NCBI RefSeq assembly: GCF_000331025.1
Contig: NC_020055.1
Location: 3,443,370 to 3,507,369 of the forward strand
Direction of reading: 5' to 3'
DNA: 64,000 bases
From: Maridesulfovibrio hydrothermalis AM13 = DSM 14728
Lineage (GTDB): Bacteria; Desulfobacterota; Desulfovibrionia; Desulfovibrionales; Desulfovibrionaceae
Shown here one piece after another: positions 1 to 64,000 of the stretch (within the stretch, counting starts at the first letter, position 1; each line of letters begins with the position of its first letter). Both the position numbers and the translations under genes were made by a program. Below the pieces are notes generated by a model, which saw only the letters and a list, made by a program, of their open reading frames with translations, did not search any database and was not told the DNA's origin.

Positions 1-1116
1 TTCATTGAAGAACAGGCTGAACCTTCAGCCTCTGTAGTCCTCAAACTCAAGGACGGCGAAAAACTATCAGATAAACAGATAAAAGGGGTGCTTAACCTTG
101 TCGTCATGTCTGTAGAAGGTTTAAAGCCTCAGCACGTTACTGTAACAGACATGCGCGGTCAGGTTCTCTATCAGCCCGAAGAAGACGGCGGACTGGGACT
201 TAACATCAGCAACAGCCAGCTCGAATACAAAGCAAGCCTCGAATCGAAGATCGAACAGCGTATTCAAAGACTTCTCATGCCTATCGTCGGCCCTGAAAAG
301 GTTATCGCGAAGGTTAATGCTGATCTTGATTTCAGACAGCGCACCATTAAAACGGAAGCATATGACCCTGACGGTCAGGTAGCCAGATCTGAACAGACCA
401 GTGAAGAAACCACCAAAGGAACAGCAAATGTTGACGGCGGCGTCCCTGAAGCAAACTTTCGCGGTGACGGTTTCACAGGAACAGCAACAACTCAGGACTC
501 CTCCCGGGAGACTCGTACCACGAACTATGAGATCAATAAGGAAGAACAGCAGATCATAGTACCCGTTGGCGAACTGAAACGTTTAAGCGTAGCGGTTGTT
601 GTAGACGGCACATCTATAAAAGATCCCGAAACCGGAGAAATGACCTACGTCCCCCGCTCTAAAGAAGAAATGCAGCGCATCCGGGAATTAGTCAGATCAG
701 CCATCGGTTATGACGAAGTGCGCGGTGACTCTCTTGAAGTGTCTAATATGACCTTCGGCATGCACGACCTCTTTGGCGATGAAGGCCTCATGCGCACCAT
801 GCTTGAATACGCACAAAGACTGGGTAAACCTTTCCTTAACGGCCTTTTAATCTTCCTCTTCCTGATTCTGGTTGTACGTCCGGTTGTCATGGCGCTGATC
901 AAGCCCCGTGTCGCAGAAGACGAAATTGACGAAGTTGCAGGACTGCCGGAAGCAGGTGAAAGACTCTCTATTGATGAAAGTGACCTTGACGAAGAGGCTC
1001 TTGATACGGCACGTAGACTGGAGAACGCCAAGGCTCAAGCTCTGCAACTCTCAGAAAAGAATATGGATCAGGCAGTGCAGGTGCTAAAGAGCTGGCTGAA
1101 GCAGGAGGCAGCTTAA
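1..1116 (+). CDS. fliF: Flagellar MS-ring protein FliF, C-terminal part (5' end outside window)
   Basis: The reading frame is open from base 1, so this is the last 371 residues of FliF, the inner-membrane MS-ring protein on which the flagellar rotor and export apparatus are built. Visible parts are the end of the periplasmic ring-building domain, a low-complexity Gly/Thr-rich linker (about residues 130-170 of the visible piece), a transmembrane segment near residues 278-300 (FLNGLLIFLFLIL) and a cytoplasmic acidic tail. The last 40 or so residues, rich in Leu and Lys, correspond to the FliG-binding end of the family. fliG starts one base after the stop, and its ribosome site lies inside the fliF C-terminus. 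A GTG at 88 is internal, not a start. Identification is secure from sequence and from the fliFGHI order. Confidence 0.95.
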   Translation, partial: FIEEQAEPSASVVLKLKDGEKLSDKQIKGVLNLVVMSVEGLKPQHVTVTDMRGQVLYQPEEDGGLGLNISNSQLEYKASLESKIEQRIQRLLMPIVGPEKVIAKVNADLDFRQRTIKTEAYDPDGQVARSEQTSEETTKGTANVDGGVPEANFRGDGFTGTATTQDSSRETRTTNYEINKEEQQIIVPVGELKRLSVAVVVDGTSIKDPETGEMTYVPRSKEEMQRIRELVRSAIGYDEVRGDSLEVSNMTFGMHDLFGDEGLMRTMLEYAQRLGKPFLNGLLIFLFLILVVRPVVMALIKPRVAEDEIDEVAGLPEAGERLSIDESDLDEEALDTARRLENAKAQALQLSEKNMDQAVQVLKSWLKQEAA

Positions 1117-1117
1117 A

Positions 1118-2119
1118 TTGTCAACGCCGTTCACCGGTAATCAAAAAACAGCCATCGTACTTCTTGCCCTCGGGGACAAGTTTACGGCTGAATCCTTCAA
1201 GCGCATGAGCCGCAACGAAATTGCGGAAGTATCAAAAGCAATGCTTGAAATGGATTCCGTCCCCAAAGAGCAGGTTCTGGAAGTACTCAAAGAATTCAAT
1301 GAGTCTCTGGCATACGGTGCAGAACTTCTTATGGGCGGAGCTGAACAGGTCAAAAGACTGCTCAGTAAATCTCTTGACGAGGAAACCGCAAAATATATTC
1401 TGGATAAACTGGACCTCGAAAGCGGACCGGCTCCTTTTCAGGAACTCCAGAATGTCAGCCCGAAGATTCTTGCACAGATTCTACGGAACGAACATCCGCA
1501 GACTCTGGCACTGATTATCGGACACCTTCACCCCGACAAGGCTGCCGACCTTATCTCAAGCCTGCCGGGCGGCGTAAGAGCGGAAGTTCTTATGAGACTG
1601 GCTAAACTGGAAGCCGTTGCCGAAGAGATGCTCATGGAAGTTGACCGCGTACTGCAAAGTCAGCTCATCGCTATGGGAGGCAAGGAAGGCAAGAAAGTGG
1701 GCGGCGTGCCTGCTGTAGCAGAAATTTTAAACGCAGTAGACCGTTCAACAGAAGAAGAAGTTCTTTCAGAGATCGAGGAAGAATCCACACAGATGGCCGA
1801 AGAAATTCGAAACCTCATGTTCGTTTTCGAAGACATCAAAGGACTCGACGACCGGGCGATCCGGGAACTGCTCAAGGAAGTTTCCAACGAAGAGCTTACA
1901 ACTGCACTCAAAGGTGCATCCGACGATTTACAGGAGCTTTTCTTTAACAATATGTCCGAACGCGCATCTAATATGATCCGCGAAGATCTAGAAATTATGG
2001 GGCCTGTGAAACTCTCTGATGTGGAGGGTGCACAGCAGAGCATAGTTAAAAACATCCGCCGCCTCGAAGATGAGGGACGGATAATGATCAGCAGAGGTTC
2101 CGGAGATGTCTTTGTCTAA
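1118..2119 (+). CDS. fliG: Flagellar motor switch protein FliG
   Basis: FliG forms the upper part of the C-ring, joins FliF to FliM and carries the residues that interact with the stator. The 333-residue length is normal. The middle-domain EHPQ motif is visible near residue 125 (EHPQTLALII) and the MFxF hinge near residue 232 (MFVFEDI), followed by the charged torque helix with alternating Asp, Arg and Glu residues (about 240-300). The start is a TTG at 1118; it is chosen because AGGAGG sits about 8 bases upstream and because the resulting N-terminus (STPFTGNQKTAIVLLALG) fits the FliG N-domain. The gene abuts fliF and overlaps fliH by 14 bases, so translation of the set is probably coupled. 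Confidence 0.96.
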   Translation: MSTPFTGNQKTAIVLLALGDKFTAESFKRMSRNEIAEVSKAMLEMDSVPKEQVLEVLKEFNESLAYGAELLMGGAEQVKRLLSKSLDEETAKYILDKLDLESGPAPFQELQNVSPKILAQILRNEHPQTLALIIGHLHPDKAADLISSLPGGVRAEVLMRLAKLEAVAEEMLMEVDRVLQSQLIAMGGKEGKKVGGVPAVAEILNAVDRSTEEEVLSEIEEESTQMAEEIRNLMFVFEDIKGLDDRAIRELLKEVSNEELTTALKGASDDLQELFFNNMSERASNMIREDLEIMGPVKLSDVEGAQQSIVKNIRRLEDEGRIMISRGSGDVFV

Positions 2120-2843
2120 AGCTGAAGAAAGCAAGTTCTACACCGGTAGAGTCATTATGGGTCTTGATTCCAATAACAATACCCAGGAAAGGACTATACA
2201 GGAAATGGAAGGCAAGAAAAAGCCGGTCTGGGACGAAGATACAGACAAAGAATACTTTGAAAGAGTAAAGGCCAAAGCACAAAGCATGGCCAAAGACCTG
2301 ATCACACAAGCCATGGCCGAAGCTGAGACAATCAAAGCTGCGGCGCAGGCTGAAGGCTATGCAGAAGGCAAGGCCCTTGCTGCGGCGGAAGCTGAAAAAC
2401 ACATGATCGAATTCAGCAAAAACCTCAGTCAGACTTTGACAGCTATTCAAGAGCAATCCCGAAATGTAGTGCTGGCCCAGTCCACAGATGCTGTTTCGCT
2501 GATCCTCATGGTCATCGAAAAAACGCTGGCCGTTGAAATGGAAAGCCGGAGACAGGAAATACTTGCATCACTGCTGGACGAAGCATTGTCCCGCATAGAC
2601 TCTCTGACCCAGCTTGTTATTAAAGTAGCCCCTGCTGACTACGAAACGGTAGGCTCCCTGCTTGAACAGGCCCGCGCTGAACATCCCGACCTGACTAAAT
2701 GGCGCGTTAAAGCAGACCCGGCCCTTGATAACGGCGGAGTCATAATTGAAGCTGAAGATGCCATGATCGATAATACTGTCACTTCCCGCTGGGAGGGAGT
2801 ACAGGAAATTCTCGGACAGCTCACTGCAAGCGCAGGAGAATAA
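2106..2843 (+). CDS. fliH: Flagellar assembly protein FliH
   Basis: FliH (SctL family) is the cytoplasmic stator-like regulator that binds the export ATPase FliI and docks it at the export gate. The protein has 245 residues. It has a charged N-terminus, a long Ala/Glu-rich helical stretch (about residues 55-110, with several AEAE- and EGYAEG-like steps, where FliH proteins carry GxxxG-type repeats) and a C-terminal globular part ending in an acidic segment. The first ATG lies within the end of fliG; a purine-rich stretch about 9 bases upstream (AGAGG) supports it, although the ATG at 2157 is a possible alternative. The gene stops two bases before fliI. Family assignment rests on the helical pattern and on position between fliG and fliI. 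Confidence 0.9.
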   Translation: MSLSKAEESKFYTGRVIMGLDSNNNTQERTIQEMEGKKKPVWDEDTDKEYFERVKAKAQSMAKDLITQAMAEAETIKAAAQAEGYAEGKALAAAEAEKHMIEFSKNLSQTLTAIQEQSRNVVLAQSTDAVSLILMVIEKTLAVEMESRRQEILASLLDEALSRIDSLTQLVIKVAPADYETVGSLLEQARAEHPDLTKWRVKADPALDNGGVIIEAEDAMIDNTVTSRWEGVQEILGQLTASAGE

Positions 2844-2845
2844 GA

Positions 2846-4159
2846 ATGGCAGACATGAAGGGATGTACTGAACTTCTCTCAGCAATAGATCCATGCCGCA
2901 GCTATGGAAAAGTAAGCAAAGTGGTCGGACTTATTGCCGAAGGCAAAGGAATTAAAGCACCGCTTGGTTCTGTGTGCCATCTCGTGGCTGAAGGAATAGA
3001 AAAGCCTATTCCGGCCGAAGTTGTCGGTTTTAAGGATGGAGCATGCCTGTTTATGCCTTATGGCGAACTTCATGGCATCAGCCCCGGAAGCCTGATCAAA
3101 AACTCCAGTGCACCTCCAGAAGTTCCTGTAGGCATGAACCTTTTAGGACGCGCAGTTGATGCTTTCGGTCAGCCCATTGACGGCAAAGGCCCAATTATCC
3201 CGGAAAGCTTTAATCCACTTCACCGAGATCCCCCTAACCCCTTAGAACGACCTCGTATCAACGAACCGCTTGATGTCGGAGTCAAAGCTATCAACAGCCT
3301 GCTGACCCTCGGTAAGGGCCAGCGTATGGGTATTATGGCCGGTTCCGGTGTCGGAAAGTCGACACTGCTCAGTATGATGGCCCGCTACACCCTTGCTGAT
3401 ATCAACGTCATTGCTCTTATAGGTGAACGCGGCAGAGAGGTTGTGGAATTTATTGAACGAGACCTCGGCCCCGAGGGCCTTGCACGATCAATTCTCGTTA
3501 TTGCAACATCTGACAAAAGTCCGCTTATCCGTATGCGTGCGGCCTATACAGCGACAGCCATTGCTGAATATTTTCGCGACCTGAATAAAGATGTACTGTT
3601 GATGATGGACTCAGTAACCAGATTTGCCATGGCCGGCAGAGAAGTAGGTCTGGCTGCCGGCGAACCGCCCACCCGCGGCGGCTACACCCCTTCAGTTTTC
3701 GCACAACTTCCCAAACTTCTGGAACGCGCCGGTAAAAACCGTAACGGCTCCATTACCGGAATATATACCGTGCTTGTCGATGGTGACGATTTTACAGAAC
3801 CCATTGCCGATGCAACACGCTCTATTCTTGATGGACATATTGTTCTAACCCGCGACCTAGCGGATCAGGGGCACTACCCCTGTATTGATGTTCTTAAAAG
3901 CGTCAGCAGGGTTCGCGGCGATATTGTACAAAACGAAATAGTTGCGGCAGGCAGAAAAGTACTGGGACAACTTGCCACATTCAGAAAAGTTGAAGACATG
4001 GTAAATATTGGTGCATATCAGTCCGGTGCAAATCCTGATATTGATACTGCTATTAAAATGCAGCCTGCAATTAACGGATTCCTGCAACAGCTTGTTGAAG
4101 AAAAACAAACTCTTGATGAAAGCTTTAACCTGCTGATGAAGCTTGCTGAACCAGATTAA
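2846..4159 (+). CDS. fliI: Flagellar export ATPase FliI
   Basis: FliI is the F1-beta-like ATPase that energises flagellar type III export with FliH and FliJ. The 437-residue chain is full length. It shows the N-terminal beta-barrel domain (1-95), a Walker A loop GSGVGKST at about residues 167-174, the Walker B strand ending MMDSVTRFA near residue 250, and the family sequence GEPPTRGGY after it, with the C-terminal helical domain to the end. The ATG at 2846 has AGGAG about 8 bases upstream inside the fliH stop region. fliJ, which often follows, is absent: the next 337 bases are non-coding. This gene therefore appears to end the visible flagellar operon. Confidence 0.97.
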   Translation: MADMKGCTELLSAIDPCRSYGKVSKVVGLIAEGKGIKAPLGSVCHLVAEGIEKPIPAEVVGFKDGACLFMPYGELHGISPGSLIKNSSAPPEVPVGMNLLGRAVDAFGQPIDGKGPIIPESFNPLHRDPPNPLERPRINEPLDVGVKAINSLLTLGKGQRMGIMAGSGVGKSTLLSMMARYTLADINVIALIGERGREVVEFIERDLGPEGLARSILVIATSDKSPLIRMRAAYTATAIAEYFRDLNKDVLLMMDSVTRFAMAGREVGLAAGEPPTRGGYTPSVFAQLPKLLERAGKNRNGSITGIYTVLVDGDDFTEPIADATRSILDGHIVLTRDLADQGHYPCIDVLKSVSRVRGDIVQNEIVAAGRKVLGQLATFRKVEDMVNIGAYQSGANPDIDTAIKMQPAINGFLQQLVEEKQTLDESFNLLMKLAEPD

Positions 4160-4496
4160 TCTCACCATTCGCAATACATAGAAGCTGTTTTTAAGCAATA
4201 TCTACGGCCATCAAACACAGAATCACACCCATCCCATCCAACGGCCACTTTATAAAACTACAGCACCATCTTTTATTCTCATTACAAAAAGATTCTGAAT
4301 ATATACTTACAACTTACCTGTATCAATATATAAGATTTCAACTGGATTTTTTCCACACTAAGAGTTATTCTTTATAAATTAAAAGATAAGTCCGTCTACA
4401 AACATAACACAATGTATACTCATGACAACAACGAGCAGGCAGTCAAAAGGCTCTACGTGAAATAAGCAAGCTCTATACAAGATCTGGATTTAAGCA
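4160..4496. other. AT-rich intergenic region after fliI
   Basis: These 337 bases hold no convincing gene; the longest frames are under 25 codons without ribosome sites. No strong hairpin with a T-run was seen after fliI. The stretch probably contains the promoter for the next gene, but I could not pick a convincing -35/-10 pair. No remnant of fliJ is recognisable. Confidence 0.5.
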
Positions 4497-5357
4497 ATGT
4501 CATATTTCATAAAAAAAATATTAGCATTAATTTTCCTTCTTATAATTACTCCAGCAACACCTGCGTATACTGAACAGTTAATCATTTCACATTCCTCAAA
4601 TATGCCTCCTCTTTCTTTTATTAATGAGGAAGGGGAACCAGATGGTATTTTAGTTGATCTATGGAAAGAATGGTCCAAGCAATCCAAAATGAATATTGTC
4701 TTTGACCTGCGCAATTGGAATGATGCGCTAGGTTCAACACTCAAAGGTGAGACACACATAAACGGTGGTATGTACTACTCAGAAAAAAGAGCCAAAAAAT
4801 GGAAATACGGTGACTACCTGTTCACCATGAAAGGCGCCCTTTTTGCCGCTGATAAACTCGGCGGGGAACAAAAAATAGATATGCAGGAAAGCATATGCGG
4901 CGTAATAAAAGGTGGCTATGCAAAGAATTTTATGGAGGAACACTATCCTTACACACCGCTGATGTTGTTCGAGTCATCAGATAAGATGTTTGAAACAGCC
5001 GCAGCCGGAAGAATAAATTTATTTGTTACAGATTATCCCGTTGCAATTTACCAATTGCACAAATTCGGAATAGAAAATTCATTCACCTGCATAAAAACTC
5101 TCTACGAAAGACAACTTTATCCGGCTGCCAGCAAAGCTGCCCCCGACATAATAGAACTTGTCAACAAAGGCATAGCTGAAATTCCGGCAGCACGTAAAAA
5201 CATCATTATGAGCAAATGGCTTGACGCGGAAACAGAAAATATATGGCAGCCAAAGACAATTACAACATTGGCCGCCATAGCCCTGATCGCCATTATTTTT
5301 GCATATAGACCGGAAACGAACAGACTGATCGACTTTCTAAAATCAAAACAAAAATAA
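4497..5357 (+). CDS. Periplasmic solute-binding-like protein (family 3) with C-terminal membrane anchor
   Basis: This 286-residue protein begins with a Sec signal or signal-anchor (residues 1-24, KKILALIFLLIITPATPAYT) followed by a family 3 extracellular solute-binding domain (LIISHSSNMPPLSF, then DGILVDLWKEW and a second lobe with FVTDYPVAIYQL). Unlike a transporter binding protein it ends with a hydrophobic helix (about 248-266, TLAAIALIAIIFAY) and a short basic tail. That layout matches the sensing half of membrane kinases or cyclases that use SBP_bac_3 domains, but no output domain follows. There is no ABC permease nearby. It faces the receiver/phosphatase gene on the other strand. Function is unknown; either a stand-alone ligand sensor or a truncated receptor. 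Confidence 0.7.
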   Translation: MSYFIKKILALIFLLIITPATPAYTEQLIISHSSNMPPLSFINEEGEPDGILVDLWKEWSKQSKMNIVFDLRNWNDALGSTLKGETHINGGMYYSEKRAKKWKYGDYLFTMKGALFAADKLGGEQKIDMQESICGVIKGGYAKNFMEEHYPYTPLMLFESSDKMFETAAAGRINLFVTDYPVAIYQLHKFGIENSFTCIKTLYERQLYPAASKAAPDIIELVNKGIAEIPAARKNIIMSKWLDAETENIWQPKTITTLAAIALIAIIFAYRPETNRLIDFLKSKQK

Positions 5358-5388
5358 AAAATATTTCTTAATCACACGAAGATAAAAA

Positions 5389-6531
5389 CTAACTGGTCCA
5401 GTTTATGGAAAGAGCAGTTACATCATCATCAAAAACTGGACGCATACCAGTTTTTTCCTCCAGAATATCCTCTAATGAATCAAGGTTCAAACTATTGCTC
5501 AGCATTAATTCTTCAGCAATTTCAACAAACGGATCAAGGCTGAAAAAGTCATCCCCCATGCGCCACTCATAGCAACCGTCAGTAAACAAAAACAAATGCA
5601 GTGAAGAAGAAAAATGACACTCAGAAAGAGTACTGCTCACCGGGAAAAAACCAAGCGGTGGAATCTGCGCCCCCAGAGGCTCTCCCATAACTCCGTCCAA
5701 CATGATCAATGCAGGACAATGACCGGCACTTAAATATTTCATTTCCCCTTTATTAAAATCAATATCGGCGGCAAACAGGGTTACAAAATAACTATCATTG
5801 CCAATCAGATCCAGCAGATGAGAATTAATCTGATCAATGCTGTGAGCAAGGTCGCTCCGGTCATCTCCATCAGCTTTAAAAAGGGTTCTAACAATGGCCA
5901 TTATAAAAGCGGCCTGAGGTCCATGCCCTGAAACATCGGCCATAACAACTCTGATTACGCCATCCTCAAGCCCGAAAACATCGTAGTAATCCCCGCTGGC
6001 TCTGCCGGACGGCATATAAAGGCTTTTCAATTCCAGACCGTCAATAACCGGAACCTCGGTCGGCAGCAGCTTATCCTGAAGACGGGCAACAAGCTTAACT
6101 TCATCATCAATAATATCATAAGCCTTCTGCAATCTGGCATTAGCAGTCTGCAACTGCCGGGTCAGCATAATCTGCCTGATGGCAACACCAACCCGTGCCT
6201 TAAGTTCAACCACATGAAAAGGTTTGGTCAGGTAGTCATTAGCCCCGCTGTTTAGAGCTTTTGCCTTGATCTCCTGCTCATCCTGTCCGGTCAGGACAAT
6301 AATGATTACTTCCTGATCTCCAAGACCGTTACGTATTTTATCAATTACATCAAAGCCATCCATCACAGGCATCAACAGATCAAGCAGAATCACGCCGGGC
6401 TTGCCGGCAATAAATTTTGTTACACATTCCACACCGTCAGCGGCAGTGTCCACTTCATAATCACCTTCAAGGACGCGGGTTAAAAAATTCCTCATGGTAG
6501 CAGAATCGTCTACAACCAAAATCTTAGGCAT
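5389..6531 (-). CDS. Response regulator with PP2C-type (SpoIIE/RsbU) serine phosphatase output
   Basis: From the chosen start the protein has 380 residues: a receiver domain (about 1-120, KILVVDDSATMRNF, phosphoacceptor in LLDLLMPVMDG, conserved Lys in LTKPFH), a short coiled linker (about 130-165) and a PP2C-like SpoIIE domain (about 175-380) with the metal-binding steps GDYYDVFGLEDG and ADVSGHGPQAAF. Such proteins dephosphorylate anti-sigma-antagonists in partner-switching pathways under two-component control. The start at 6531 is preferred over a longer 417-residue frame because GGAAAGAG lies just upstream and because the protein then begins right at the receiver. No kinase or STAS partner is adjacent; a receiver-STAS protein lies at 45835. 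Confidence 0.88.
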   Translation of the reverse strand: MPKILVVDDSATMRNFLTRVLEGDYEVDTAADGVECVTKFIAGKPGVILLDLLMPVMDGFDVIDKIRNGLGDQEVIIIVLTGQDEQEIKAKALNSGANDYLTKPFHVVELKARVGVAIRQIMLTRQLQTANARLQKAYDIIDDEVKLVARLQDKLLPTEVPVIDGLELKSLYMPSGRASGDYYDVFGLEDGVIRVVMADVSGHGPQAAFIMAIVRTLFKADGDDRSDLAHSIDQINSHLLDLIGNDSYFVTLFAADIDFNKGEMKYLSAGHCPALIMLDGVMGEPLGAQIPPLGFFPVSSTLSECHFSSSLHLFLFTDGCYEWRMGDDFFSLDPFVEIAEELMLSNSLNLDSLEDILEEKTGMRPVFDDDVTALSINWTS

Positions 6532-6658
6532 CTCTCTTTCCTGCTTTTTACCCGAATCATCACCGTTCACTGACAAACCTCCAAAAACGATTAATTGGCC
6601 CCAGAACATACCCTCAATTACCCAACCATTAAACTGATTCAAACGTTAACACAGTATC

Positions 6659-6919
6659 TTAAAATTCAACAGTATAATCAACACTGGTTTGCGGCCCCTC
6701 CCCCTCAGCTCCGCTGATATTTGCACTTGAAGTCAGGCCCCAGCAGCAATCAGCAGCACGGGAAGCACGGTCCCCGAGAACCCGTGTAATATAAGAGAGA
6801 CCACCTGTATTATAATTTACTCCCTCAGACTCACAACACTCAATAGCATCACCTATAAATTCAAGAGCAGCAGCAATATTATTAAACTCAGCCACTACAT
6901 CTTCAAAACCTTTACACAT
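6659..6919 (-). CDS. Small Cys-containing hypothetical protein
   Basis: An 86-residue protein of unknown family. The start at 6919 is supported by GGAGG six bases upstream; a longer frame starting at 6964 has no such site. The sequence is acidic with a helical N-terminal half (FEDVVAEFNNIAAALEF), a pair of cysteines (ECCESEG), and a second pair (DCCWGL) in a Gly/Ser-rich C-terminal part. No signal peptide or membrane segment is visible. It lies upstream of the receiver/phosphatase gene on the same strand with a 127-base gap, so they may be cotranscribed. Function cannot be assigned. Confidence 0.65.
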   Translation of the reverse strand: MCKGFEDVVAEFNNIAAALEFIGDAIECCESEGVNYNTGGLSYITRVLGDRASRAADCCWGLTSSANISGAEGEGPQTSVDYTVEF

Positions 6920-7355
6920 AAATCCTCCATTATAGTATTTTAAATAGAAAAAACGCTCTTTCAAAACGAAGAACTATATTTGCAAAACTATTTTGTCTAG
7001 CGATTTATGCATTTTTTACAATAGATTCACCTATTTGCAAAGATTTTAACATTTTAATATTTTAAAAAGTTAAACCAAAAAGAAAACAATAAACCCAAAA
7101 AAGAAAATCTAAAGCAAAATACACGTCATATATATTATTTCATTGTATTTAAAATACAACTTCTCCATACAACATTAATTAAAACCCTTTATAGAACGAA
7201 TGCAGCATCATATAAAGCCAATTAAAAAAGACAACCAAAAAGTACATACAATTTTAAAACACTACAACTCTATTAAATACAATATAGCGATATTTCCTTT
7301 AAAACAGAGTGTATTTATAAGAATCTATGACCTATAATATATAACAATAATTAAA
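6920..7355. other. Very AT-rich intergenic region
   Basis: About 430 bases with very low GC compared with the genes around it. No open frame with a ribosome site, no tRNA-like cloverleaf and no tandem repeat were found. It separates the small hypothetical gene from the MoaD/ThiF operon terminator and probably contains the promoter for the gene starting at 6919. Confidence 0.5.
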
Positions 7356-7388
7356 AAGCTGAAGCCTGTATAAAACAGGCTTCAGCTT
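7356..7388 (-). terminator. Rho-independent terminator of the moaD-thiF operon
   Basis: A 13-base perfect inverted repeat (AAGCTGAAGCCTG and its complement) with a 7-base loop. On the minus strand it is followed by a T-rich run, so it ends transcription coming from the ThiF-family gene 63 bases upstream. Confidence 0.8.
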
Positions 7389-7451
7389 AAAGAGGTAAAT
7401 AATTTACTGGCAATCACTTTGCAAAGTGCTGCATCACAAAAAAACTTCAGG

Positions 7452-8297
7452 CTATATCGACACAATATCAAAATATAATTTTGATAAATCAAACATCAAA
7501 GCTTTTCCTGCAAGGCCAGCCCCCTTACCGCTTAATATCTTTAAAATCTCTGCACTTTGAATACCGATTGCAGTGGAAATAGCCGGAGCAGGGGTTCCAA
7601 GAAGTTCCTCCAGCCCTTCAGTGTCACCAAAAAAATCCATCGGAGACGAATACCCGGGCAGAACAGTAGATACAATCCCTGCCCAGCCGGCAACAGAAGC
7701 TGTAACCATCGGGACTCCCACTCTTGCGGCAGCTTCTTTCAACTGCTTTCTATGCGTAAGACCTCCCAGACAGTCCGCAACGACATCAGCACCTAAAATA
7801 AAATCATCAAACTGATCTTCTTCAAGAAACTCAGAGCGAACATCTAAAAAAACAGCCGGATTGACCCGTCTCACCAGTTCAAAAGCTGCCTCACTTTTTT
7901 TCTGACTGAGCGAGTTCTCAGTGGCAAGGAGCTGTCTATTCATATTAGATGGCTCAAAGGAATCACCATCGCAAGCATTGATAGACCCGACCCCAGCACG
8001 GGCCAGTGATTCAAGCAAATGACCGCCGAGACCGCCCAGCCCGATAACAGCAACCTTAGAGGAAAAAAGTTTCTCCTGTTCTTCAACACTGAAAGTGGTC
8101 AAATTACGGACATACCTTTCCGGCACGGCTCCCAGTTTAAACGCAACCTTTTCCACCAAACTACGATCAAGACCAAGCTCCCTTGAAATTGACCGTAGAA
8201 CTTCATGCGGCGCAATACTCACACTTTCAGCTTCGGTAAAAACCTTTTCCGCCAACTGCCCTTTAAGCATATGGGCTATTTTCTTTTCAAGATTCAT
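7452..8297 (-). CDS. ThiF/MoeB/HesA-family adenylyltransferase
   Basis: E1-like enzymes of this family adenylate the C-terminal Gly-Gly of a ubiquitin-like sulfur carrier (MoaD or ThiS). The 281-residue protein has an N-terminal helical extension (1-65), then the Rossmann nucleotide loop VIGLGGLGGHL near residue 83-93, the conserved Asp-rich acceptor region (CDGDSFEPSNMNRQ) with the Arg used in adenylation, and DCLGG further on. The zinc CxxC pairs of classical MoeB are not present. The gene follows a MoaD/ThiS-like gene by three bases with AGGTGG as ribosome site, so the pair probably works together in molybdenum/tungsten-cofactor or thiamine sulfur transfer. The exact pathway cannot be fixed from sequence. 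Confidence 0.85.
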   Translation of the reverse strand: MNLEKKIAHMLKGQLAEKVFTEAESVSIAPHEVLRSISRELGLDRSLVEKVAFKLGAVPERYVRNLTTFSVEEQEKLFSSKVAVIGLGGLGGHLLESLARAGVGSINACDGDSFEPSNMNRQLLATENSLSQKKSEAAFELVRRVNPAVFLDVRSEFLEEDQFDDFILGADVVADCLGGLTHRKQLKEAAARVGVPMVTASVAGWAGIVSTVLPGYSSPMDFFGDTEGLEELLGTPAPAISTAIGIQSAEILKILSGKGAGLAGKALMFDLSKLYFDIVSI

Positions 8298-8300
8298 ATA

Positions 8301-8525
8301 TTAACCACCTGTTATGGGGGGAAACATCTTCACGACATCCCCTTCGGTTAGTGGATGATCAAACTCAACCCGTGCCTCCCCGATAAAATACATGGCAACC
8401 TTCTCCGGCTCAAAACCCAAACAGGCTGGAAGATCTCCAGCAGAAGATCCTTCAGGAATCTCTAAAAAAATCCCCTCAGAAAGATACACTCCCAAATGTC
8501 CAAAACAGATCACTTTTATTTTCAT
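8301..8525 (-). CDS. MoaD/ThiS-family sulfur carrier protein
   Basis: A 74-residue beta-grasp protein ending in Gly-Gly (MFPPITGG), the hallmark of MoaD, ThiS and related sulfur carriers whose C-terminus is adenylated and then thiocarboxylated. The FPPITGG ending and VxxFGHLG-type N-terminus favour MoaD over ThiS (which usually ends with VGGG or similar), but this is a judgement. It is the first gene of a two-gene operon with the ThiF-family activating enzyme. A ModF-like ATPase gene lies nearby on the same strand, which fits but does not prove a molybdenum or tungsten link. Confidence 0.85.
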   Translation of the reverse strand: MKIKVICFGHLGVYLSEGIFLEIPEGSSAGDLPACLGFEPEKVAMYFIGEARVEFDHPLTEGDVVKMFPPITGG

Positions 8526-8772
8526 ACACTAAAGATAGTCATCAATAATTTTTAAGTCAAAAGCGAAACCGCAAACAAAGCATGAAAGATGACATAAATC
8601 AAAAGGTCTGCTAAATCCTTGACCTATGCAAAACGTAATTAAAGCCAGTCTGGAATAGCCTGCACAGCTGAAACTGTCATCTGAAACACGTCGGCTTTGA
8701 ATAGATTTTCCATACAACAAACAAAATATGTGAAATGCAGGCTTTTTGTTAAAGTCTGAGAAAGGAATAACC

Positions 8773-9033
8773 ATGCGCAGTATAATTTTACTTTTTTTGC
8801 TCGTCCTTGCCGGATGCTCATCATACCACAACCCAAGTCTTGACCCTTCGGTGGATAAAGCTGAACGCTTTAAAAAAGACCGCTCAGCCTGTCTTGACAG
8901 AGCTAAAAAAACAGCAAATTCTGAACCGGGCAATGATCTCCGTTTTCTAAAGACCTATGATCAACAGCAACAGGAATCCACACGAGCAGCCAGAGCCTTC
9001 AAAAGCTCGCATCGGCAGGCAAAGGCTGGGTAA
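8773..9033 (+). CDS. Small lipoprotein
   Basis: An 86-residue protein with a short signal peptide and a clear lipobox (LVLAGC at about residues 9-14), so it should be lipidated and anchored on the periplasmic side. The mature part is short, polar and charged, with a Lys/Arg/Ala-rich end and one further Cys (SACLDRA). The ATG at 8773 is chosen because AAAGGA lies seven bases upstream; a longer frame from 8746 lacks a site. A strong terminator follows directly. No family is recognised. Confidence 0.72.
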   Translation: MRSIILLFLLVLAGCSSYHNPSLDPSVDKAERFKKDRSACLDRAKKTANSEPGNDLRFLKTYDQQQQESTRAARAFKSSHRQAKAG

Positions 9034-9040
9034 AAAAATA

Positions 9041-9077
9041 AAAAAAAGGGAAGCACGACCAATGCTTCCCTTTTTTT
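9041..9077. terminator. Bidirectional terminator between lipoprotein gene and ModF-like gene
   Basis: A GGGAAGCA stem with 7-base loop, flanked by seven A on the left and seven T on the right, so it can stop transcription from both convergent genes. Confidence 0.88.
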
Positions 9078-9101
9078 ATACAAATTTTTAAGAATAACTG
9101 C

Positions 9102-10577
9102 TTATTTGAAATACTCTTCCTTTTTGCCTCTGAATGAAACCCGTCCCTCTTTAAGCTCCAGCACATGAGAAACAGACGGAATCAGTTCTTCGTGATGGTG
9201 GGTAACATAAACCATAGATACCCCGGCAGAAGCAAGTGACTCCAGAAGGTTAAATATTTCCCCGCGCGACTCCTCGTCCACTCCGGCCATAGGTTCATCA
9301 AGAAGCAGCACATCCGGACCTGAAATAAGAGCACGGGCGATAAAAGCTTTACGAAGCTGACCGTAAGAGACCTGCTCCATAGGTCTTTGCGCTAAATCTT
9401 CAATGCCGAAAAACTTAAGCCATTCCCATGCCTTTTCCCGCATTTCGTCATTTATTTCATCAAAAAGCCCCGCTGATGAAAAGAAACCTGAAATGACCAT
9501 GTCAAAAATGGGAATAGGTTTACCGACTGCCTCACCAAAAGAAGCCTGCATAGAAGCTGAAACCATGCCCATACGCCCCCTTACAGAACGTAGAGAATCC
9601 CCCTTTTCAGGGAGTCTTTGCATTTGCTCTTCAGCAGCGTAGGCGGCAGCGTCTCCGTACAAAAGGCGTAATAAGGTCGATTTTCCCGCCCCGTTACACC
9701 CAAGCACAGCCCAGTTTTCCCCGCCGCTCATTTCCCAGTCAATATTGTGCAATACAGTTTTCCCGAGAAAAACCACACTTGAATCAGAGAGACGAAACAA
9801 AGTTTTGCCAGCCTCAACCGCATTAACAGCCGGGGGAATACGTTCCTGAGCGGAATTGACAGTGCAGGCAATCCCCCTGCCCTGCCCGTCTTCACAATGA
9901 TCAATCTGACCATCCCGAATATACAGAGTTTTATTAACGCAGGCAGGAAGCTCTTCCTTGCGATGAGCAGAGCAGACAACAGTGGTTCCGGAAGCGGCAG
10001 CGGCATCAATAGCATGCATAAGCTGAACTCTGGACTGCCGGTCAATCCCCTCAAGAAATTCATCCAGAATAAGCATTTCCGGCTGAGCCATTAGCGCGCG
10101 GGCAATCAGAATCTTACGCCCTTCGCCGCGGGACATGGCCACCATACTGCGTTTGGCAAGATCAAGCATCCCCAGAGACTGCATCAAATCACGTACCTTT
10201 TCGTACTCTTCTTCATCTGCCAGCCTGTAGAGAAACGGTGTATTGTCCTTTCCTGACAAGACCACTTCCTCACCCGTCACATCCCAAGCCAGTTTCAAAA
10301 AAATATCCTGATGCTCAGGAGAAATCATACGGTAACGTTCCAAAGGCTCAAGAGGACTTGAGGTCTTGCCGCCTGCAATAAAATATTCTCTGGTCTTGTC
10401 ATCATCCGGCCAGACCTCTCCTGCCAGAATCATCATAAGAGTAGTCTTGCCTGCACCGTTAGGACCAAGCACAGCCCAATGCTCACCCTGTTTGATATCC
10501 CAGTCAATTCCCTGCAACACTGGTCCACGGTCAAGGGAAAGTGAAACATCCTTCATGGAAACCAATTTTTTACTCAT
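9102..10577 (-). CDS. ModF/PhrA-like protein with two ABC ATPase domains
   Basis: A 491-residue soluble protein made of two fused ABC ATPase domains and no membrane segment. The first Walker A is GPNGAGKTT at about residues 38-46 with Walker B ILDEFLEGID; the second Walker A is GCNGAGKST near residue 288 with Walker B LLLDEPMAGVD. The ABC signature motifs are unusual (MSRGE and VSYGQ instead of LSGGQ), as in ModF/PhrA proteins of molybdate loci. The role of that family is poorly defined; photorepair and molybdenum links have been suggested. No molybdate permease or binding protein is adjacent. It has a terminator on its 3' side and its own promoter region of about 220 bases. Confidence 0.8.
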   Translation of the reverse strand: MSKKLVSMKDVSLSLDRGPVLQGIDWDIKQGEHWAVLGPNGAGKTTLMMILAGEVWPDDDKTREYFIAGGKTSSPLEPLERYRMISPEHQDIFLKLAWDVTGEEVVLSGKDNTPFLYRLADEEEYEKVRDLMQSLGMLDLAKRSMVAMSRGEGRKILIARALMAQPEMLILDEFLEGIDRQSRVQLMHAIDAAAASGTTVVCSAHRKEELPACVNKTLYIRDGQIDHCEDGQGRGIACTVNSAQERIPPAVNAVEAGKTLFRLSDSSVVFLGKTVLHNIDWEMSGGENWAVLGCNGAGKSTLLRLLYGDAAAYAAEEQMQRLPEKGDSLRSVRGRMGMVSASMQASFGEAVGKPIPIFDMVISGFFSSAGLFDEINDEMREKAWEWLKFFGIEDLAQRPMEQVSYGQLRKAFIARALISGPDVLLLDEPMAGVDEESRGEIFNLLESLASAGVSMVYVTHHHEELIPSVSHVLELKEGRVSFRGKKEEYFK

Positions 10578-10739
10578 GACAACTCCACTTCGTAAGATAC
10601 TGAAACCTATAGATTCTAAACCAATTTTCTATTCAGGGCTAAAACATCTACTACTTAAGACCCCCAAGTGCAAGCCGGACAAAAAACAAGCATGACTACT
10701 ACAAGTTGTGCAATTTATAATACTTTATACGCGATGCAG

Positions 10740-10768
10740 TTGATAAAAATTTATTTTGTTCTTATATG
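10740..10768 (+). promoter_or_regulatory. Possible sigma-70 promoter of the TauE/SafE operon
   Basis: TTGATA, a 17-base spacer and TATATG, located 36 bases before the start codon at 10805. Spacing is ideal and the -10 is a fair match. Predicted by eye only. Confidence 0.35.
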
Positions 10769-10804
10769 TAAAGAAAATAGTTTAATAATCAGGCAGGGAA
10801 TCAA

Positions 10805-12268
10805 ATGAAATATCCTTCCGCCCGTTATCTGTTAATACTCCTCTTTGCAGCCCTCCCCCTGCTTATACCTGAGCTGTTGTCTGCAAACAGTAATATAAAA
10901 TTGCCTGATATTATCGGCAACATAAATAACCCGTACATTTTGCCTGATGGAGGCGGCCCCGGTTTTTTTCTGTCCGCTGCCATAGGGATGGTCGCCGGAT
11001 TGCTCAGCTCGGCAATTGGAGCAGGGGGCGGACTGATTGTTGTCCCTGCGCTCATGACCGCAGGCATTTCCGGCATCTATGCAATAGGTTCCGAAATATT
11101 CCGCCTGTTTATTTTCAGCACAATTCAATCTATCCGCATGGGATTCAATAAGCGCATTAACTATCTAATGGCCATATACCTAACCATAGGCACAACCATA
11201 GGCGGATATGGAGGCTACGTATTAACCAAGACGGTTTTTTTCGCTGACCCTGCCGGAAGCGATGTTTTTATTTCATCCATGATCATTTTCTGGCTGATTA
11301 TTTATTCGTTCATCATAATACCGGAATTTCGCGAAGCTGCCCATGAATACGCTCTTGAACTCCTCAAAAAAGAAAAGGGAGAAAAAGAGGCCGATGCCGC
11401 AATCCAAATGGAACAGCCCACTCCTCCTGCAACTGAGACGGGCACAGAAAATAAGAACACAAATGGAGAAAAGGAAAATACTGCCGAAGAGACAGAGGAA
11501 ACAAAAGTAGAAGAAGCTCTGCCCAAAGCCCAGTTTGAAGATGAACTATACCCGGATGAAAAACCGTGGGAAATTGCGAAAACCATTCGCACCATGAAAC
11601 TCCCGCCTTACATTAAATTCCCGGGCACGATCAAATCCGGCGAAGATGACGAACTAGAACCTGCTGATATCAGACGCGCAGGGAGAAATCAGGATTTAGA
11701 TACGCAGGAGGAAGAACAAAAATATGACCGCATCCCGATCATCCCCGCGGTACTGCTTTCCGTGGTTGGTGGTTTCTTCATGGCTATGACCGGATCAGGG
11801 GGCGTAATCCTCAGCTTTACCATCTTAACCAAAGGGTTCGGATGCGTGGCTGCTCTTGTTGCAGGAACAGATCTTGCCAGACTGGCTCTTGCGTCAGGTA
11901 CTCTGACTCTGGGAGCCTTCGGGTTGAACGGTTTTATCAATATTTACTGTATAACGGGACTCATTTTCGGAACAACCACCGGGCTGCATCTGGGCAGCAA
12001 ATCCCTGAAACATATCCAGCCTTACCGAGTGAAAGGACTTATTTCTCTGCTGGTAATCTCGGTCATTTTGAACCGTATTCTGGCCTTACCGCAACAGCTT
12101 AATAAATCTGGAGCATCCATTCCGGCAGGAATTACAGACGCACTTGGTCAAAGCGGCATGTATATCCTGATCATCGGGGCAGCTATTTTCAGCGGCTGGC
12201 TTATTTTCGCTTTTATCAGCGGTGTGCTTGAATCACTTAAACCGGCAGAAAAAGGAGCAGGCAAATGA
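10805..12268 (+). CDS. TauE/SafE (TSUP) family membrane permease with large acidic cytoplasmic-type insert
   Basis: TSUP proteins are 8-helix exporters of sulfite, sulfoacetate or other sulfur-containing anions. This 487-residue version has a signal-like first helix (8-25), the repeat-1 motif GLLSSAIGAGGGLIVVPAL around residues 65-85 and the repeat-2 motif MTGSGGVILSFTIL around 325-340. Between the two halves is a long hydrophilic, Glu/Lys/Thr-rich insert (about 180-300) that contains no membrane segment. AGGGA lies upstream of the ATG. The stop overlaps the start of the next gene by four bases, so the three genes to 14570 are translationally coupled. A role in sulfur-anion movement is an inference from the family. 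Confidence 0.85.
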   Translation: MKYPSARYLLILLFAALPLLIPELLSANSNIKLPDIIGNINNPYILPDGGGPGFFLSAAIGMVAGLLSSAIGAGGGLIVVPALMTAGISGIYAIGSEIFRLFIFSTIQSIRMGFNKRINYLMAIYLTIGTTIGGYGGYVLTKTVFFADPAGSDVFISSMIIFWLIIYSFIIIPEFREAAHEYALELLKKEKGEKEADAAIQMEQPTPPATETGTENKNTNGEKENTAEETEETKVEEALPKAQFEDELYPDEKPWEIAKTIRTMKLPPYIKFPGTIKSGEDDELEPADIRRAGRNQDLDTQEEEQKYDRIPIIPAVLLSVVGGFFMAMTGSGGVILSFTILTKGFGCVAALVAGTDLARLALASGTLTLGAFGLNGFINIYCITGLIFGTTTGLHLGSKSLKHIQPYRVKGLISLLVISVILNRILALPQQLNKSGASIPAGITDALGQSGMYILIIGAAIFSGWLIFAFISGVLESLKPAEKGAGK

Positions 12269-13635
12269 CCTACTCCTTTAAAACACTTATTGCTGCAGCA
12301 ATAATTTTTATTGCCAGTCTGGCCATTGTCGGATCACTGCACCTGCCCATTCATCAAGGAAAGAACGGGTTTGAAGCTATGGAGAGCACTTTCAATTCGC
12401 TGCGTAAAGGAGTGAAACCACCGTTTAAAAAAATCGCTGCTGAAAATAATCAATATCTCGGCAAAAATTTCAAGGCCACTATCACCTTTAAAGATAATGG
12501 AAAGGCGCGCACTGCAACCATGATGTTTCTGCGCAATAAATTGACGGTCAGCCCAAAAGGTAAAACTATACATATTCAAGGAGACTTAGGATACACTCTG
12601 CAATTTTTCATGAATGATATCCACCTGCTGTACATGCATAAATTTGATCAGCTTGACGAAAAGTATTCAATGCCTGCCATAAATTCCATGTATATGATGG
12701 ACCGTATTCTAAAAAAACTCGCCGTATTTATGGCATCACAGCGAATGACAAAACAAGAAGATCTGATAAACAAAATTCGCCGGCAACTGCTTATTCCGGC
12801 TTACAATCTGCGTGACGCGCTCCCCATAAGCGAAACTTCAGGCTTTCTATATTTATCACTGGGAACCGTAGGTATCCTTATTTTTACCATTCTCTGGGAC
12901 GCATCAAATTTTCTTTTTTTTGGAACGCTTGCATCAAAAGACTTTATGAAAACGATTCGAATTGCTCTGGGCAGAGAAAAATCAGAGGCACAAATTAAAG
13001 CTGAGCTGAAAAGGAAAAAAATGAAGCAGAAAGCTAAGGCTGCAAAAATCAAGAAAGCCAAAGCAGCTAAAGCTGCAAAGGCTGACGGCCCGAAAACTGA
13101 CAGAAAAACACTTAAAAAGATAAAAACTCCTGAAAACGAAAAAGGCAAAGCTGCCCCCAAAAAGGCCGTTTCCCAAAAGAAACTCAAATCAGATACAACA
13201 ACAAAACGAGCATCGAAACCTCAAATCAAACCTTCAACCAATACTGCGACTAAAAACGGCGCAGTCCGGAAGAAAACACTAAAAAAATCTGCGCAAGATG
13301 CCAGTAAAAAGACAAGCAAGACAGCAAAATCTGCTGCTTCCAAAAATGGCATAGCAAAATCCCCACGCAAAAAAGCTGCGCCTTCAAAAGCTGTCCCGGA
13401 AAAAAAAGAAGCAAATAAAGCCGCAGCCAAAACAGCTTCAAATAAAAAAGAAGTTCCTGCTACTTCACAAACGGTTGGCAAAAAAGTAACTACTCCGCAG
13501 GGGAAAGCAAAAACAGCAGCTAAAGCCGCACCGGAAGGACAAAGACAAGTTAAAAAAAAAGCTCCCGTTCCCCAGACAGATAAAAAAATTCCTGCCCCCA
13601 AAAAAGCTAAGGCAAAGCAGAGAGATGACAGCTGA
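12265..13635 (+). CDS. Bitopic membrane protein with histone-H1-like Lys/Ala-rich tail
   Basis: A 456-residue protein of no recognised family. It has an N-terminal membrane helix (about 7-25), an external domain of some 160 residues (LGKNFKATITFKDNGKART and following), a second membrane helix (about 192-211) and then a very basic C-terminal region from residue 245 to the end made of Lys, Ala, Thr, Ser and Pro with repeated KKA, AKAAK and APKKA steps, like eukaryotic H1 or bacterial AlgP/Hc1 tails. By the positive-inside rule the tail should be cytoplasmic, where it could bind nucleic acid or acidic membrane surfaces. It overlaps the TauE/SafE gene by four bases and the DUF362 gene by one, with AAAGGAG ahead of its start. 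Confidence 0.8.
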   Translation: MTYSFKTLIAAAIIFIASLAIVGSLHLPIHQGKNGFEAMESTFNSLRKGVKPPFKKIAAENNQYLGKNFKATITFKDNGKARTATMMFLRNKLTVSPKGKTIHIQGDLGYTLQFFMNDIHLLYMHKFDQLDEKYSMPAINSMYMMDRILKKLAVFMASQRMTKQEDLINKIRRQLLIPAYNLRDALPISETSGFLYLSLGTVGILIFTILWDASNFLFFGTLASKDFMKTIRIALGREKSEAQIKAELKRKKMKQKAKAAKIKKAKAAKAAKADGPKTDRKTLKKIKTPENEKGKAAPKKAVSQKKLKSDTTTKRASKPQIKPSTNTATKNGAVRKKTLKKSAQDASKKTSKTAKSAASKNGIAKSPRKKAAPSKAVPEKKEANKAAAKTASNKKEVPATSQTVGKKVTTPQGKAKTAAKAAPEGQRQVKKKAPVPQTDKKIPAPKKAKAKQRDDS

Positions 13636-14570
13636 TGAGCATAAAAGAATCCGCCAAAGAACCAGTGGCATATTTTCGTATCCTTGAATACGAATCCACT
13701 TTTCTAGACACCGCAGTCGCCATGATTTTAGAAGAGTGCGGACTTAAAGTTAAATCTGGAACCAAGGTGCTAGTTAAGCCGAATCTTGTTTCCTCCAAGA
13801 ATCCCCTTGCCTGCACGCACCCCAATGTAACTCTTTCCCTGTGTCGTTACCTTAAAGATTGCGGAGCGCAAATCACCGTGGCGGACTCACCTGGATACGG
13901 CTCTGCTGCGCAGGTATCCAAAGCCATCGGCATGACCACAGGGCTTGCAGAGCTGGGACTTAAACCTAAAGGGCTGGGTAAACCTGTAAAACTGGAACTT
14001 TCATTCGGTAAATCAATCGGAATTTCCCGCGATGCTCTTGAAACAGACATGATAATAAACGTGCCCAAGCTCAAAGCTCACAGCCAGTTCATGGTAACCG
14101 GAGCGGTAAAGAATCTGTTCGGTACAGTGGTAGGTTTCCGCAAAGCTCTGGCCCACACCAGATTCGGGGAAAATCCGGGATTCATGGAAAAAATGATCAT
14201 TGAAGTAAATAAAGCCATGCCTGTATCCTTCAATCTGATGGATGCCATCTACCCCATGCACAAAACAGGCCCCATAAGCGGTAAGCCCTACACAATGAGT
14301 CTACTGGCAGGATCGTGCAATCAGTATGCACTTGATACTTCTATTTATATGTTACTAGGCCTCAGCCCAAATAAAATTCTGCTCTGGAAAGAAAGTGCCC
14401 GGCAAAAAATTTTCGGCTATCATCCCGATCACATCAAATACGTAATAGAACCTCCTGACAATTTCGATACTACCGATTTTATAATTCCTGAGAAGCTGTC
14501 TCCTATGGAATTTGAGGCTGTACGATTTGTAAAAGGACGGCTTAAAAGTGTTTTCAGCAGATTTATATAA
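13635..14570 (+). CDS. DUF362 domain protein
   Basis: A 311-residue member of the DUF362 family, recognised by the start region with VLVKPNLVSSKNP (about residue 47-60), the THPNVTLSL segment, the DSPGYGS loop near residue 88 and the internal INVPKLKAHSQFMVTGAVKNLFG-type core (about 142-165), of which I quote only the pattern. Many DUF362 proteins carry a ferredoxin module with Fe-S cysteines; this one has none, only scattered Cys. The biochemical role of the family is not established. Start and stop codons overlap (TGATG) with the H1-tail gene, so the three-gene unit is coupled. Confidence 0.82.
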   Translation: MSIKESAKEPVAYFRILEYESTFLDTAVAMILEECGLKVKSGTKVLVKPNLVSSKNPLACTHPNVTLSLCRYLKDCGAQITVADSPGYGSAAQVSKAIGMTTGLAELGLKPKGLGKPVKLELSFGKSIGISRDALETDMIINVPKLKAHSQFMVTGAVKNLFGTVVGFRKALAHTRFGENPGFMEKMIIEVNKAMPVSFNLMDAIYPMHKTGPISGKPYTMSLLAGSCNQYALDTSIYMLLGLSPNKILLWKESARQKIFGYHPDHIKYVIEPPDNFDTTDFIIPEKLSPMEFEAVRFVKGRLKSVFSRFI

Positions 14571-14615
14571 CCTTCAACTTAAATCAGCCCAAGCATAAAA
14601 AGAGATTCTCCATAG

Positions 14616-16961
14616 ATGAGTGAAAACAACATATTGCGCAGACTTCACACTGTCACCGGACAGGTACAGGGAGTCGGTTTCAGACCTTTCGTTTATAAAA
14701 CAGCCCTAAAATACAATCTTTCCGGAACTGTTCTGAACAGTCCGGAAGGCGTACTCATCGAAGTACAGGGAACACTCCAAAACCTGAATAAATTTGATCA
14801 GACTTTCATTGATGAGCTGCCCAGACTGGCAAGAATTATTTCACACAAGAAAAAAGACCTCATCCCCGTGCAGGGAGAAGAACAATTCTGCATTCTCGCA
14901 TCAACTGCCGGAGAGGGCCATTGCGTGCTTATCAGCCCTGACGTAGCCACCTGCCCTGACTGTTTTGCTGATATGAATGACCCGCAAAACCGCCGTTATG
15001 AATACCCTTTCACCAACTGCACCAATTGCGGCCCGCGCTACACCATCACCCGCTCAATTCCGTATGACCGCCCTGTAACATCAATGGCCTGTTTCCCATT
15101 ATGCATGGACTGCAAGGAAGAATATGAGAATCCACTGGACCGCAGATTCCACGCGCAGCCCAATGCCTGCTCCGAGTGCGGCCCTGAAGTCTGGCTCACT
15201 GACAACGACGGCAACAAACTGGCTGACTCATTGACCGCCCTTTCTAAACTGGCCAAACTTCTCTCCGGAGGTAGAATTGCAGCAATAAAAGGCCTCGGCG
15301 GCTTCCACTTAGTCTGCGATGCATCCAATCCGCAAGCAGTGCAAACCCTGCGTGAACGCAAAAACCGCCCAGATAAACCACTGGCGGTAATGCTTAAAGA
15401 CGTAACTGAAGCTGAAAAACTGGCAGATCTCACAGAAAATGACATCGAACTGCTTGAGGGACTTCAGCGTCCCATCGTGCTTGCACCAAAAAATAAAAAC
15501 TACTCTCTGGCCCCCGAAATTGCACCTGATACTGATTTCATAGGATTGATGGTTCCCTACACGCCGCTGCACCAAGTGCTGCTTAAATATTTTTCAGCCT
15601 TAAACGAAAACTCCAGCCCGTCTGCGCTGGTCATGACTTCGGGCAATATGAGTTGCGCGCCTATATGCATTGGAAATCGAGAAGCTTTAAAACGACTGCC
15701 CCATATTGCAGACGTCTTCCTGTTCCACAACCGCGACATCCTCATCAGGGTGGATGACTCGGTCACAAGATCCGTCCCCGAATTCAATGGTGAGGAAAAA
15801 AACCGCACAATATTCATGCGCAGAGCCAGAGGCTTTACTCCTTCCCCTGTCTTTTTGGCACAAGAAGGCCCATGTGTACTTGGAACCGGCCCGGAGCTGA
15901 AAAACACCCTATGTTTCACCAAAGGCGACCAAGGATTCAGCAGCCAGCATATCGGTGATATGCAGAACCTTGAAACGACCAACTTCTGGAAAGAGATCCG
16001 GCTGCATCTTCAATCCATCCTCAAAATAAAACCCAGGCTCATCGTACACGATCTGCATCCTGATTACCTGACAACACTTCTGGCAGAAGAAATTGCGCAA
16101 AACGAATCAATTGAAACAACAGCTCTGCAACATCATTACGCCCATATCTATTCCGTACTTGCTGAAAACAAACATACCGGCCCAGCACTGGGCTTAGCTC
16201 TTGATGGAACCGGACTGGGTGATGACCGAACGATCTGGGGCGGTGAATGCCTGTACATCGATAATGAAAAGCTTGAGCACAGACGGATTGCTCATTTCAC
16301 ATATCTACGCCTTCCCGGCGGCGAAGCGGCAGTGCGTGAACCGTGGCGCATAGCCAGAGCAGCTGCCACGGACCTCGGCCTTGACTCCCGACAAATCAGC
16401 GTTCCCGCAGAGTTTCAGGCAGGTCTGAAAATGTTCGATCAAATCCTTGAAAAGAATATCAACTGCCCAGCAACCAGCAGTTGCGGAAGACTTTTTGATG
16501 CAATTTCTGCCATGCTGGGGCTATGCAGCAAAATTTCATACGAGGGACAAGCTGCAATAATTCTGGAAAAAAATCAGGATCATACCGAAAAAAACACCTA
16601 CGACTGTCCCGTTGATCAAGCCACCACTCCTTTCACAATCAACACCGGTGAACTTTTCAAACAAGCTTACCGCGACAAAATGAACGGAGTCCCCCCGGCA
16701 ACAATAAGTCGCAGATTTCACAAAGGATTAATCTCCGGTTTAGCAGATTGCGCCGAGCTTGCCGCTGCCAAAACCGGAGTGAAAACCATCGGCCTCAGCG
16801 GCGGGGTTATGCAAAATCTGACCATAGCTGTAGAACTGCCCGAAGAATTAAAATCGCGGGGACTCAATCCACTGGTACACCGCTATCTGCCCCCCAACGA
16901 CGGCTGTATTTCACTTGGGCAGGCTGTATACGGACAGATTTTGCTTAACAGACGCAATTAA
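14616..16961 (+). CDS. hypF: Carbamoyltransferase HypF ([NiFe]-hydrogenase maturation)
   Basis: HypF makes the cyanide ligands of the [NiFe]-hydrogenase active site from carbamoyl phosphate, passing the carbamoyl group to HypE. The 781-residue chain shows all four modules: acylphosphatase domain (about 8-95, with GQVQGVGFRPFVY), zinc-finger pairs (CPDC near residue 112, then NCTNCG, CMDC and CSECG), YrdC-like domain (about 200-390, with KGLGGFHL and MTSGN) and Kae1-like domain (about 400-780, with HHYAH, LDGTG and SGGVMQN). All key motifs are present, so it looks functional. No other hyp gene lies in the window. The ATG at 14616 fits the acylphosphatase start; no strong Shine-Dalgarno sequence was seen. 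Confidence 0.96.
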   Translation: MSENNILRRLHTVTGQVQGVGFRPFVYKTALKYNLSGTVLNSPEGVLIEVQGTLQNLNKFDQTFIDELPRLARIISHKKKDLIPVQGEEQFCILASTAGEGHCVLISPDVATCPDCFADMNDPQNRRYEYPFTNCTNCGPRYTITRSIPYDRPVTSMACFPLCMDCKEEYENPLDRRFHAQPNACSECGPEVWLTDNDGNKLADSLTALSKLAKLLSGGRIAAIKGLGGFHLVCDASNPQAVQTLRERKNRPDKPLAVMLKDVTEAEKLADLTENDIELLEGLQRPIVLAPKNKNYSLAPEIAPDTDFIGLMVPYTPLHQVLLKYFSALNENSSPSALVMTSGNMSCAPICIGNREALKRLPHIADVFLFHNRDILIRVDDSVTRSVPEFNGEEKNRTIFMRRARGFTPSPVFLAQEGPCVLGTGPELKNTLCFTKGDQGFSSQHIGDMQNLETTNFWKEIRLHLQSILKIKPRLIVHDLHPDYLTTLLAEEIAQNESIETTALQHHYAHIYSVLAENKHTGPALGLALDGTGLGDDRTIWGGECLYIDNEKLEHRRIAHFTYLRLPGGEAAVREPWRIARAAATDLGLDSRQISVPAEFQAGLKMFDQILEKNINCPATSSCGRLFDAISAMLGLCSKISYEGQAAIILEKNQDHTEKNTYDCPVDQATTPFTINTGELFKQAYRDKMNGVPPATISRRFHKGLISGLADCAELAAAKTGVKTIGLSGGVMQNLTIAVELPEELKSRGLNPLVHRYLPPNDGCISLGQAVYGQILLNRRN

Positions 16962-17061
16962 TACCCCTACGCCCCCTTAAAACCGGCAATTTGATTCATT
17001 AAGCACTTTACAGACGACTGCCCACCTCTACACACCTGTAATTTTCTGTCATAGCAAAAAC

Positions 17062-17107
17062 AAAATGCGGGAGATACGATGATTAACCATCACATCTCCC
17101 ACATTTT
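17062..17107 (+). terminator. Long imperfect hairpin, probable hypF terminator
   Basis: Nested complementary blocks read AAAATG, GGGAGAT, GATG, a six-base ATTAAC loop, then CATC, ATCTCCC and CATTTT, with small mismatches between blocks. It lies about 100 bases after the hypF stop and has A-runs before and T-runs within its right arm, so it may act in both directions. Confidence 0.6.
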
Positions 17108-17269
17108 ACTTTCAACTCACCGCAACACCAGTTGGGGAGGGAATCGATATAAATAAAACTCTACACACACCCTTGAACCGGCTATAGACTTTTAACCAAG
17201 CCTGCATTGCTTTTTCAAAACCTATAATTATCACCCTTAACGAGTCACAATTAAAAGTTTTGGGAAAGT

Positions 17270-17352
17270 CCAGAGAACCTTTTTTCGAAAAGGTTCTTTG
17301 GTCCCCGAAGGGTCACCGAAGGCTTAATGTCCCGAAAGGGCGCCGAAGGATT
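17270..17352. repeat. Hairpin plus 22-bp direct repeat (CCGAAG-type element)
   Basis: A 14-bp stem (CCAGAGAACCTTTT and its near complement, one G-T pair) with a TTCG loop at 17270-17301 is followed by two 22-base copies (17304-17325 and 17331-17352) that match at 18 of 22 positions; each copy contains CCGAAGG. A second element with a GTCCAGAGA stem and CCGAAG on both sides lies at 55564-55614. They look like copies of a dispersed intergenic repeat that can also act as a terminator. Confidence 0.6.
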
Positions 17353-17359
17353 TTGCCGC

Positions 17360-17788
17360 CTACCAGCCTTTGTGATGTATAATATCTTTAACTTTTTCTT
17401 CGGTATCTTTCTCAACAATAATCATTTTGCGCGCCTGCGCTTTTTTGATTTTGTCGGTAAGCACATTGATATCTGCCGGCTTTTCAACGAAATCCATAGC
17501 CCCGAGCTTCATGGCTTCGATACCTTTTTCAACGGTTGCGTGTCCGCTGAGCAGGATTACCTGCATTTCAGGTCTTGTTTTTTTGATATGCTTGAGTGCT
17601 TCAATGCCGTCCATTCCGGGCATCTGAAGGTCAAGAACGATTGCGTCAAAAGACTCATTGTTAACTTTGTCAAGCGCATCCTGCGGATTGGTGCAAGCTG
17701 TTACATTCATACCGCGCAGTTCCATACGTTCGGCCAGACCTTCAACAAACTCTTTTTCGTCATCAACGAGAAGTACTTTTTCTGCCAT
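17360..17788 (-). CDS. Stand-alone response regulator receiver
   Basis: A 142-residue CheY-like protein. It has the acidic pair (LLVDDEKEF), the phosphoacceptor Asp in IVLDLQMPGMDG near residue 56, the Thr/Ser switch (LLSGHA) and the conserved Lys in EKPAD near residue 107. After the receiver (about 1-118) there is only a short basic helix (KIKKAQARKMIIVEK). There is no output domain. It is the last gene of a seven-gene operon beginning with TetR at 24579, 42 bases after the degenerate kinase. It probably relays or sinks phosphate from the kinase at 18845. Identity as a receiver is secure; its partner is inferred. Confidence 0.9.
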   Translation of the reverse strand: MAEKVLLVDDEKEFVEGLAERMELRGMNVTACTNPQDALDKVNNESFDAIVLDLQMPGMDGIEALKHIKKTRPEMQVILLSGHATVEKGIEAMKLGAMDFVEKPADINVLTDKIKKAQARKMIIVEKDTEEKVKDIIHHKGW

Positions 17789-17830
17789 GATTTCTCTCCA
17801 CCTGCATCATCCGGTGCAGTTTAAAAGTAA

Positions 17831-18463
17831 TTAAAAATTAAGGGTTAATATATAATCATGCGGGCTAAGCTTAATTGAAGCTCCCGCGTTACCGGCTACC
17901 TGTCCAAGACTGGCAAGCTGATCTTCAGGAATAGAACTATTTAATCCTGAGACAGTAATCACACTGCTATCTGCCGCCTTTCCTACTTCAATGCTGATTT
18001 CGCTATCCTTTCCAGCATGATCCATGCTGATTTCAAAGGATCTAGCGATAAGCATCTGTATAATAAACGGATCTCCCTTGCCTTTTACAGGCTCGCCTTC
18101 TTTAAGACAAAGAGTGACACATTTCCGAGACGCAATTCTGGTCAGCAGAGAAATTACAAGTGAGGTCAGTTCATAGAAATCAACTTCGCACTCCGGCAAG
18201 TCCACACTATGGGCAAACTTGTTCATATTTTTAATGATGGAGTCGCCCCGCTTGACCTGATTCTGAATTTTCTCTGCCAGCTTTATCAAACGTTCCGGGG
18301 CAAGTTCCATACCCTGTCCCGCCATAAGTGATAAATCCTGCAACAGCCCTGCATCTTCATTGATGATTGCCAGCACATTTTTCAGATCATGGGAGATCGT
18401 TGCGCTGATCTGCCCGAAAAAGCGGAGTCCGTCACGGTCTTTGTGAAGTTCAGCTGATTCCAT
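17831..18463 (-). CDS. Degenerate histidine kinase (HisKA-like helix, decayed ATPase domain)
   Basis: A 210-residue soluble protein. Residues 15-45 hold a dimerisation/phosphoacceptor helix with the H-box His at residue 25 (ATISHDLKN) and then AIINEDAGLLQDL, nearly the same as the sequence AIINEKAGLLKDL in the full kinase encoded at 18845. The C-terminal half (about 100-210) has the length of an ATPase domain but lacks the N-box asparagines (MLIARSFEISMDHA in their place) and has no DxGxG loop or G2 box. It may therefore accept or remove phosphate without binding ATP. It sits between two receiver genes in the SulP operon. Calling it a phosphotransfer protein or phosphatase is an inference. 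Confidence 0.72.
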   Translation of the reverse strand: MESAELHKDRDGLRFFGQISATISHDLKNVLAIINEDAGLLQDLSLMAGQGMELAPERLIKLAEKIQNQVKRGDSIIKNMNKFAHSVDLPECEVDFYELTSLVISLLTRIASRKCVTLCLKEGEPVKGKGDPFIIQMLIARSFEISMDHAGKDSEISIEVGKAADSSVITVSGLNSSIPEDQLASLGQVAGNAGASIKLSPHDYILTLNF

Positions 18464-18486
18464 GTTCTTCTCCTTAAGGAAGTTTA

Positions 18487-18840
18487 TTAACTTCCCAGAG
18501 CCTGATTGATCTTTTCAACCAGTTCTTCAATTTTAACAGGCTTGACCAAGTAGCATTCAGCTTTTGCGGTTCCGACCGCATAATCATCTTCCGATCCATG
18601 ACCGGATAGAAAAATATATTTCATTCCCGGGCGGATATCTTCGAGCTTTGCTCTCAGTTCAAGACCACTCATACGCGGCATCTTTACATCAAGCACAGCA
18701 AGAACATATTCGTTCTCAGTGACCTTCTTCATGGCTTCCTTTCCCGAAGAAACCCAGTCAGCTTCAAATCCTCTAAAGTAAAGGCGTTCCGAGAGTGCTG
18801 AAACCAGCTCAGCCTCATCATCCACCAGCAAAATCTTCAT
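18487..18840 (-). CDS. Stand-alone response regulator receiver
   Basis: A 117-residue single receiver domain. Key residues are visible: acidic pair in LLVDDEAEL (residues 4-12), phosphoacceptor in AVLDVKMPRMSG near residue 52, switch Ser in FLSGHG and Lys in LVKPVK near residue 101. It has nothing beyond the receiver. It starts five bases after the stop of the kinase gene at 18845, so both are made from one transcript with near-coupled translation, and it is the most likely first partner of that kinase. No DNA-binding or enzymatic output is present. Confidence 0.9.
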   Translation of the reverse strand: MKILLVDDEAELVSALSERLYFRGFEADWVSSGKEAMKKVTENEYVLAVLDVKMPRMSGLELRAKLEDIRPGMKYIFLSGHGSEDDYAVGTAKAECYLVKPVKIEELVEKINQALGS

Positions 18841-18844
18841 TCCT

Positions 18845-20584
18845 CTACCTGTTTTCCTTCAATTTTGGTGAGATCGGCAGCACAAATTTAAACTTCGTAC
18901 CTTCTCCAAGCTTACTTTCTACAGTCATACTTCCGCCAAGATCCTGAACTAAACCATAAGTAATGGATAATCCAAGCCCCGTACCGCCTGACTGTTTCTT
19001 TGTTGAATAAAACGGTTCAAAAATCTTTTTAAGGTCACTTGCAGGAATCCCGCATCCATTATCCTCCACAGTGAACAGAAGGGATTTTTCATCTGTACGC
19101 GATACAGTAACCCCTAAAGCACCACCGTCCTTCATGGCCTGAAATGCATTACTTATCAGATTAAGTAAAACCTGCTCAAGTTTACCCCGATCAGTAACAA
19201 TCTCAAAGATCCCCTTCTCCACTTCAACATTTACATCAATGCTGCGATATTCAGCTTCCTTGTTTAGAAAACTAAGCACAGTATCAATAATCTCCTGTGG
19301 ATAAACCGGCCTGAACTCCATATCACTCTGGCGTGAAAAACCAAGCAGCCTCTTCGTAATGCGCCCGCACCTTTCAACCGAATGAAGCACAGAGTCCACT
19401 AGACCGAGCAGCCTGTCGTCTGCATCATAAGCCTTGCTGAAAGTAAACAAATCTTTCAGCAGTCCTGCTTTTTCATTGATAATGGCAAGCGGATTATTAA
19501 TCTCATGGGCAACGCCGGCCGCAAGACGCCCGATGGAGGCCATCCGGTTATGATGTTCCATCTGTTGCAACGTTTTAGAGCGGGTCCGGTCAGCAATATA
19601 TATTTTTTCTACAAGGTAGGATGCTACTGCCCACATAACTACCAGAATTACCGCAATACTGAAGATAGTAAACCATGTTACCGTGTCACGGGTACTCTGC
19701 CATGCTCCCATGAACTCAGCTTCAGTCTTCACTAAAAGAAGAACAAAGGGAGTGCCTTCAATATAGGCATAACCAACCATAGCAGGTTCGCCTTCACGAT
19801 AAGATATTTCCTCGACCTTAGTCCGGTAGGACTGCTCCGGCAGAGCAAAGGTGACCATTGAGAAAATATCCCCGTTCCACTTGGACGGAGTTTGAAGCAA
19901 CCCGTCACGATTTACAAGAAAAGCATCTTCTTCGTCAGAAAGATCCAGTGAAGAAAATATTTCGTTGAATTTCTTGGTATCCAGAGTTGCCCTTAAAATT
20001 TTAAATCGCTTTTTATCTTCATCAAGAAAATGTTTCACAGCAATAACAAGATGCGGACTGTCACGGAAGCCTAGAAAGACTTCACTAATGTAGATGCCCT
20101 GCTCAACTGCCTGCTTAAACCAATCCTGCCCTTTGTACTCCCTGCCTTCCAGATTATAAGGACCGACATAGGCAACCTGCTTGCCATCTTTATTGATGAC
20201 ACCTAGATCAATGAAACCGCCGAAACTTTTTTTAAGTCCGCGCAACATCCGGGCCAGCCTGTCCTTATCATCAAAAGAGCGAAAATCATTCAGCTCGATA
20301 ATCAGCTTTAGAGCTGATTTCCGTTCTTCCAGAAAGTATGAAATGGCCCTGCGGGTGTTGGACGTAGTCCGGGCCGCCCGCAGGGTATTTTCTGATTTAA
20401 CTGCTCCCCCGGTGACACTGAAGTCGATAGAAGCCATAATTAAAATAGGAATCAGTGAAACCACTACAAGGATTGCAAAGCAAAGCTGCCAGATACGTTT
20501 GTAATCAAACAAACGCTTATAAGGTCCGGCAGGATGTTTATCTGCGTCCCAGAATTTTGGTTTGAATATCCCTTTAATCGACAT
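18845..20584 (-). CDS. Membrane sensor histidine kinase with dCache-type periplasmic domain
   Basis: A 579-residue kinase. The first membrane helix (about 31-52, LCFAILVVVSLIPILIMA) and a second (about 302-325) enclose a 250-residue periplasmic sensor with dCache pattern (GFIDLGVINKDGKQVAYVGP, then GREYKGQDWF). The cytoplasmic part has a HisKA helix with His near residue 360 (GVAHEINNPL) and a complete ATPase domain: NLISNAFQA, DNGCGI, FEPFYSTK, GTGLGL. No HAMP domain is obvious. It lies fifth-to-last in the SulP operon, 25 bases after the receiver fusion. The kinase is intact and probably senses a small external ligand, but the ligand cannot be told from sequence. Confidence 0.92.
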   Translation of the reverse strand: MSIKGIFKPKFWDADKHPAGPYKRLFDYKRIWQLCFAILVVVSLIPILIMASIDFSVTGGAVKSENTLRAARTTSNTRRAISYFLEERKSALKLIIELNDFRSFDDKDRLARMLRGLKKSFGGFIDLGVINKDGKQVAYVGPYNLEGREYKGQDWFKQAVEQGIYISEVFLGFRDSPHLVIAVKHFLDEDKKRFKILRATLDTKKFNEIFSSLDLSDEEDAFLVNRDGLLQTPSKWNGDIFSMVTFALPEQSYRTKVEEISYREGEPAMVGYAYIEGTPFVLLLVKTEAEFMGAWQSTRDTVTWFTIFSIAVILVVMWAVASYLVEKIYIADRTRSKTLQQMEHHNRMASIGRLAAGVAHEINNPLAIINEKAGLLKDLFTFSKAYDADDRLLGLVDSVLHSVERCGRITKRLLGFSRQSDMEFRPVYPQEIIDTVLSFLNKEAEYRSIDVNVEVEKGIFEIVTDRGKLEQVLLNLISNAFQAMKDGGALGVTVSRTDEKSLLFTVEDNGCGIPASDLKKIFEPFYSTKKQSGGTGLGLSITYGLVQDLGGSMTVESKLGEGTKFKFVLPISPKLKENR

Positions 20585-20609
20585 GACCCTTCTCCGGGGA
20601 ATTTACTGA

Positions 20610-21824
20610 TTAAGAGTTACGCAGCTTTGCGTAAGCTTCCTTGAGAGTTGCGCTTAACACTTCAATATCGACAGGCTTGTTCAGGTAAGCGAACGCGCCC
20701 AGCTCCATACAGGTCTTGCGATCCTGATCGGAGCCGTGACCGGTAAGGATGATCACTTCAATGTTCGGACGGTTGGTCTTAACCCGACGCAGAACCTCGA
20801 TACCGTCAATGCCGGGCATCTTCAGGTCGAGAATCATGACTTCAGGCTCGTCATCCTGAACAACATCAAGAGCTGATTCACCGTCATAAACCACCGCAGA
20901 TCCCAGATCACGAAGCATGAGACGTTCAGACAGAGTTTTCACAAACTCCCTTTCATCATCAACAAGCAAAACCCGTGAAGGAAGCTCAAAATCCATGCGG
21001 CGATAGATGTCAGCCTCATAGTACTCTTTACCGAACTTGAAATCCACGCTTTTAACACCTTCAATTGGTTCGGCAATTTCGCGCAAATCATTTTCAAGAC
21101 GTTCAACCATCAGAACCTTTTTATTGATGGACAGGACAATGGCACCATCGTCAGCCTTAACATCAACATTGTGTCCTTTGGATACCAGAAAGCTGGCAAC
21201 TTTTGCTGCGAGCAGAAAATCCTGCACAGCTTTTTTAGAAGCTTCGGTAACATTGACAACGGCGTTGCCTAACTGCTCTTTAATCAGGGCAACAGACTCA
21301 TCCACACCGGTTTTACCGACAGGAATCACCATATCATAAAGATTGTCAGCCCAGGGATCAGTGCTGCCGGTCACTTCGCGCACCCATACAGTCTTTTCCT
21401 CATCGGCCTGCTGTAAAACTTTCACAGCTTCTTTTTCGGAAAGACCTTCATCATTGAGGGCGCACTCAACTCTCTTTTGCACATCGTCAATGATGCAGAC
21501 TTTAAGAACATGGGAAATGTCCTGAGACAAAAGCTGGGTTACAAAGCCCGAAACCAGCAGGTTTTCACCTTCAGCCAGTCTTTTAGCAAGAGCCAGTCTA
21601 AGCCATGCCACGGCCCGCTCTTTTTCATGGCTGAATTTATTAAAGATAGAAGTCTTCGGTGAAAAAGCTTTGGCAATTGCTTTTTCATTCATCCCACTAA
21701 GGGATGAAGCATCAGCTACCAAGTCATTGTCGGTGATAAGTTTGCAACCGGTATCATCAATCAACCGTTTCACAACTGCATCAGCCTGACAAAACAGACC
21801 ACTGAAGATAAATATATCAGACAT
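20610..21824 (-). CDS. Degenerate cytidylate-kinase-like domain fused to a receiver
   Basis: A 404-residue protein. Residues about 1-190 resemble the cytidylate-kinase-like family (Cytidylate_kin2): HVLKVCIIDDVQKRV, then GLSEKEAVKVLQQAD, VTGSTD and NLYDMVIPVGKTGVDES follow that family's order. The N-terminal P-loop (usually GxGGxxIA) is replaced by SGLFCQADAVVKRL, so nucleotide phosphorylation is unlikely. A middle region (190-275) is unassigned. Residues 283-400 are a receiver with DDERE, phosphoacceptor in MILDLKMPGIDG and Lys in NKPVD. The gene follows the SulP transporter by 12 bases. It may couple two-component signalling to nucleotide or transporter state; that is an inference. Confidence 0.75.
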   Translation of the reverse strand: MSDIFIFSGLFCQADAVVKRLIDDTGCKLITDNDLVADASSLSGMNEKAIAKAFSPKTSIFNKFSHEKERAVAWLRLALAKRLAEGENLLVSGFVTQLLSQDISHVLKVCIIDDVQKRVECALNDEGLSEKEAVKVLQQADEEKTVWVREVTGSTDPWADNLYDMVIPVGKTGVDESVALIKEQLGNAVVNVTEASKKAVQDFLLAAKVASFLVSKGHNVDVKADDGAIVLSINKKVLMVERLENDLREIAEPIEGVKSVDFKFGKEYYEADIYRRMDFELPSRVLLVDDEREFVKTLSERLMLRDLGSAVVYDGESALDVVQDDEPEVMILDLKMPGIDGIEVLRRVKTNRPNIEVIILTGHGSDQDRKTCMELGAFAYLNKPVDIEVLSATLKEAYAKLRNS

Positions 21825-21836
21825 TAAAAACCTCCA

Positions 21837-23972
21837 CTAAGCGTTACCGCTGATACGGCAGTAAGTTGTGAGGGGACAATCAGACTCAGATCCACCCCTA
21901 TGGGCCACTTCATGAGTCTTACAAAGAGCTGTTTCAGTATCAGCATAAATATGATCCTTTCCGATTTTTTCGAGCAGATGGGTGCGTTCGAGCACGGCCA
22001 TAACTGCTTCATTAACTCCGGAAAGTGATATATCACGTCCGCCGCTTCGTACAGTATCAACTATCAAGGAAAGAACTTCCTCGCCGGATGCATCTATATC
22101 GTTGATACCGCTGCAAACCAGAATGATATGCTTGAGATTAGGCATTGCGATAATGCGGTCTGAAATCTGATCTTCAAGAAAACTTGCGTTTGCGAAGAAC
22201 AGAGGACCGTCAAAACGGACAACTGCGATACGACCACACTCTTTAAGACCGTGAACGTTGGCATCACGAAGAACTTCATCTGGCCCCTTGGAAAGAACTG
22301 CCACACGGGGACGCATACTCTTATAAAGAAAGACTCCAAGAGAAAGTGCAACACCGATAATGATACCCTTATCAAGGTGAGGAGCAAATGCAAGAGTTGC
22401 GATAAAAGATATAATGGAGATAGCACCATCATATTTCTGAACTTTCCATGCATGAATAAAGCCGGAAGCGTTGATCAATCCGACAACAGCCATCATAATA
22501 ACCGCAGCCAGAACAGCCTGAGGCAGATTATAAAGAAGCGGAGTAAAGAACAGCAGAGTCACTGCTACAATTCCAGAAGTAAACACACTGGAAAGCCCCG
22601 TCACCGCCCCTGCCTGCAAGTTGACAGCAGAACGGGAAAACGAACCGGAAGAAGGATAAGCAGATCCGCATGACCCCAGCATGTTAGCAAGGCCCTGACC
22701 GATAAGCTCCTGATTCGGATCAAGTTTCTGTCCGGTCTTTGCTGCCATCGCCTTGGCAATGGAGATAGCTTCCATGAAGCCGAGCAAAGAAATGATAACT
22801 GCGAAAGGCAACAGTTTCATAATGATCTTAAGGTCGAAAGAAGGAATTTGAAGAGCAGGAAAACCGGAAGGAATGTCGCCGACAACAGCACCGCCGCCCA
22901 TCATTTTCAAGGATGCAGTATCAAGTTCCTTGTTACCGACCTTAATACGCCATGTACGTCCGTCAGCTTCCATGCCAGCAGGAACCTTGCCCTGTTCAAA
23001 AAAAGCCAGAGAACCATCACTCTGCTTTACTCCGCTAAAAAGTATACTGCGCAACGCAGCACGAAGCTCATGAGATTTATGCTTAAGCAGTTTAACCTGA
23101 TAATTGACAACAGCAATATCATGCTCTGCATCGTAATAACCGATCTGGTTTTTATCTGCCTTAGCTTTATCCTCCAGAGCGGCAATAGCTGTACGCTTCA
23201 CTGCAAGAGCCTCAATGCCGACAACTGTTTTGTTGAACTCGTTGATTAAGGTCTGAGCCTCTTTGTCCTGAATAGCTGCAATGTCGACCCGGGCATCATG
23301 GTTGAATCCGGTTGCCCATGAAAGCAGTGTCGTAATTACAACTGCGCACAGAACATTCGGAATCTTGGGGTTAACCTTTTTCAACCCCACCATAATCACA
23401 AAAGCCAGCACCCCCATCCCCAGCGTCGGCAGGTGGGTATAATGCATAGCCCCCTTGATTACGCGTATGATAGTTTCAAAGTGCAACTCTGCTTTATCGA
23501 CATAAACGCCGAACATCTTTGAAAGCTGGGAGGAGGCGATGATGATTGCAGCAGCATTGGTAAAGCCGTTTACAACCGGATGGGAAAGAAAGTTAACAAC
23601 CAGTCCAAGACGCAGAACGCCAAGCATGAACTGAAAGACACCTACCAGCAAAGCCAGAAGCAGCGCATAGGCGATATAACCTTCACTGCCCGCTGTCGCC
23701 AGCGGCTCAAGCGATGCTGCGGTCATAAGAGATACAACCGCAACCGGGCCGGTGGCCAACTGGCGACTGGAACCGAAAAGAGCTGCAACCATAGGAGGAA
23801 GCAAAGAAGCGTAAAGACCGTAGTAAGCAGGCATCCCTGCAAGCTGCGCATACGCCATGGACTGGGGAATAAGTACCAGTGCAACTGTCAGGCCGGAAAT
23901 AATATCGGCTCTGAACGCAGGTCCACTGTACTTTTTGAACCAGTCCAGAAAAGGAAAAATTCTAGTAAGCAT
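21837..23972 (-). CDS. SulP-family anion transporter with STAS domain and long extracytoplasmic insert
   Basis: SulP proteins carry sulfate, bicarbonate or other anions. This 711-residue protein has the family start (RADIISGLTVALVLIPQSMA, residues 21-40, and AGMPAYYGLY), multiple membrane helices, the GQGLANMLGS and SGSFSRSAVN signature segments near residues 430-460 and a C-terminal cytoplasmic STAS domain (about 560-680, with DIDASGEEVL). Between helix segments at residues 225 and 365 there is a charged insert of about 130 residues that ordinary SulP proteins lack. The tail has several Cys and His. It is the second gene of an operon headed by TetR, 13 bases after it, and is followed by five signalling genes. 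The transported anion is not known; sulfate is plausible in this kind of organism. Confidence 0.93.
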   Translation of the reverse strand: MLTRIFPFLDWFKKYSGPAFRADIISGLTVALVLIPQSMAYAQLAGMPAYYGLYASLLPPMVAALFGSSRQLATGPVAVVSLMTAASLEPLATAGSEGYIAYALLLALLVGVFQFMLGVLRLGLVVNFLSHPVVNGFTNAAAIIIASSQLSKMFGVYVDKAELHFETIIRVIKGAMHYTHLPTLGMGVLAFVIMVGLKKVNPKIPNVLCAVVITTLLSWATGFNHDARVDIAAIQDKEAQTLINEFNKTVVGIEALAVKRTAIAALEDKAKADKNQIGYYDAEHDIAVVNYQVKLLKHKSHELRAALRSILFSGVKQSDGSLAFFEQGKVPAGMEADGRTWRIKVGNKELDTASLKMMGGGAVVGDIPSGFPALQIPSFDLKIIMKLLPFAVIISLLGFMEAISIAKAMAAKTGQKLDPNQELIGQGLANMLGSCGSAYPSSGSFSRSAVNLQAGAVTGLSSVFTSGIVAVTLLFFTPLLYNLPQAVLAAVIMMAVVGLINASGFIHAWKVQKYDGAISIISFIATLAFAPHLDKGIIIGVALSLGVFLYKSMRPRVAVLSKGPDEVLRDANVHGLKECGRIAVVRFDGPLFFANASFLEDQISDRIIAMPNLKHIILVCSGINDIDASGEEVLSLIVDTVRSGGRDISLSGVNEAVMAVLERTHLLEKIGKDHIYADTETALCKTHEVAHRGGSESDCPLTTYCRISGNA

Positions 23973-23985
23973 GAGATAAACACCC

Positions 23986-24579
23986 CTAGTTAGGTTTCAA
24001 CATCTTGCGGACTGACTCAATTAACTCGTTAAATAGAGCTCCCGCATCATAGAGATTAAAATTCTTGAATCTCACTAAACCATCTACCATCGTAAAAATG
24101 ATGAGTGCACTCTTTCTGGGACTTACTCCGCCAATGGAGCCATCCTCCAACCCTCTTTCAATCGCCTGTTCAAATAATATAACCAGACAATTGTATATGG
24201 CTTCGAGATTTTCCCGGAATTCAGGTCTGCTTTCAGCAAACTGATATAAGAAATGTCGGTGTAAAAGGAGAAATTGATATTCCATGCGTCCGGCAAGAAG
24301 AAGGTAAAATGCAACCACCTCTTCCATCATTTCAATGCCTGTACCAAGCTCACGGTTTTCCATATGAGCATCAAACTCATCCAGAATACGCTCCCTGGTT
24401 GCTTCAAGTATCGTGAGCAACAGGTGTTCCTTGTTCTTGAAATGATAAAAGATTGTACCCTCAGCGGCACCGGTCATGGTCGACAGTTCATGCATAGAAG
24501 TGTCTGTAAAACCTTTGTTGGCGAAGAGTATGGTGGCGGCCTCCAGTATTGCCGCCTTCTTTTTGGACATCTTGGTCAT
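23986..24579 (-). CDS. TetR/AcrR-family transcriptional regulator
   Basis: A 197-residue repressor-type protein. The N-terminal helix-turn-helix is clear (AAILEAATILFANKGF, then MHELSTMTGAAEGTIFYHFKNKEHLL, about residues 8-52, quoted in part), followed by an all-helical ligand-binding domain. It is the first gene of the SulP operon. A perfect 9-base inverted repeat lies 20 bases upstream of its start, with two related sites within 270 bases, which is the usual arrangement for autoregulation. The effector is unknown. The gene is the only DNA-binding protein in the seven-gene unit. Confidence 0.93.
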   Translation of the reverse strand: MTKMSKKKAAILEAATILFANKGFTDTSMHELSTMTGAAEGTIFYHFKNKEHLLLTILEATRERILDEFDAHMENRELGTGIEMMEEVVAFYLLLAGRMEYQFLLLHRHFLYQFAESRPEFRENLEAIYNCLVILFEQAIERGLEDGSIGGVSPRKSALIIFTMVDGLVRFKNFNLYDAGALFNELIESVRKMLKPN

Positions 24580-24598
24580 TTTTACTCCTGTTTAAAAA

Positions 24599-24618
24599 CC
24601 GACTGAGCACTCAGTCGG
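24599..24618. promoter_or_regulatory. Palindromic operator upstream of the TetR gene
   Basis: CCGACTGAG and its exact reverse complement separated by CA, 20 bases before the TetR start codon. Two further sites share the CTGAGT core: 24777-24800 (arms AAAACTGAGT and ACTCGGTTTT, four bases apart) and a half-like site at 24831-24843. The first site is the best candidate for TetR binding. Confidence 0.7.
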
Positions 24619-24776
24619 ATTTGAAAATAATCTGAATCCGGGTTCAATGTCAACCCGCTTATTTTTACAAAAAAGTCCCGCGGCAACTACTAACACGCTA
24701 AGATATAACAATATTAGTCAAATAAGAGCTATATTTTTTAAATGATCTTTTTTTCACATAAGTCAATTTCACCCTT

Positions 24777-24800
24777 AAAACTGAGTTCCCACTCGGTTTT
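24777..24800. promoter_or_regulatory. Second TetR-type inverted repeat
   Basis: AAAACTGAGT and ACTCGGTTTT flank a four-base TCCC centre; nine of ten arm positions pair. It shares the CTGAG/CTC core with the operator at 24599 but has wider spacing. Confidence 0.45.
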
Positions 24801-24890
24801 AAGAGGCTATATTCCTTTAATTTTCTACAAAAAACTGAGTGGCCACCACAAAAAAAAACATCCTTTCCTTCCCCCAAAGGATGGAAATAA

Positions 24891-24926
24891 ATCAGCCTGA
24901 CCCCGCTTTCACGGGATCAGGCTGAT
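24891..24926 (-). terminator. Terminator after the aminotransferase gene
   Basis: A 15-base stem (ATCAGCCTGACCCCG and its complement with one mismatch), 6-base loop. On the minus strand it is followed by a T-rich run and lies 30 bases past the stop of the gene ending at 24956. Confidence 0.8.
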
Positions 24927-24955
24927 TTCGGCTGATTTATATGTGATTAAATGAA

Positions 24956-26095
24956 CTAGCTGAATTTCAGCAAGACCTTTTTAAGAACTGCAAGGTACTC
25001 TTCAAGCATCTCAGGCAGGATATCCGCCATATGTCCTACACGAAAAATTGGTGATTCGCCCTGCTCTGCAAGCTCATTGTTGATCTTGCCATAACCGGGA
25101 TCGAACAGATATCCGTAACCGCGCATAAGTTCTTTAACTTCTTTTAACTTGTCAATTGTCATATATGAAGGAGTCTTGAAAGTTGTCAAAGTTGGCGAGC
25201 GGTGGCCTTCCTGTGCAAATAATTCATAGCCGTCTACTGTTTCAACCCATTTTCCTGCGATGGAGCGCATGTTTTCATGACGCTTAAAACGGCCTTCGAC
25301 AGTTTCATCATTTACAATGTAATCAAGCTGCACACACATCTGGTTAGCGAGAGTTCCATTAGGTGTAGTCAGAGTCTGATTCAATTTTGCCTTGGCAATC
25401 TGAGCCAGAATATCCGTTGTATACCCCCTGTTCTCAACACCGGCAGCTTTCTCAATGCCCTCTTCGCTGATAAAAGCAACACCAAATCCGGCCGGCAGGC
25501 CAAGTCCCTTCTGAGTGGCAGTACAATACATAAGCGGTCGGCTTTCACTAATGAAAGCAGGAGCACCTCCGAAAATGCTGACTGCGTCAATAATCGGCTG
25601 CGCGCCATGCGCCCGTATCAATTCGCAAACAGCAACCACATCATTAACAACACCGGTGGCCGTTTCGTTATGAGTAAAAGTAACCAGATTCGGCTTATGC
25701 TTTTTGAGAGCTGCTTCCAGTTTTACCAGATCAATAGCCCGTCCATGAGTAAATTTCAGTTGAACAGCATTCTTTCCGTTTACCACAGCAAGCTTGTGGT
25801 AAAGATCCCCAAACGCTCCTACAGAAACATTGAGTACCTTATCAGAATCAGCAACAAGGGAACGTATGGATGCTTCGAGCACGTTTGTACCGGAACCATT
25901 GAAAATAACCGGAGTATACCCTTCGGGACTGCCGGCGATGGTCATGATATTTTTCATAATCGGCTCAAACCGTTTCGGGTTTTCAGCATCTCTGTGACCG
26001 AATTCAGGCAATAAACCGGCTTTTCGAACTTCTTCGCGAAGCAGAATGGGGCCGGTTATAAAAAGTTTTAGCTCAGCAAAATCATCACCGATCAT
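24956..26095 (-). CDS. Class V PLP-dependent aminotransferase (alanine-glyoxylate/serine-pyruvate type)
   Basis: A 379-residue fold-type I PLP enzyme. The family signature opens near residue 14 with FITGPILLREEV, followed by the PLP-binding NGSGTNVLEAS (about 66-76), HNETATGVVND (the substrate/cofactor region), DAVSIFGGAP with the pyridine-binding Asp (about 167) and the Schiff-base Lys in ATQKGLGLP (about 194). Members transfer amino groups between alanine or serine and glyoxylate, pyruvate, phosphonoacetaldehyde or similar acids; the specificity cannot be fixed here. The gene is divergent from an FAD/Fe-S 2-hydroxyacid dehydrogenase, so a link with glycolate, lactate or serine metabolism is plausible. 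A PhnW-like role is possible but no phosphonate genes are near. Confidence 0.85.
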   Translation of the reverse strand: MIGDDFAELKLFITGPILLREEVRKAGLLPEFGHRDAENPKRFEPIMKNIMTIAGSPEGYTPVIFNGSGTNVLEASIRSLVADSDKVLNVSVGAFGDLYHKLAVVNGKNAVQLKFTHGRAIDLVKLEAALKKHKPNLVTFTHNETATGVVNDVVAVCELIRAHGAQPIIDAVSIFGGAPAFISESRPLMYCTATQKGLGLPAGFGVAFISEEGIEKAAGVENRGYTTDILAQIAKAKLNQTLTTPNGTLANQMCVQLDYIVNDETVEGRFKRHENMRSIAGKWVETVDGYELFAQEGHRSPTLTTFKTPSYMTIDKLKEVKELMRGYGYLFDPGYGKINNELAEQGESPIFRVGHMADILPEMLEEYLAVLKKVLLKFS

Positions 26096-26558
26096 TTTTA
26101 CCCCCTCTCTTTTTCTTATTATATAATTTGAGAATCATGAATTACGAATATCGTAAAAAGAACCCGAATCAGCTCTCATTTGAATTGAAAACATTCTGTT
26201 AGATTCCCCGCTTATGTCAAGCATTAAACATAACACCTCTTTACATTCACGCACTCCATTATTATGCTCAAAGGTGACTTGCGTGTTTTCAGAGGGCTTT
26301 TCATTAACTCAAAGCCGAATGTAAATATGAACGTTTGATTTTGCCACCTATTTTGCGTTTCTCAATCACTCTGTTTTAATTAAATACTCTATGAAAACCA
26401 CTCCTTAACTATCGGATAAGAACCAAACAACGGCGAAAAAATCACGTTGTTGCAAAATAGTTGCTTGATTTTCATCAAAACGATCACTATATTGCCTTTT
26501 TTTCTTCACACGGGCTGTTCTGCCCTTTGCACTATAAAACAATTCACGGTAAATTATT
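26096..26558. other. Divergent promoter region
   Basis: 463 bases between the aminotransferase and the dehydrogenase genes, with no coding frame of note. The right side holds a FNR-type palindrome and a matching promoter, listed separately. The left side is AT-rich and should contain the aminotransferase promoter. Confidence 0.55.
26465..26493 (+). promoter_or_regulatory. Promoter overlapped by a perfect FNR/CRP-type site
   Basis: TTGATT, a 17-base spacer and TATATT make a good sigma-70 promoter about 66 bases before the start codon. The sequence 26465-26478 reads TTGAT, four bases, ATCAA, which is the consensus half-site pair of the FNR/CRP superfamily and overlaps the -35. In that position a bound regulator would be expected to repress. 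Confidence 0.55.
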
Positions 26559-29500
26559 ATGCCTCAATTAGGTCCTCATATTTCTATTGCAGCCGAAGCA
26601 CTTCTTTCGAGAGTTCTCGGCCTTGATCCTTTTGATTTCAAAGGATGGCCCGAAGACGTGCGCACCCTTGCTGAAAGCATTGCTGCCGAACTCTTCCTCG
26701 TTCGTTACAACCCCTTTATCGCACCTGAACTGGTACGGAAGTCCGTATCAAGAACCCTTACTCTGGCCCGCCCGACCCTGTCCGGAGAATATCCGCAACG
26801 CCTCACCCGCGCCGTTGAGAACTTCTGGCTTAAGCAGGATGCGGATCAGGAATTCAAGACCAGACTCATTGAAAAACTGAAAGGAATTCTACCTGAGCAG
26901 TGCATCGGGCTTGAGCCTGACACTCTGGTTCAGTCTGCAACAGATGCAACTGACCTGCGCATAGAGTTGCCCATTGCAGTACTTTTTCCTGAAGATACCG
27001 AGCAGATAAGGGCCATTGTTCGCCTTGCCAATGAAATGCAGTTCGGCCTGATCCCCCGCGGCGGCGGAACCGGACTGACCGGCGGTGCGATTCCTGCTCT
27101 TGACCGCACAGCTATTCTTTCGCTCTCCAGATTCAAAAAAATCCTGAGCGTTGATCCCAATACAATGTCCCTTTGCGCTCAGGCCGGTGTTATCACCCTT
27201 GATGCTATCAAAGCTGCTGCGGAAAAAAATGTGCTCTTCACTGTCGACCCGGCTTCCAAAGCTGGATCTTCCCTTGGTGGTAATATTTCCGAAAACTCCG
27301 GCGGACCTTTCGCCTTTGAATACGGCTGCACCATTGATAATATTCTCAGTTACAAAATGGTCATGCCCAAAGGCGACCTCATTGAAGTTCGCCGCAAAAA
27401 TCATCCCGGTCACAAAATTTTCACTGATGAAAATGCAACCTTTGAAGTTCTCGATTCCAAAGGCAATCTGATTGAGACTTTAGAACTTACAGCTGATGAA
27501 GTCCGCAGTCCCGGTCTGGGGAAAGATGTTTCAAACAAATTTCTCGGCGGCCTTCCCGGCGTGCAGAAGGAAGGCGTTGACGGCATCATCACCGAAACAT
27601 GCTTCGCCCTCTACCCCAAACCCGCAAACTCCCGCGTGCTCTGTCTTGAGTTCTTCGGCCGTTCCATGCGCAATGCCATGATGGTCATCAAGGATGTTGT
27701 GGCCCTGCGTGACACTATCAGAAAAGAAGGCGATCTCGTAAAAATTTCCGCACTGGAAGAATTCGGTCCCAAGTACGTTCAGGCAATCAAGTATCAAACC
27801 AAATCGGAAAAATACGAAGGTGATCCCATCTCCGTGCTTATCCTTCAGCTTGATTCTGATGATAAAGCTGCTCTGCAAAGCGCGGTTGATACCATCATGT
27901 CCCTAGCTCAGCCTTATGACGGTGTGGACATATTCGCCGCCCGCGATGAAAAAGAAGCCGAGCTGTTCTGGGAAGACAGACACAAACTGTCCGCCATTGC
28001 AAAACGTACTTCCGGATTCAAGGTTAACGAAGATATTGTTATTCCGCTTGAAGTCATCCCCGATTTCTCTGACTTTCTGGAAGACCTTAACCTTACTTAT
28101 CTGGCTAAGATCTACCGCCGCTCCCTGCTCGCTATCAAAGAGCTGCCCGGTTTCCCCATTGAGGAGCCGAAAGTTGAACTGGCTCTTGAACGCACCACCA
28201 AGATTCTCAAGGGCAAATTAAGCGGCTCAGACATGAGTGATCAGGAACTTGAAGGACAGGTGCATTACCTCTTTCAGGAACTGCGGGATGAATTCCCCAA
28301 ACTGGATTCAAAAATCAATAAAATCTTCAAGAAACTTAAAGAACAGCGCATCATCATTGCCAACCACATGCACGCCGGTGACGGCAACTGTCACGTGAAT
28401 ATTCCGGTCAACTCAAATGATCCGGACATGCTGCACAGTGCTCATGAAGCAGTTGATGATGTGTTCAAGAAAGTCCTTGAACTTAAAGGTGAAGTTTCCG
28501 GTGAACACGGTATCGGCATTACCAAGATTGATTACCTCTCTGATGAAAAAATCGAAGCCATCCGTGAGTATAAACTTAAAGTTGACCCGCTGAACATATT
28601 GAACCCCGGCAAGCTGACTCGCCGAGAGCTGCCTTCTCCGGCATACACATTCTCGTTCAACAGACTTATCAATGACCTGAACAAGACAGCTATCAAAGAT
28701 AAGGAGCACTTAATCGAGCTGCTGAAACATATTCAGACCTGCACCCGTTGCGGCAAATGCAAACAGGTCTGCCCCATGTACTATCCTGAGAAGGGACTCA
28801 TGTATCATCCCAGAAATAAAAATATTGCTCTGGGTGCACTTATTGAGTCCATATACTACTCTCAGGTTCAGCGCGGCGAACCGTCTCCGGATCTCATGTC
28901 CAGACTCAGAAAACTGATGGAGCACTGCACCGCCTGCGGACGCTGCACCTCGGTCTGCCCCATCAAAATCGACTCTGCGGGAGCAGCTCTCCAGATCAGA
29001 AGTTTTCTGGAGTACAAAGGCGATGGCGGACACCCCATTAAAAATGCTATTTTGGGATTTGTTGCCAAAGATCCTCAGAGCAGACTGCCTAAAACGGCCA
29101 AGTTTCTTTCGCTTTCCGCCTCTGTTCAGTCCAAAGCTTTAGGGCTTATCCCCGGCCACTGGCGCAGACGCATACAATCCCCTATATTGCACAGTAAGAC
29201 ACCGGCCATGGATTTTAAAAACCTTTCTGAAGTTCTGAAACTTGATGAAGGCTCTATGTTCATGAACGGCTCTTCTGCACCGGACAGTGTTTTCTACTTC
29301 CCGGGATGCGGAGCCAGCCTGTTCTCCCGTGATATCGGTATGGCTACTCTGTACCTGCTGCTAAAATCCGGTGTGAACGTGGTTATGCCTGCCAAACACC
29401 TTTGCTGCGGCTATCCGCTGCTTGCAAGCGGATGCGTCGAAGCATATAATACCAACCGTCATCGTAATATCAGCGACATACAGTACCGTTTGGCCAAGGC

Positions 29501-30104
29501 CAGTATTGCCGGAATGGATATCTCCACAATAATCACAGCCTGCGGAACATGCCGCGAATCACTGGAATCTTACGATTTCAGTCAGGAAATGGGCAGACAG
29601 CTTGAACGCAGTGACGCCGTACAATATCTGGTGAAAAATCCCGGCAAACTTGATCTGAGAGGTTTGGCTGGAAGTCAGGAAGTTATTTATCACGCATCCT
29701 GCCACACAGAATGGACGGACGTTGCCAAATCCAAGGCTCCGGCCATCTACAAGCAAGCCATAGCGGATATGCTTGGAAGCAAAGTGACCCTTTCCCCTGA
29801 CTGCTGCGGCGAGTCCGGCCTAGGCTCTATAACCAGTCCGGAAATTTATAACAAATTACGTGACCGTAAAGGTGAGCAGCTTAAAAAAGACCTGCAAGGC
29901 CATGATCAAAACACCCCGATTCTGGTGGGCTGTCCTTCCTGTAAGGTCGGTATTAAACGTAACATGAACACCTTGAAGAAGCAGAATCGCGTTCTGCATA
30001 CCGTGGAATACATGGCTGAGCTTGTGGGTGGACCGAAATGGCGCAAAGAGTTCAAAAAAGAACTTGAAAAAGCACAGCGTCAGGACGAACTGGTTCTGAT
30101 TTAA
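26559..30104 (+). CDS. FAD/Fe-S oxidoreductase, D-2-hydroxyacid (lactate/glycolate-type) dehydrogenase
   Basis: A 1181-residue fusion. Residues about 130-620 are a GlcD-like FAD-binding (VAO/PCMH) module with RGGGTGLTGGAIP near residue 168, NISENSGGP near 245 and HMHAGDGNCHVN near 605. Then come two 4Fe-4S motifs, CTRCGKCKQVCP (about 727) and CTACGRCTSVCP (about 789), and a GlpC/HdrB-type domain with two CCG repeats (FPGCGASLF, HLCCGYPL, SCHTEW, DCCGESG). This layout is used by membrane-associated dehydrogenases for D-lactate, glycolate or 2-hydroxyglutarate that feed the quinone or heterodisulfide-type electron pool, and similar giant proteins are known in Desulfovibrio. Its substrate cannot be told here. 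ruvX follows by two bases, so they share a transcript. Confidence 0.9.
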   Translation: MPQLGPHISIAAEALLSRVLGLDPFDFKGWPEDVRTLAESIAAELFLVRYNPFIAPELVRKSVSRTLTLARPTLSGEYPQRLTRAVENFWLKQDADQEFKTRLIEKLKGILPEQCIGLEPDTLVQSATDATDLRIELPIAVLFPEDTEQIRAIVRLANEMQFGLIPRGGGTGLTGGAIPALDRTAILSLSRFKKILSVDPNTMSLCAQAGVITLDAIKAAAEKNVLFTVDPASKAGSSLGGNISENSGGPFAFEYGCTIDNILSYKMVMPKGDLIEVRRKNHPGHKIFTDENATFEVLDSKGNLIETLELTADEVRSPGLGKDVSNKFLGGLPGVQKEGVDGIITETCFALYPKPANSRVLCLEFFGRSMRNAMMVIKDVVALRDTIRKEGDLVKISALEEFGPKYVQAIKYQTKSEKYEGDPISVLILQLDSDDKAALQSAVDTIMSLAQPYDGVDIFAARDEKEAELFWEDRHKLSAIAKRTSGFKVNEDIVIPLEVIPDFSDFLEDLNLTYLAKIYRRSLLAIKELPGFPIEEPKVELALERTTKILKGKLSGSDMSDQELEGQVHYLFQELRDEFPKLDSKINKIFKKLKEQRIIIANHMHAGDGNCHVNIPVNSNDPDMLHSAHEAVDDVFKKVLELKGEVSGEHGIGITKIDYLSDEKIEAIREYKLKVDPLNILNPGKLTRRELPSPAYTFSFNRLINDLNKTAIKDKEHLIELLKHIQTCTRCGKCKQVCPMYYPEKGLMYHPRNKNIALGALIESIYYSQVQRGEPSPDLMSRLRKLMEHCTACGRCTSVCPIKIDSAGAALQIRSFLEYKGDGGHPIKNAILGFVAKDPQSRLPKTAKFLSLSASVQSKALGLIPGHWRRRIQSPILHSKTPAMDFKNLSEVLKLDEGSMFMNGSSAPDSVFYFPGCGASLFSRDIGMATLYLLLKSGVNVVMPAKHLCCGYPLLASGCVEAYNTNRHRNISDIQYRLAKASIAGMDISTIITACGTCRESLESYDFSQEMGRQLERSDAVQYLVKNPGKLDLRGLAGSQEVIYHASCHTEWTDVAKSKAPAIYKQAIADMLGSKVTLSPDCCGESGLGSITSPEIYNKLRDRKGEQLKKDLQGHDQNTPILVGCPSCKVGIKRNMNTLKKQNRVLHTVEYMAELVGGPKWRKEFKKELEKAQRQDELVLI

Positions 30105-30106
30105 TC

Positions 30107-30514
30107 ATGAAAGCACTCGGAATAGATTTCGGAACCAAGCGCGTCGGGCTTGCCATGACTGACCCGGGGGGCATTCTCGCCTTTCCGTTCAAAGTTATAC
30201 AGCGAACCACCCGTAACGCGATGTTTACTGAACTACTGGAAATAATTGAAAAAGAGAAGGTCGATGAAATCATCATCGGCCTTCCTCTTTCTCTAGATGG
30301 TGAAGATACTCTGACCACCAGACAAGTACGCAACTTCGCTGCATCTATGGAAAGAAGAGTTGACTTACCCATCCATCTTGTGGATGAAAGACTCAGCTCA
30401 GTTGCAGCAGAAGAAGAACTCAAGGAGGCCGGACTTTGGGACAGGAAAAGAAAGAAGAATCTGGACAGCCAAGCCGCGAAAATAATTCTGGAAACGTGGC
30501 TAAACAGAGCGTAG
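30107..30514 (+). CDS. ruvX: RuvX/YqgF-family Holliday-junction resolvase / pre-16S rRNA nuclease
   Basis: A 135-residue RNase H-fold nuclease. The four acidic positions are visible: Asp in GIDFGTKRVGLAMTD (residue 7), Glu/Gly strand IIIGLPLSLDG, Glu in VDERLSS (about 87) and Asp in NLDSQAAKIIL near the C-terminus. Members trim the 5' end of 16S rRNA and have been proposed as Holliday-junction resolvases. The start is two bases after the dehydrogenase stop. The last 79 bases overlap the start of mltG, whose AGGAGG ribosome site lies inside this gene. Confidence 0.93.
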   Translation: MKALGIDFGTKRVGLAMTDPGGILAFPFKVIQRTTRNAMFTELLEIIEKEKVDEIIIGLPLSLDGEDTLTTRQVRNFAASMERRVDLPIHLVDERLSSVAAEEELKEAGLWDRKRKKNLDSQAAKIILETWLNRA

Positions 30515-31557
30515 TTTTACGTTTTGTTCTCCCCGCGCTGGCTATTGGATGCGTTGCGTTAATGCTTGTAGGCTCATGGTTCATGTACCAGACATGGACT
30601 TTTCTAAACCTCCCTCCCGAAATGGAAGGTAGAAAAATCCTATTCACTGTTGAACCGGGCCAGCCGCTCTGGACTGTTTCTACCAACCTTTCAAAAGCCG
30701 GACTTATAAGCGATTCTAAAAGATTCCGTGAATATGCACAGGTCCAAGGCAAAGAAAATAAAATAAGGGCCGGAGAATTTAACCTTTATACCAACATGAC
30801 TGCCCCGCAAGTGCTGGAAACCCTGACCACAACATCCGGCATACTGCACAAATTTTCCGTACGCGAAGGTCTGACATGGTGGGACACCGCTGACAAAGCA
30901 CAAATGTCCAAACTCACCAATTATGCTGACTTCAAAAAGGCCGTGTTTGATCCGGTCCTGCTGGCAAAATATAAAATACCGGCAGATAATGCTGAGGGTT
31001 ACCTTTTTCCGGAGACGTATCTGCTGACCCGGCCAAAGAAGGAATCCGGTAAAACACTGGTTGAAACCATGCTCAAGGAATTCCGCAAGGCTGCCGGTAA
31101 AGCATGGAACGGTAAACTGCCATCTCCGCAGGAAGTGCACAAAACGGTTATCCTTGCTTCTCTGGTTGAAAAAGAAACCGGAGATGCGTCAGAACGCAAC
31201 AGAATTGCCGGAGTTTTCGTAAACCGTCTGAACAAAGGATATCTGCTCCAGTGTGATCCCACCATTATCTACGGGCTTGGCGAAACATTTGACGGTAATA
31301 TCCGGAAAAAACACATCACCGACAAATCAAACCCGTACAATTCATATAAACACAGGGGATTGCCTCCCGGCCCTATATGTTCACCGGGACTGGAATCCAT
31401 TAAAGCAGCCATCAATCCCGAAAAACATTCCTATCTATATTTTGTAGCCAAAGGTGACGGCTCACACTATTTTAGCAAGTCCCTGAAAGAGCATAACGCA
31501 GCGGTGCGAAAATATCAGTTGCGCCGAAACAAGCAGACATACAGGTCTTATAATTAA
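30436..31557 (+). CDS. mltG: Endolytic murein transglycosylase MltG (YceG-like)
   Basis: A 373-residue inner-membrane lytic transglycosylase that cuts nascent glycan strands. It has a short basic start, a membrane helix (about 29-52, VLPALAIGCVALMLVG), a LysM-like region and the YceG catalytic domain with Glu in ASLVEKETGD (about 240), FVNRLNKG, CDPTIIYGLG and NPYNSYKHRGLPPGPI. The TTG at 30436 is chosen because an excellent AGGAGG sits 8 bases before it; a GTG at 30495 would give a shorter cytoplasmic tail but has a weak site. It overlaps ruvX by 79 bases. Confidence 0.92.
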   Translation: MGQEKKEESGQPSRENNSGNVAKQSVVLRFVLPALAIGCVALMLVGSWFMYQTWTFLNLPPEMEGRKILFTVEPGQPLWTVSTNLSKAGLISDSKRFREYAQVQGKENKIRAGEFNLYTNMTAPQVLETLTTTSGILHKFSVREGLTWWDTADKAQMSKLTNYADFKKAVFDPVLLAKYKIPADNAEGYLFPETYLLTRPKKESGKTLVETMLKEFRKAAGKAWNGKLPSPQEVHKTVILASLVEKETGDASERNRIAGVFVNRLNKGYLLQCDPTIIYGLGETFDGNIRKKHITDKSNPYNSYKHRGLPPGPICSPGLESIKAAINPEKHSYLYFVAKGDGSHYFSKSLKEHNAAVRKYQLRRNKQTYRSYN

Positions 31558-31560
31558 CCT

Positions 31561-32097
31561 TTAAAATTTACTTTTGATAAAATCCGTAATTGTTGCAATT
31601 GCGGATTTTTTTTTCGTGCTTTCTCCGTTGTCAGTATCCCACCATTGCAGATCGCTGAATTCCAGAGGCAGACGCAGGGTGAGAAAAGGCAGAAAGAATT
31701 TGTATACGTTTTCTTTCGATGCACCTTCAGCGGTATCAAAATGGAAAAAGACCTCTGCGATGAACCATGCTTTATCTTTTTGTGATGCAGGTTCAGGAGG
31801 CCGGATATACATAAAATCAGGATCAGTTTCTGACCCCAACTCGTTATCATGGAAACGTGCAAAAAGATCCAGTACCTGCTTGCGGATAAGTTTGTCACCA
31901 TAGACGTCAACTATGAACGTAAATTTCAAAAATCCAGTTTCAGGATTAATATTGTGACGTGAAATTTTGAGAACTCCATCCTTTCTGTTGGACTCGTCGT
32001 CATCTAAAAAAAGATCGAATGCGCTGAAACCGATAAAATTTTCTGCTCCGCGTAATTCTGCAAGCTGCTTTTCAATGTCCGCTGCGCTTTCACTCAT
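31561..32097 (-). CDS. Hypothetical protein convergent with mltG
   Basis: A 178-residue soluble protein, acidic and aromatic-rich (FIGFSAFDLFLDDD, FHDNELGSETDPDF, WFIAEVFFHFDT, LQWWDTDNG). AGGAAAT lies ahead of its ATG. No signal peptide, membrane helix or known motif is visible. Its last codons are also the mltG terminator on the other strand. I do not recognise the family; it resembles a conserved-length small-domain protein rather than a random frame, given its start site and amino-acid balance. Confidence 0.7.
   Translation of the reverse strand: MSESAADIEKQLAELRGAENFIGFSAFDLFLDDDESNRKDGVLKISRHNINPETGFLKFTFIVDVYGDKLIRKQVLDLFARFHDNELGSETDPDFMYIRPPEPASQKDKAWFIAEVFFHFDTAEGASKENVYKFFLPFLTLRLPLEFSDLQWWDTDNGESTKKKSAIATITDFIKSKF
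31581..31614 (+). terminator. mltG terminator inside the 3' end of the convergent gene
   Basis: A 12-base stem (AATCCGTAATTG with CAATTGCGGATT, one G-T pair), 3-base loop, followed by eight T. It lies 24 bases after the mltG stop and within the coding sequence of the gene on the other strand. Confidence 0.85.
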
Positions 32098-32191
32098 TCT
32101 TATTTCCTGAACTTCTTAGGGTTGATATGGTCAGCTTTGCGATATCATTTTATCTTGCACTCAAGCAAGCTTAAGGCATACCAAAAAAAAG

Positions 32192-32219
32192 ATCCCCCAT
32201 GAAAAAGTTCATGGGGGAT
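32192..32219 (-). terminator. Terminator of the ArsR-permease operon
   Basis: A 12-base perfect stem (ATCCCCCATGAA and its complement) with a 4-base loop; eight A on the left give a T-run on the minus strand. It lies 25 bases after the stop of the small gene ending at 32244. Confidence 0.85.
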
Positions 32220-32243
32220 TCATAATTCTAATAATCAGAGATC

Positions 32244-32396
32244 TTAATTTTTAGATTCAGACTCTTTATCATCTGATTCTGGGCTACCTTTAAAATACTC
32301 ATCAAGATCGCTTTGCGATTTTTTCTTAACCATATGAAAAATAGCAAACACAATGACCAGCATTATAATGATTGCTTCAACTCCCTCTCCTGTCAT
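32244..32396 (-). CDS. 50-residue single-helix membrane protein in the metal-permease operon
   Basis: A short gene with strong translation signals: AAGGAG lies eight bases before its ATG at 32396. The product begins MTGEGVEAIIIMLVIVFAIF, one membrane helix (about residues 8-22), followed by HMVKKKSQSDLDEYF and an acidic Ser/Glu/Lys tail. It lies 42 bases after the permease stop and just before a terminator, so it is the third gene of the ArsR-permease operon. It could be a small subunit or accessory factor of the permease. No family is known to me; the call as a gene rests on frame, start site, helix and position. Confidence 0.7.
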   Translation of the reverse strand: MTGEGVEAIIIMLVIVFAIFHMVKKKSQSDLDEYFKGSPESDDKESESKN

Positions 32397-32438
32397 AGCT
32401 CTCTCCTTATGGCTAAAGAAACGCTCGCGAACTCACAA

Positions 32439-33626
32439 TTAATGAGAATCTACGGTAACTCTATCTCCTCTTACTAATGCCGATACCTTGGGAACAACAA
32501 TTAAGGCAAGCAAAATAAAAGCACAAATGGTGTAGAATACGCCATGAACATCCTCTGCCCCGCTTTGCACCCAGTCGGTAATGCTTAAGCCCAGCGAATA
32601 ATAAACCCAGTTAACAAACATCCCGAGTACCAATGAACAACCAATGATTGTTCCCAGATAAATAAAAGCAGAACGCTTACCCAGCAGCTTTGCCACCACT
32701 GTGAACGACGCCGCATTTGTGGCAGGGCCAGCCAGCAGAAAAACCAGAGCCGCACCGGGGGAAAGTCCCTTAAGAGCGAGGGCCGCAGCAATAGGAGTAG
32801 AGGCGGTGGCACAAACATACAGCGGAATGGCTGCTGCCAGCATAATAAGTAAGGGAAGGAATCCATCACCTAAATTCTTTTCAATAAATCCGTCTGGAAT
32901 TAAGGCTCCGAAAATACCAGCCAGCAGAACTCCGCCAAGAAACCAGATTCCGATATCCTGCAAAAGATTACCGAATGAATACTTCATTCCGTTGGAAATC
33001 TTCTCTGAAAATGTCCCGGGAATCTTCTCCCCGCCTCCGCCGCAACCGCAGCCTGAATCATCCGCCTTACCATCAGCAGAATCAGAATGCGCGCATGAAC
33101 CAGCCGACTCAGCGCAACCGCAACTGTGGTCATGGTCGTGATCGTGATCGTGACTATGAGCGTGTGAAAATAAAGCAGCATCAGGAATCAACTGCTGCGT
33201 ATCGCCGTTCTTTTTTTCATTTCTGTCCACAAGGATTCCGGCAATAACGGCCGTGACAAAAGCTGCAAAAGGCCGGAAAAAGGTCATCACCGGATCAAGC
33301 AGCGCGTAGGTTACTGCAATTGAATCCACCCCTGTTTCAGGAGTGGAAATCAGAAAAGAAGTAGTCGCCCCTTTACTTGCTCCCTGCTGTCTAAGCTGGG
33401 CCGCAGCAGGGATGACACCGCAACTGCATAAGGGAATCGGAATACCCAGAATCGATGCCTTGATAACGTCTATGGTCTTTCCCGAGCCAAGATTCTTAGA
33501 TATAAACTCAGGACCGACAAACGCCTTCAACAGCCCGGCGACAATGAATCCGAAGAGCATAAAAGGCGCAGATTGAAGCATCACTTCCCATGACTCATGT
33601 CCAATGTTTAATAGAATTTCGATCAT
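32439..33626 (-). CDS. SO_0444-type Cu/Zn efflux permease (YraQ/DUF318 family)
   Basis: A 395-residue permease with about eight membrane helices in two halves. The family motif PLCSCGVIPAAAQLRQQG lies near residues 62-80 and continues with GATTSFLISTPETGVDS. The second half repeats the pattern (GALIPDGFIEKNLG, then PLYVCATASTPIAAAL). Between halves, about residues 150-200, is a metal-binding-type loop rich in His, Asp, Cys and Gly (HAHSHDHDHDHDHSCGCAES; then SGCGCGGGG). The ATG follows the ArsR stop with no gap. Members are annotated as copper/zinc exporters, which fits the SmtB-like regulator and operator just upstream, but the metal is not proven. Confidence 0.88.
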   Translation of the reverse strand: MIEILLNIGHESWEVMLQSAPFMLFGFIVAGLLKAFVGPEFISKNLGSGKTIDVIKASILGIPIPLCSCGVIPAAAQLRQQGASKGATTSFLISTPETGVDSIAVTYALLDPVMTFFRPFAAFVTAVIAGILVDRNEKKNGDTQQLIPDAALFSHAHSHDHDHDHDHSCGCAESAGSCAHSDSADGKADDSGCGCGGGGEKIPGTFSEKISNGMKYSFGNLLQDIGIWFLGGVLLAGIFGALIPDGFIEKNLGDGFLPLLIMLAAAIPLYVCATASTPIAAALALKGLSPGAALVFLLAGPATNAASFTVVAKLLGKRSAFIYLGTIIGCSLVLGMFVNWVYYSLGLSITDWVQSGAEDVHGVFYTICAFILLALIVVPKVSALVRGDRVTVDSH

Positions 33627-34010
33627 TTAAATATCCTTCTCCGGAGGACAGCCGTCACCCTGCATATGCGCAAGGGCGGTCTGCATTATGGTTTCTACAT
33701 GTCGATCATTGAGACTGTAAATGGCTTTGCGTCCCTGCTTTTCAAAGCGAACCATTCGCGCCGTGCGCAATAACCTCAACTGGTGAGATACAGCGGAATG
33801 ACTCATACCCAGCAACTCAGCCAAATCACAAACACATAAATCTCTGATAGACAGTGCATGCAGAATGGTAATTCTGACAGGCTCACCCATAAGCTTAAAA
33901 ATCGCAGCAAGGTCACTCATGGTCTCTCTGGAGCAACACCTGAGCCTTACTGCTTCTACTGCCCGTTGATTTGGATCGTGGGTTTCGCAACACCCTTTAT
34001 CACTACTCAT
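33627..34010 (-). CDS. ArsR/SmtB-family metal-sensing repressor
   Basis: A 127-residue winged-helix protein. The helix-turn-helix reads LAELLGMSHSAVSHQLRLLR. Two metal sites known from the family can be seen together: a CxC in the alpha-3 position (LCVCDL) as in ArsR/CadC, and an alpha-5 pattern Asp-x-His with a later His (DRHVETIMQTALAHMQ) as in SmtB/CzrA zinc sensors, plus an N-terminal CC. The start at 34010 is chosen because GGAGG lies six bases upstream; upstream in-frame starts at 34025 and 34049 would run into the operator. It heads the permease operon and should repress it until metal is bound. Confidence 0.9.
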   Translation of the reverse strand: MSSDKGCCETHDPNQRAVEAVRLRCCSRETMSDLAAIFKLMGEPVRITILHALSIRDLCVCDLAELLGMSHSAVSHQLRLLRTARMVRFEKQGRKAIYSLNDRHVETIMQTALAHMQGDGCPPEKDI

Positions 34011-34029
34011 GTTAGCCTCCGACATGTGT

Positions 34030-34053
34030 ATATATGAACAACTGTTCATATAT
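34030..34053. promoter_or_regulatory. SmtB/ArsR-type operator
   Basis: The arms TATATGAACA and TGTTCATATA are exact reverse complements separated by AC, extended by one pair on each side. This is the classic ATGAACA-type operator of ArsR/SmtB repressors. It lies just upstream of the regulator start at 34010. Confidence 0.85.
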
Positions 34054-34237
34054 TAAGTTTTGTGAATTCCAAGTCAAGCCTTAATTTCTTCTTTAATTAT
34101 CCATAAAATGTTACTATCTGTTTTTATGGCTGAAAATAAATAATATGATGAAAACATCTTTTTGCATAAACAAGTGCGGTAACCCCGCTCTTGCAGGTTA
34201 CATTTTAATTTTGTCAGATTTATTTTAAGGAGAAGCT

Positions 34238-34540
34238 TTGCTCGGCGAAAGCACATACATAGTAAAAATTGATCCTGATCTTATTGATCTGGCTCCTGTG
34301 CTTATGGAGTCTTTGAATCAGGAGCTAGACAAGATGATGCTGCACATAGATGATGCCAATTTTGAAAAGATAGAAGAACTTGCACACTCCTCACGCGGAG
34401 CCGCTCTCACTTTCGGTTTTGATGCTTATGCACGCAAACTTAGGCAGCTTAAAAAAACATCTTTGGACAAAGACGTTCTGGAAACAATCATAATCTTTAA
34501 GGAATTGAGATTATTGCTCGATAATGTGGAATTTATATAG
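34238..34540 (+). CDS. Hpt (histidine phosphotransfer) domain protein
   Basis: A 100-residue all-helical protein. The phosphotransfer motif is AHSSRGAALTFGF (about residues 49-61), with His at 49 or so followed by Ser-Ser-Arg-Gly where most Hpt domains have xxKG; Arg for Lys is tolerated. AAGGAG lies six bases before a TTG start. No membrane or output domain is seen. It probably shuttles phosphate between a hybrid kinase and a distant regulator; the hybrid kinase at 35250 on the other strand is a possible partner. The upstream 185 bases contain no gene. Confidence 0.75.
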   Translation: MLGESTYIVKIDPDLIDLAPVLMESLNQELDKMMLHIDDANFEKIEELAHSSRGAALTFGFDAYARKLRQLKKTSLDKDVLETIIIFKELRLLLDNVEFI

Positions 34541-34579
34541 ACTGAACAGCCTGATTCAGCGATAAAAATCAAAAGATTT

Positions 34580-35236
34580 TTAAAAAGATTTCATAGATGA
34601 GAACAGGTCAACTAAAAATTTCTTTGTACGTGCGGAAATCCCAGGCGCGCCACTTTCTCTGGGACCGGCCACATTCATGGACTTCACGCCTTCAGCATTA
34701 ATCCATGCTGCTACTGTCTGACCGGCATCAGCGGAGTCAAGTGACACCACGGCAATGGGTTTTCCATGCTTTTGAGCAAGGCGGATAGTCAAAGCCGTTC
34801 CGCGGGATTCACAACTACCCGGGAAAACCAGTGTGCCATCTGAATCAAGTACATTTTTCTCAGTCCTTTTCCAATACTGCCCGTCTGCCATTTCCTGCAT
34901 ATTGTATATAAAAGGGATAGGACCGTCCTCCGCAATACGCCCTTTAGGACACCAGCCCCGATGCGGTAACCCTGACGCAATAGCGGCATCAAGCGCCCCG
35001 CGATCCACTCCGGTCTGACCGCCTGATATAATCGTAAATCCGTCCGGAAGTACTTTTCTGCCATCTTTAAAAACTTTACTTTTTACATCCTGCAGTTCTC
35101 CGCAATTAGGACAACGCAATAACTGACAACTTTCTATTAAGGCTGGAATCTCTTCAAAAGTGCTGAGTGAACCTGTCCATAAACACTTTTCACACGACTT
35201 GTATTTGCCGCTTCCATATATAGCTGGTCTTTCCAT
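34580..35236 (-). CDS. SLOG-fold protein (putative molybdenum carrier / YpsA-like) with N-terminal zinc ribbon
   Basis: A protein of about 218 residues. The N-terminal 60 residues hold two CxxC pairs (SCEKCLWTG and LRCPNCGEL) spaced as in a zinc ribbon. The rest is a SLOG/Rossmann-like nucleotide-binding domain with SGGQTGVDRGALDAAI, HRGWCPKGR, FPGSCESRGT and the C-terminal SARTKKFLVD; proteins of this kind are annotated as putative molybdenum carriers and resemble the TIGR00725/YpsA set. The real function is unknown. A start at 35236 is preferred over 35281 because that one lies inside the kinase gene, but neither has a clear ribosome site. It follows the hybrid kinase gene by 13 bases. Confidence 0.7.
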   Translation of the reverse strand: MERPAIYGSGKYKSCEKCLWTGSLSTFEEIPALIESCQLLRCPNCGELQDVKSKVFKDGRKVLPDGFTIISGGQTGVDRGALDAAIASGLPHRGWCPKGRIAEDGPIPFIYNMQEMADGQYWKRTEKNVLDSDGTLVFPGSCESRGTALTIRLAQKHGKPIAVVSLDSADAGQTVAAWINAEGVKSMNVAGPRESGAPGISARTKKFLVDLFSSMKSF

Positions 35237-35249
35237 GTAAGAAGCAATA

Positions 35250-37754
35250 TCAATTATCAGGTAAAATAACAATCTGTACATCAGGAGTTTGTGACAACCG
35301 GTCTAAATCAAGGTTGGCACTTAGCTCCGCAGTAATAAATATTGTTCCTTTGAAGCCGGATTCAACCTTACCCCACAAATCTGAAGGAGCGCAGTAGTTG
35401 ATTTTACCCGGACAAATCACGAGCAGATTTTCAGATGGAAGATTTTTCTCCTGCCCCAGAACCATGCAGGGATCAGTCATCATCAAGTCTTCCTGCAACA
35501 GACCATGAACAGTTTCCACCAGCCTCTTTTCATCAATGGGCTTAATCATCGCAGCATCGCCCCCGACTTTCTCTCCCTCAGCCAAAGCACTGATGACAAT
35601 TACAGGTATATGCCGCGTTGAGGGATCTTTGCGTAAAGCGCGTATGGCCTGTTCACCATCCATTACCGGCATTTTAAGGTCCATAGTGATCAGTTGCGGC
35701 ATCCTCTTTTGAGCTGTTTCAACCGCCTCCTGACCATTGGTTACGGTTATAATCCGGTAACCTTCTTCTTCAAGCACCTGAGAAAGAAACTCGTTAAGTG
35801 CCGGATCATCATCAGCGACCATGATTAAAGGACTGTCCGCACTTCCCGGACGAGCCTCTCCAGAAGCGACCTTTGAAATCTGGACCGGAGCAGCTTGATA
35901 TTCCTCCGGTGATCCTATTTCAAGCGTGAAATGAAAAGAACTTCCCAAACCTATTTTACTATCCACCCAGATGCGCCCGCCATGATGATCAACAATCTGC
36001 TTACAGATAGGCAGGCCCAGTCCGGTCCCTTTCGGTTTTCCGGTCAGAGTATCGCCGGCCTGCTTAAATCTTTCAAAAATTTTCTTTTGATCTTCAGGCG
36101 AAATACCACTTCCTGTATCGCTTACACTGACCAGAATTTCACCTTCATGCGCCCGCGCTGTACAGGTTATTGAACCGGAATTTGTAAATTTAACCGCGTT
36201 GGAAATCAGGTTGACCATGACCTGAAGAATCCTGTCCCGATCTCCATAGAGAGTTGGCAGATTTTCTTCAACATCCACAATCAATTCCAACTGCTTAGGC
36301 TGCCACAGGGGAGTAGTTGTCTGCATTGAGGTAGTAAGAACTTCGCTCATATCGACAGGAACTTTTCTCCAGTCAACCTTACCGGATTCCATCTTGGCAA
36401 TATCAAGAACATCATTAATCAGCTCAGTAAGACGTTGTCCCTCTGAAACAATAATCCCTATATTATCCTGTACCTGTGTTATGGCCTTTTGTGTCTTTTT
36501 GTCCGGAGCGTTGCAGATAGGAAAAATACTCTTATCAAGCTTCTTCCTGATTATCTTGGCAAATCCCAATATTGACGTCATCGGTGTTCTAAGTTCATGG
36601 GATACCGTAGAAATAAAATCGGTCTTGAGATTATCCACCTCTTTTTCATAGGTGATATCCCGGACAAGAATTATCGCCCCAAGGCAGATAGGCTCGCTCT
36701 CATCTGATTCCCATTTATGAATAGGAGTGGCCACAGCTTTGACAGTCCTCCTGCCCGGGAGTTTTATTTCTGAAGAATAAACCTCATGCTCACAACCTTT
36801 GACCAGATTAAAAAGCCTGATCATCTCATCCGAGAAAAAGGACTCGATATCTTTACCTTTTACATCTTCATCAGTTAAATTAAAAAGCTCACCAAGAGCA
36901 GGGTTGGTAAGTGAAATTTTGCCGTTAATATCTACAACCAGCAACCCGTCAGCAAGGTTGTCCATGATGACTTCCATGTAGGTAAGCGTATCCTGCAACT
37001 CGCTGGTCGCATTACCCACCGCCCGCTCCAGTCCGGCGATAAGCGTTGTCAGTTCACCTGCCATATTTTTCATGGTCCCTGCCAGAAGACCTATCTCATC
37101 CTTGGAGGTAATTTCAACATCAGCCGTAAAATCATGGTCAGCAAGCTTCTTGGCATACTCAGTCAATTGGTTTAGCGGCTCTGAAATACGTTTAACCATT
37201 GTGTATAGCAGAAAAACACTCCCCCAGAAAATAAAGAACATTACCACTTGCAATTTAGCGATGGCTATCCAGACATACTTATTAATTATACCTTTATCCA
37301 TGCCGACATGGACATAACCAGCCATCCCAGCAAGTATAGGTTTGGTAATATCAATGACATCCCCGATATCAGGAATATCAAGCTCCCTTATAAAAATGGT
37401 TTCAGGGTGAATATTACCATATGCCAACACTTCAGGTACGCGGGGGACAAAGGTATGCGAAATAATATCTCCGTCGGCATCCTGCACATATACATAAGCA
37501 GCACCGTCGCTGGCTTTGAACTGATCAATCATGGACTGAATGGTGGAAGAATCTCTGTTAAGCAGAATTTCTACACTGGAACTGGCTATACTGCTGGCAA
37601 TGGCTTTACCTTTACTGATATATTCATCAACCATATGATTATGCAATGTAAGGGCGGAAATAAGTGACATGGAACATGAAATTACCCCGAATAAAACAAA
37701 GTTCAGGAGCAGAGTTTTCTGAAAAATCTTGCTCATCCTCATCTTCATGATCAT
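35250..37754 (-). CDS. Hybrid sensor histidine kinase (Cache-HAMP-PAS-HisKA-ATPase-receiver)
   Basis: An approximately 834-residue kinase. An N-terminal membrane helix is followed by a periplasmic single-Cache-like domain (HTFVPRVPEV, GYVHVGMDK), a second helix, HAMP (about 185-235), PAS (about 255-365), HisKA with His near 386 (VSHELRTPM), an ATPase with NLISNAVKF, DTGSGI and GTGLGL, and a receiver with DDDPALNEF, MDLKMPVMDG and KPIDE. The last 100 residues form an unassigned domain. The gene overlaps the upstream binding-protein gene (ATGA), so the two are coupled and the binding protein is the likely sensing partner. Starting at 37754 keeps the ATGA overlap; a start at 37748 has a better-spaced GGAG. 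Confidence 0.9.
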   Translation of the reverse strand: MIMKMRMSKIFQKTLLLNFVLFGVISCSMSLISALTLHNHMVDEYISKGKAIASSIASSSVEILLNRDSSTIQSMIDQFKASDGAAYVYVQDADGDIISHTFVPRVPEVLAYGNIHPETIFIRELDIPDIGDVIDITKPILAGMAGYVHVGMDKGIINKYVWIAIAKLQVVMFFIFWGSVFLLYTMVKRISEPLNQLTEYAKKLADHDFTADVEITSKDEIGLLAGTMKNMAGELTTLIAGLERAVGNATSELQDTLTYMEVIMDNLADGLLVVDINGKISLTNPALGELFNLTDEDVKGKDIESFFSDEMIRLFNLVKGCEHEVYSSEIKLPGRRTVKAVATPIHKWESDESEPICLGAIILVRDITYEKEVDNLKTDFISTVSHELRTPMTSILGFAKIIRKKLDKSIFPICNAPDKKTQKAITQVQDNIGIIVSEGQRLTELINDVLDIAKMESGKVDWRKVPVDMSEVLTTSMQTTTPLWQPKQLELIVDVEENLPTLYGDRDRILQVMVNLISNAVKFTNSGSITCTARAHEGEILVSVSDTGSGISPEDQKKIFERFKQAGDTLTGKPKGTGLGLPICKQIVDHHGGRIWVDSKIGLGSSFHFTLEIGSPEEYQAAPVQISKVASGEARPGSADSPLIMVADDDPALNEFLSQVLEEEGYRIITVTNGQEAVETAQKRMPQLITMDLKMPVMDGEQAIRALRKDPSTRHIPVIVISALAEGEKVGGDAAMIKPIDEKRLVETVHGLLQEDLMMTDPCMVLGQEKNLPSENLLVICPGKINYCAPSDLWGKVESGFKGTIFITAELSANLDLDRLSQTPDVQIVILPDN

Positions 37755-38992
37755 TTGCTCCACCTTTTCCAATCAGTTAAAGGCACAAATTTTCCATCAC
37801 TTACAGTCGTGTAGTAGACCTCGTCCACACCCTGATGTTTACCTCTCCCGAAGCTGACATCCGTTCCGATTCCAATGTCCAGATTTCTGATGGACAAGGT
37901 GGCCGCGTAAATATTGCCGGAATACTGAGGCATATCAAGCCGCTTCAAAATGTTAACCATGACCTTTGCATTCAGATATCCTTCAAAACTGATACAGCTG
38001 AAAGGCAGCGGATCATACCCTTTACCGAATCCTTCAGGAGGCGGCGGGTTTTTGCTCATAGCTTCACGGTATTCCCTTACGGCAGGTAGAGAAGTATCTT
38101 CATAACTGGGAACAGTCTGGGAATTAATAAGATTATCTGTGTAATTTTTCCCACTCTTTTTCTCAAGGTCGTTCAAAAGCCCCACCATATTTTCACTGCC
38201 CACAAATGAAAGATTACAGATTGGAATATTTATTCCGGCATCCCGGGCATCGCGAATAAAAGCTGCGCAAGCTTCGTAAGCCCCTATTGATATGATTGCA
38301 TCAGGGCTTGCTTCCGCGAGAATTTCCACCTGCCGCTTCATGGAGTCATCAAATCCGGCCCCGCGTCTATAAGTAGCTTCAGCCGCAATATTTAAGTTCT
38401 TCTCCCTGAGGGCTTTTCTTATACCATCCCAGCCGCTTCTCCCGTAAGCATCAGCCTGATAGAATACTGCAATGCGGTTACGGCCGACCATATAAAGGTT
38501 ATGGACCAGCCCCCACGTTTCCTGACGGTAGGATGCCCGCAGATTGAAAACGAATTCTTCGTAAGGAAACTCTCTTTGAGGTTGCGCCCCGGTGAAAGGG
38601 AAAAACAAAAAGATGGGTTTTTTAGAATTGAAATGTTTGATGACCGGCAGAACTCTGGTGACCGTAGGAGTTCCTACATAATTAAAAAGGCAGGTTACAT
38701 CTTCATTTTCAACCAGTTTGATGGTGTTCCGTATAGCCGGAAGAGGATTATAGCCGTCGTCGTAATATTTAATTACCACCTTTCTCCCGCCGATACCGCC
38801 ATCAGCGTTGATTTTATCAAAATATGCCTGCGATCCCCTGTACAGCTCGATCCCAAGCCCCTTGCTGTGACCGGTAAAAGCAGCTGACATCCCCAGAACC
38901 AAAGGTTCTAAGGGCTTAGCAATAGCGGGCGAGCAAAAAAAGAGTAAAGAAAATAGGAAAAACAGGACTGACTTGAAACGGACTATATTCAT
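37751..38992 (-). CDS. Periplasmic type-I substrate-binding protein paired with the hybrid kinase
   Basis: A 413-residue LivK/AmiC-like binding protein with a Sec signal peptide (1-25, FSLLFFCSPAIA). The two lobes are visible through LGMSAAFTGHSKGLG (ligand-loop region), YDDGYNPLPAIRNT, LFNYVGTPTVTRVL and VFYQADAYGRSG. It is clearly a paralogue of the lipoprotein encoded at 42546 (shared order of YDD, YVGTPT, RPSYxQET-like, AVFYQxDA and YxRG blocks). No ABC permease or ATPase is near. Because it is translationally coupled to a Cache-HAMP kinase, it most likely delivers a small ligand to that kinase rather than to a transporter. Ligand is unknown. Confidence 0.85.
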   Translation of the reverse strand: MNIVRFKSVLFFLFSLLFFCSPAIAKPLEPLVLGMSAAFTGHSKGLGIELYRGSQAYFDKINADGGIGGRKVVIKYYDDGYNPLPAIRNTIKLVENEDVTCLFNYVGTPTVTRVLPVIKHFNSKKPIFLFFPFTGAQPQREFPYEEFVFNLRASYRQETWGLVHNLYMVGRNRIAVFYQADAYGRSGWDGIRKALREKNLNIAAEATYRRGAGFDDSMKRQVEILAEASPDAIISIGAYEACAAFIRDARDAGINIPICNLSFVGSENMVGLLNDLEKKSGKNYTDNLINSQTVPSYEDTSLPAVREYREAMSKNPPPPEGFGKGYDPLPFSCISFEGYLNAKVMVNILKRLDMPQYSGNIYAATLSIRNLDIGIGTDVSFGRGKHQGVDEVYYTTVSDGKFVPLTDWKRWSK

Positions 38993-39093
38993 GCCGGAAA
39001 CCCCGGGTGTTGTTTATAACCGTCTGAGGGGTTCAGGCCCGTCTTTTTAAGCCGGTCCGTCACTTTTTCCGGACAATTTCCGGTATCATCGGG

Positions 39094-40857
39094 CTAGTTC
39101 AAATTGGTTCGAGCAATCTTGCAAAACCTTGGCGACACCGGACGGTCAAGGTTAATTGAGTCCGCCCCGTTTTCAATTTCACAAATGTTTTCAATAAACA
39201 GATTCACCAGATCCTTATCAAGCTTGCCTTCACAAGCCTCAAGAGCAAGGATTTCAAGTGCCCTTGATTTAGGAGTGGCCGGCTTGTAATGACGCTCCTG
39301 AGTAATAGCATCATAAATATCCACAATAGCCAGAATACGACTCTGGATAAGAATCTCATCAGCTTTCAGCCCGGCAGGATACCCAGAGCCGTCCAGTCTT
39401 TCATGATGCTGCCCAATGATGACCAGAAGCTGGGAAAGATCATCCTGAAATGGAATATGCTCCAGAATTCTCTGGCTTTCTGCAGGATGACGTTCAATTT
39501 CCATACGTTCTTCAGAAGTCAGATTCCCCCTGCGCACCAGCAGGCACTTACGCTCATCAGGCTGAATCATATGCACAATAGAACCGTTGACTTGAAACTT
39601 CATATTGCTGATGGAATCAACAAAATCCAGATCCTCTTGCGGCGGGCTTAGTGAAATATTAATCTGTTTAAGACGTTTGTAGTCATCTTCCCACTCCTGT
39701 TCATGATGAAGGCCGAAAAGCTTAAGCCGCATTCCGATTACATCAAGCATGGATTTGGGCAGACGGGTCTTTTTGGTAAGCACTTCTTCCTTGATACCTA
39801 TTTTTCCAATGTCGTGCAGAATTCCGGAATAAAAAATTTCTCTTAACTGTTCATCGGAAAAAGAGATTCCCGCAAAACAGCCATCCTCATGCCCGACAAG
39901 CTGCGCAAAGGAAACGGCCAGATGCGCTACTCTTTCTGAATGCCCTGCTGTAAACGGGTCCCGCGCATCAATTGCTTCAGCCAAAGCTTTGAGCAAGGCG
40001 TCCATAAGAACTCTGATGGATTCAAAATTATAGGCATTGCTGATGGAGATACCTGCAACAGAGGCAAGCGTGGAAACATGTTTCAGATGTGCTGCATTAA
40101 AAGAGTTGGTGCTGCATGAAGTAAGAATAAGCACGCCTTCACAAACACTCGGCGAAGGAATGGGCATAATCAGAAGAGAACTGATATTATCCGGCAGCTT
40201 GCTGCATCTGTCGTCGTGAGCAACATCATTAATTATCTCGCCGCGCAGACTGGCTATAACATCTTTAAAAAGTGAACATTCCACAAGTTCTTCAAATGTA
40301 TCCAGATCAAATTCCCCGAAGCTGTCAAAAACAGAAAAGCCTTCCTCTTCCGGAAGAAAGACCACCCCCATATCCGCAGGCAGAGCAGAAGTCCTGCACT
40401 CATTGCTCAATGCGCGAATAACATCCTTGAGCCGCAAAGAATTGTTAAGCTCCACAATAGATCGGTGCAGCAAAGCAAGCTCACGATATTTAGACAGTGT
40501 CTCTTCGCCGATCTGCCTTCTGGCCGCTTCGGATTCAATATGATTTGCTATGGAAAAAGAGGTCAGTTCGAGGACAGAGTTAATACGGGAAAGTTCACTT
40601 TCAGAAAGTGAACTGAGATCCGGAATATACACGCCGATACTCAGATTCTCTCCAGCGGGGTTTTTAACAGGAACATGGACGGAGTCAGAAAAGGCATGAT
40701 CTAAAGGTTTATCACAAAATAGAGGATAGCTATCAATATAAGCACACAACATCGCGTTCTCAGGGAGCAACGGAGCCGCTTTCTGAAAGAAAGCTTTAAG
40801 CTTCTTCGGTTTAATAAATTTTTTAAGCCGGCTTTCCGGCCTGAGACTCGCATTCAT
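39094..40857 (-). CDS. HD-GYP domain protein, probable c-di-GMP phosphodiesterase
   Basis: A 587-residue cytoplasmic protein. The N-terminal 280 residues contain a GAF-like segment. The HD-GYP domain carries HDIGKIGIK (about residue 348) and the HHERLDGSGYP signature (about 484), then DIYDAIT. The spacing between the two motifs is about 135 residues, roughly twice normal, because a stretch with LFGLHHEQEWEDDY and FVDSISNMKFQVNG is inserted. Despite this the catalytic residues look complete. The gene is transcribed from a receiver gene 11 bases upstream, so the phosphodiesterase is probably controlled by phosphorylation through that receiver. A PilZ-type gene lies on the opposite strand. Confidence 0.85.
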   Translation of the reverse strand: MNASLRPESRLKKFIKPKKLKAFFQKAAPLLPENAMLCAYIDSYPLFCDKPLDHAFSDSVHVPVKNPAGENLSIGVYIPDLSSLSESELSRINSVLELTSFSIANHIESEAARRQIGEETLSKYRELALLHRSIVELNNSLRLKDVIRALSNECRTSALPADMGVVFLPEEEGFSVFDSFGEFDLDTFEELVECSLFKDVIASLRGEIINDVAHDDRCSKLPDNISSLLIMPIPSPSVCEGVLILTSCSTNSFNAAHLKHVSTLASVAGISISNAYNFESIRVLMDALLKALAEAIDARDPFTAGHSERVAHLAVSFAQLVGHEDGCFAGISFSDEQLREIFYSGILHDIGKIGIKEEVLTKKTRLPKSMLDVIGMRLKLFGLHHEQEWEDDYKRLKQINISLSPPQEDLDFVDSISNMKFQVNGSIVHMIQPDERKCLLVRRGNLTSEERMEIERHPAESQRILEHIPFQDDLSQLLVIIGQHHERLDGSGYPAGLKADEILIQSRILAIVDIYDAITQERHYKPATPKSRALEILALEACEGKLDKDLVNLFIENICEIENGADSINLDRPVSPRFCKIARTNLN

Positions 40858-40868
40858 GTGGTATACTA

Positions 40869-41255
40869 TCAGTCCTCTAATTGGAGTATGTTTTTTGCCA
40901 CTTCCAGAATCTCATCAGGATCAAACGGTTTAGTCATGTACCGTTCAGCACCAAGCTCTAAGCCGTGCTTACGATCAACTTCCTGCCCTTTCGCGGTTAA
41001 AAGAATAATTTTAATTGAAGACAGTTCAGGATCTTCCCGAACTTCCTGACAAACTTCATAGCCGTTCATATATGGCATCATAATATCCAGAAAAACCAAC
41101 TGAGGTCTCTCCTCACGAATACAATCAAGCCCTTCCTCACCGTTTTCAGCAGTCAGAAGCTCAATTCCATAGTCGTCTTCAAGCTCTTCCAGAGTCTGTT
41201 CAAGAAGCATCCTGATGTGAACTTCATCATCCACAACTAGAATTTTTCCGGGCAT
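40869..41255 (-). CDS. Single-domain response regulator, partner of the HD-GYP protein
   Basis: A 128-residue receiver with LVVDDEVHI, phosphoacceptor in VFLDIMMPYMNG, Thr in LTAKG and Lys in TKPFDP. The start at 41255 is supported by AGGAG six bases before the ATG; a longer frame from 41276 is not. It reads through into the HD-GYP gene after 11 bases. There is no output domain, so it may act on the phosphodiesterase by direct contact. Which kinase feeds it cannot be told; the two kinases on either side are candidates. Confidence 0.9.
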   Translation of the reverse strand: MPGKILVVDDEVHIRMLLEQTLEELEDDYGIELLTAENGEEGLDCIREERPQLVFLDIMMPYMNGYEVCQEVREDPELSSIKIILLTAKGQEVDRKHGLELGAERYMTKPFDPDEILEVAKNILQLED

Positions 41256-41495
41256 GTGCTCTCCTTTTTTTGCCAAACTGCGTTATATTTACATATTGTA
41301 TTCATTCTCGGCAAGAGTTAGCTTAAGGAAATTAAAATTTATTTACAAAGAAGAACAGCTACTACTATGATTTAGCACCAAAACATATGAATTGTAGCTT
41401 TTTAACCACGAATTACACTATACTGCTGTATGATATTCATCTGATCATACAATCAATTTTAAATCTTTCCACGAATAAACACTACATAATATATT

Positions 41496-42539
41496 ATGAT
41501 GCAATCAAAAGTAGATACCAGATTCCTCGGGACCATCCAAAACTCTTTTTACGGCATCCCCAACCTCCCGGAGCCTGTAAAACAATTTTTCATGTTCCTC
41601 GGCATTGGATTAACCGTTCTCATAATAAGTTATTTTATACGCAAATACGGCGTAATCAACCTAATGACTTCTGGCGTTAAAGAAAGCGTCCGTTCGCTGT
41701 TTTCAAAAAAGAAAAAAACCGCAAAGCCCAAGAAGAACAGTAAAACACCTTGGAAGGCATTGACAGATCAAGACATACTGGAAAGATTAGTCATGACCCG
41801 GGCAGAACTAGATATTTCTGGTGAAAGATCCGGCCAGCGGACTTTAGCTGCAATAGCCAATGTAGCAGGAACTGAAAACATTGATGTAGTTGTTACATTC
41901 AAAGATCTTGTTACAGAATCGCTGCTTATTCCCGGAGCAAAAGTAAAATGTATTTTTGCTGAAATGCTAAAAGATTCCAAAAAAGTTAATGCTTTTGTGG
42001 GGATAGTAAAAAGCTATACCAAAGATAAGGGAGCGGTCATCACCCGCACTTCCTCCTTCGGTTATATTAAACGCAGGGTTTTCGCCCGCCGCAAAGTTGC
42101 CGACCAGCGGTATATTAAAATTAAAATATGGCGTCTGGAAGATGAAAATTTTGATATTGATTTTCTTCTTGATAAAGCTGAGCCGGACATCTTAATTGAT
42201 AACCGTAAAAACGTTGGTGCGGTGATGAAAGTGCCACAGATAATTGATATCTCCAAGGGAGGCATCGCATTATACGGATCTGTCCGCGAAGGAGGAAACA
42301 TGGTTTCCCGCAACGACAAGATTCTGCTTTGCATGCTTATCTACATGCCTAAACGCAAGACCTTTCAACCGCACCTTATTTATGCAGAAGTCCGTGCGGC
42401 AAAGTCTGCCGGAAACGGTATGAGCCGTTTAAGTTTTCAATTCCTGCGCAGCCTTAAAATCCCTGCCCGTAAGCGAAGTACACTTTTTAAAGGACAATCT
42501 GTCATGGCAATGAATCTTGCCCAAAATGAAAAAAACTGA
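41496..42539 (+). CDS. Membrane protein with PilZ-like c-di-GMP-binding domain
   Basis: A 347-residue protein. Near the N-terminus is one membrane helix (about 30-46, FFMFLGIGLTVLIISYF), then a basic segment (KKKKTAKPKKNSK) and a cytoplasmic domain. The PilZ-type pattern is visible as RRVFARRKV (RxxxR, about 190-198) and IIDISKGGIAL (D/NxSxxG, about 249-259), the usual c-di-GMP-binding residues, preceded by a YcgR-like N-domain. Its location next to the HD-GYP gene supports a c-di-GMP role. There is no clear Shine-Dalgarno sequence before the ATG, so the start is uncertain. The target could be motility or surface-related, but that is inference. Confidence 0.7.
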   Translation: MMQSKVDTRFLGTIQNSFYGIPNLPEPVKQFFMFLGIGLTVLIISYFIRKYGVINLMTSGVKESVRSLFSKKKKTAKPKKNSKTPWKALTDQDILERLVMTRAELDISGERSGQRTLAAIANVAGTENIDVVVTFKDLVTESLLIPGAKVKCIFAEMLKDSKKVNAFVGIVKSYTKDKGAVITRTSSFGYIKRRVFARRKVADQRYIKIKIWRLEDENFDIDFLLDKAEPDILIDNRKNVGAVMKVPQIIDISKGGIALYGSVREGGNMVSRNDKILLCMLIYMPKRKTFQPHLIYAEVRAAKSAGNGMSRLSFQFLRSLKIPARKRSTLFKGQSVMAMNLAQNEKN

Positions 42540-42545
42540 GTAAAC

Positions 42546-43766
42546 ATGAAAAAAAATCTGTTCATAATTCCGGCAGTACTGCTTCTTGGAATACTATCAA
42601 TACTCGCTTGCGACCGCTCTGTCTCCGTAAAGGTCCAAGAAGAGAAGCACCCCGGAGTTTTTCCTGACAAAGTAATTCTAGGCTCCTCCCTCGCCCTGGA
42701 AGGACATGCAAGCTACTTAGGAACTCAGACAATTCATGGAGCGCTTGCCTATATCAAGCACATCAACAGGCAGGGAGGAATTCACGGCCGCAAGATTGAA
42801 ATAGTATCTTATGACGATTCCTACGACCCGCCTAAATGTTTGATAAACACCCAGAAACTTATTATTGAGGATAAAATTTTTGCTCTATTTTGTTATGTAG
42901 GAACCCCTACAACAGTAAAAGTTCTACCGCTTGTAGAAGATGCCCGCATCCCTCTTCTGGGTATGTTCACCGGAGCTGATGCACTTCGCAAACCTTTCAA
43001 CCGCTATATAATCAACATCCGCCCTTCCTACTATCAAGAAACCAAAGAAGCCGTCCGCCATATGGTCGAAGACTTGGGGATAACCAGAATTGCTGTTTTT
43101 TATCAGTACGATGCATTTGGATTTGACGGGCTGACCGGTACGGAACTGGCTTTAAAAGAATTCGATCTGGAACCTGTTGCAAGAGGCTCATACACCAGAG
43201 GATCACTTGATGTCAGAGAAGGAGTGCAGCGTATCGAAGACTCGGAAGCGCAGGCAGTTTTTATGATCGGGACAAGCGGTCCCTGCATCAAATTTATGAG
43301 CCAGCTCAGCAAAAAAAATCTGCACCCGGTCTACTACACAGTCTCGTTTATGGGCGCGCGGGAATTTGCCAGAAACCTAGGCGATGAGCAGGACATGGTT
43401 ATCATGTCCCAAGTTGTGCCTCCTTTCAACAAGGATCACGATTTATCAACTTCCGAAGCGGCCAGTTACATTGAACTTCTAAAGCAATATTACCCGCAAG
43501 ACACACCAAACCTTGTCGGACTGGAAGGTTTTTTCAATGCCCGAATATTGATTGAGGGCCTACAACGCAGCGGACGGAAACTCACTAGAGAAAAATTCAT
43601 TAAGGCCATCGAATCCATGAATAAATTTGAAATAGCTCCGGGTATCACCGTTTCTTATGGAAAGAGTGATCATCAAGGCATGGACAAAGTATATTTTACC
43701 CGCTTCAAAAATGGTGGTTTTGAATTGATTAGAGATTGGACTGAGCTTAGAGGGAGGGTTAACTGA
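42546..43766 (+). CDS. Type-I substrate-binding lipoprotein paired with a histidine kinase
   Basis: A 406-residue LivK/AmiC-type binding protein with a lipobox (LSILAC, about residues 17-22), so it is lipid-anchored. Ligand-region blocks are GSSLALEGHASYLG, YDDSYDPPKCL, FCYVGTPTTVKVL and VFYQYDAFGFDG. It is a paralogue of the soluble-type protein at 37751 on the other strand. It overlaps the kinase gene at 43766 by one base. With no transport genes nearby, it is likely the ligand receiver of that kinase. The gene starts seven bases after the PilZ-like gene, so they may share a transcript. Confidence 0.85.
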   Translation: MKKNLFIIPAVLLLGILSILACDRSVSVKVQEEKHPGVFPDKVILGSSLALEGHASYLGTQTIHGALAYIKHINRQGGIHGRKIEIVSYDDSYDPPKCLINTQKLIIEDKIFALFCYVGTPTTVKVLPLVEDARIPLLGMFTGADALRKPFNRYIINIRPSYYQETKEAVRHMVEDLGITRIAVFYQYDAFGFDGLTGTELALKEFDLEPVARGSYTRGSLDVREGVQRIEDSEAQAVFMIGTSGPCIKFMSQLSKKNLHPVYYTVSFMGAREFARNLGDEQDMVIMSQVVPPFNKDHDLSTSEAASYIELLKQYYPQDTPNLVGLEGFFNARILIEGLQRSGRKLTREKFIKAIESMNKFEIAPGITVSYGKSDHQGMDKVYFTRFKNGGFELIRDWTELRGRVN

Positions 43767-45793
43767 TGACCTTTTCCACACAAAAACTAGTCGACCGCTT
43801 TTCAAACCTTACACTTAAAAACAAGATTTTCGTTTCCACTCTCGGAGTAATCCTGATCATCAGTGCAATTATCGCCCTTCTGGCCCGTTGGATTCTGGTC
43901 TCATCTCTAACCAAGGAACTGGAATTGCGCGGGGTGGCTATTGCCTACTCCATTGCTGAACGCGGGGCCGGATTTATTCTGGACAAAGACTACCCGAAAC
44001 TGCTCAGCCTTGCATTTGAAGAAGCCAAACTCCGAGAAAGGCAACACCTGATTACTTACATATTTGTGCTGAGCAAGGATAAAAAAGTACTCTGTCATAC
44101 CTTCACCAGACCTTTCCCTGAAAATCTGGATAAGGCTAACACCATCCCGGAAGGTGAAGATAAATCAGTGCGCCTTATCGACCTTGGAAAAACTGAAGCA
44201 TACGACATTGCCGTACCTATCAAAGAAGGACTTTACCGTATCGGAACAGTTCATGTCGGCCTGAACAAAATTCATATAGACCAACTGGTTTCAACTCTGC
44301 GCTTTACTTTTCTGGGTTTTATCTCTTTTGTGGTTATCATCATATTTGTGATCAGTCATAGACTGGCTCAATATATAACAAAACCGGTCAGCAGGCTGAC
44401 TCAGCTCTCTGATGAACTCTCCCGGGGTAACTTCGATTTCAGCCTTGACGTGCTCTCGGGCGGGACCGACTGGACGGCATCAAACTGCCCGGCATACTAC
44501 AACACAGACTTTCCCTGCTGGCACTTCGACCTTTCCACGAATCAATCCGAAAACGGAATTGAAGGCCGTAAAAACCTTCAGAAATGTCAGAACTGCCATT
44601 TTTATTATAAACGCGATGGCGATGAAGTCGTCCAGCTTGCCGACAGTTTCCGCAATATGGTCTGGTCCATCAAACTCTATCGCCGCAGACTCCGTGAATC
44701 TGAAGAGAAATATAAATCTCTTTTTGACAGCGGCCCTGACCCGATTCTTGTCGTCTCCTGTTCGGACTTTACAATAATTGATGCCAACCCCAGAGTGACG
44801 GAATTGTACGGATATCCCCGTAATGAACTCATCGGCGGAAAATTCAGCAAACTGGGACCGGAGTCCAATGAAGAATGCATTAAAGCCTTTGAAGAATATG
44901 GCGGGCCGTCCGGCTGTATTTATTATCCTAAGATTCTGCACTATAAAAAAGGCGGAAATCCTGTATACGTCAATATGCACGCCTGCCCTATCACCTACAA
45001 GAGCCAGCCTTCAATCATTGTAGCAATCAATGATATTACTGAAATCATTGAAAAGGATGCTCAGCTGGTTCAAGCTGCCAAGATGAAATCCCTTGGCGAG
45101 ATGTCTGCAGGTGTTGCCCATGAAGTCAATCAGCCGCTCAATGCTATCAAAATGGGTAGTGAATACCTTGCCTTGATGGCTGAACAGGGGCGTGATCTTC
45201 CGGCCAGCCAACTTGCAGAAGTAGCCCGGGAAGTCAGCACACAGGTAGACCGGGCAGCTGAAATCATTTCAGCCCTGAGAGCCTTTGGACGTAAATCCGG
45301 TTTTAAAACAGATAAAGTAGATATTAATGAACCGGTACGCAGCGTTCTCGCTTTGGTTACCAAGCAGTTTGAATTACAAAAAATTGATTTTGAACTTGAT
45401 TTAACTGAAAAAATGCCCCGCATTATTGCCGAAGATAATCGCCTTCAACAAGTATTTTTCAACCTCGTTAATAATGCCCGTGACGCTATTTCCGAGAAAA
45501 GAGATACAACTGGAATTGAAAGAAAGGACATTATCAGAATCAGCACATACCATATTGCAGATACAGTATGCATTAAGGTTTCTGACACTGGAGCTGGTAT
45601 AACTGATGAGGTCCGGAATAAAATTTTCGAACCATTTTTCAGTACCAAAGAGATAGGATATGGAATGGGTTTGGGCCTTGCCATCACTTATGGCATAGTC
45701 AGAGATTACAAGGGCAGCATCGAAATTGAAAGTACTCCCGGAGAGGGCGCATCATTTATTATTGCATTCCCTGCTGCAAAAGATGACAATTAA
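43766..45793 (+). CDS. Sensor histidine kinase with Cache, HAMP, cysteine-rich insert and PAS domains
   Basis: A 675-residue kinase. Membrane helices (about 22-45 and 178-198) enclose a periplasmic single-Cache-like sensor paralogous to the kinase at 35250 ([19 protein letters not shown]). HAMP follows (about 199-230), then a cysteine-rich insert with Cys at 241, 251, 274 and 277 ([13 protein letters not shown] and KCQNCHFYY), resembling the two-CW motif seen in some signalling proteins. A PAS domain (about 312-430), HisKA with His 452 ([10 protein letters not shown]) and an intact ATPase domain ([22 protein letters not shown]) complete it. Coupled to the binding-protein gene and followed by a receiver-STAS gene. 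Confidence 0.9.
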
Positions 45794-45834
45794 TTTATTT
45801 TTACAACCCGTGAACACACATATAGGGGTCTTGC

Positions 45835-46554
45835 GTGAGTAGAATTCTTGTAATAGACGACGAAAAAGCAACTTTGAACATGTTCAAAATGCTTCTTAAC
45901 GCCTATGGACACGAAGTTTTAACTGCTGAAAACGGTGAAACAGGAATCGAACTTTTTGATGCTGAAAGACCGGAACTGGTCATGACCGACATCAAAATGC
46001 CGGGCATGGACGGCCTCGAAGTTTTAAATAAAATCAAAGAAATGTCGCCAGATGCGGAAGTCATCGTTATAACAGGTCACGGGGATATGGATCTCGCCAT
46101 CAAGGCCTTAAATCTTGATGCCACCGACTTTCTCAACAAGCCGGTCAAGCGTGAAGATCTTGAAAAAGCACTTAATCTCTCGGCTGACAGACGCGCTTTT
46201 GCGCTCAAAAAACAGGATGAAGTTCAACTCAGCCTTGAGGAAGATCTAGCCGTTATCAAAATCACCGGCAACCTCACTTCAAAATCCGAGGGGCTGCTTC
46301 TTGATATTTTTGATGAAGCCGTGGCTACAGCAAAGAGCAACTTTCTACTCACCTTTCAAGAAAAGGCCTCCATCAACGGGGCAGCAGTGGACACCCTCTA
46401 TAAAGTAGTTGAAAAAGCACGGACCAAAGGCCGCGAGGTGCTCATAGCAGGGCTATCCGAAAACTTCCGTGCAGTGCTCGATTCTATGGGTATCAGCCAA
46501 ATGGCCTCTATCCATAAAACCGAACAGGATGCACGGGAAAATCTGCCGAAATAG
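45835..46554 (+). CDS. Response regulator with C-terminal STAS-like domain
   Basis: A 239-residue protein. The receiver (1-120) has IDDEKATLN, phosphoacceptor in VMTDIKMPGMDG (about 52), switch Thr in VITGHG and Lys in NKPVKR (about 104). From about residue 130 to the end is a STAS-like fold (VIKITGNLTSKSEGLLL, LLTFQEKASINGAAVDTL, VLIAGLSENFRAVLDSMG, quoted in part), similar to anti-sigma-factor antagonists. Output would be protein contact, not DNA binding. GTG start with AGGGG upstream. It is the last gene after the binding protein and kinase, so it is their probable regulator. A PP2C phosphatase that could act on such STAS domains lies at 5389. Confidence 0.8.
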   Translation: MSRILVIDDEKATLNMFKMLLNAYGHEVLTAENGETGIELFDAERPELVMTDIKMPGMDGLEVLNKIKEMSPDAEVIVITGHGDMDLAIKALNLDATDFLNKPVKREDLEKALNLSADRRAFALKKQDEVQLSLEEDLAVIKITGNLTSKSEGLLLDIFDEAVATAKSNFLLTFQEKASINGAAVDTLYKVVEKARTKGREVLIAGLSENFRAVLDSMGISQMASIHKTEQDARENLPK

Positions 46555-46564
46555 CTTTGTAAAT

Positions 46565-47368
46565 CTATTTTTTCAACTTTAACTGCAAAGCAGACAGAGC
46601 AAAACCGGCAATACTGACCGCAATAATAGTCGCCCCCGAAGAAAGATTGAGTTCATAGGATAAAAACAGACCTACTACGCAGAATATCATGCTGAACAGC
46701 GATGAAAACAGCATCATTGCATGCAGTGATGAAGTCCTGCTCTCAGCTATTTGCGGCGGAATAGTCAGTAACGCAATAACAAGAATCAACCCGACCACAC
46801 GGATAACCATGACCACACTCAGCGCAATAAGGGCCAGCATAAGAAAATAGAGTGGTGTTACAGGTATCCCTCTGGCACGGGCGAACTCCTCATCAAACGA
46901 CATAGCCCAAAACCCTTTGTAACAGGTGAAAACCACCACAAGCACAATTGCAGCCAGCCAGGCCATTAAAATCAGATCAGAATGCGGAGTTGCAAGGATA
47001 CCTCCGAACAAATAACTCATAAGGTCCACATTGTAACCGGGAGTTATGTCGAGCAGGATAATCCCCAGTGCCATACCTGCGGCCCACATCACTCCGATAA
47101 AAGTATCAGCCCGATCTTTCACATGCATAGTGACAAAAGCCATAAGCAAAGCTGAGCAGACGGCAAATGCAGCTGTAACAGGAAGCATCGGAAGACCTAA
47201 AAAGAAAGCCAGACCGACTCCGCCATACGATGCATGAGCAATTCCTCCGGCCAAAAGCACAACCCTGTTAACAACGACAAGTGCGCCGATAACTCCGCAG
47301 ATGACTGAAGCCAAAACCCCGGCAATCAGGGCATTTTGCATAAATTCATAGCTGAGTGCCTCAAGCAT
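46565..47368 (-). CDS. znuB: Metal ABC transporter permease (ZnuB/MntB family)
   Basis: A 267-residue inner-membrane permease with about eight helices, a typical size for the zinc/manganese/iron ZnuB family. It begins MLEALSYEFMQNALIAG and carries the family helix with GGIAHASYGGVGLAFFLG. The start at 47368 is supported by AAGGAGG five bases before it; a longer frame from 47413 is less likely. It overlaps the ATPase gene by eight bases. The solute-binding subunit ZnuA is not in the window, so a complete transporter is not shown; it may be encoded elsewhere. The choice of zinc over manganese or iron is not certain. Confidence 0.85.
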   Translation of the reverse strand: MLEALSYEFMQNALIAGVLASVICGVIGALVVVNRVVLLAGGIAHASYGGVGLAFFLGLPMLPVTAAFAVCSALLMAFVTMHVKDRADTFIGVMWAAGMALGIILLDITPGYNVDLMSYLFGGILATPHSDLILMAWLAAIVLVVVFTCYKGFWAMSFDEEFARARGIPVTPLYFLMLALIALSVVMVIRVVGLILVIALLTIPPQIAESRTSSLHAMMLFSSLFSMIFCVVGLFLSYELNLSSGATIIAVSIAGFALSALQLKLKK

Positions 47369-48185
47369 TCCAGCCTCCTTCATTACCTTCATCAGATTCA
47401 GAATGATATTCAAGCACCCGGTGCGGCAATTCCCCGTGGGTTATCAGTTCAATCGGACACGATCCTTTTTCATTTTCGCCATAAGCTTCACTGAGAATTT
47501 CACGGGTGATCTTTGGCTGATCATGTAAATGTACTTTCCGGTTAACGCAGGCCACAGATTTCACACCTTGCCCGAGCACGGAGATATCATGGCTGACCAT
47601 TATTACAGTCATATCCTTATTCAGTTCACGCAGCAGGCAGTATAACCCGCTCTTTCCGGCCTGATCAACGCTGGCCGTAGGCTCATCAAGAAGAAGCATT
47701 TGAGGCTCATCAACAATTGCCCGGGCAATGAACACCCGTTGCTTTTGGCCGCCCGAAAGATCTGATACTTTGCGATTTATATGATCAAGCATTCCCACAC
47801 GTTCGAGGGCTTTTTTTACCGCGCCGTATGCCTTGATCCCGAAATTTATGCCAAAAACACCCTTAAACCCCGGAGCGACTTTCCCCATAAGAACGGCGTC
47901 CTTAACAGTAATAGGAAAACTCTCCGAAACAGTCGTATACTGCGGCATGTAGCCCAGCTGCCCGCCATGTCTGCCCGGGGGCATACCGAGTACTTCAATG
48001 CTCCCCTGCTGAGGTTTAAGAAGCCCCAGAAGCAGCTTGAGCAAAGTAGTCTTACCGCCACCGTTCGGGCCGATTACCGCCAGATAGTCACCCTTCGCAA
48101 TACCAAAGCTGATATCATCGAGCACTTTGTGCTGCTCATAACCAAAACTCACATTATCAAATTTTATGACATTTTCAATACTCAT
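47361..48185 (-). CDS. znuC: Metal ABC transporter ATP-binding protein (ZnuC/MntA family)
   Basis: A 274-residue ATPase. Walker A is GPNGGGKTTLL (about 38-48), the signature is LSGGQKQRVFIARAI and Walker B is MLLLDEPTASVD, all normal. The C-terminal segment CPIELITHGELPHRVL resembles ends seen in zinc ATPases of delta-proteobacteria. The gene is the first of the two-gene unit with the permease. A possible metal-regulator site is suggested upstream but is weak. Identity as a metal-family ABC ATPase is secure, the metal is not. Confidence 0.9.
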   Translation of the reverse strand: MSIENVIKFDNVSFGYEQHKVLDDISFGIAKGDYLAVIGPNGGGKTTLLKLLLGLLKPQQGSIEVLGMPPGRHGGQLGYMPQYTTVSESFPITVKDAVLMGKVAPGFKGVFGINFGIKAYGAVKKALERVGMLDHINRKVSDLSGGQKQRVFIARAIVDEPQMLLLDEPTASVDQAGKSGLYCLLRELNKDMTVIMVSHDISVLGQGVKSVACVNRKVHLHDQPKITREILSEAYGENEKGSCPIELITHGELPHRVLEYHSESDEGNEGGWNA

Positions 48186-48411
48186 ATGGTTAATACCTCC
48201 GCCAAGTATCTGAAAGAACTGTATTTAAACAATACGCTTAACTGATAAACAAGATGATTCTCAATTGCAACCTGTTTCTTTTTATTAATTTAATGTGGAT
48301 TTAGATTTTACAAAACAGGAAAGCACACCTATATTCCACCACACTGATGGCTATTGATAACAGACTACAGTTACAGATAACAACGATTAATAATATACAG
48401 GAGTTAAGCCC

Positions 48412-49434
48412 GTGCGAGCATTTGCCAGCGATAACTATTCAGGGGTTCATCCGGATATAATGGATGCCATTGTTGAAGCCAACAAAGATCATATGATTTC
48501 TTACGGCGAAGACCCTGTTTCTGATGAAGCGGAAAAACTTTTTCAAAATCATTTTGGAGAAGACGCAAAAATATTTTTCATGACCACCGGAACCGCCACT
48601 AACACTTTGATTCTGAAACACCTTACCCGAAGCTGGAACAGTGTTATCTGCACCGAATGTGCCCACATTACAGTTGATGAATGCGGTTCAAGCGAAGCAA
48701 TTGCCGGAGTCAAACTTATTCATGCTCAAACAGTTAACGGCAAACTGAACGTTGAATCACTGAAACCTCTTCTATCCGGCAGGCTGGATGTTCACCAGAG
48801 TCAACCTGCGGTTGTTTCCATCACCCAGAGTACTGAACTGGGCACTCTTTACACTCTGGCTGAAATTAAAGATATTTGTGATTATGCTCACAGTAAAGGG
48901 CTTTACGTTCACATGGACGGCGCCCGTATCACCAACGCCGCAACAGCTCTCGGGGTCAGCTTCAAGGAGATGACCGTTGACTGCGGCGTAGACGTTTTGT
49001 CCTTCGGCGGAACCAAAATAGGCTGCATGGGCGCTGAAGCAGCTGTTTTCATCAACTCTGAATTAGGAAAAGGTTTCGGTTTTGTGCGTAAACAGGGCAT
49101 GCAGCTGACCTCCAAAATGCGTTTTATCGGCGCACAGTTCAAAGCCCTGCTCAGCAATGAATTATGGAAGAAAAATGCCGAGTGGTCCAATAGCCTTGCT
49201 GCAAAGCTTGCTGCAAAAGCAGCTGAAATCAACGGTGTTGAAATAACCCGTCCTGTTGAAGCAAATGGTGTTTTTGCAATCATTCCTAAAGACATTGTTG
49301 CAACAATGCAGGAAAAATTCCCTTTTTATATCTGGGATGAAGCAACCGGTGAAGTCCGGTGGATGACCTCATGGTCCACGACAGAAGAAGACATAGACAA
49401 CTTCTGCGCAGCACTGAAAGACGCTCTTGATTAG
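48412..49434 (+). CDS. ltaE: Low-specificity L-threonine aldolase
   Basis: A 340-residue PLP enzyme that splits threonine (and often allo-threonine) to glycine and acetaldehyde. The family start FASDNYSGVHPDIMDAI is visible, then GTATNTLILKHL, HMDGARITNAA near residue 170 and the PLP lysine in SFGGTKIGCMGAEA (about 202). The GTG start has AGGAG about 8 bases upstream. No partner genes lie beside it; a strong terminator follows. Confidence 0.92.
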   Translation: MRAFASDNYSGVHPDIMDAIVEANKDHMISYGEDPVSDEAEKLFQNHFGEDAKIFFMTTGTATNTLILKHLTRSWNSVICTECAHITVDECGSSEAIAGVKLIHAQTVNGKLNVESLKPLLSGRLDVHQSQPAVVSITQSTELGTLYTLAEIKDICDYAHSKGLYVHMDGARITNAATALGVSFKEMTVDCGVDVLSFGGTKIGCMGAEAAVFINSELGKGFGFVRKQGMQLTSKMRFIGAQFKALLSNELWKKNAEWSNSLAAKLAAKAAEINGVEITRPVEANGVFAIIPKDIVATMQEKFPFYIWDEATGEVRWMTSWSTTEEDIDNFCAALKDALD

Positions 49435-49460
49435 ATTTTAATCATTACAAATATTCTAAT

Positions 49461-49505
49461 AAAAACGGCCCCTTCTGGTGTGCACAGCAGCAGGGGGCCG
49501 TTTTT
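49461..49505. terminator. Bidirectional terminator between the aldolase and acyltransferase genes
   Basis: AAAAACGGCCCC and GGGGCCGTTTTT form a 12-base stem with an irregular loop, flanked by A-run and T-run, ending both convergent transcripts. Confidence 0.88.
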
Positions 49506-49526
49506 ATTCCATCAGGATTTTTAGAT

Positions 49527-51383
49527 CTACACCGCAATCTTTTCATCACCACCACCGCAACGTTTTACAGCTCTCTCATTAAGGTTGCGATGATACTCCA
49601 GATACTCCGCACCTCTTTCCTTACCCATAAACTTAAACAGACTTCGCTCCGATGTCCGGGTCAAATCAACCACAATCAACCCATCTAAAGAATTACCGAA
49701 ATCTGGGTCTACGTTAAATCCGGCAAGCTTACCGCCGAGCTTGAGGTAATGGCGCAAAAGGACCGGAATACCGATCCCGCCCTCAATATCCTGAACCACT
49801 TTTTCGAGATCCTCCGGATCAGAAAAGGCAGAATCAGATAACATTTCCTTCCAATACTTTAATTTTTTATACTTCAGCGGCTTCACCGGAGAGATCATTT
49901 CAGCAAGGTCGGCACGCCCGCTGTGTGTCATCAGAGAGTCAGCAATAAGCTCACGGGATATTTTTTTATAATCGCCGGAAATACTGACACATCCAAATAA
50001 ATATCGATATTTATGATTCTTTGCCAAGTAACCCGCTATTCCCTTCCAGAGCATCAACAGAGAGGCAAAATTTTTCTGGTACTTTGAACATATAAAGGAA
50101 CGTCCCAATTCAAGAGCCGGTGTAATCGTGTTAAAAAACTCTTTATCAAACCTGAAAAATGAATGGCTGTAGACACCGTTTAACCCGAATCTCCTAATCA
50201 CCTCATCAGTGCGGGCAAAACGATAGGCCCCGGCAATTTCCTGATTTTTACGACTCCAAAGCACAAGATGGATAAAAGTATTATCAAAACGGTCCACATC
50301 AACGGCTTTTCCAGTACCTTCTCCAACCTCACGAAAGGTCTTTTCCCTTAATCTCCCAATCTCGCGAAGAATAAACGGACTGCGGGTTGAGTGCACTTCA
50401 TACACCGTAAACTCATTATTTTCGGCAAGAATATTATCTGATCCCAGTGAATCAAATTCAGCAATAATCCGTTCCTGCCCGACCTTCGCGCAAAGAGGAT
50501 TGCTTTTCTTTTTAAAAACAGGAACTCCGACCTTCTTCTTTTTGAACCTTGAACGCAGAACGTCTGTCCTGAATCTAAGATATTCAATAAGCTCCCGCCT
50601 AGTCTTGAAGGCTGAAAGACGGTCCCCGGAAATTGTATTTCCTACGACCAATTCTACCGGTCCGGCAGTTTTCTTCAAATTTTCCCGTGGAAGCAGCACT
50701 GTACGCAATCCAGGATGAACCATTCCCATCATTTGAAAAAAAATACTGTTGCGACCATTAAAAAAAACAGGAGTTGCACTTGCGCCAGTCTTTTTAATAA
50801 TTCCTGCAACAGTTGGACTCCAGTCAGGATCTTCCACTTTCCTGTCTTTAATTTTAAGACTTGCAACCTCACCTGCAGGGAAAACAGCCAGCATTCCACC
50901 GCCTTTTACCCATTTAACAGCCTCCTTTAATCCTGAAATATTACCCGCACACGAATCCTTACGCCCGAAAGGGTCAACTGAAATTAAATACTCACTCATT
51001 TCCGGAACGATTCCGAGCATAAAGTTCGCCATGATTTTGACATCCGGCCTTACCGCTTTCAAAACTCTGAGCAAAACAAGCCCCTCAACCACTCCAAAAG
51101 GATGATTAGCCACAACGACTGATGGACCGGATCTGGGAATACGCAGCAATTCATTTTTATCCGTTTCAGAATTTATACCGAGCAGCTTTAAAGCTTTTTC
51201 CACAAAATCTACCTGCTCGTCCCATACACTTTCATCTTGAGCAATGTTGTACAACGAATTCAGTTTTGAAAGGCATAGAATACTGGATAAAGGTTTTTCA
51301 AAAACTGAAAACAATGTCCCTCTGAGCGGATCTTCAAAAGGTGACTTCAGGCGGAATAATTCAGAACATCTTTCTTGAGTCAT
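49527..51383 (-). CDS. OlsF-like bifunctional acyltransferase (lyso-lipid O-acyl + GNAT N-acyl)
   Basis: A 618-residue fusion. The N-terminal half (about 60-290) is a PlsC-like acyltransferase with ANHPFGVVEG (about 92-101, the HxxxxE-type motif of hemolysin/OlsA proteins) and FPAGEV near 170. The C-terminal half (about 330-560) is a GNAT N-acyltransferase related to OlsB (ELGRSFICSKYQKNFASLL, LFGCVSISGDY). Ornithine-lipid synthesis needs both steps, and known OlsF proteins fuse them in this order, so phosphorus-free membrane lipid synthesis is the best guess. The start at 51383 is chosen because GGAGAG lies five bases upstream. Family fit is good; substrate not proven. Confidence 0.8.
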   Translation of the reverse strand: MTQERCSELFRLKSPFEDPLRGTLFSVFEKPLSSILCLSKLNSLYNIAQDESVWDEQVDFVEKALKLLGINSETDKNELLRIPRSGPSVVVANHPFGVVEGLVLLRVLKAVRPDVKIMANFMLGIVPEMSEYLISVDPFGRKDSCAGNISGLKEAVKWVKGGGMLAVFPAGEVASLKIKDRKVEDPDWSPTVAGIIKKTGASATPVFFNGRNSIFFQMMGMVHPGLRTVLLPRENLKKTAGPVELVVGNTISGDRLSAFKTRRELIEYLRFRTDVLRSRFKKKKVGVPVFKKKSNPLCAKVGQERIIAEFDSLGSDNILAENNEFTVYEVHSTRSPFILREIGRLREKTFREVGEGTGKAVDVDRFDNTFIHLVLWSRKNQEIAGAYRFARTDEVIRRFGLNGVYSHSFFRFDKEFFNTITPALELGRSFICSKYQKNFASLLMLWKGIAGYLAKNHKYRYLFGCVSISGDYKKISRELIADSLMTHSGRADLAEMISPVKPLKYKKLKYWKEMLSDSAFSDPEDLEKVVQDIEGGIGIPVLLRHYLKLGGKLAGFNVDPDFGNSLDGLIVVDLTRTSERSLFKFMGKERGAEYLEYHRNLNERAVKRCGGGDEKIAV

Positions 51384-51536
51384 CGTTCTCTCCATACAGA
51401 TTTTTTTTTAATAACTCACATTACCCCTGCCCCGTTTTCAGAGTGTTACCTTGAAGTGACATCTGCCTGACATTCCACGATTTAAATTTTATATAAACAC
51501 ATCTTAAATAGACTCATCTATATCTATAGTCAAAAT

Positions 51537-51561
51537 AAATGAGGGATAATATCCCTCATTT
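51537..51561 (-). terminator. Hairpin after the small hypothetical gene
   Basis: An 11-base perfect stem (AAATGAGGGAT and its complement) with 3-base loop, 34 bases past the stop of the minus-strand gene ending at 51596. T-run on the minus side is short. Confidence 0.6.
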
Positions 51562-51595
51562 CTCTATTTATACTTGCCAACTGATTAAAAAATAA

Positions 51596-51949
51596 CTACT
51601 GAATAACTCCAAGATCGTCTTTCAGATGCCAGTGATCACTAGGAATAGGAATACAAAAACTGCGCTGAGCTATATCGGCACACAGTACCAGCCCCTTTGT
51701 ATCCTGATCCCAGAATACTCGATCAATAAAAAAAGCTACGGCTTGTGAATTAGTCAATGTTTCAGGACGGCTGCCGGGCATAAATCTTTGCATTACCGCT
51801 ATAGCAGCTTTTTTGAGCGTCCGGACGGCATTGGCTGAAATTGCTACATCCTGAAAATCTAATTCGTGGAGTATCGCACTTTCTCCAGCCATGACTTGGG
51901 CGATCTTAACCTGTGCCTCAGTTGTTTGGGGATTGTGATGAATGCTCAT
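51596..51949 (-). CDS. Small hypothetical protein
   Basis: A 117-residue protein starting at 51949, where AGGAG lies about 9 bases upstream of the ATG; longer in-frame starts have no site. It is moderately hydrophobic but without a membrane helix, with HELDFQDVAISANAVRT, a basic helix AAIAVMQRFMPGSRP and IDRVFWDQDTKGLVL near the middle. No known family. It is divergent from the TreZ-like gene 127 bases away and ends near a hairpin. Function unknown. Confidence 0.65.
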   Translation of the reverse strand: MSIHHNPQTTEAQVKIAQVMAGESAILHELDFQDVAISANAVRTLKKAAIAVMQRFMPGSRPETLTNSQAVAFFIDRVFWDQDTKGLVLCADIAQRSFCIPIPSDHWHLKDDLGVIQ

Positions 51950-52076
51950 GGTCTGACTCCTGATGCTGTTACGAGGTGCAGTACTCACTTACATGCAAAA
52001 GACGAGCCTAATCTCTTTATTATCAGTATACGTTATTATCACGCAAAAAACAAAACACTTCACGACGAGAGTTTGT

Positions 52077-53891
52077 ATGGAAAAAAAAAGCTTCGGGGCA
52101 CGAGTCCACAATAACGGGGATTGTACTTTCAGAATTTTTGCGCCGCACATTCAATCTGCTGAAATAACGGTTAATAACTCATCGAGGCAAACTATAAAAT
52201 TAATTCCAGATGAATATGGTTTCCATGAAGCAACCCTGAAAAAGATCAGACCCGGCATATCTTATTCATATTCTTTAGACGAGTTTTCCAAAATTCCTGA
52301 TCCGGCCTCCCTGTGGCAGCCACTGGGACTTAAAAACTCATCTGTGATTATTGATCACCACTTTTTTGACTGGAAAGAAGACAATTTTTCCGGTTTGCCT
52401 ATGCGCAAGATGGTCATTTACGAAGCTCATGTGGGTGCTTTCAGTGTTGAGCAATCATTTTCCGGCATCACCTCCAGACTTGATCATTTAAAAGATCTTG
52501 GCATTAATACACTTCAACTTATGCCTGTGGCTCAATTTACCGGACAAAGAGGATGGGGCTACGAAACCGTCTTTCCATACGCAGTTCACAGCTCCTACGG
52601 TTCGCCTGATGAATTAAAAGAATTGGTCAGGCAGTGCCATTTAAACGGTATCGCAGTTATCTTTGATGTTGCATTCGGCAGTTTGACCCCAATCAATAAA
52701 CTGGAACCGGTATATTTCCCTTTTTTCAGTGAAAAATATAATTCTACGCAGGGAAGAGCTTTAAATTTTGATGAAAAATATAGTTACGGGGTGAGAGAGT
52801 TTTATATCCAGTGCGCACTTTCATGGCTTGATGACTACCATATCGACGGGTTGCGCATAAATGATGCTCACGCAATCTTTGACCAGAGTCCGGTCCATTT
52901 CCTTGAAGAACTTTCTACGCGCATAAAAGAATTTTCAAAGCAAAACAACAGAGTCTGCGTCCTCATAACAGGAGATAAACGTAATGCCTTGCGCCCGGTT
53001 CTTCCTTTAAACAAGGGAGGATATGATTTAGATGCTCTTTATAATGACAATTTTCATAATGCCTTGCAGTCCAGATTAACCGGCGATACTCAAGGCCATT
53101 TAAAAGACTACAGCACCCCTGAGCGCATGGTTTCAGCCATGCAATATGGATTTGCATACCGGGGAGAACTTTCAAGTTATTACCAACGTCTTCAGGGAAG
53201 CAGTAATTCAGAACTTCGCGGATGTAAATTTGTGGTTTATTCCCAAGGACACGACCCTGATTCATCCTATCTTGATAAATATCGCATCATACAGAAAGCA
53301 GGCTTTGAAGCAGCAAAATTAGCTGCCGGAGCAACACTGCTCTCCCCCTACATTCCTATGATCTTTATGGGAGAGGAATATGGAGAACCAGCACCATTTA
53401 ACTTTTTTGCTGATGCAAAAACTTCATATTCCCCAAGAATATGGAAAGATAGTCCGGTTCCAAATGCACAAACAACCTTCTCTGAGTGTCAGCTCAACTG
53501 GCATAATATAAAAACAGGACAAGGAAGGTCGATGCTTGCTCTGTACAAAAGAATTTTGAAAGCAAGGCGCGAACATCAGGCATTGCATGAACCCTGCCGC
53601 AGCAGATGTCAGGTGCAGGAAATTTCACCTGGACTTGTGCTGATAATCAGAAATTCAACTTCAAACATCCGTAAATATGCAGCTATCTTATTAAATTTTA
53701 ACCAAACAACAACGACCTGCCACTTGTCCTGCGAACTTCCTGAAGGAATCTGGACCACCGAGATATACAGTGCCAGCGCGACCTATGGTGGCCGGGCAGA
53801 TCCTTTACCGACAATTATATCCGGTAAAGAAAAGCTTGAACTGGCTCCGCAATCATTTGCACTGTTTTTTTACACCGAGGTTAATATTTAA
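52077..53891 (+). CDS. TreZ-like GH13 protein lacking catalytic residues (probable pseudoenzyme)
   Basis: A 604-residue protein with an N-terminal CBM48-type domain (FRIFAPHIQSAEI) and a GH13 barrel that follows maltooligosyltrehalose trehalohydrolase closely: WGYETVFPYAVHSSYG, SPYIPMIFMGEEYGEPAPF and others. The GH13 active-site regions are changed: region I DVVYNH reads DVAFGS, region II RxD nucleophile reads RIN (Asn at about residue 262), region III acid/base Glu reads ITGD (Gly at about 299), and region IV NHD reads GHD (391-393). Loss of both nucleophile and acid/base should abolish hydrolysis. The start at 52077 is used because the CBM begins there; the ribosome site is weak. malQ follows. 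It may bind glucan without cutting it. Confidence 0.8.
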   Translation: MEKKSFGARVHNNGDCTFRIFAPHIQSAEITVNNSSRQTIKLIPDEYGFHEATLKKIRPGISYSYSLDEFSKIPDPASLWQPLGLKNSSVIIDHHFFDWKEDNFSGLPMRKMVIYEAHVGAFSVEQSFSGITSRLDHLKDLGINTLQLMPVAQFTGQRGWGYETVFPYAVHSSYGSPDELKELVRQCHLNGIAVIFDVAFGSLTPINKLEPVYFPFFSEKYNSTQGRALNFDEKYSYGVREFYIQCALSWLDDYHIDGLRINDAHAIFDQSPVHFLEELSTRIKEFSKQNNRVCVLITGDKRNALRPVLPLNKGGYDLDALYNDNFHNALQSRLTGDTQGHLKDYSTPERMVSAMQYGFAYRGELSSYYQRLQGSSNSELRGCKFVVYSQGHDPDSSYLDKYRIIQKAGFEAAKLAAGATLLSPYIPMIFMGEEYGEPAPFNFFADAKTSYSPRIWKDSPVPNAQTTFSECQLNWHNIKTGQGRSMLALYKRILKARREHQALHEPCRSRCQVQEISPGLVLIIRNSTSNIRKYAAILLNFNQTTTTCHLSCELPEGIWTTEIYSASATYGGRADPLPTIISGKEKLELAPQSFALFFYTEVNI

Positions 53892-53942
53892 ATTGCAAAA
53901 AGTTTACAAAACTTAAAACTTGTTAACTTTACATCTCCCCCC

Positions 53943-53970
53943 TTGCTCTGCAATATGGTATTGATATAGT
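53943..53970 (+). promoter_or_regulatory. Possible malQ promoter
   Basis: TTGCTC, a 16-base spacer and TATAGT, 42 bases before the malQ ATG. Fair match only. Confidence 0.3.
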
Positions 53971-54011
53971 TGCCCACAGACTAATTCATCCCAGCAGAGC
54001 AAGGAGTTTTT

Positions 54012-55523
54012 ATGAAACGTTCCAGCGGAGTACTTTTACATTTTACATCACTTCCCTCCCGATTCGGAGTGGGTGATCTAGGTCCGGCGGCATATGATTT
54101 CGCCGATTTTCTGGCCGAAGCCGGACAGCGTTTCTGGCAGGTACTCCCCATTACTCCTACAGCTCCGGATCTCTGCAACTCGCCATACTCCGGATTTTCC
54201 GCCTACGCCGCCAATCCGCTGCTGATCAGTCCTGAGCTGATGGTAAAATACGGATTGCTGGAATATGAAGAAATAAAAGAGGCTGTCCTTCCAGATCGTG
54301 ACCACGCTGATTTCGAATCGGCCGGAAGGGTTAAAGAAAAACTTCTGCGCACAGCTTTCAGTCGTAAAGCAAATGTCCTGCTCGAAGATCCTGTTTTCAA
54401 TAAGTTTATCTGGGATAATATGCATTGGGTGAATGATTTCGCATTGTTTACCGCTGTAAAAAAACATTTTAACGGTGAAAGCTGGACAGAATGGCCCGAA
54501 GATATTCGAGACCGCAGCGAAGACGGACTGCGGCATTGGGGCGAAAAGCTGTTCCGTGAAATTTTGTTCGTAAAATTCTGCCAATGGATATTTTTCCGTC
54601 AATGGGGACAACTCAAAGATCATCTAGATGAAATTGGGGTGGAACTGATCGGTGATGTACCTATATATGTAACTCACGACAGTTCTGATGTATGGGCAAA
54701 CAGGCGAATTTTCAAACTGGACGAGCAGGGACAATCAAGCTGCGTGGCCGGCGTTCCACCAGACTATTTCAGCAAAACCGGACAACTCTGGGGCAACCCT
54801 GTATACAACTGGGACGTGCTCCAAAGTGAAGGTTTTGCCTGGTGGATCAGCAGAATGCAACACAACCTCGGCCTGTACCATTGGGTGCGGCTGGACCATT
54901 TTCGCGGATTCTCAGCCTACTGGGAAATACCTGTCGATGCTGAAACAGCTATGGAAGGATACTGGGTTCCCGCGCCCGGTCATCAGCTGTTTGAAAAACT
55001 ATCCTGCGAGGAAGGCTGTCTGCGCATCATAGCTGAAGATCTTGGCCACATTACCCATGATGTTACTTATCTTAAAGACCGCTTCCAACTGCCGGGTATG
55101 AATCTGCTGCAATTCTCATTCGGCGAAGATATAGGTTATTGCGGCGATGCTCTGCATAATCACAGACGTAATTCAGTGGTATATACCGGAACCCATGACA
55201 ACAACACCAACCGGGGCTGGTACAGCGATGACGCTGATGAAATAAGCCGCAGAAACCTGCTCGCCTACCTCGGTTTCAACTGGGTTGATGAATCCAAAAT
55301 ATCATGGGAGCTTATCAGGCTGCTTATGTCCAGTGTAGGCTGCTTATGCATAATTCAAGCACAGGACCTGCTTAATCTGGACGGCAGAGCGCGTATGAAC
55401 GTTCCCGGACAGGCAAATGGAAACTGGGGCTGGAAGCTCATGCCCGGACAGCTCACCCCTCTCATCCGCGAGCGGCTGGGAGAAATGACAGAACTTTTCG
55501 GACGCACCAGCAAGATTGATTAG
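54012..55523 (+). CDS. malQ: 4-alpha-glucanotransferase MalQ (amylomaltase)
   Basis: A 503-residue GH77 enzyme that transfers maltodextrin segments between glucans. The barrel motifs are intact: DVPIYVTHDSSDVWAN, nucleophile Asp in RLDHFRGF (about 294), acid/base Glu in IIAEDLG (about 341) and TGTHDNNT. The N-terminus RSSGVLLHFTSLPSRFGVGDLG is typical. AAGGAG lies eight bases before the ATG. It follows a TreZ-like gene by 120 bases and probably has its own promoter. Role in glycogen or maltodextrin turnover. Confidence 0.96.
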   Translation: MKRSSGVLLHFTSLPSRFGVGDLGPAAYDFADFLAEAGQRFWQVLPITPTAPDLCNSPYSGFSAYAANPLLISPELMVKYGLLEYEEIKEAVLPDRDHADFESAGRVKEKLLRTAFSRKANVLLEDPVFNKFIWDNMHWVNDFALFTAVKKHFNGESWTEWPEDIRDRSEDGLRHWGEKLFREILFVKFCQWIFFRQWGQLKDHLDEIGVELIGDVPIYVTHDSSDVWANRRIFKLDEQGQSSCVAGVPPDYFSKTGQLWGNPVYNWDVLQSEGFAWWISRMQHNLGLYHWVRLDHFRGFSAYWEIPVDAETAMEGYWVPAPGHQLFEKLSCEEGCLRIIAEDLGHITHDVTYLKDRFQLPGMNLLQFSFGEDIGYCGDALHNHRRNSVVYTGTHDNNTNRGWYSDDADEISRRNLLAYLGFNWVDESKISWELIRLLMSSVGCLCIIQAQDLLNLDGRARMNVPGQANGNWGWKLMPGQLTPLIRERLGEMTELFGRTSKID

Positions 55524-55563
55524 AATCTTGCCGCAGACCTTACAGGTGATAACCGGCAGCCTT

Positions 55564-55614
55564 CCGAAGTCCAGAGATAATCTTTTTAAGAATTTTCTCT
55601 GGACTCGACCGAAG
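55564..55614. repeat. Hairpin flanked by CCGAAG (repeat element / malQ terminator)
   Basis: GTCCAGAGA (55569-55577) and TCTCTGGAC (55596-55604) form a 9-base stem with an 18-base A/T-rich loop; CCGAAG occurs on both flanks (55564-55569 and 55609-55614). Shares the CCAGAGA stem and CCGAAG motif with the element at 17270. Lies 40 bases after malQ and probably ends its transcript. Confidence 0.55.
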
Positions 55615-55679
55615 CTTATGCGTTTGTAGCAATCATGAAAATTTACTGAAATTTGCAGGTCTCATGCAGCAAAACAGGA

Positions 55680-56336
55680 CTACCTGCTTCCGATGTAATA
55701 AAAGCCATTCGACTTATTACCGTTCATGGTAGTGTAGGTAACTTTTTTATATTCCACAGATGTGAACGGGCTTAGCAGTTTATTTATATGCTCTTCTGAA
55801 AAATGACGCAGCACCCCGCCCCCATCAAGTTCAAAAATTCCATAAATATCATGTTTGGGTTGAAACAATTTATACCTGTCCAGATTGCGCTGGTCGGTAT
55901 TCAGTAGAAAATCGTTAACATAGAGTATTCCGCCGGATTTCAAAATTCGATGAATCTCTTTGATCAGACACGACTGGTCTTTATTCTTTGGAATACAAGT
56001 CAGCACGGCCACAAGCAGCACCGCATCAAACGAATTGTCTTGGAAAGGAATGGTGCAGCCATCAAGCGGCCTGATATCAAGCGAGCTGTCAAGGTCCATG
56101 CCCCGCGACCGAAGTCTGGCCGACGGCTCAACTCCCTTGATGTTTTCATATCCGGCCTCATGCAGACTGCTCATAATTCTGCCGTAACCACAGCCGACAT
56201 CAAGGATATCTGCATTGCACGCTACTTTCTCTTTAAAAATATCAATCTGAAAAGGCGTTGAAAAATTCTTTTGCGCCCCTTTTTCTTCCCAATACTTTAC
56301 ATAATCACAACGACCTGAACTCATTTCCATTTCCAC
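55680..56336 (-). CDS. SAM-dependent methyltransferase (class I)
   Basis: A 218-residue Rossmann-fold methyltransferase of the Methyltransf_11/25 type. Motif I is ILDVGCGYGRI (about residues 39-49), the acidic residue ending beta-2 lies in GVEPSARL, and later motifs FQDNSFDAVLLVAVLTCI and LKSGGILYVNDF are present. The target is unknown; the family covers small molecules and lipids. The ATG may be at 56336 or at 56324 (MEMEMSS). It has no clear neighbours on the same strand. Confidence 0.88.
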   Translation of the reverse strand: MEMEMSSGRCDYVKYWEEKGAQKNFSTPFQIDIFKEKVACNADILDVGCGYGRIMSSLHEAGYENIKGVEPSARLRSRGMDLDSSLDIRPLDGCTIPFQDNSFDAVLLVAVLTCIPKNKDQSCLIKEIHRILKSGGILYVNDFLLNTDQRNLDRYKLFQPKHDIYGIFELDGGGVLRHFSEEHINKLLSPFTSVEYKKVTYTTMNGNKSNGFYYIGSR

Positions 56337-56490
56337 ATATTTAAAAGTGCTTCAAAACAGGAAATACGCAAATACATCAAATTGTATCTTTGCCGTAACC
56401 ATTCCGAGACCAACAAAGAGTCAGACAGACGTATAAGCTCCACAGTAAAAAATTAATTAATAATTTCACCTACTATTTGGAGATTTAATT

Positions 56491-56844
56491 ATGACATCTT
56501 CTCAAAACTCACTTATCAAAAAACACCTTGAAAACAAACTTGCTGAACTTCTGCAACGCACAAACTCGCGCAACACCTCAGTGGAAAGTTGCGCTGATGA
56601 CAATGAGTATGCCTCACGCATCAGTGAACAAAAAATCAATCTGGCCCTTCATGTACGTGAAGCAGCACTCATTAGAGAAACTGAAGAGACACTTGCCCGC
56701 GTTGACCACTACGATTTCGGCATCTGCGAAGATTGTGGTGAAGAAATAGGACTTGCACGCATCAAAGCAAACCCCATCACCCGCTTTTGCGTTTCCTGTC
56801 AGACACGCAGAGAGGAAAAAGGACCACTTGGACGCGTAGGTTAA
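56491..56844 (+). CDS. DksA/TraR-type zinc-finger protein
   Basis: A 117-residue protein with a helical N-terminal half and a C4 zinc finger in the C-terminal part (CEDCGEE and FCVSCQTRR; spacing of DksA/TraR). DksA partners with RNA polymerase and ppGpp; short relatives such as TraR or YocK-like proteins may do so alone. The coiled-coil Asp pair typical of DksA tips is only partly visible, so a full DksA activity is not claimed. GGAG lies upstream of the ATG. Confidence 0.82.
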   Translation: MTSSQNSLIKKHLENKLAELLQRTNSRNTSVESCADDNEYASRISEQKINLALHVREAALIRETEETLARVDHYDFGICEDCGEEIGLARIKANPITRFCVSCQTRREEKGPLGRVG

Positions 56845-57061
56845 TGCAATGTTTTACAATTTATAAAGCAGACCTTTACACAAAGTTTTTCACGGCATTG
56901 CCATGCCTGAACGAAGCTGAAACAAAATTTATTATATGCCGAAAAACTTAAGAATGCTTAATAAACAAATGGTAGTGATGGCTCAAAATTATAGCGAAAT
57001 TTCATGAACTGAAATTCGGATAGCAGAATTTGCTTTAATCAAAGGAAGAGCTGATAAATAT

Positions 57062-57532
57062 CTACTCTTTTTCAACTGATCGCGCGCTTACACTGGTGAT
57101 CATAATTTCCACGACATCCACTGCATCAATTGCAGCAGGATTGAATTCCCATTCCTTCCCGCTGTATTGCTTCATTATCAAATTCAAAGCAGCCGCTTTT
57201 TCTTTGTCATCAAGTATCCGGGGAACACCTGTGCCTATAATTGACTTAAAACTGCAACCCCATTTACACGGGGCATCTTTCCCGACAACTTCATGCGAAA
57301 CAACAATGCTGAAACCGATCACACCGCCCTCGCGCAGGGCTTGAATTTTACGGCCTTGCTTTGACGAATGGACATAAAGTTTATCTCCATAAAAGCCATA
57401 ATTAACAGGAACGCTGAATATCCCGATTCTATCCTTCAAAGCCAGATGAAGAATTTCACCTTCGCTCAAATACTGATCAATAATTGTCTTATCCTTCGTC
57501 TGCCCTTTACGCGCTTTGTTTTCGCCCGCCAT
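57062..57532 (-). CDS. Pyridoxamine-phosphate-oxidase-fold flavin protein (NimA-like)
   Basis: A 156-residue split-barrel protein similar to nitroimidazole-resistance and FMN-binding proteins of the PNPOx family. Seen: LHLALKDRIGIFSVPVNYGFYGDKLYVH, which matches the NimA-like start, HSSKQGRKIQAL, IGFSIVVS and CKWGCSFKSIIGTG (quoted in part). A flavin-dependent reductase or heme/FMN binder is the normal inference. The start at 57532 is supported by GAGGGG eight bases upstream; the longer frame is not. Confidence 0.82.
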   Translation of the reverse strand: MAGENKARKGQTKDKTIIDQYLSEGEILHLALKDRIGIFSVPVNYGFYGDKLYVHSSKQGRKIQALREGGVIGFSIVVSHEVVGKDAPCKWGCSFKSIIGTGVPRILDDKEKAAALNLIMKQYSGKEWEFNPAAIDAVDVVEIMITSVSARSVEKE

Positions 57533-57581
57533 ATAATATCCCCTCTTTATTCTATCACTTAAACAGTATAGATATATTTCT

Positions 57582-58283
57582 ATGCTATTCACATCGACAA
57601 TATCAATCATTATTCCTGTTTTTAATGAACAAAAAAATATTTCATCCTGCATTCAAAATGTCAGACAATGCTGCAATCCCGAATGCGAAATAATCGTGGT
57701 CGACGGTGCTCTTGACGGAGGAACTATTGCTGAAATAAATGATCCATCCATTATAACCATGCAGTCTAAGCCGGGCCGTGCTATTCAAATGAATAGCGGC
57801 GCCGAAGCCGCCACTGGTGAAATCTTGTTATTCCTGCACGCAGATAGCATACTTCCCAGCAACGCAGCGGCAATAATACAAGAAGCGTTAAATGCGCCGG
57901 CAGCAACAGCCGGAGCATTCAAACTTTCCTTTGATGATGATTCATTTATGATGAAATTAGTTGCTGCCTTTGGAAATTTACGTACAAGTCTGGAAAGAGT
58001 CCCTTACGGTGATCAAGCACCCTTTATCAGTAAAAAAGCATTTCATGACCTTGGAGGATTTTCCGAAATCCCCATAATGGAGGATGTTGATTTTTTCAGA
58101 CGTATCAAAAAGCAACGACAGGAGATTGTAATTCTTAAGCAACCAATCACTACATCGGCCAGAAGATATCTTAAAACCGGCCCCGTACGCTGTATCCTGC
58201 GCAACTGGATGCTCCGAATTCTACATCTATGCGGAGTCAGCCCGACTGCTCTGGCGACCATGTATCACAGGCAGGGAGATTAA
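57582..58283 (+). CDS. Family 2 glycosyltransferase (TIGR04283-type)
   Basis: A 233-residue GT-A-fold transferase with SIIIPVFNEQKNISSCI, DGALDGGT, the LFLHADS DxD-like step and PFISKKAFHDLGGF and EDVDFFRRIKK. This matches the glycosyltransferase subfamily usually found in clusters with a radical-SAM/selenodomain protein and the next gene's family. Here those partners are not present in the window. It ends two bases before the next start. Sugar and acceptor are unknown. Confidence 0.85.
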   Translation: MLFTSTISIIIPVFNEQKNISSCIQNVRQCCNPECEIIVVDGALDGGTIAEINDPSIITMQSKPGRAIQMNSGAEAATGEILLFLHADSILPSNAAAIIQEALNAPAATAGAFKLSFDDDSFMMKLVAAFGNLRTSLERVPYGDQAPFISKKAFHDLGGFSEIPIMEDVDFFRRIKKQRQEIVILKQPITTSARRYLKTGPVRCILRNWMLRILHLCGVSPTALATMYHRQGD

Positions 58284-58285
58284 CC

Positions 58286-58951
58286 TTGCAAGACGCTTTG
58301 CTCTTTTTCGTAAAGTATCCCTGCGCCGGAATGGTTAAAACCAGACTGGGAAAAGACATCGGATACAAAAATGCTGCTAAATTCTACAAAGCATTTGTAA
58401 CAGATATGCTGGCCAGTTTTGACAGCCATGACTTTAATATTTTAGTTTTCTATGATTCACATCAACCCGTCAGTAAATATAAAGAATGGCTGGGAGACAG
58501 AAATTTCCATGCTCAGTCAGGTTCAGATCTTGGTGAGCGTATGCAGCAGGCATTTGAATCTGCTTTTGCCAGTGGATATGAAAACTGTATATTAATAGGA
58601 AGTGACCTGCCGGGCTTGAGTCCATCCATAATTCACAATGGATTTAAATCACTTGCAGAAAAACACGCCTGTATCGGGCCTGCCAGAGATGGCGGTTACT
58701 ACCTGATCGGTTTTCACAGGGGTAACTTTTGCACTGCTCCATTTCGTGAAATCAAATGGAGCACCAGCTCTGTATATGCTGAAACAATAGCAAAGCTGTA
58801 CACAGAAAAGATAACCCCTGTAATTTTACAAGAATATTCAGATATCGACGGTACACAAGATTTAATGGCCCTACTTAGCAAGCCTGAAGTAAAGCAGGAC
58901 TGCCCTCACACGTACAAAGTAGCACAACAAACCGTCATACTAAAAAGCTAG
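58286..58951 (+). CDS. TIGR04282-type (DUF2064) glycosyltransferase-like protein
   Basis: A 221-residue protein with ALLFFVKYPCAGMVKTRLG at its start (the DUF2064 motif), then GERMQQAFESAF, CILIGSDLPGL and GPARDGGYYLIGF (nucleotide-sugar-type fold). The TTG start at 58286 is supported by GGGAG and by the family's usual N-terminus; an ATG at 58229 would lie inside the preceding gene. This and the gene before are typical neighbours in a rSAM-selenodomain locus, possibly arsenosugar- or nucleotide-sugar-linked; here they stand as a pair. Confidence 0.83.
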   Translation: MQDALLFFVKYPCAGMVKTRLGKDIGYKNAAKFYKAFVTDMLASFDSHDFNILVFYDSHQPVSKYKEWLGDRNFHAQSGSDLGERMQQAFESAFASGYENCILIGSDLPGLSPSIIHNGFKSLAEKHACIGPARDGGYYLIGFHRGNFCTAPFREIKWSTSSVYAETIAKLYTEKITPVILQEYSDIDGTQDLMALLSKPEVKQDCPHTYKVAQQTVILKS

Positions 58952-59000
58952 AAAGGGCAGTCAAAGGTATTCTTGCAAAAGCAGTTTTCAATCAAAAATT

Positions 59001-59255
59001 CTAATATTCAACGATATTAAGTTTATCCATCGCCTTTTCTCTTATTCGGGTAAAACGCAATTTATCACACCCCAAGTCGTCAAAAACCTCAATTTCCCAG
59101 TTCCCGCCGGTTCCAAATCCACTAAGGATTTCTTCACGAATTCCGAGTCTGATATTGAAATCGACAACAGGATTCGAACAATTATCCAGATGATTTACAA
59201 TCATGGGAACAAGTCCGCAAGTAACGCCTCTTAAATCTACAACTTTATTATCCAT
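59001..59255 (-). CDS. TusA-like small protein
   Basis: An 84-residue protein whose start VVDLRGVTCGLVPMIVNHLD resembles TusA/SirA proteins (DxxGxxCPxP). The catalytic Cys is present but the following Pro is Gly. TusA-family proteins carry persulfide sulfur, among other uses for thiolation of tRNA wobble uridine, and this gene comes right after mnmE, which modifies the same base. That pairing supports a tRNA link but the changed motif makes the role unsure. The start at 59255 is two bases from the mnmE stop; the ribosome site is weak. Confidence 0.6.
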   Translation of the reverse strand: MDNKVVDLRGVTCGLVPMIVNHLDNCSNPVVDFNIRLGIREEILSGFGTGGNWEIEVFDDLGCDKLRFTRIREKAMDKLNIVEY

Positions 59256-59256
59256 T

Positions 59257-60642
59257 TTATTTTCCGACACAAAAGTTATTAAAAATTGAATTAAGTACTT
59301 CCTGCGGCGTAATTTCACCGGTTATTTCAGAAAGTGCGCTGCAAGCAGTTTCAAGTCTGACTCCAAGCAGGTCGTAAGGAATTGCCATATCTATATCGAG
59401 CATCAGCCCTTCAAGCTCGGAGCAGGCTTTCTTTAGAGTTGTAGCCTGACGGGAGTTCGGAACCAGTTCGTCAGGATCAGGTTCTCCTGCGCCTTGAAGG
59501 ATATGCTCCCGTATAATTGCAGAAAGCAAGTCCACACCTTGACCCTTTTTAGCTGAAATTTCAACCACCTCATATCCAGCATTGCGCATTATATCTGCCG
59601 GAACAGGCTCAGCTTGTGCAAGGTCGCTTTTATTTATGACTGCAACACATTTGCCACTACTGGCAGAAAATTCAGGATCAATCTCTGAAAGGCTGAAAGG
59701 CTGGGAGCCGTCAATTATGAGCAAAACCAAGTCAGCCTGAGCGGCAAGGTCGCGCCCCATGTCGAGTCCGGCCTGCTCAACTTTGTCATTTGTTTCGCGC
59801 AGACCTGCTGTATCAACAACTCGAACCTGCAATCCATCGAGGTTAAGAGTTTCCTCGATAAAATCTCTGGTCGTTCCGGGAATATCGGTTACAATAGCCC
59901 TGTTACGTCCCAGAAGAGCATTCAGCAGGCTCGACTTTCCGGCATTTACCTTTCCGGAAAGAACCGCAAGCCCGCCTTCGCGCCATGCTTTAGTACGTTC
60001 AACTCCGGCCAGAATTTCAGAAATATTCGTTACGGCATCACCAACTTCAGACTTCATAGTTTTAAGCGGCAGACACTCAAGCTCATCTTCAGGAAAATCA
60101 ACTGCCACACAAAGCTGCGCCCGCAACTCTTCAAGCCTGCCTCGAAGCTGTTCTATCCGATCGCCAAGCACGCCGGACAGCTTGACTCTTGCAAGCTGGG
60201 CAGCTCCTTTTGACGGTGCATGAATCATTTCGGCCACGGCCTCTGCCTGAGTAAGGTCCATCTTGCCGTTCAAAAAGGCGCGCAAGGTAAATTCCCCCGC
60301 GTTGGCAAGCCGTGCCCCCCGGGAAAGTATTTCGCCCAGTACAGCGCCTAAAATTGCCCGTCCGCCATGACAGTTGATCTCAACGGTATCCTCTCCGGTA
60401 TAGGAATTAGGCCCGGGCATAAAAACAGCCAGCACATCGTCAATTTCAACTGAGCTGTCATCAAGAATATACCCGTAATGCATTGTATAAGGTTTAAAGC
60501 CTGAAAAGGACTGCTTCGCCGGTTTAAAAATTCCTTCCGCAATAGTCAGGGCCTCATCACCGCTGATGCGGATAATGCCTACCCCGCCATCACCGGTAGG
60601 GGTGGCTATGGCTGCAATAGTGCCTGTAGAACTAAGTGACAT
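59257..60642 (-). CDS. mnmE: tRNA-modification GTPase MnmE (TrmE)
   Basis: A 461-residue GTPase that works with MnmG to make 5-(carboxymethyl)aminomethyl-uridine at position 34 of tRNA. N-terminal folate-binding domain (1-120, TGTIAAIATPTGDGGVGIIR), helical domain with an inserted G-domain (P-loop GKVNAGKSS at 230-238, DIPGTTRD at 253-260, DTAGLRE) and the C-terminal CVGK, the Cys of which is needed for the reaction. The start at 60642 is chosen because GGAGAG lies upstream; a longer frame from 60702 runs into a terminator. It lies after yidC and jag, a widely conserved order. Confidence 0.96.
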   Translation of the reverse strand: MSLSSTGTIAAIATPTGDGGVGIIRISGDEALTIAEGIFKPAKQSFSGFKPYTMHYGYILDDSSVEIDDVLAVFMPGPNSYTGEDTVEINCHGGRAILGAVLGEILSRGARLANAGEFTLRAFLNGKMDLTQAEAVAEMIHAPSKGAAQLARVKLSGVLGDRIEQLRGRLEELRAQLCVAVDFPEDELECLPLKTMKSEVGDAVTNISEILAGVERTKAWREGGLAVLSGKVNAGKSSLLNALLGRNRAIVTDIPGTTRDFIEETLNLDGLQVRVVDTAGLRETNDKVEQAGLDMGRDLAAQADLVLLIIDGSQPFSLSEIDPEFSASSGKCVAVINKSDLAQAEPVPADIMRNAGYEVVEISAKKGQGVDLLSAIIREHILQGAGEPDPDELVPNSRQATTLKKACSELEGLMLDIDMAIPYDLLGVRLETACSALSEITGEITPQEVLNSIFNNFCVGK

Positions 60643-60659
60643 AAACTCTCCGTAAAAAA

Positions 60660-60693
60660 ATAAACCCCGTGGACCAGAGTCCACGGGGTTTAT
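60660..60693 (-). terminator. Terminator-like hairpin between jag and mnmE
   Basis: A 14-base perfect stem (ATAAACCCCGTGGA and its complement), 6-base loop. On the minus strand a T-run follows directly. It lies 37 bases after the jag stop and 18 bases before the mnmE ATG, so it either ends most jag transcripts or attenuates mnmE. Confidence 0.85.
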
Positions 60694-60729
60694 CAAAGTC
60701 ATTATTCACCGCTCGTGAACGGACAACAA

Positions 60730-62403
60730 TTAACGGTTGTAACGTTCACTGTTGAAACGATCCGGCCCGCTATCTTTGTAACGGTCTTCACGGGTGCTAT
60801 CATCGCTGAGCGACTGACGGGTATTTCCAAAATTATCATTTGGAGCACGGTTCCCGAAGTTTTCATCCTGTGAACGATTGCCGAAGTTTTCATTACGATT
60901 TCTATTCCCGTAATTATCATTACGAGGACGATTGCCGTAATTTTCACTGCGGCCTCTTCCACCGTAGTTGTCAGTACGGTTACGGTTTCCATAGCTGGGG
61001 CGATCAGTACGTTCAGTACGAGTACGGCCGCCGTAATTATCAGTACGGCCACGTCCGCCGTAAGTATCAGTGCGACCGCGCCCACCGTAGTTATCTGTGC
61101 GACCGCGTCCGCGGTAAGTATCACTACGCTCTCTTGGCGCTCTCGAACGATCGGCCGGACGATCACCCGGACGACTGTTAGAACGGTCACCGGAACGATA
61201 ACCGGAACGGCTGTTCGAGCGGTCACTTGGGCGGCGATCACCTGGTCGACGGTCATTGCCACGCTCACCGCCACGTTCATTAGGGCGGGAGTTATAGCGA
61301 TCAGACTGTGGGGAATTATAATTATCGTTACGTCTTCCTCCACCAGCACCGCGGCTGCGGCGAGGCAGAATCAAAACCCGTTTCATCGGACCTTCACCCT
61401 TACTGCGGGTATTGACGTACTTATCTTCCTGCAAAGCCATATGCACGACTCTGCGGTGATAAGAGCTTAAAGGCTTGGTAGACTGAACACGACCGGTATG
61501 CATTGCCTTATCAGCAAGATGCCATGCAAGCTGACGGAGTTTTTCATCCTGACGCTCACGGTAGTCACCGGTATCGATCTGCACACGCACAGAAGTCTGC
61601 AATTTCTTGGAAACCATTCTGTTGCAGAGATACTGCAAGGAAGACAAAGTCTGTCCTTCGCGACCGATAATCAGTCCGGAATTCTCTTCATCGTCAACGA
61701 GAACGTTTACACGATCTTCGCCAACTTCTATTTCAAGTTTGGGCTTTTCCTGAACAATGGGTTCAATCATCATTTCAAGAGCTTCACGAACTGCGGCTGC
61801 GATGTCTTCAGGATCACCTTCCATCACACTGCGGCGTTCTCTATATCCACCACCTTCTGCACTTTGAGCATCAGTGGATTCAGTATCAGCGGAAGTTTCA
61901 GTTACAACAGGAGCTTGAGCTTCTTCTCTAACTGCGATTTCACTTTCAGTTTTAACAGCAATTTCAGCCTCTTCTTTAACAGCCACTTCAGATTCCGACT
62001 TTACAGTTGGAACTTCAACTTCTGCGCGTGGCGCAGGAGCAGCTGCTTCCCGGGCAGCAGGAGCCTGACGTTCTTCTTTTTCCTGAACTGACTGCTCTCT
62101 TTCCACAGATCTTTCTACCGGCCTTTCAGCAGGTCTTTCACTGGATCTTTCACCAAATCTATCATTTCTCTGAGGACGGGGTCTGTTATTTCTGGAACTT
62201 TCATTCCCTGCGCTTCTGTTATCGACTCCTCTAGGACGGGCTTTAACTTTAGCATTCTTTTTTCCCACCAGCCCGAAAACTCCGGTGGAACCGCCGCTAA
62301 GGATTTCAATTTCAAGTTTATCGCGATTCAGGCTGAAGTATTCACAGGCGTTATTAATCGCCTCGTCCAAATTCTTCCCCTGAAATTCCTTGAATTCGCT
62401 CAT
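60730..62403 (-). CDS. jag: Jag/KhpB RNA-binding protein with long Arg/Gly/Asn-rich repeat tail
   Basis: A 557-residue member of the Jag (SpoIIIJ-associated, KhpB) family, which binds RNA through KH and R3H domains. Jag_N lies at 1-55 (FQGKNLDEAINNACEYF), an Ala/Glu/Val-rich linker of about 150 residues follows, then KH (about 225-275, IIGREGQTLSSLQ) and R3H (about 290-350, SSYHRRVVHMAL). From about residue 355 to the end runs a tail of tandem units such as DNYGGRGRT, TDTYGGRGRT and ENFGNR, rich in Arg, Gly, Asn, Tyr and Ser. The family is normally 200-380 residues. The tail is likely disordered and may bind RNA. It lies after yidC and before mnmE. Confidence 0.92.
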   Translation of the reverse strand: MSEFKEFQGKNLDEAINNACEYFSLNRDKLEIEILSGGSTGVFGLVGKKNAKVKARPRGVDNRSAGNESSRNNRPRPQRNDRFGERSSERPAERPVERSVEREQSVQEKEERQAPAAREAAAPAPRAEVEVPTVKSESEVAVKEEAEIAVKTESEIAVREEAQAPVVTETSADTESTDAQSAEGGGYRERRSVMEGDPEDIAAAVREALEMMIEPIVQEKPKLEIEVGEDRVNVLVDDEENSGLIIGREGQTLSSLQYLCNRMVSKKLQTSVRVQIDTGDYRERQDEKLRQLAWHLADKAMHTGRVQSTKPLSSYHRRVVHMALQEDKYVNTRSKGEGPMKRVLILPRRSRGAGGGRRNDNYNSPQSDRYNSRPNERGGERGNDRRPGDRRPSDRSNSRSGYRSGDRSNSRPGDRPADRSRAPRERSDTYRGRGRTDNYGGRGRTDTYGGRGRTDNYGGRTRTERTDRPSYGNRNRTDNYGGRGRSENYGNRPRNDNYGNRNRNENFGNRSQDENFGNRAPNDNFGNTRQSLSDDSTREDRYKDSGPDRFNSERYNR

Positions 62404-62456
62404 TCTATCTCCTGGTTGTGTTCTTCACTCCATTTAAGTCCGATCAGCTTAGCGCC

Positions 62457-64000
62457 CTAATTTTTTACTTTGCGAATCATCAACCACTGCTGTGCAATTG
62501 AAAGTATGTTGTTCACCATCCAGTATACAACCAGTCCGGAAGGAAAGTTGAGGAACATAAAAGTGAACACGAGGGGCAAAAGCATCATGATTTTCTGCTG
62601 AGTCGGATCGCCCGCTGAAGGCGTCATTTTCTGCTGCAGGAACATGGTAGCACCCATAATAATAGGAGTGATATAAAGCGGGTCTTTAGCTGAAAGGTCA
62701 GCGAGCCAGACAATATCACTAAAAGGCAGGTAATGGATAAAATCGGCGTGTCTCAGCGCAACCGTTCCCATCAGGGCCTTATACAGTCCAAAGAAAACCG
62801 GAATCTGCAACACCATAGGCAGACACCCACCTGCCGGGTTAACTTTGTAGGTTTTGTAAAGCTGCATCATCTCTTTATTAAGAGCTTCCTTATCATTACC
62901 GTGTTTCTCACGGAGTTTAGCCATCATGGGCTGCAGACGTTTCATCTGTTCCATGGACTTATAACTCTTGTGAGACAGGGGCCAGAAGAGAATCTTAATA
63001 GCAATAGTCAGCAGGATAATTGAAATACCGTAGTTGTTAACATACTGGTTAAACCACTCAAGGGCCACAACCAGAGGTTTAGCGATGATATCAAACCAGC
63101 CGAAGTCGATAGCTTTTTCAAGGTTACCGGGAACCTTAGCCATCAGTGCAGCATCCATAGGGCCGAAGTAGTAAGAGCATGAGAGTCGACGTTCGATATT
63201 TTTATCGAAAGAAACATTCTGCTCTGCGGCGATACGGAAAATATCATCCTGCACCTTACCTTTCATGGTCACATCATTGGAACCGGGCACAAGCGCGAGG
63301 ATAAAGTAGTTGGAATCAATCGCCGCCCAATCGATATCACCGGAAGCAGTAACTCCGGTCTCACGGAGGTCATCACGGTCTTTTTCTTCAGAAAGACCTT
63401 CAGGACCGAACCATGCGATTCTTGTGGGATTGTACGTATCTTTTTCAGAAGTGAGACTTTTTGTCGCGGTGGTAAAAGCCAGTCTGCCCATACCGCTGGG
63501 GTTGGACATGTTGATGATTCTTACGTCTTCATCAATAAGATAGTTGTCTGCATGAAAAGTAAGCCTACGTTCGATTCTAAAACCTTCAACATCACCGCGG
63601 AAGATAAGTGTTCCGAGCTTGTCGCCTTCAAGGTTCAGATTCTTGCCTTCGTATCCCCAAACGCCATTAGCCCATGTGGCAATGCCGTTGATGATGAGGC
63701 CCATAGGAGCTTTATTCAAAGCATTAGTGCCGACCATATCCACATCAGGAGAGTCGGCATCAATAGTTGCTTTGAACTTTTTCAGCATGAAATTTTCAAG
63801 TAGTCCGCCCTGAGAGTTAATGACAGCTGAGTAGAGAGGAGTTTCAACGGTGAGCTTTGTTCCTTTAGCAGAAACAATTGCAGCTGTGGTAGCGGGGTCG
63901 GGAAGCTGGTCAGAGACTGGTCCGGCAGTTTGAGTCTGAACGGCCTGATCCTGATTTACGGTTTGTTCCTGCTGAACAGGAGCGGGCTGTTGCGGCTGGG
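62457..64000 (-). CDS. yidC: Membrane protein insertase YidC (N-terminus outside window)
   Basis: YidC helps insert and fold membrane proteins. The frame is open to base 64000, giving 514 visible residues, starting after a Gln/Pro-rich stretch (QPAPVQQEQTVNQDQ) that follows the missing first helix. The periplasmic beta-sandwich P1 domain is at about 60-290 and the conserved C-terminal insertase region has helices NNYGISIILLTIAIKILFWPL, then PMVLQIPVFFGLYKAL and VVYWMVNNILSIAQQWLM (quoted in part). An in-frame ATG at 63788 is internal. jag follows with 53 bases between. The usual rpmH-rnpA-yidC cluster presumably continues past the edge. Confidence 0.95.
   Translation of the reverse strand, partial: QPQQPAPVQQEQTVNQDQAVQTQTAGPVSDQLPDPATTAAIVSAKGTKLTVETPLYSAVINSQGGLLENFMLKKFKATIDADSPDVDMVGTNALNKAPMGLIINGIATWANGVWGYEGKNLNLEGDKLGTLIFRGDVEGFRIERRLTFHADNYLIDEDVRIINMSNPSGMGRLAFTTATKSLTSEKDTYNPTRIAWFGPEGLSEEKDRDDLRETGVTASGDIDWAAIDSNYFILALVPGSNDVTMKGKVQDDIFRIAAEQNVSFDKNIERRLSCSYYFGPMDAALMAKVPGNLEKAIDFGWFDIIAKPLVVALEWFNQYVNNYGISIILLTIAIKILFWPLSHKSYKSMEQMKRLQPMMAKLREKHGNDKEALNKEMMQLYKTYKVNPAGGCLPMVLQIPVFFGLYKALMGTVALRHADFIHYLPFSDIVWLADLSAKDPLYITPIIMGATMFLQQKMTPSAGDPTQQKIMMLLPLVFTFMFLNFPSGLVVYWMVNNILSIAQQWLMIRKVKN

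Follow-up and report, generated by a model that had tools for sequence, protein, structure and literature searches.

Organization of the locus

The window that we analysed is a 64,000-nucleotide stretch of the Maridesulfovibrio hydrothermalis AM13 genome, and seven consecutive minus-strand reading frames occupy its positions 17360-24579 (Table 1), separated in transcription order by gaps of 13, 12, 25, 4, 23 and 42 bases. The gene order is: TetR – SulP-STAS – kinase-like/receiver fusion – dCache kinase – receiver b – pseudo-kinase – receiver c. This confirms the order, and the gaps of 4 to 42 bases, given in the initial annotation of the locus, whose description of three receivers and one complete kinase with no classic output domain is also borne out by the Pfam domains and the receiver lengths.

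Table 1. Features of the SulP locus (positions within the window, listed in the direction of transcription)
Feature	Position	Strand	Evidence
Promoter-like hexamers TTGACA-18-TATTTT, 5' of TetR	24624..24653	-	Consensus scan, 10/12 positions
20-base palindrome, proposed TetR operator, core CTGAG-N-CTCAG	24599..24618	-	Sequence
TetR-family repressor, 197 aa	23986..24579	-	Pfam TetR_N 2.4e-12
SulP (SLC26-type) anion transporter with STAS domain, 711 aa	21837..23972	-	Sulfate_transp 1.1e-105, STAS 4e-17
Hydrophilic SulP insertion (residues about 229-372) that separates the two membrane-domain halves	22857..23288	-	
Cytidylate-kinase-like (PF13189) + BON-like + receiver fusion, 404 aa	20610..21824	-	Cytidylate_kin2 2.7e-14, Response_reg 1.6e-26
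Membrane sensor kinase, 579 aa	18845..20584	-	dCache_1 1.8e-15, HisKA 7.2e-9, HATPase_c 1.2e-28
Receiver b, single-domain, 117 aa	18487..18840	-	Response_reg 2.8e-21
Pseudo-kinase, 210 aa	17831..18463	-	HisKA alone, 2.2e-4, under Pfam cut-off; no HATPase match
Receiver c, single-domain, 142 aa	17360..17788	-	Response_reg 1.3e-31
Terminator-like hairpin 3' of the last gene (receiver c)	17062..17107	-	20-pair stem + T-run

The first gene product has a TetR_N domain, and the palindrome upstream of it is the predicted operator: its core precedes TetR in 56 of 85 loci but turns up in just 19 of 1700 randomly drawn 250-base pieces, and the genome has a single perfect site. The promoter-like hexamers can be taken as suggestive at most, because the region gave 13 sigma-70-like matches where 11.5 were expected, which is chance level; the promoter scan was consequently dropped as evidence. 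A known RNA element in the operon was also rejected, there being no Rfam match at the gathering threshold in positions 16900-25200.

Conservation and distribution of the operon

Judged by order and inheritance, these seven genes are one conserved, co-inherited operon. The initial annotation had made its reading depend on the genes being kept together across sulfate reducers, and they are: all seven occur in order at 25 of the 29 other loci of the same family, and the exact order recurs at 27 of the 38 named loci with ample flanking sequence (the named set being 80 of the 157 named relatives found), from Desulfovibrio to Desulfobacter, Desulfonema and Desulfurivibrio. A chance neighbourhood is rejected, since the order recurs within the family and beyond it, in further families of the phylum. 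Taken singly in the loci where each could be tested, SulP is present in 76/78, the kinase in 66/67, receiver b in 57/62, the pseudo-kinase in 52/56, TetR in 51/57 and receiver c in 45/51. In the 69 loci with all seven genes, the kinase-like/receiver protein is co-inherited with the kinase (r 0.85), TetR (r 0.80) and SulP (r 0.74), with P-values that ignore shared descent. The dsrA gene is present in 47 of 50 genomes of the phylum that carry the kinase-like/receiver gene (hand-picked among the matches listed, with a frame of at least 359 aa and the receiver not verified in each), against a base rate of 190/395.

Several exceptions count against the reading that we favour below. Two loci of the same family (L068 and L069) keep the kinase-like/receiver gene without an adjoining SulP, and one genome (G109) has this gene and no SulP of this clade. 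Conversely, of 41 genomes of the family that have this SulP, 10 show no adjoining operon gene (four of the pieces end at contig ends), so the transporter can occur without the operon. Finally, receiver c tracks the other genes poorly (r 0.31-0.48) and is missing in some loci.

The transporter

The second gene product belongs to the SulP/SLC26 family (TIGR00815, 442.7 bits against a cut-off of 380.45), with a C-terminal STAS domain (62.3 bits against 22.6). The segment holding its insertion measures 147-165 aa in 96/96 operon SulPs, compared with 20-24 aa in three short SulPs, and, given the topology of the SulP family, it is probably periplasmic. We do not count it as specific to the operon, because stand-alone SulPs (ORFs of 709-841 aa) are as long overall as those of the operon. 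In passing, no SulP fused to a kinase-like or receiver domain was noticed, which counts against a direct partnership of these proteins as preferred here. The operon SulP is a long form with AYYGLY that resembles, by motif and length only, the putative sulfate group Ci outlined in PMC5840216, and it is probably a sulfate importer.

A predicted four-step phosphorelay

The remaining genes have the appearance of a relay in four steps, from the dCache kinase to a receiver, on to a histidine phosphotransferase without an ATP site, and finally to receivers. The short kinase, rightly termed degenerate in the initial annotation, has His25 in 60/60 sequences, a G1 or G2 box in 0/60 and a loose N-box pattern in 5/60; with both boxes gone throughout, it was rejected as a second active kinase. 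Its predicted model (pLDDT 96) has the DHp-CA kinase fold, with helices 2-49 and 56-86. It thus combines the features of a ChpT/Spo0B-type phosphotransferase, an acceptor histidine in a DHp hairpin and a C-terminal part that has lost its ATP-binding boxes, and we propose that it is best read as the histidine phosphotransferase of the relay. ChpT itself is absent from the best 50 of 676 Foldseek matches and from the nine profile matches, a gap that counts against our reading and because of which we say that the pseudo-kinase would work like ChpT rather than that it is ChpT. The kinase and pseudo-kinase both have I-E-L at His+8/+11/+15, a triad found in 0/26 of the other readable HisKA kinases of the genome (27 readable of 30 fetched, from 55 HisKA matches).

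As for the single-domain receivers, the best matches to receiver b reach at most 130 aa (n=59) and those to receiver c at most 156 aa (n=77); all receivers measured are too short to include a DNA-binding domain, and in the loci measured none is a response regulator with the DNA-binding output of the WalR/PhoB type. Among the matches to receiver c in the genome, receiver b ranks only 15th, so the operon receivers are not a tight family, which again weighs against the favoured reading. A related relay lies elsewhere in the genome (L313).

The kinase-like/receiver protein and its relatives

The third gene product is a PF13189 protein both by family score (54.2 bits against a cut-off of 28) and by fold (matches to 3hdt, TMt 0.81, and 3fdi, 0.71), and differs from other Cytidylate_kin2 proteins in its fused receiver, whose residues D289, D290, D333, T361 and K383 are intact, and in its missing loop. 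This loop is found in 41/69 (strict) or 54/69 (loose) of the receiver-less relatives and in 0/41 and 0/80 of the fused form, and in that sense the kinase part had correctly been called degenerate. An intact classical P-loop in the relatives was rejected: GxxxxGK[ST] occurs neither in the fused form nor in the receiver-less relatives (0/69), which have only a loop of the SRxSxSxGK type. The middle part falls under the Pfam cut-off for a BON domain (PF04972, 16.2 bits against 27, E 0.013), and its predicted a-b-b-a-b order fits BON.

The neighbours of the receiver-less relatives are informative. In 19 of 40 loci, taken in score order minus matches near contig ends, such a gene lies at most 2 kb from a SulP, DASS or TauE/SafE gene, as counted by iterated profiles: 13 are DASS, 5 TauE/SafE and 1 SulP, the last (L260) being the seven-gene operon's own SulP. 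An earlier set (L231-L233 and L235-L247, out of 20 hand-picked loci) gave 7/16, compared with 0/20 random 11-kb stretches; several of the loci belong to a single genus, and the counts are thus not independent. Against this, none of the three permeases is within 2 kb in 21/40 and 9/16 of these loci, and two adjoin Nramp genes. The fused form too has other partners: in two loci of one genus (L250 and L351) TetR – CMKREC – kinase – pseudo-kinase – receiver c is accompanied by TauE/SafE and no SulP, and four others (L234, L249, L350 and L356) have CMKREC – receiver – x – DASS.

Because its relatives lie near SulP, DASS and TauE/SafE genes, and TauE/SafE replaces SulP in one lineage, the kinase-like protein provides the best link to transport, and these neighbourhoods suggest that sulfate uptake is adjusted at the membrane. 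The earlier idea that phosphorylated receivers tune the transporter holds in its link to anion transport, which recurs with three transporter families, and can be sharpened: the likely contact of the transporter is not one of the receivers but the kinase-like/receiver protein, and direct action on SulP is plausible. More tentatively, PF13189 proteins may be general regulatory subunits of the sulfur-oxyanion importers (SulP, DASS, TauE/SafE) of sulfate reducers. The receiver-less form would read a nucleotide (e.g. ATP, AMP or APS) through its conserved SRGSYSxGK loop, tying uptake to energy state, and the operon form would have exchanged this input for a phosphorelay, with the loop gone and a receiver fused. 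If so, sulfate respiration would have, at its first step, a post-translational gate that can be swapped.

Relation to known systems

In 2018 no studies had, according to PMC5840216, identified the sulfate-uptake proteins of sulfate reducers, and a D. vulgaris mutant without its three annotated permeases is reported still to reduce sulfate (PMC7531388). The initial annotation knew of no described system with this gene set, a novelty that is not upheld: PMC11887813 (2025) describes, for Desulfobacteraceae and Desulfovibrio salexigens, a cluster of sulP with TetR, two-component genes that include a cache kinase, and a palindromic operator of 16 bp, and this is very probably the same cluster. That paper finds the SulP of such a cluster abundant and constitutive in Desulfosarcina variabilis, and its proposed model has a response regulator controlling promoters; it calls the regulators WalR type. 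Its main text mentions no cytidylate kinase, CMK or phosphorelay, whereas our analysis gives receivers that lack DNA-binding domains, and leads us to propose a phosphotransferase and an output through the kinase-like protein.

A sibling module (L070-L078) has a likely counterpart in DVU2957-DVU2967 of D. vulgaris Hildenborough (PMC4641369), inferred from gene content and the GAFPGA motif; the content is a TSUP permease, a sigma-54 activator, a kinase, receivers and a pseudo-kinase. It differs from the operon in having TauE/SafE and sigma-54 control, not SulP and TetR, and no kinase-like/receiver gene. The genomes surveyed (31 and 56) were hand-picked, the 56 having kinases of at least 47% identity to one reference, and eight of these 56 were fetched (L070-L074, L076, L078 and L089). 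The permease was Pfam-tested in L074, with a similar ORF in L070, L071, L072, L076 and L078 and no clear ORF in L073.

The CckA-ChpT-CpdR/CtrA relay of Caulobacter includes a single-domain receiver, as does the operon. The likeness extends to the kinase, the receiver and a kinase-derived phosphotransferase without ATP use (ChpT: PMC3433190); the operon differs in that its receiver is a separate protein, with no sign of descent from ChpT and no CtrA-like regulator seen. In the DauA-DctA-DcuS system of E. coli (PMC5703999) a SulP protein is likewise coupled to a two-component sensor, with the difference that the direction described is from transporter to sensor and the output transcriptional.

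A model for the control of sulfate uptake

From the sequence we read the seven genes and how they are ordered and co-inherited, which motifs are intact and which are lost, the short receivers, the operator-like palindrome and the recurrent pairing of kinase-like proteins with sulfur-anion permeases. We give an even chance to this being an operon with which dissimilatory sulfate reducers control the uptake of sulfate, in which a relay leads to a kinase-like output acting on SulP, with TetR in addition. For this scheme we infer the ligand sensed, the order of phosphotransfer, the binding of SulP by the kinase-like protein, the sign of the control and the repression by TetR. The dCache kinase would sense a periplasmic signal, at best guess sulfate or another sulfur oxyanion, and would phosphorylate receiver b as first acceptor; from there the phosphate would pass to the pseudo-kinase, and then both to receiver c and to the receiver fused to the cytidylate-kinase-like part. 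Phosphorylation would change the kinase-like/BON-like part, which would bind SulP at its STAS domain or cytoplasmic face and either open or restrain transport. Receiver c may be a phosphate sink or a second output, and TetR would separately repress the operon from the single palindromic operator. The constitutive SulP of D. variabilis fits such a control of activity. Since the operon names a transporter, a likely sensor, a relay and a likely contact protein, the scheme is testable with single-residue mutants; should the kinase-like protein gate transport, one type of regulator would serve transporters from unrelated permease families, and the published transcriptional model would need correcting.

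That transcriptional model survives best among the alternatives, though we think it unlikely: the kinase would sense sulfate, an activated response regulator would bind the promoters of the transporter genes and TetR would be a second layer. It is the published proposal, with its WalR-type regulators, the operator-like palindrome is conserved, and a DNA-binding regulator encoded elsewhere could be the partner. The sequence nevertheless argues against a promoter-binding output, because the operon receivers have no DNA-binding domain in the loci measured; another receiver ORF of at least 200 aa lies within 7 kb in at least 9 of 80 loci (stop-to-stop lengths overstate size, and contigs are short), and PMC11887813 itself reports constitutive SulP.

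It is less probable that the flow is reversed, with SulP a co-sensor that sets the kinase, perhaps via its large, probably periplasmic insertion beside dCache, and the relay output elsewhere. DauA-DctA-DcuS is a precedent and every operon SulP has the insertion, but stand-alone SulPs are equally long (whole ORFs being compared, not the insertion) and the same kind of relay adjoins TauE/SafE in place of SulP. Less probable still is that a phosphorylated receiver binds the TetR repressor and frees the operon, the output being transcription by partner binding. TetR is the first gene, it is co-inherited with the kinase-like/receiver protein and the genome has the one perfect operator; yet three loci (L132, L137 and L141) keep relay and transporter with no TetR found, and none was seen in the DASS modules L231, L236 and L247. 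TetR could also carry all of the control, which counts against an output through the kinase-like protein. Least probable is that these are ordinary co-regulated neighbours, sharing a sulfate-linked promoter and acting on something unrelated: receiver c is exchangeable and there is the related relay elsewhere in the genome, but co-expression alone hardly explains a cluster whose order spans many families and which is paired with three permease families.

Conservation of the operon

The seven-gene operon is real and widely conserved. Its order, TetR, SulP-STAS, cytidylate-kinase-like protein fused to a receiver (the kinase-like/receiver protein), dCache kinase, receiver b, pseudo-kinase and receiver c, is as the initial annotation described it, as are the gaps of 4 to 42 bases (13, 12, 25, 4, 23 and 42); the window sits on a 3.70-Mb contig, one of two in its genome. 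When checked across sulfate reducers, this order proved to be conserved. By hand count, 34 of the 149 family genomes, that of the window included, have a full-length kinase-like/receiver protein. We examined 29 family loci with wide flanks, genome G109 being left out among the other carriers. TetR, SulP, kinase-like/receiver, kinase and receiver b stand in order in all 29, and the complete set is found in 25; receiver c is absent from L057, L058 and L060, and in L065 the matches to the last two genes are weak. Locus L093, taken to be that of genome G077, has all seven genes. SulP does not adjoin the kinase-like/receiver gene in L068 and L069, two of four further family carriers, nor in L070, where that gene adjoins a TauE-type module and its receiver part appears degraded.

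A scan of the GTDB collection gave 157 relatives, and the 80 retained include Solidesulfovibrio, Salidesulfovibrio, Desulfonema, Desulfobacter, Desulfosarcina, Desulfocicer, Desulfurivibrio and Desulfobulbaceae. Searched with profiles from the family operons, 27 of the 38 GTDB loci with sufficient flank (no less than 3.2 kb ahead and 4.6 kb behind) show the exact seven-gene string; in the other 11 (L097, L099, L101, L102, L110, L116, L132, L136, L141, L160 and L164) a gene is missing, split or moved. Median gaps across loci are 13, 22, 44, -4, 26 and 60 bases. Pairwise protein distances correlate across 69 loci, most highly for kinase against kinase-like/receiver (0.85) and least for receiver c with the other operon proteins (0.31-0.48).

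Within the phylum, at least 50 of 395 genomes, among the matches listed, have the kinase-like gene with a reading frame of sufficient length to include a receiver. The dsrA gene is present in 47 of these 50 carriers versus 190 of all 395 genomes (hypergeometric 1.6e-13, shared descent ignored), the exceptions being G190 (94% complete), G189 (67%) and G224 (62%).

Some irregular loci deserve mention. In L110 (Salidesulfovibrio brasiliensis) the SulP sequence is broken into two ORFs that differ in frame, either by a frameshift or through a sequencing error. Locus L136, titled Gammaproteobacteria bin397, has the SulP and kinase-like/receiver pair with only a short kinase-resembling stretch, from mis-binning or transfer. 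On the contig shared by L114 and L260, a kinase-like paralogue without a receiver has been added at the end of the operon.

Coordinates of the operon, its flanking elements and related features
Feature	Sequence	Position	Remark
Seven-gene operon	window	17360-24579	minus strand
Palindrome	window	24599-24618	upstream of TetR; from sequence
Long hairpin	window		3' of receiver c, the last operon gene
Related cluster	L313 (own genome C2:1806000-1825000)	5110-12119	
Short SulP gene and receiver-less kinase-like gene	L077 (own genome C2 about 2135.6-2138.4 kb)	9593-12361	head to head
Split SulP	L110	about 2200-4330	
Long kinase-like protein	L345	6063-7622	
Long kinase-like protein	L353	3286-4812	
Sigma-54 activator	L073	3651-5423	sibling module

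A probable phosphorelay and its output

The dCache kinase retains its H, N, G1 and G2 boxes in 30, 29, 27 and 30 of 30 orthologues, respectively. The pseudo-kinase (210 residues) has His25 in 60 of 60 sequences, with neither G1 nor G2 box in any of them, and its structure model (pLDDT 96) has a two-domain kinase fold. Three positions rewired in HK853, going by PDB titles, are His+8, +11 and +15. There the operon kinase and pseudo-kinase have I-E-L in common, a triad found in none of the 26 readable other kinases of the window genome (55 HisKA matches exist), and the two proteins are identical at these positions in 34, 51 and 55 of 59 paired loci. Of the 63 receiver matches in the genome, the kinase-like protein's receiver comes nearest to receiver c (43%), closely followed by four from another cluster; receiver b ranks only 15th. 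In the fused protein, all five key receiver residues are kept in 41 of 41 sequences. Taken together, the boxes, His25, the I-E-L residues and the receiver matches support a relay from kinase to receiver to phosphotransferase to receivers, an architecture that we regard as quite probable; its first receiver we infer from gene order. A related cluster elsewhere in the window's genome (L313) combines a TauE/SafE permease, a DUF1538 protein pair and four single-domain receivers with a kinase that matches the sibling kinase at 32%.

The initial annotation's claim to know of no such described set is not supported, since a 2025 paper (PMC11887813) reports such a sulP cluster in Desulfobacteraceae and Dv. 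salexigens. For one strain it describes the SulP of the cluster as constitutive and abundant; it also notes a shared cache domain and TetR operator, suggests sulfate as what is sensed, and assigns the regulators to the WalR type, with promoters as their targets. The sequences argue against this last point, and WalR-type control seems unlikely for the receivers of the cluster. As anticipated, the operon receivers have no classic DNA-binding output domain: receiver b does not exceed 130 aa in any of 59 loci, nor receiver c 156 aa in any of 77 best matches, part of which must be the kinase-like protein's own receiver because receiver c is absent in places. In a search of openly available main texts, we found none joining the kinase-like protein to transport; the architecture is a new form of transporter-linked two-component signalling.

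The kinase-like protein and transport

The N-terminal part of the fused protein matches PF13189 structures. An ISRGSYSxGK-type loop occurs in 41 (strict) or 54 (loose) of 69 receiver-less relatives and in none of the fused proteins (0/41 and 0/80). Neither group has the classical GxxxxGK[ST], so nucleotide binding by the receiver-less relatives is itself presumed. At 19 of 40 loci (7 of 16 in an earlier set), a SulP, DASS or TauE/SafE gene is found no more than 2 kb from these relatives; such genes occur in none of 20 random 11-kb stretches. DASS accompanies two kinase-like genes, a receiver and a kinase in L231, L232, L236 and L247, and a kinase-like/receiver gene plus a receiver in L234, L249, L350 and L356. 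In L250 and L351 (two genomes, one genus), TetR, kinase-like/receiver, kinase, pseudo-kinase and receiver c stand with TauE/SafE, SulP being absent, and L352 has a CBS protein in a single run with SulP and DASS. Nothing argues more strongly for a role of the kinase-like protein in transport than this swapping of permeases among modules. Action of the relay on the transporter through this protein is a proposal for which we see about equal chances of being right or wrong.

In its own genome, the window's species has a second, short SulP gene paired with a receiver-less kinase-like gene (L077). Nramp transporters adjoin receiver-less kinase-like genes in L252 and L253, one gene being fused to a universal-stress domain; the family may extend beyond anions. 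In the kinase-like proteins of L345 and L353 (509-520 aa), no Pfam family matches some 340 of the residues, and their genes lie immediately 5' of a TauE/SafE-like gene (Pfam-tested in L345).

Many family genomes have a sibling module in which kinase, receiver, pseudo-kinase and receiver are accompanied by a sigma-54 activator and a TauE/SafE permease (L070-L072, L074 and L078); no activator was seen in L076 and no clear permease in L073. By printed identity and hand-picked lists, the sibling kinase type is present in 56 of 149 genomes, the SulP operon in 31 and both in none; L245 and L358 are intermediates, with a TauE/SafE gene near a SulP-type kinase. The D. vulgaris counterpart is likely DVU2957-DVU2967 (PMC4641369), of which DVU2958 is picked out as a sulfate candidate in published work. 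The L073 activator has GAFPGA, reported as the altered loop of DVU2960.

SulP substrate and TetR

The operon SulP belongs to the long form and carries AYYGLY; the YYGLY part is present in 93 of 96 SulPs, preceded by A (57), P (34), S (3) or V (2). The operon SulP resembles group Ci of the putative sulfate transporters in PMC5840216, and to judge from sequence its substrate is likely sulfate; the DASS and TauE/SafE partners are compatible with sulfur oxyanions. A putative operator core lies upstream of TetR in 56 of 85 loci versus 19 of 1700 control pieces, and occurs without mismatch once in the window genome. Because this core recurs before TetR and has a single perfect genomic copy, TetR is probably a local repressor.
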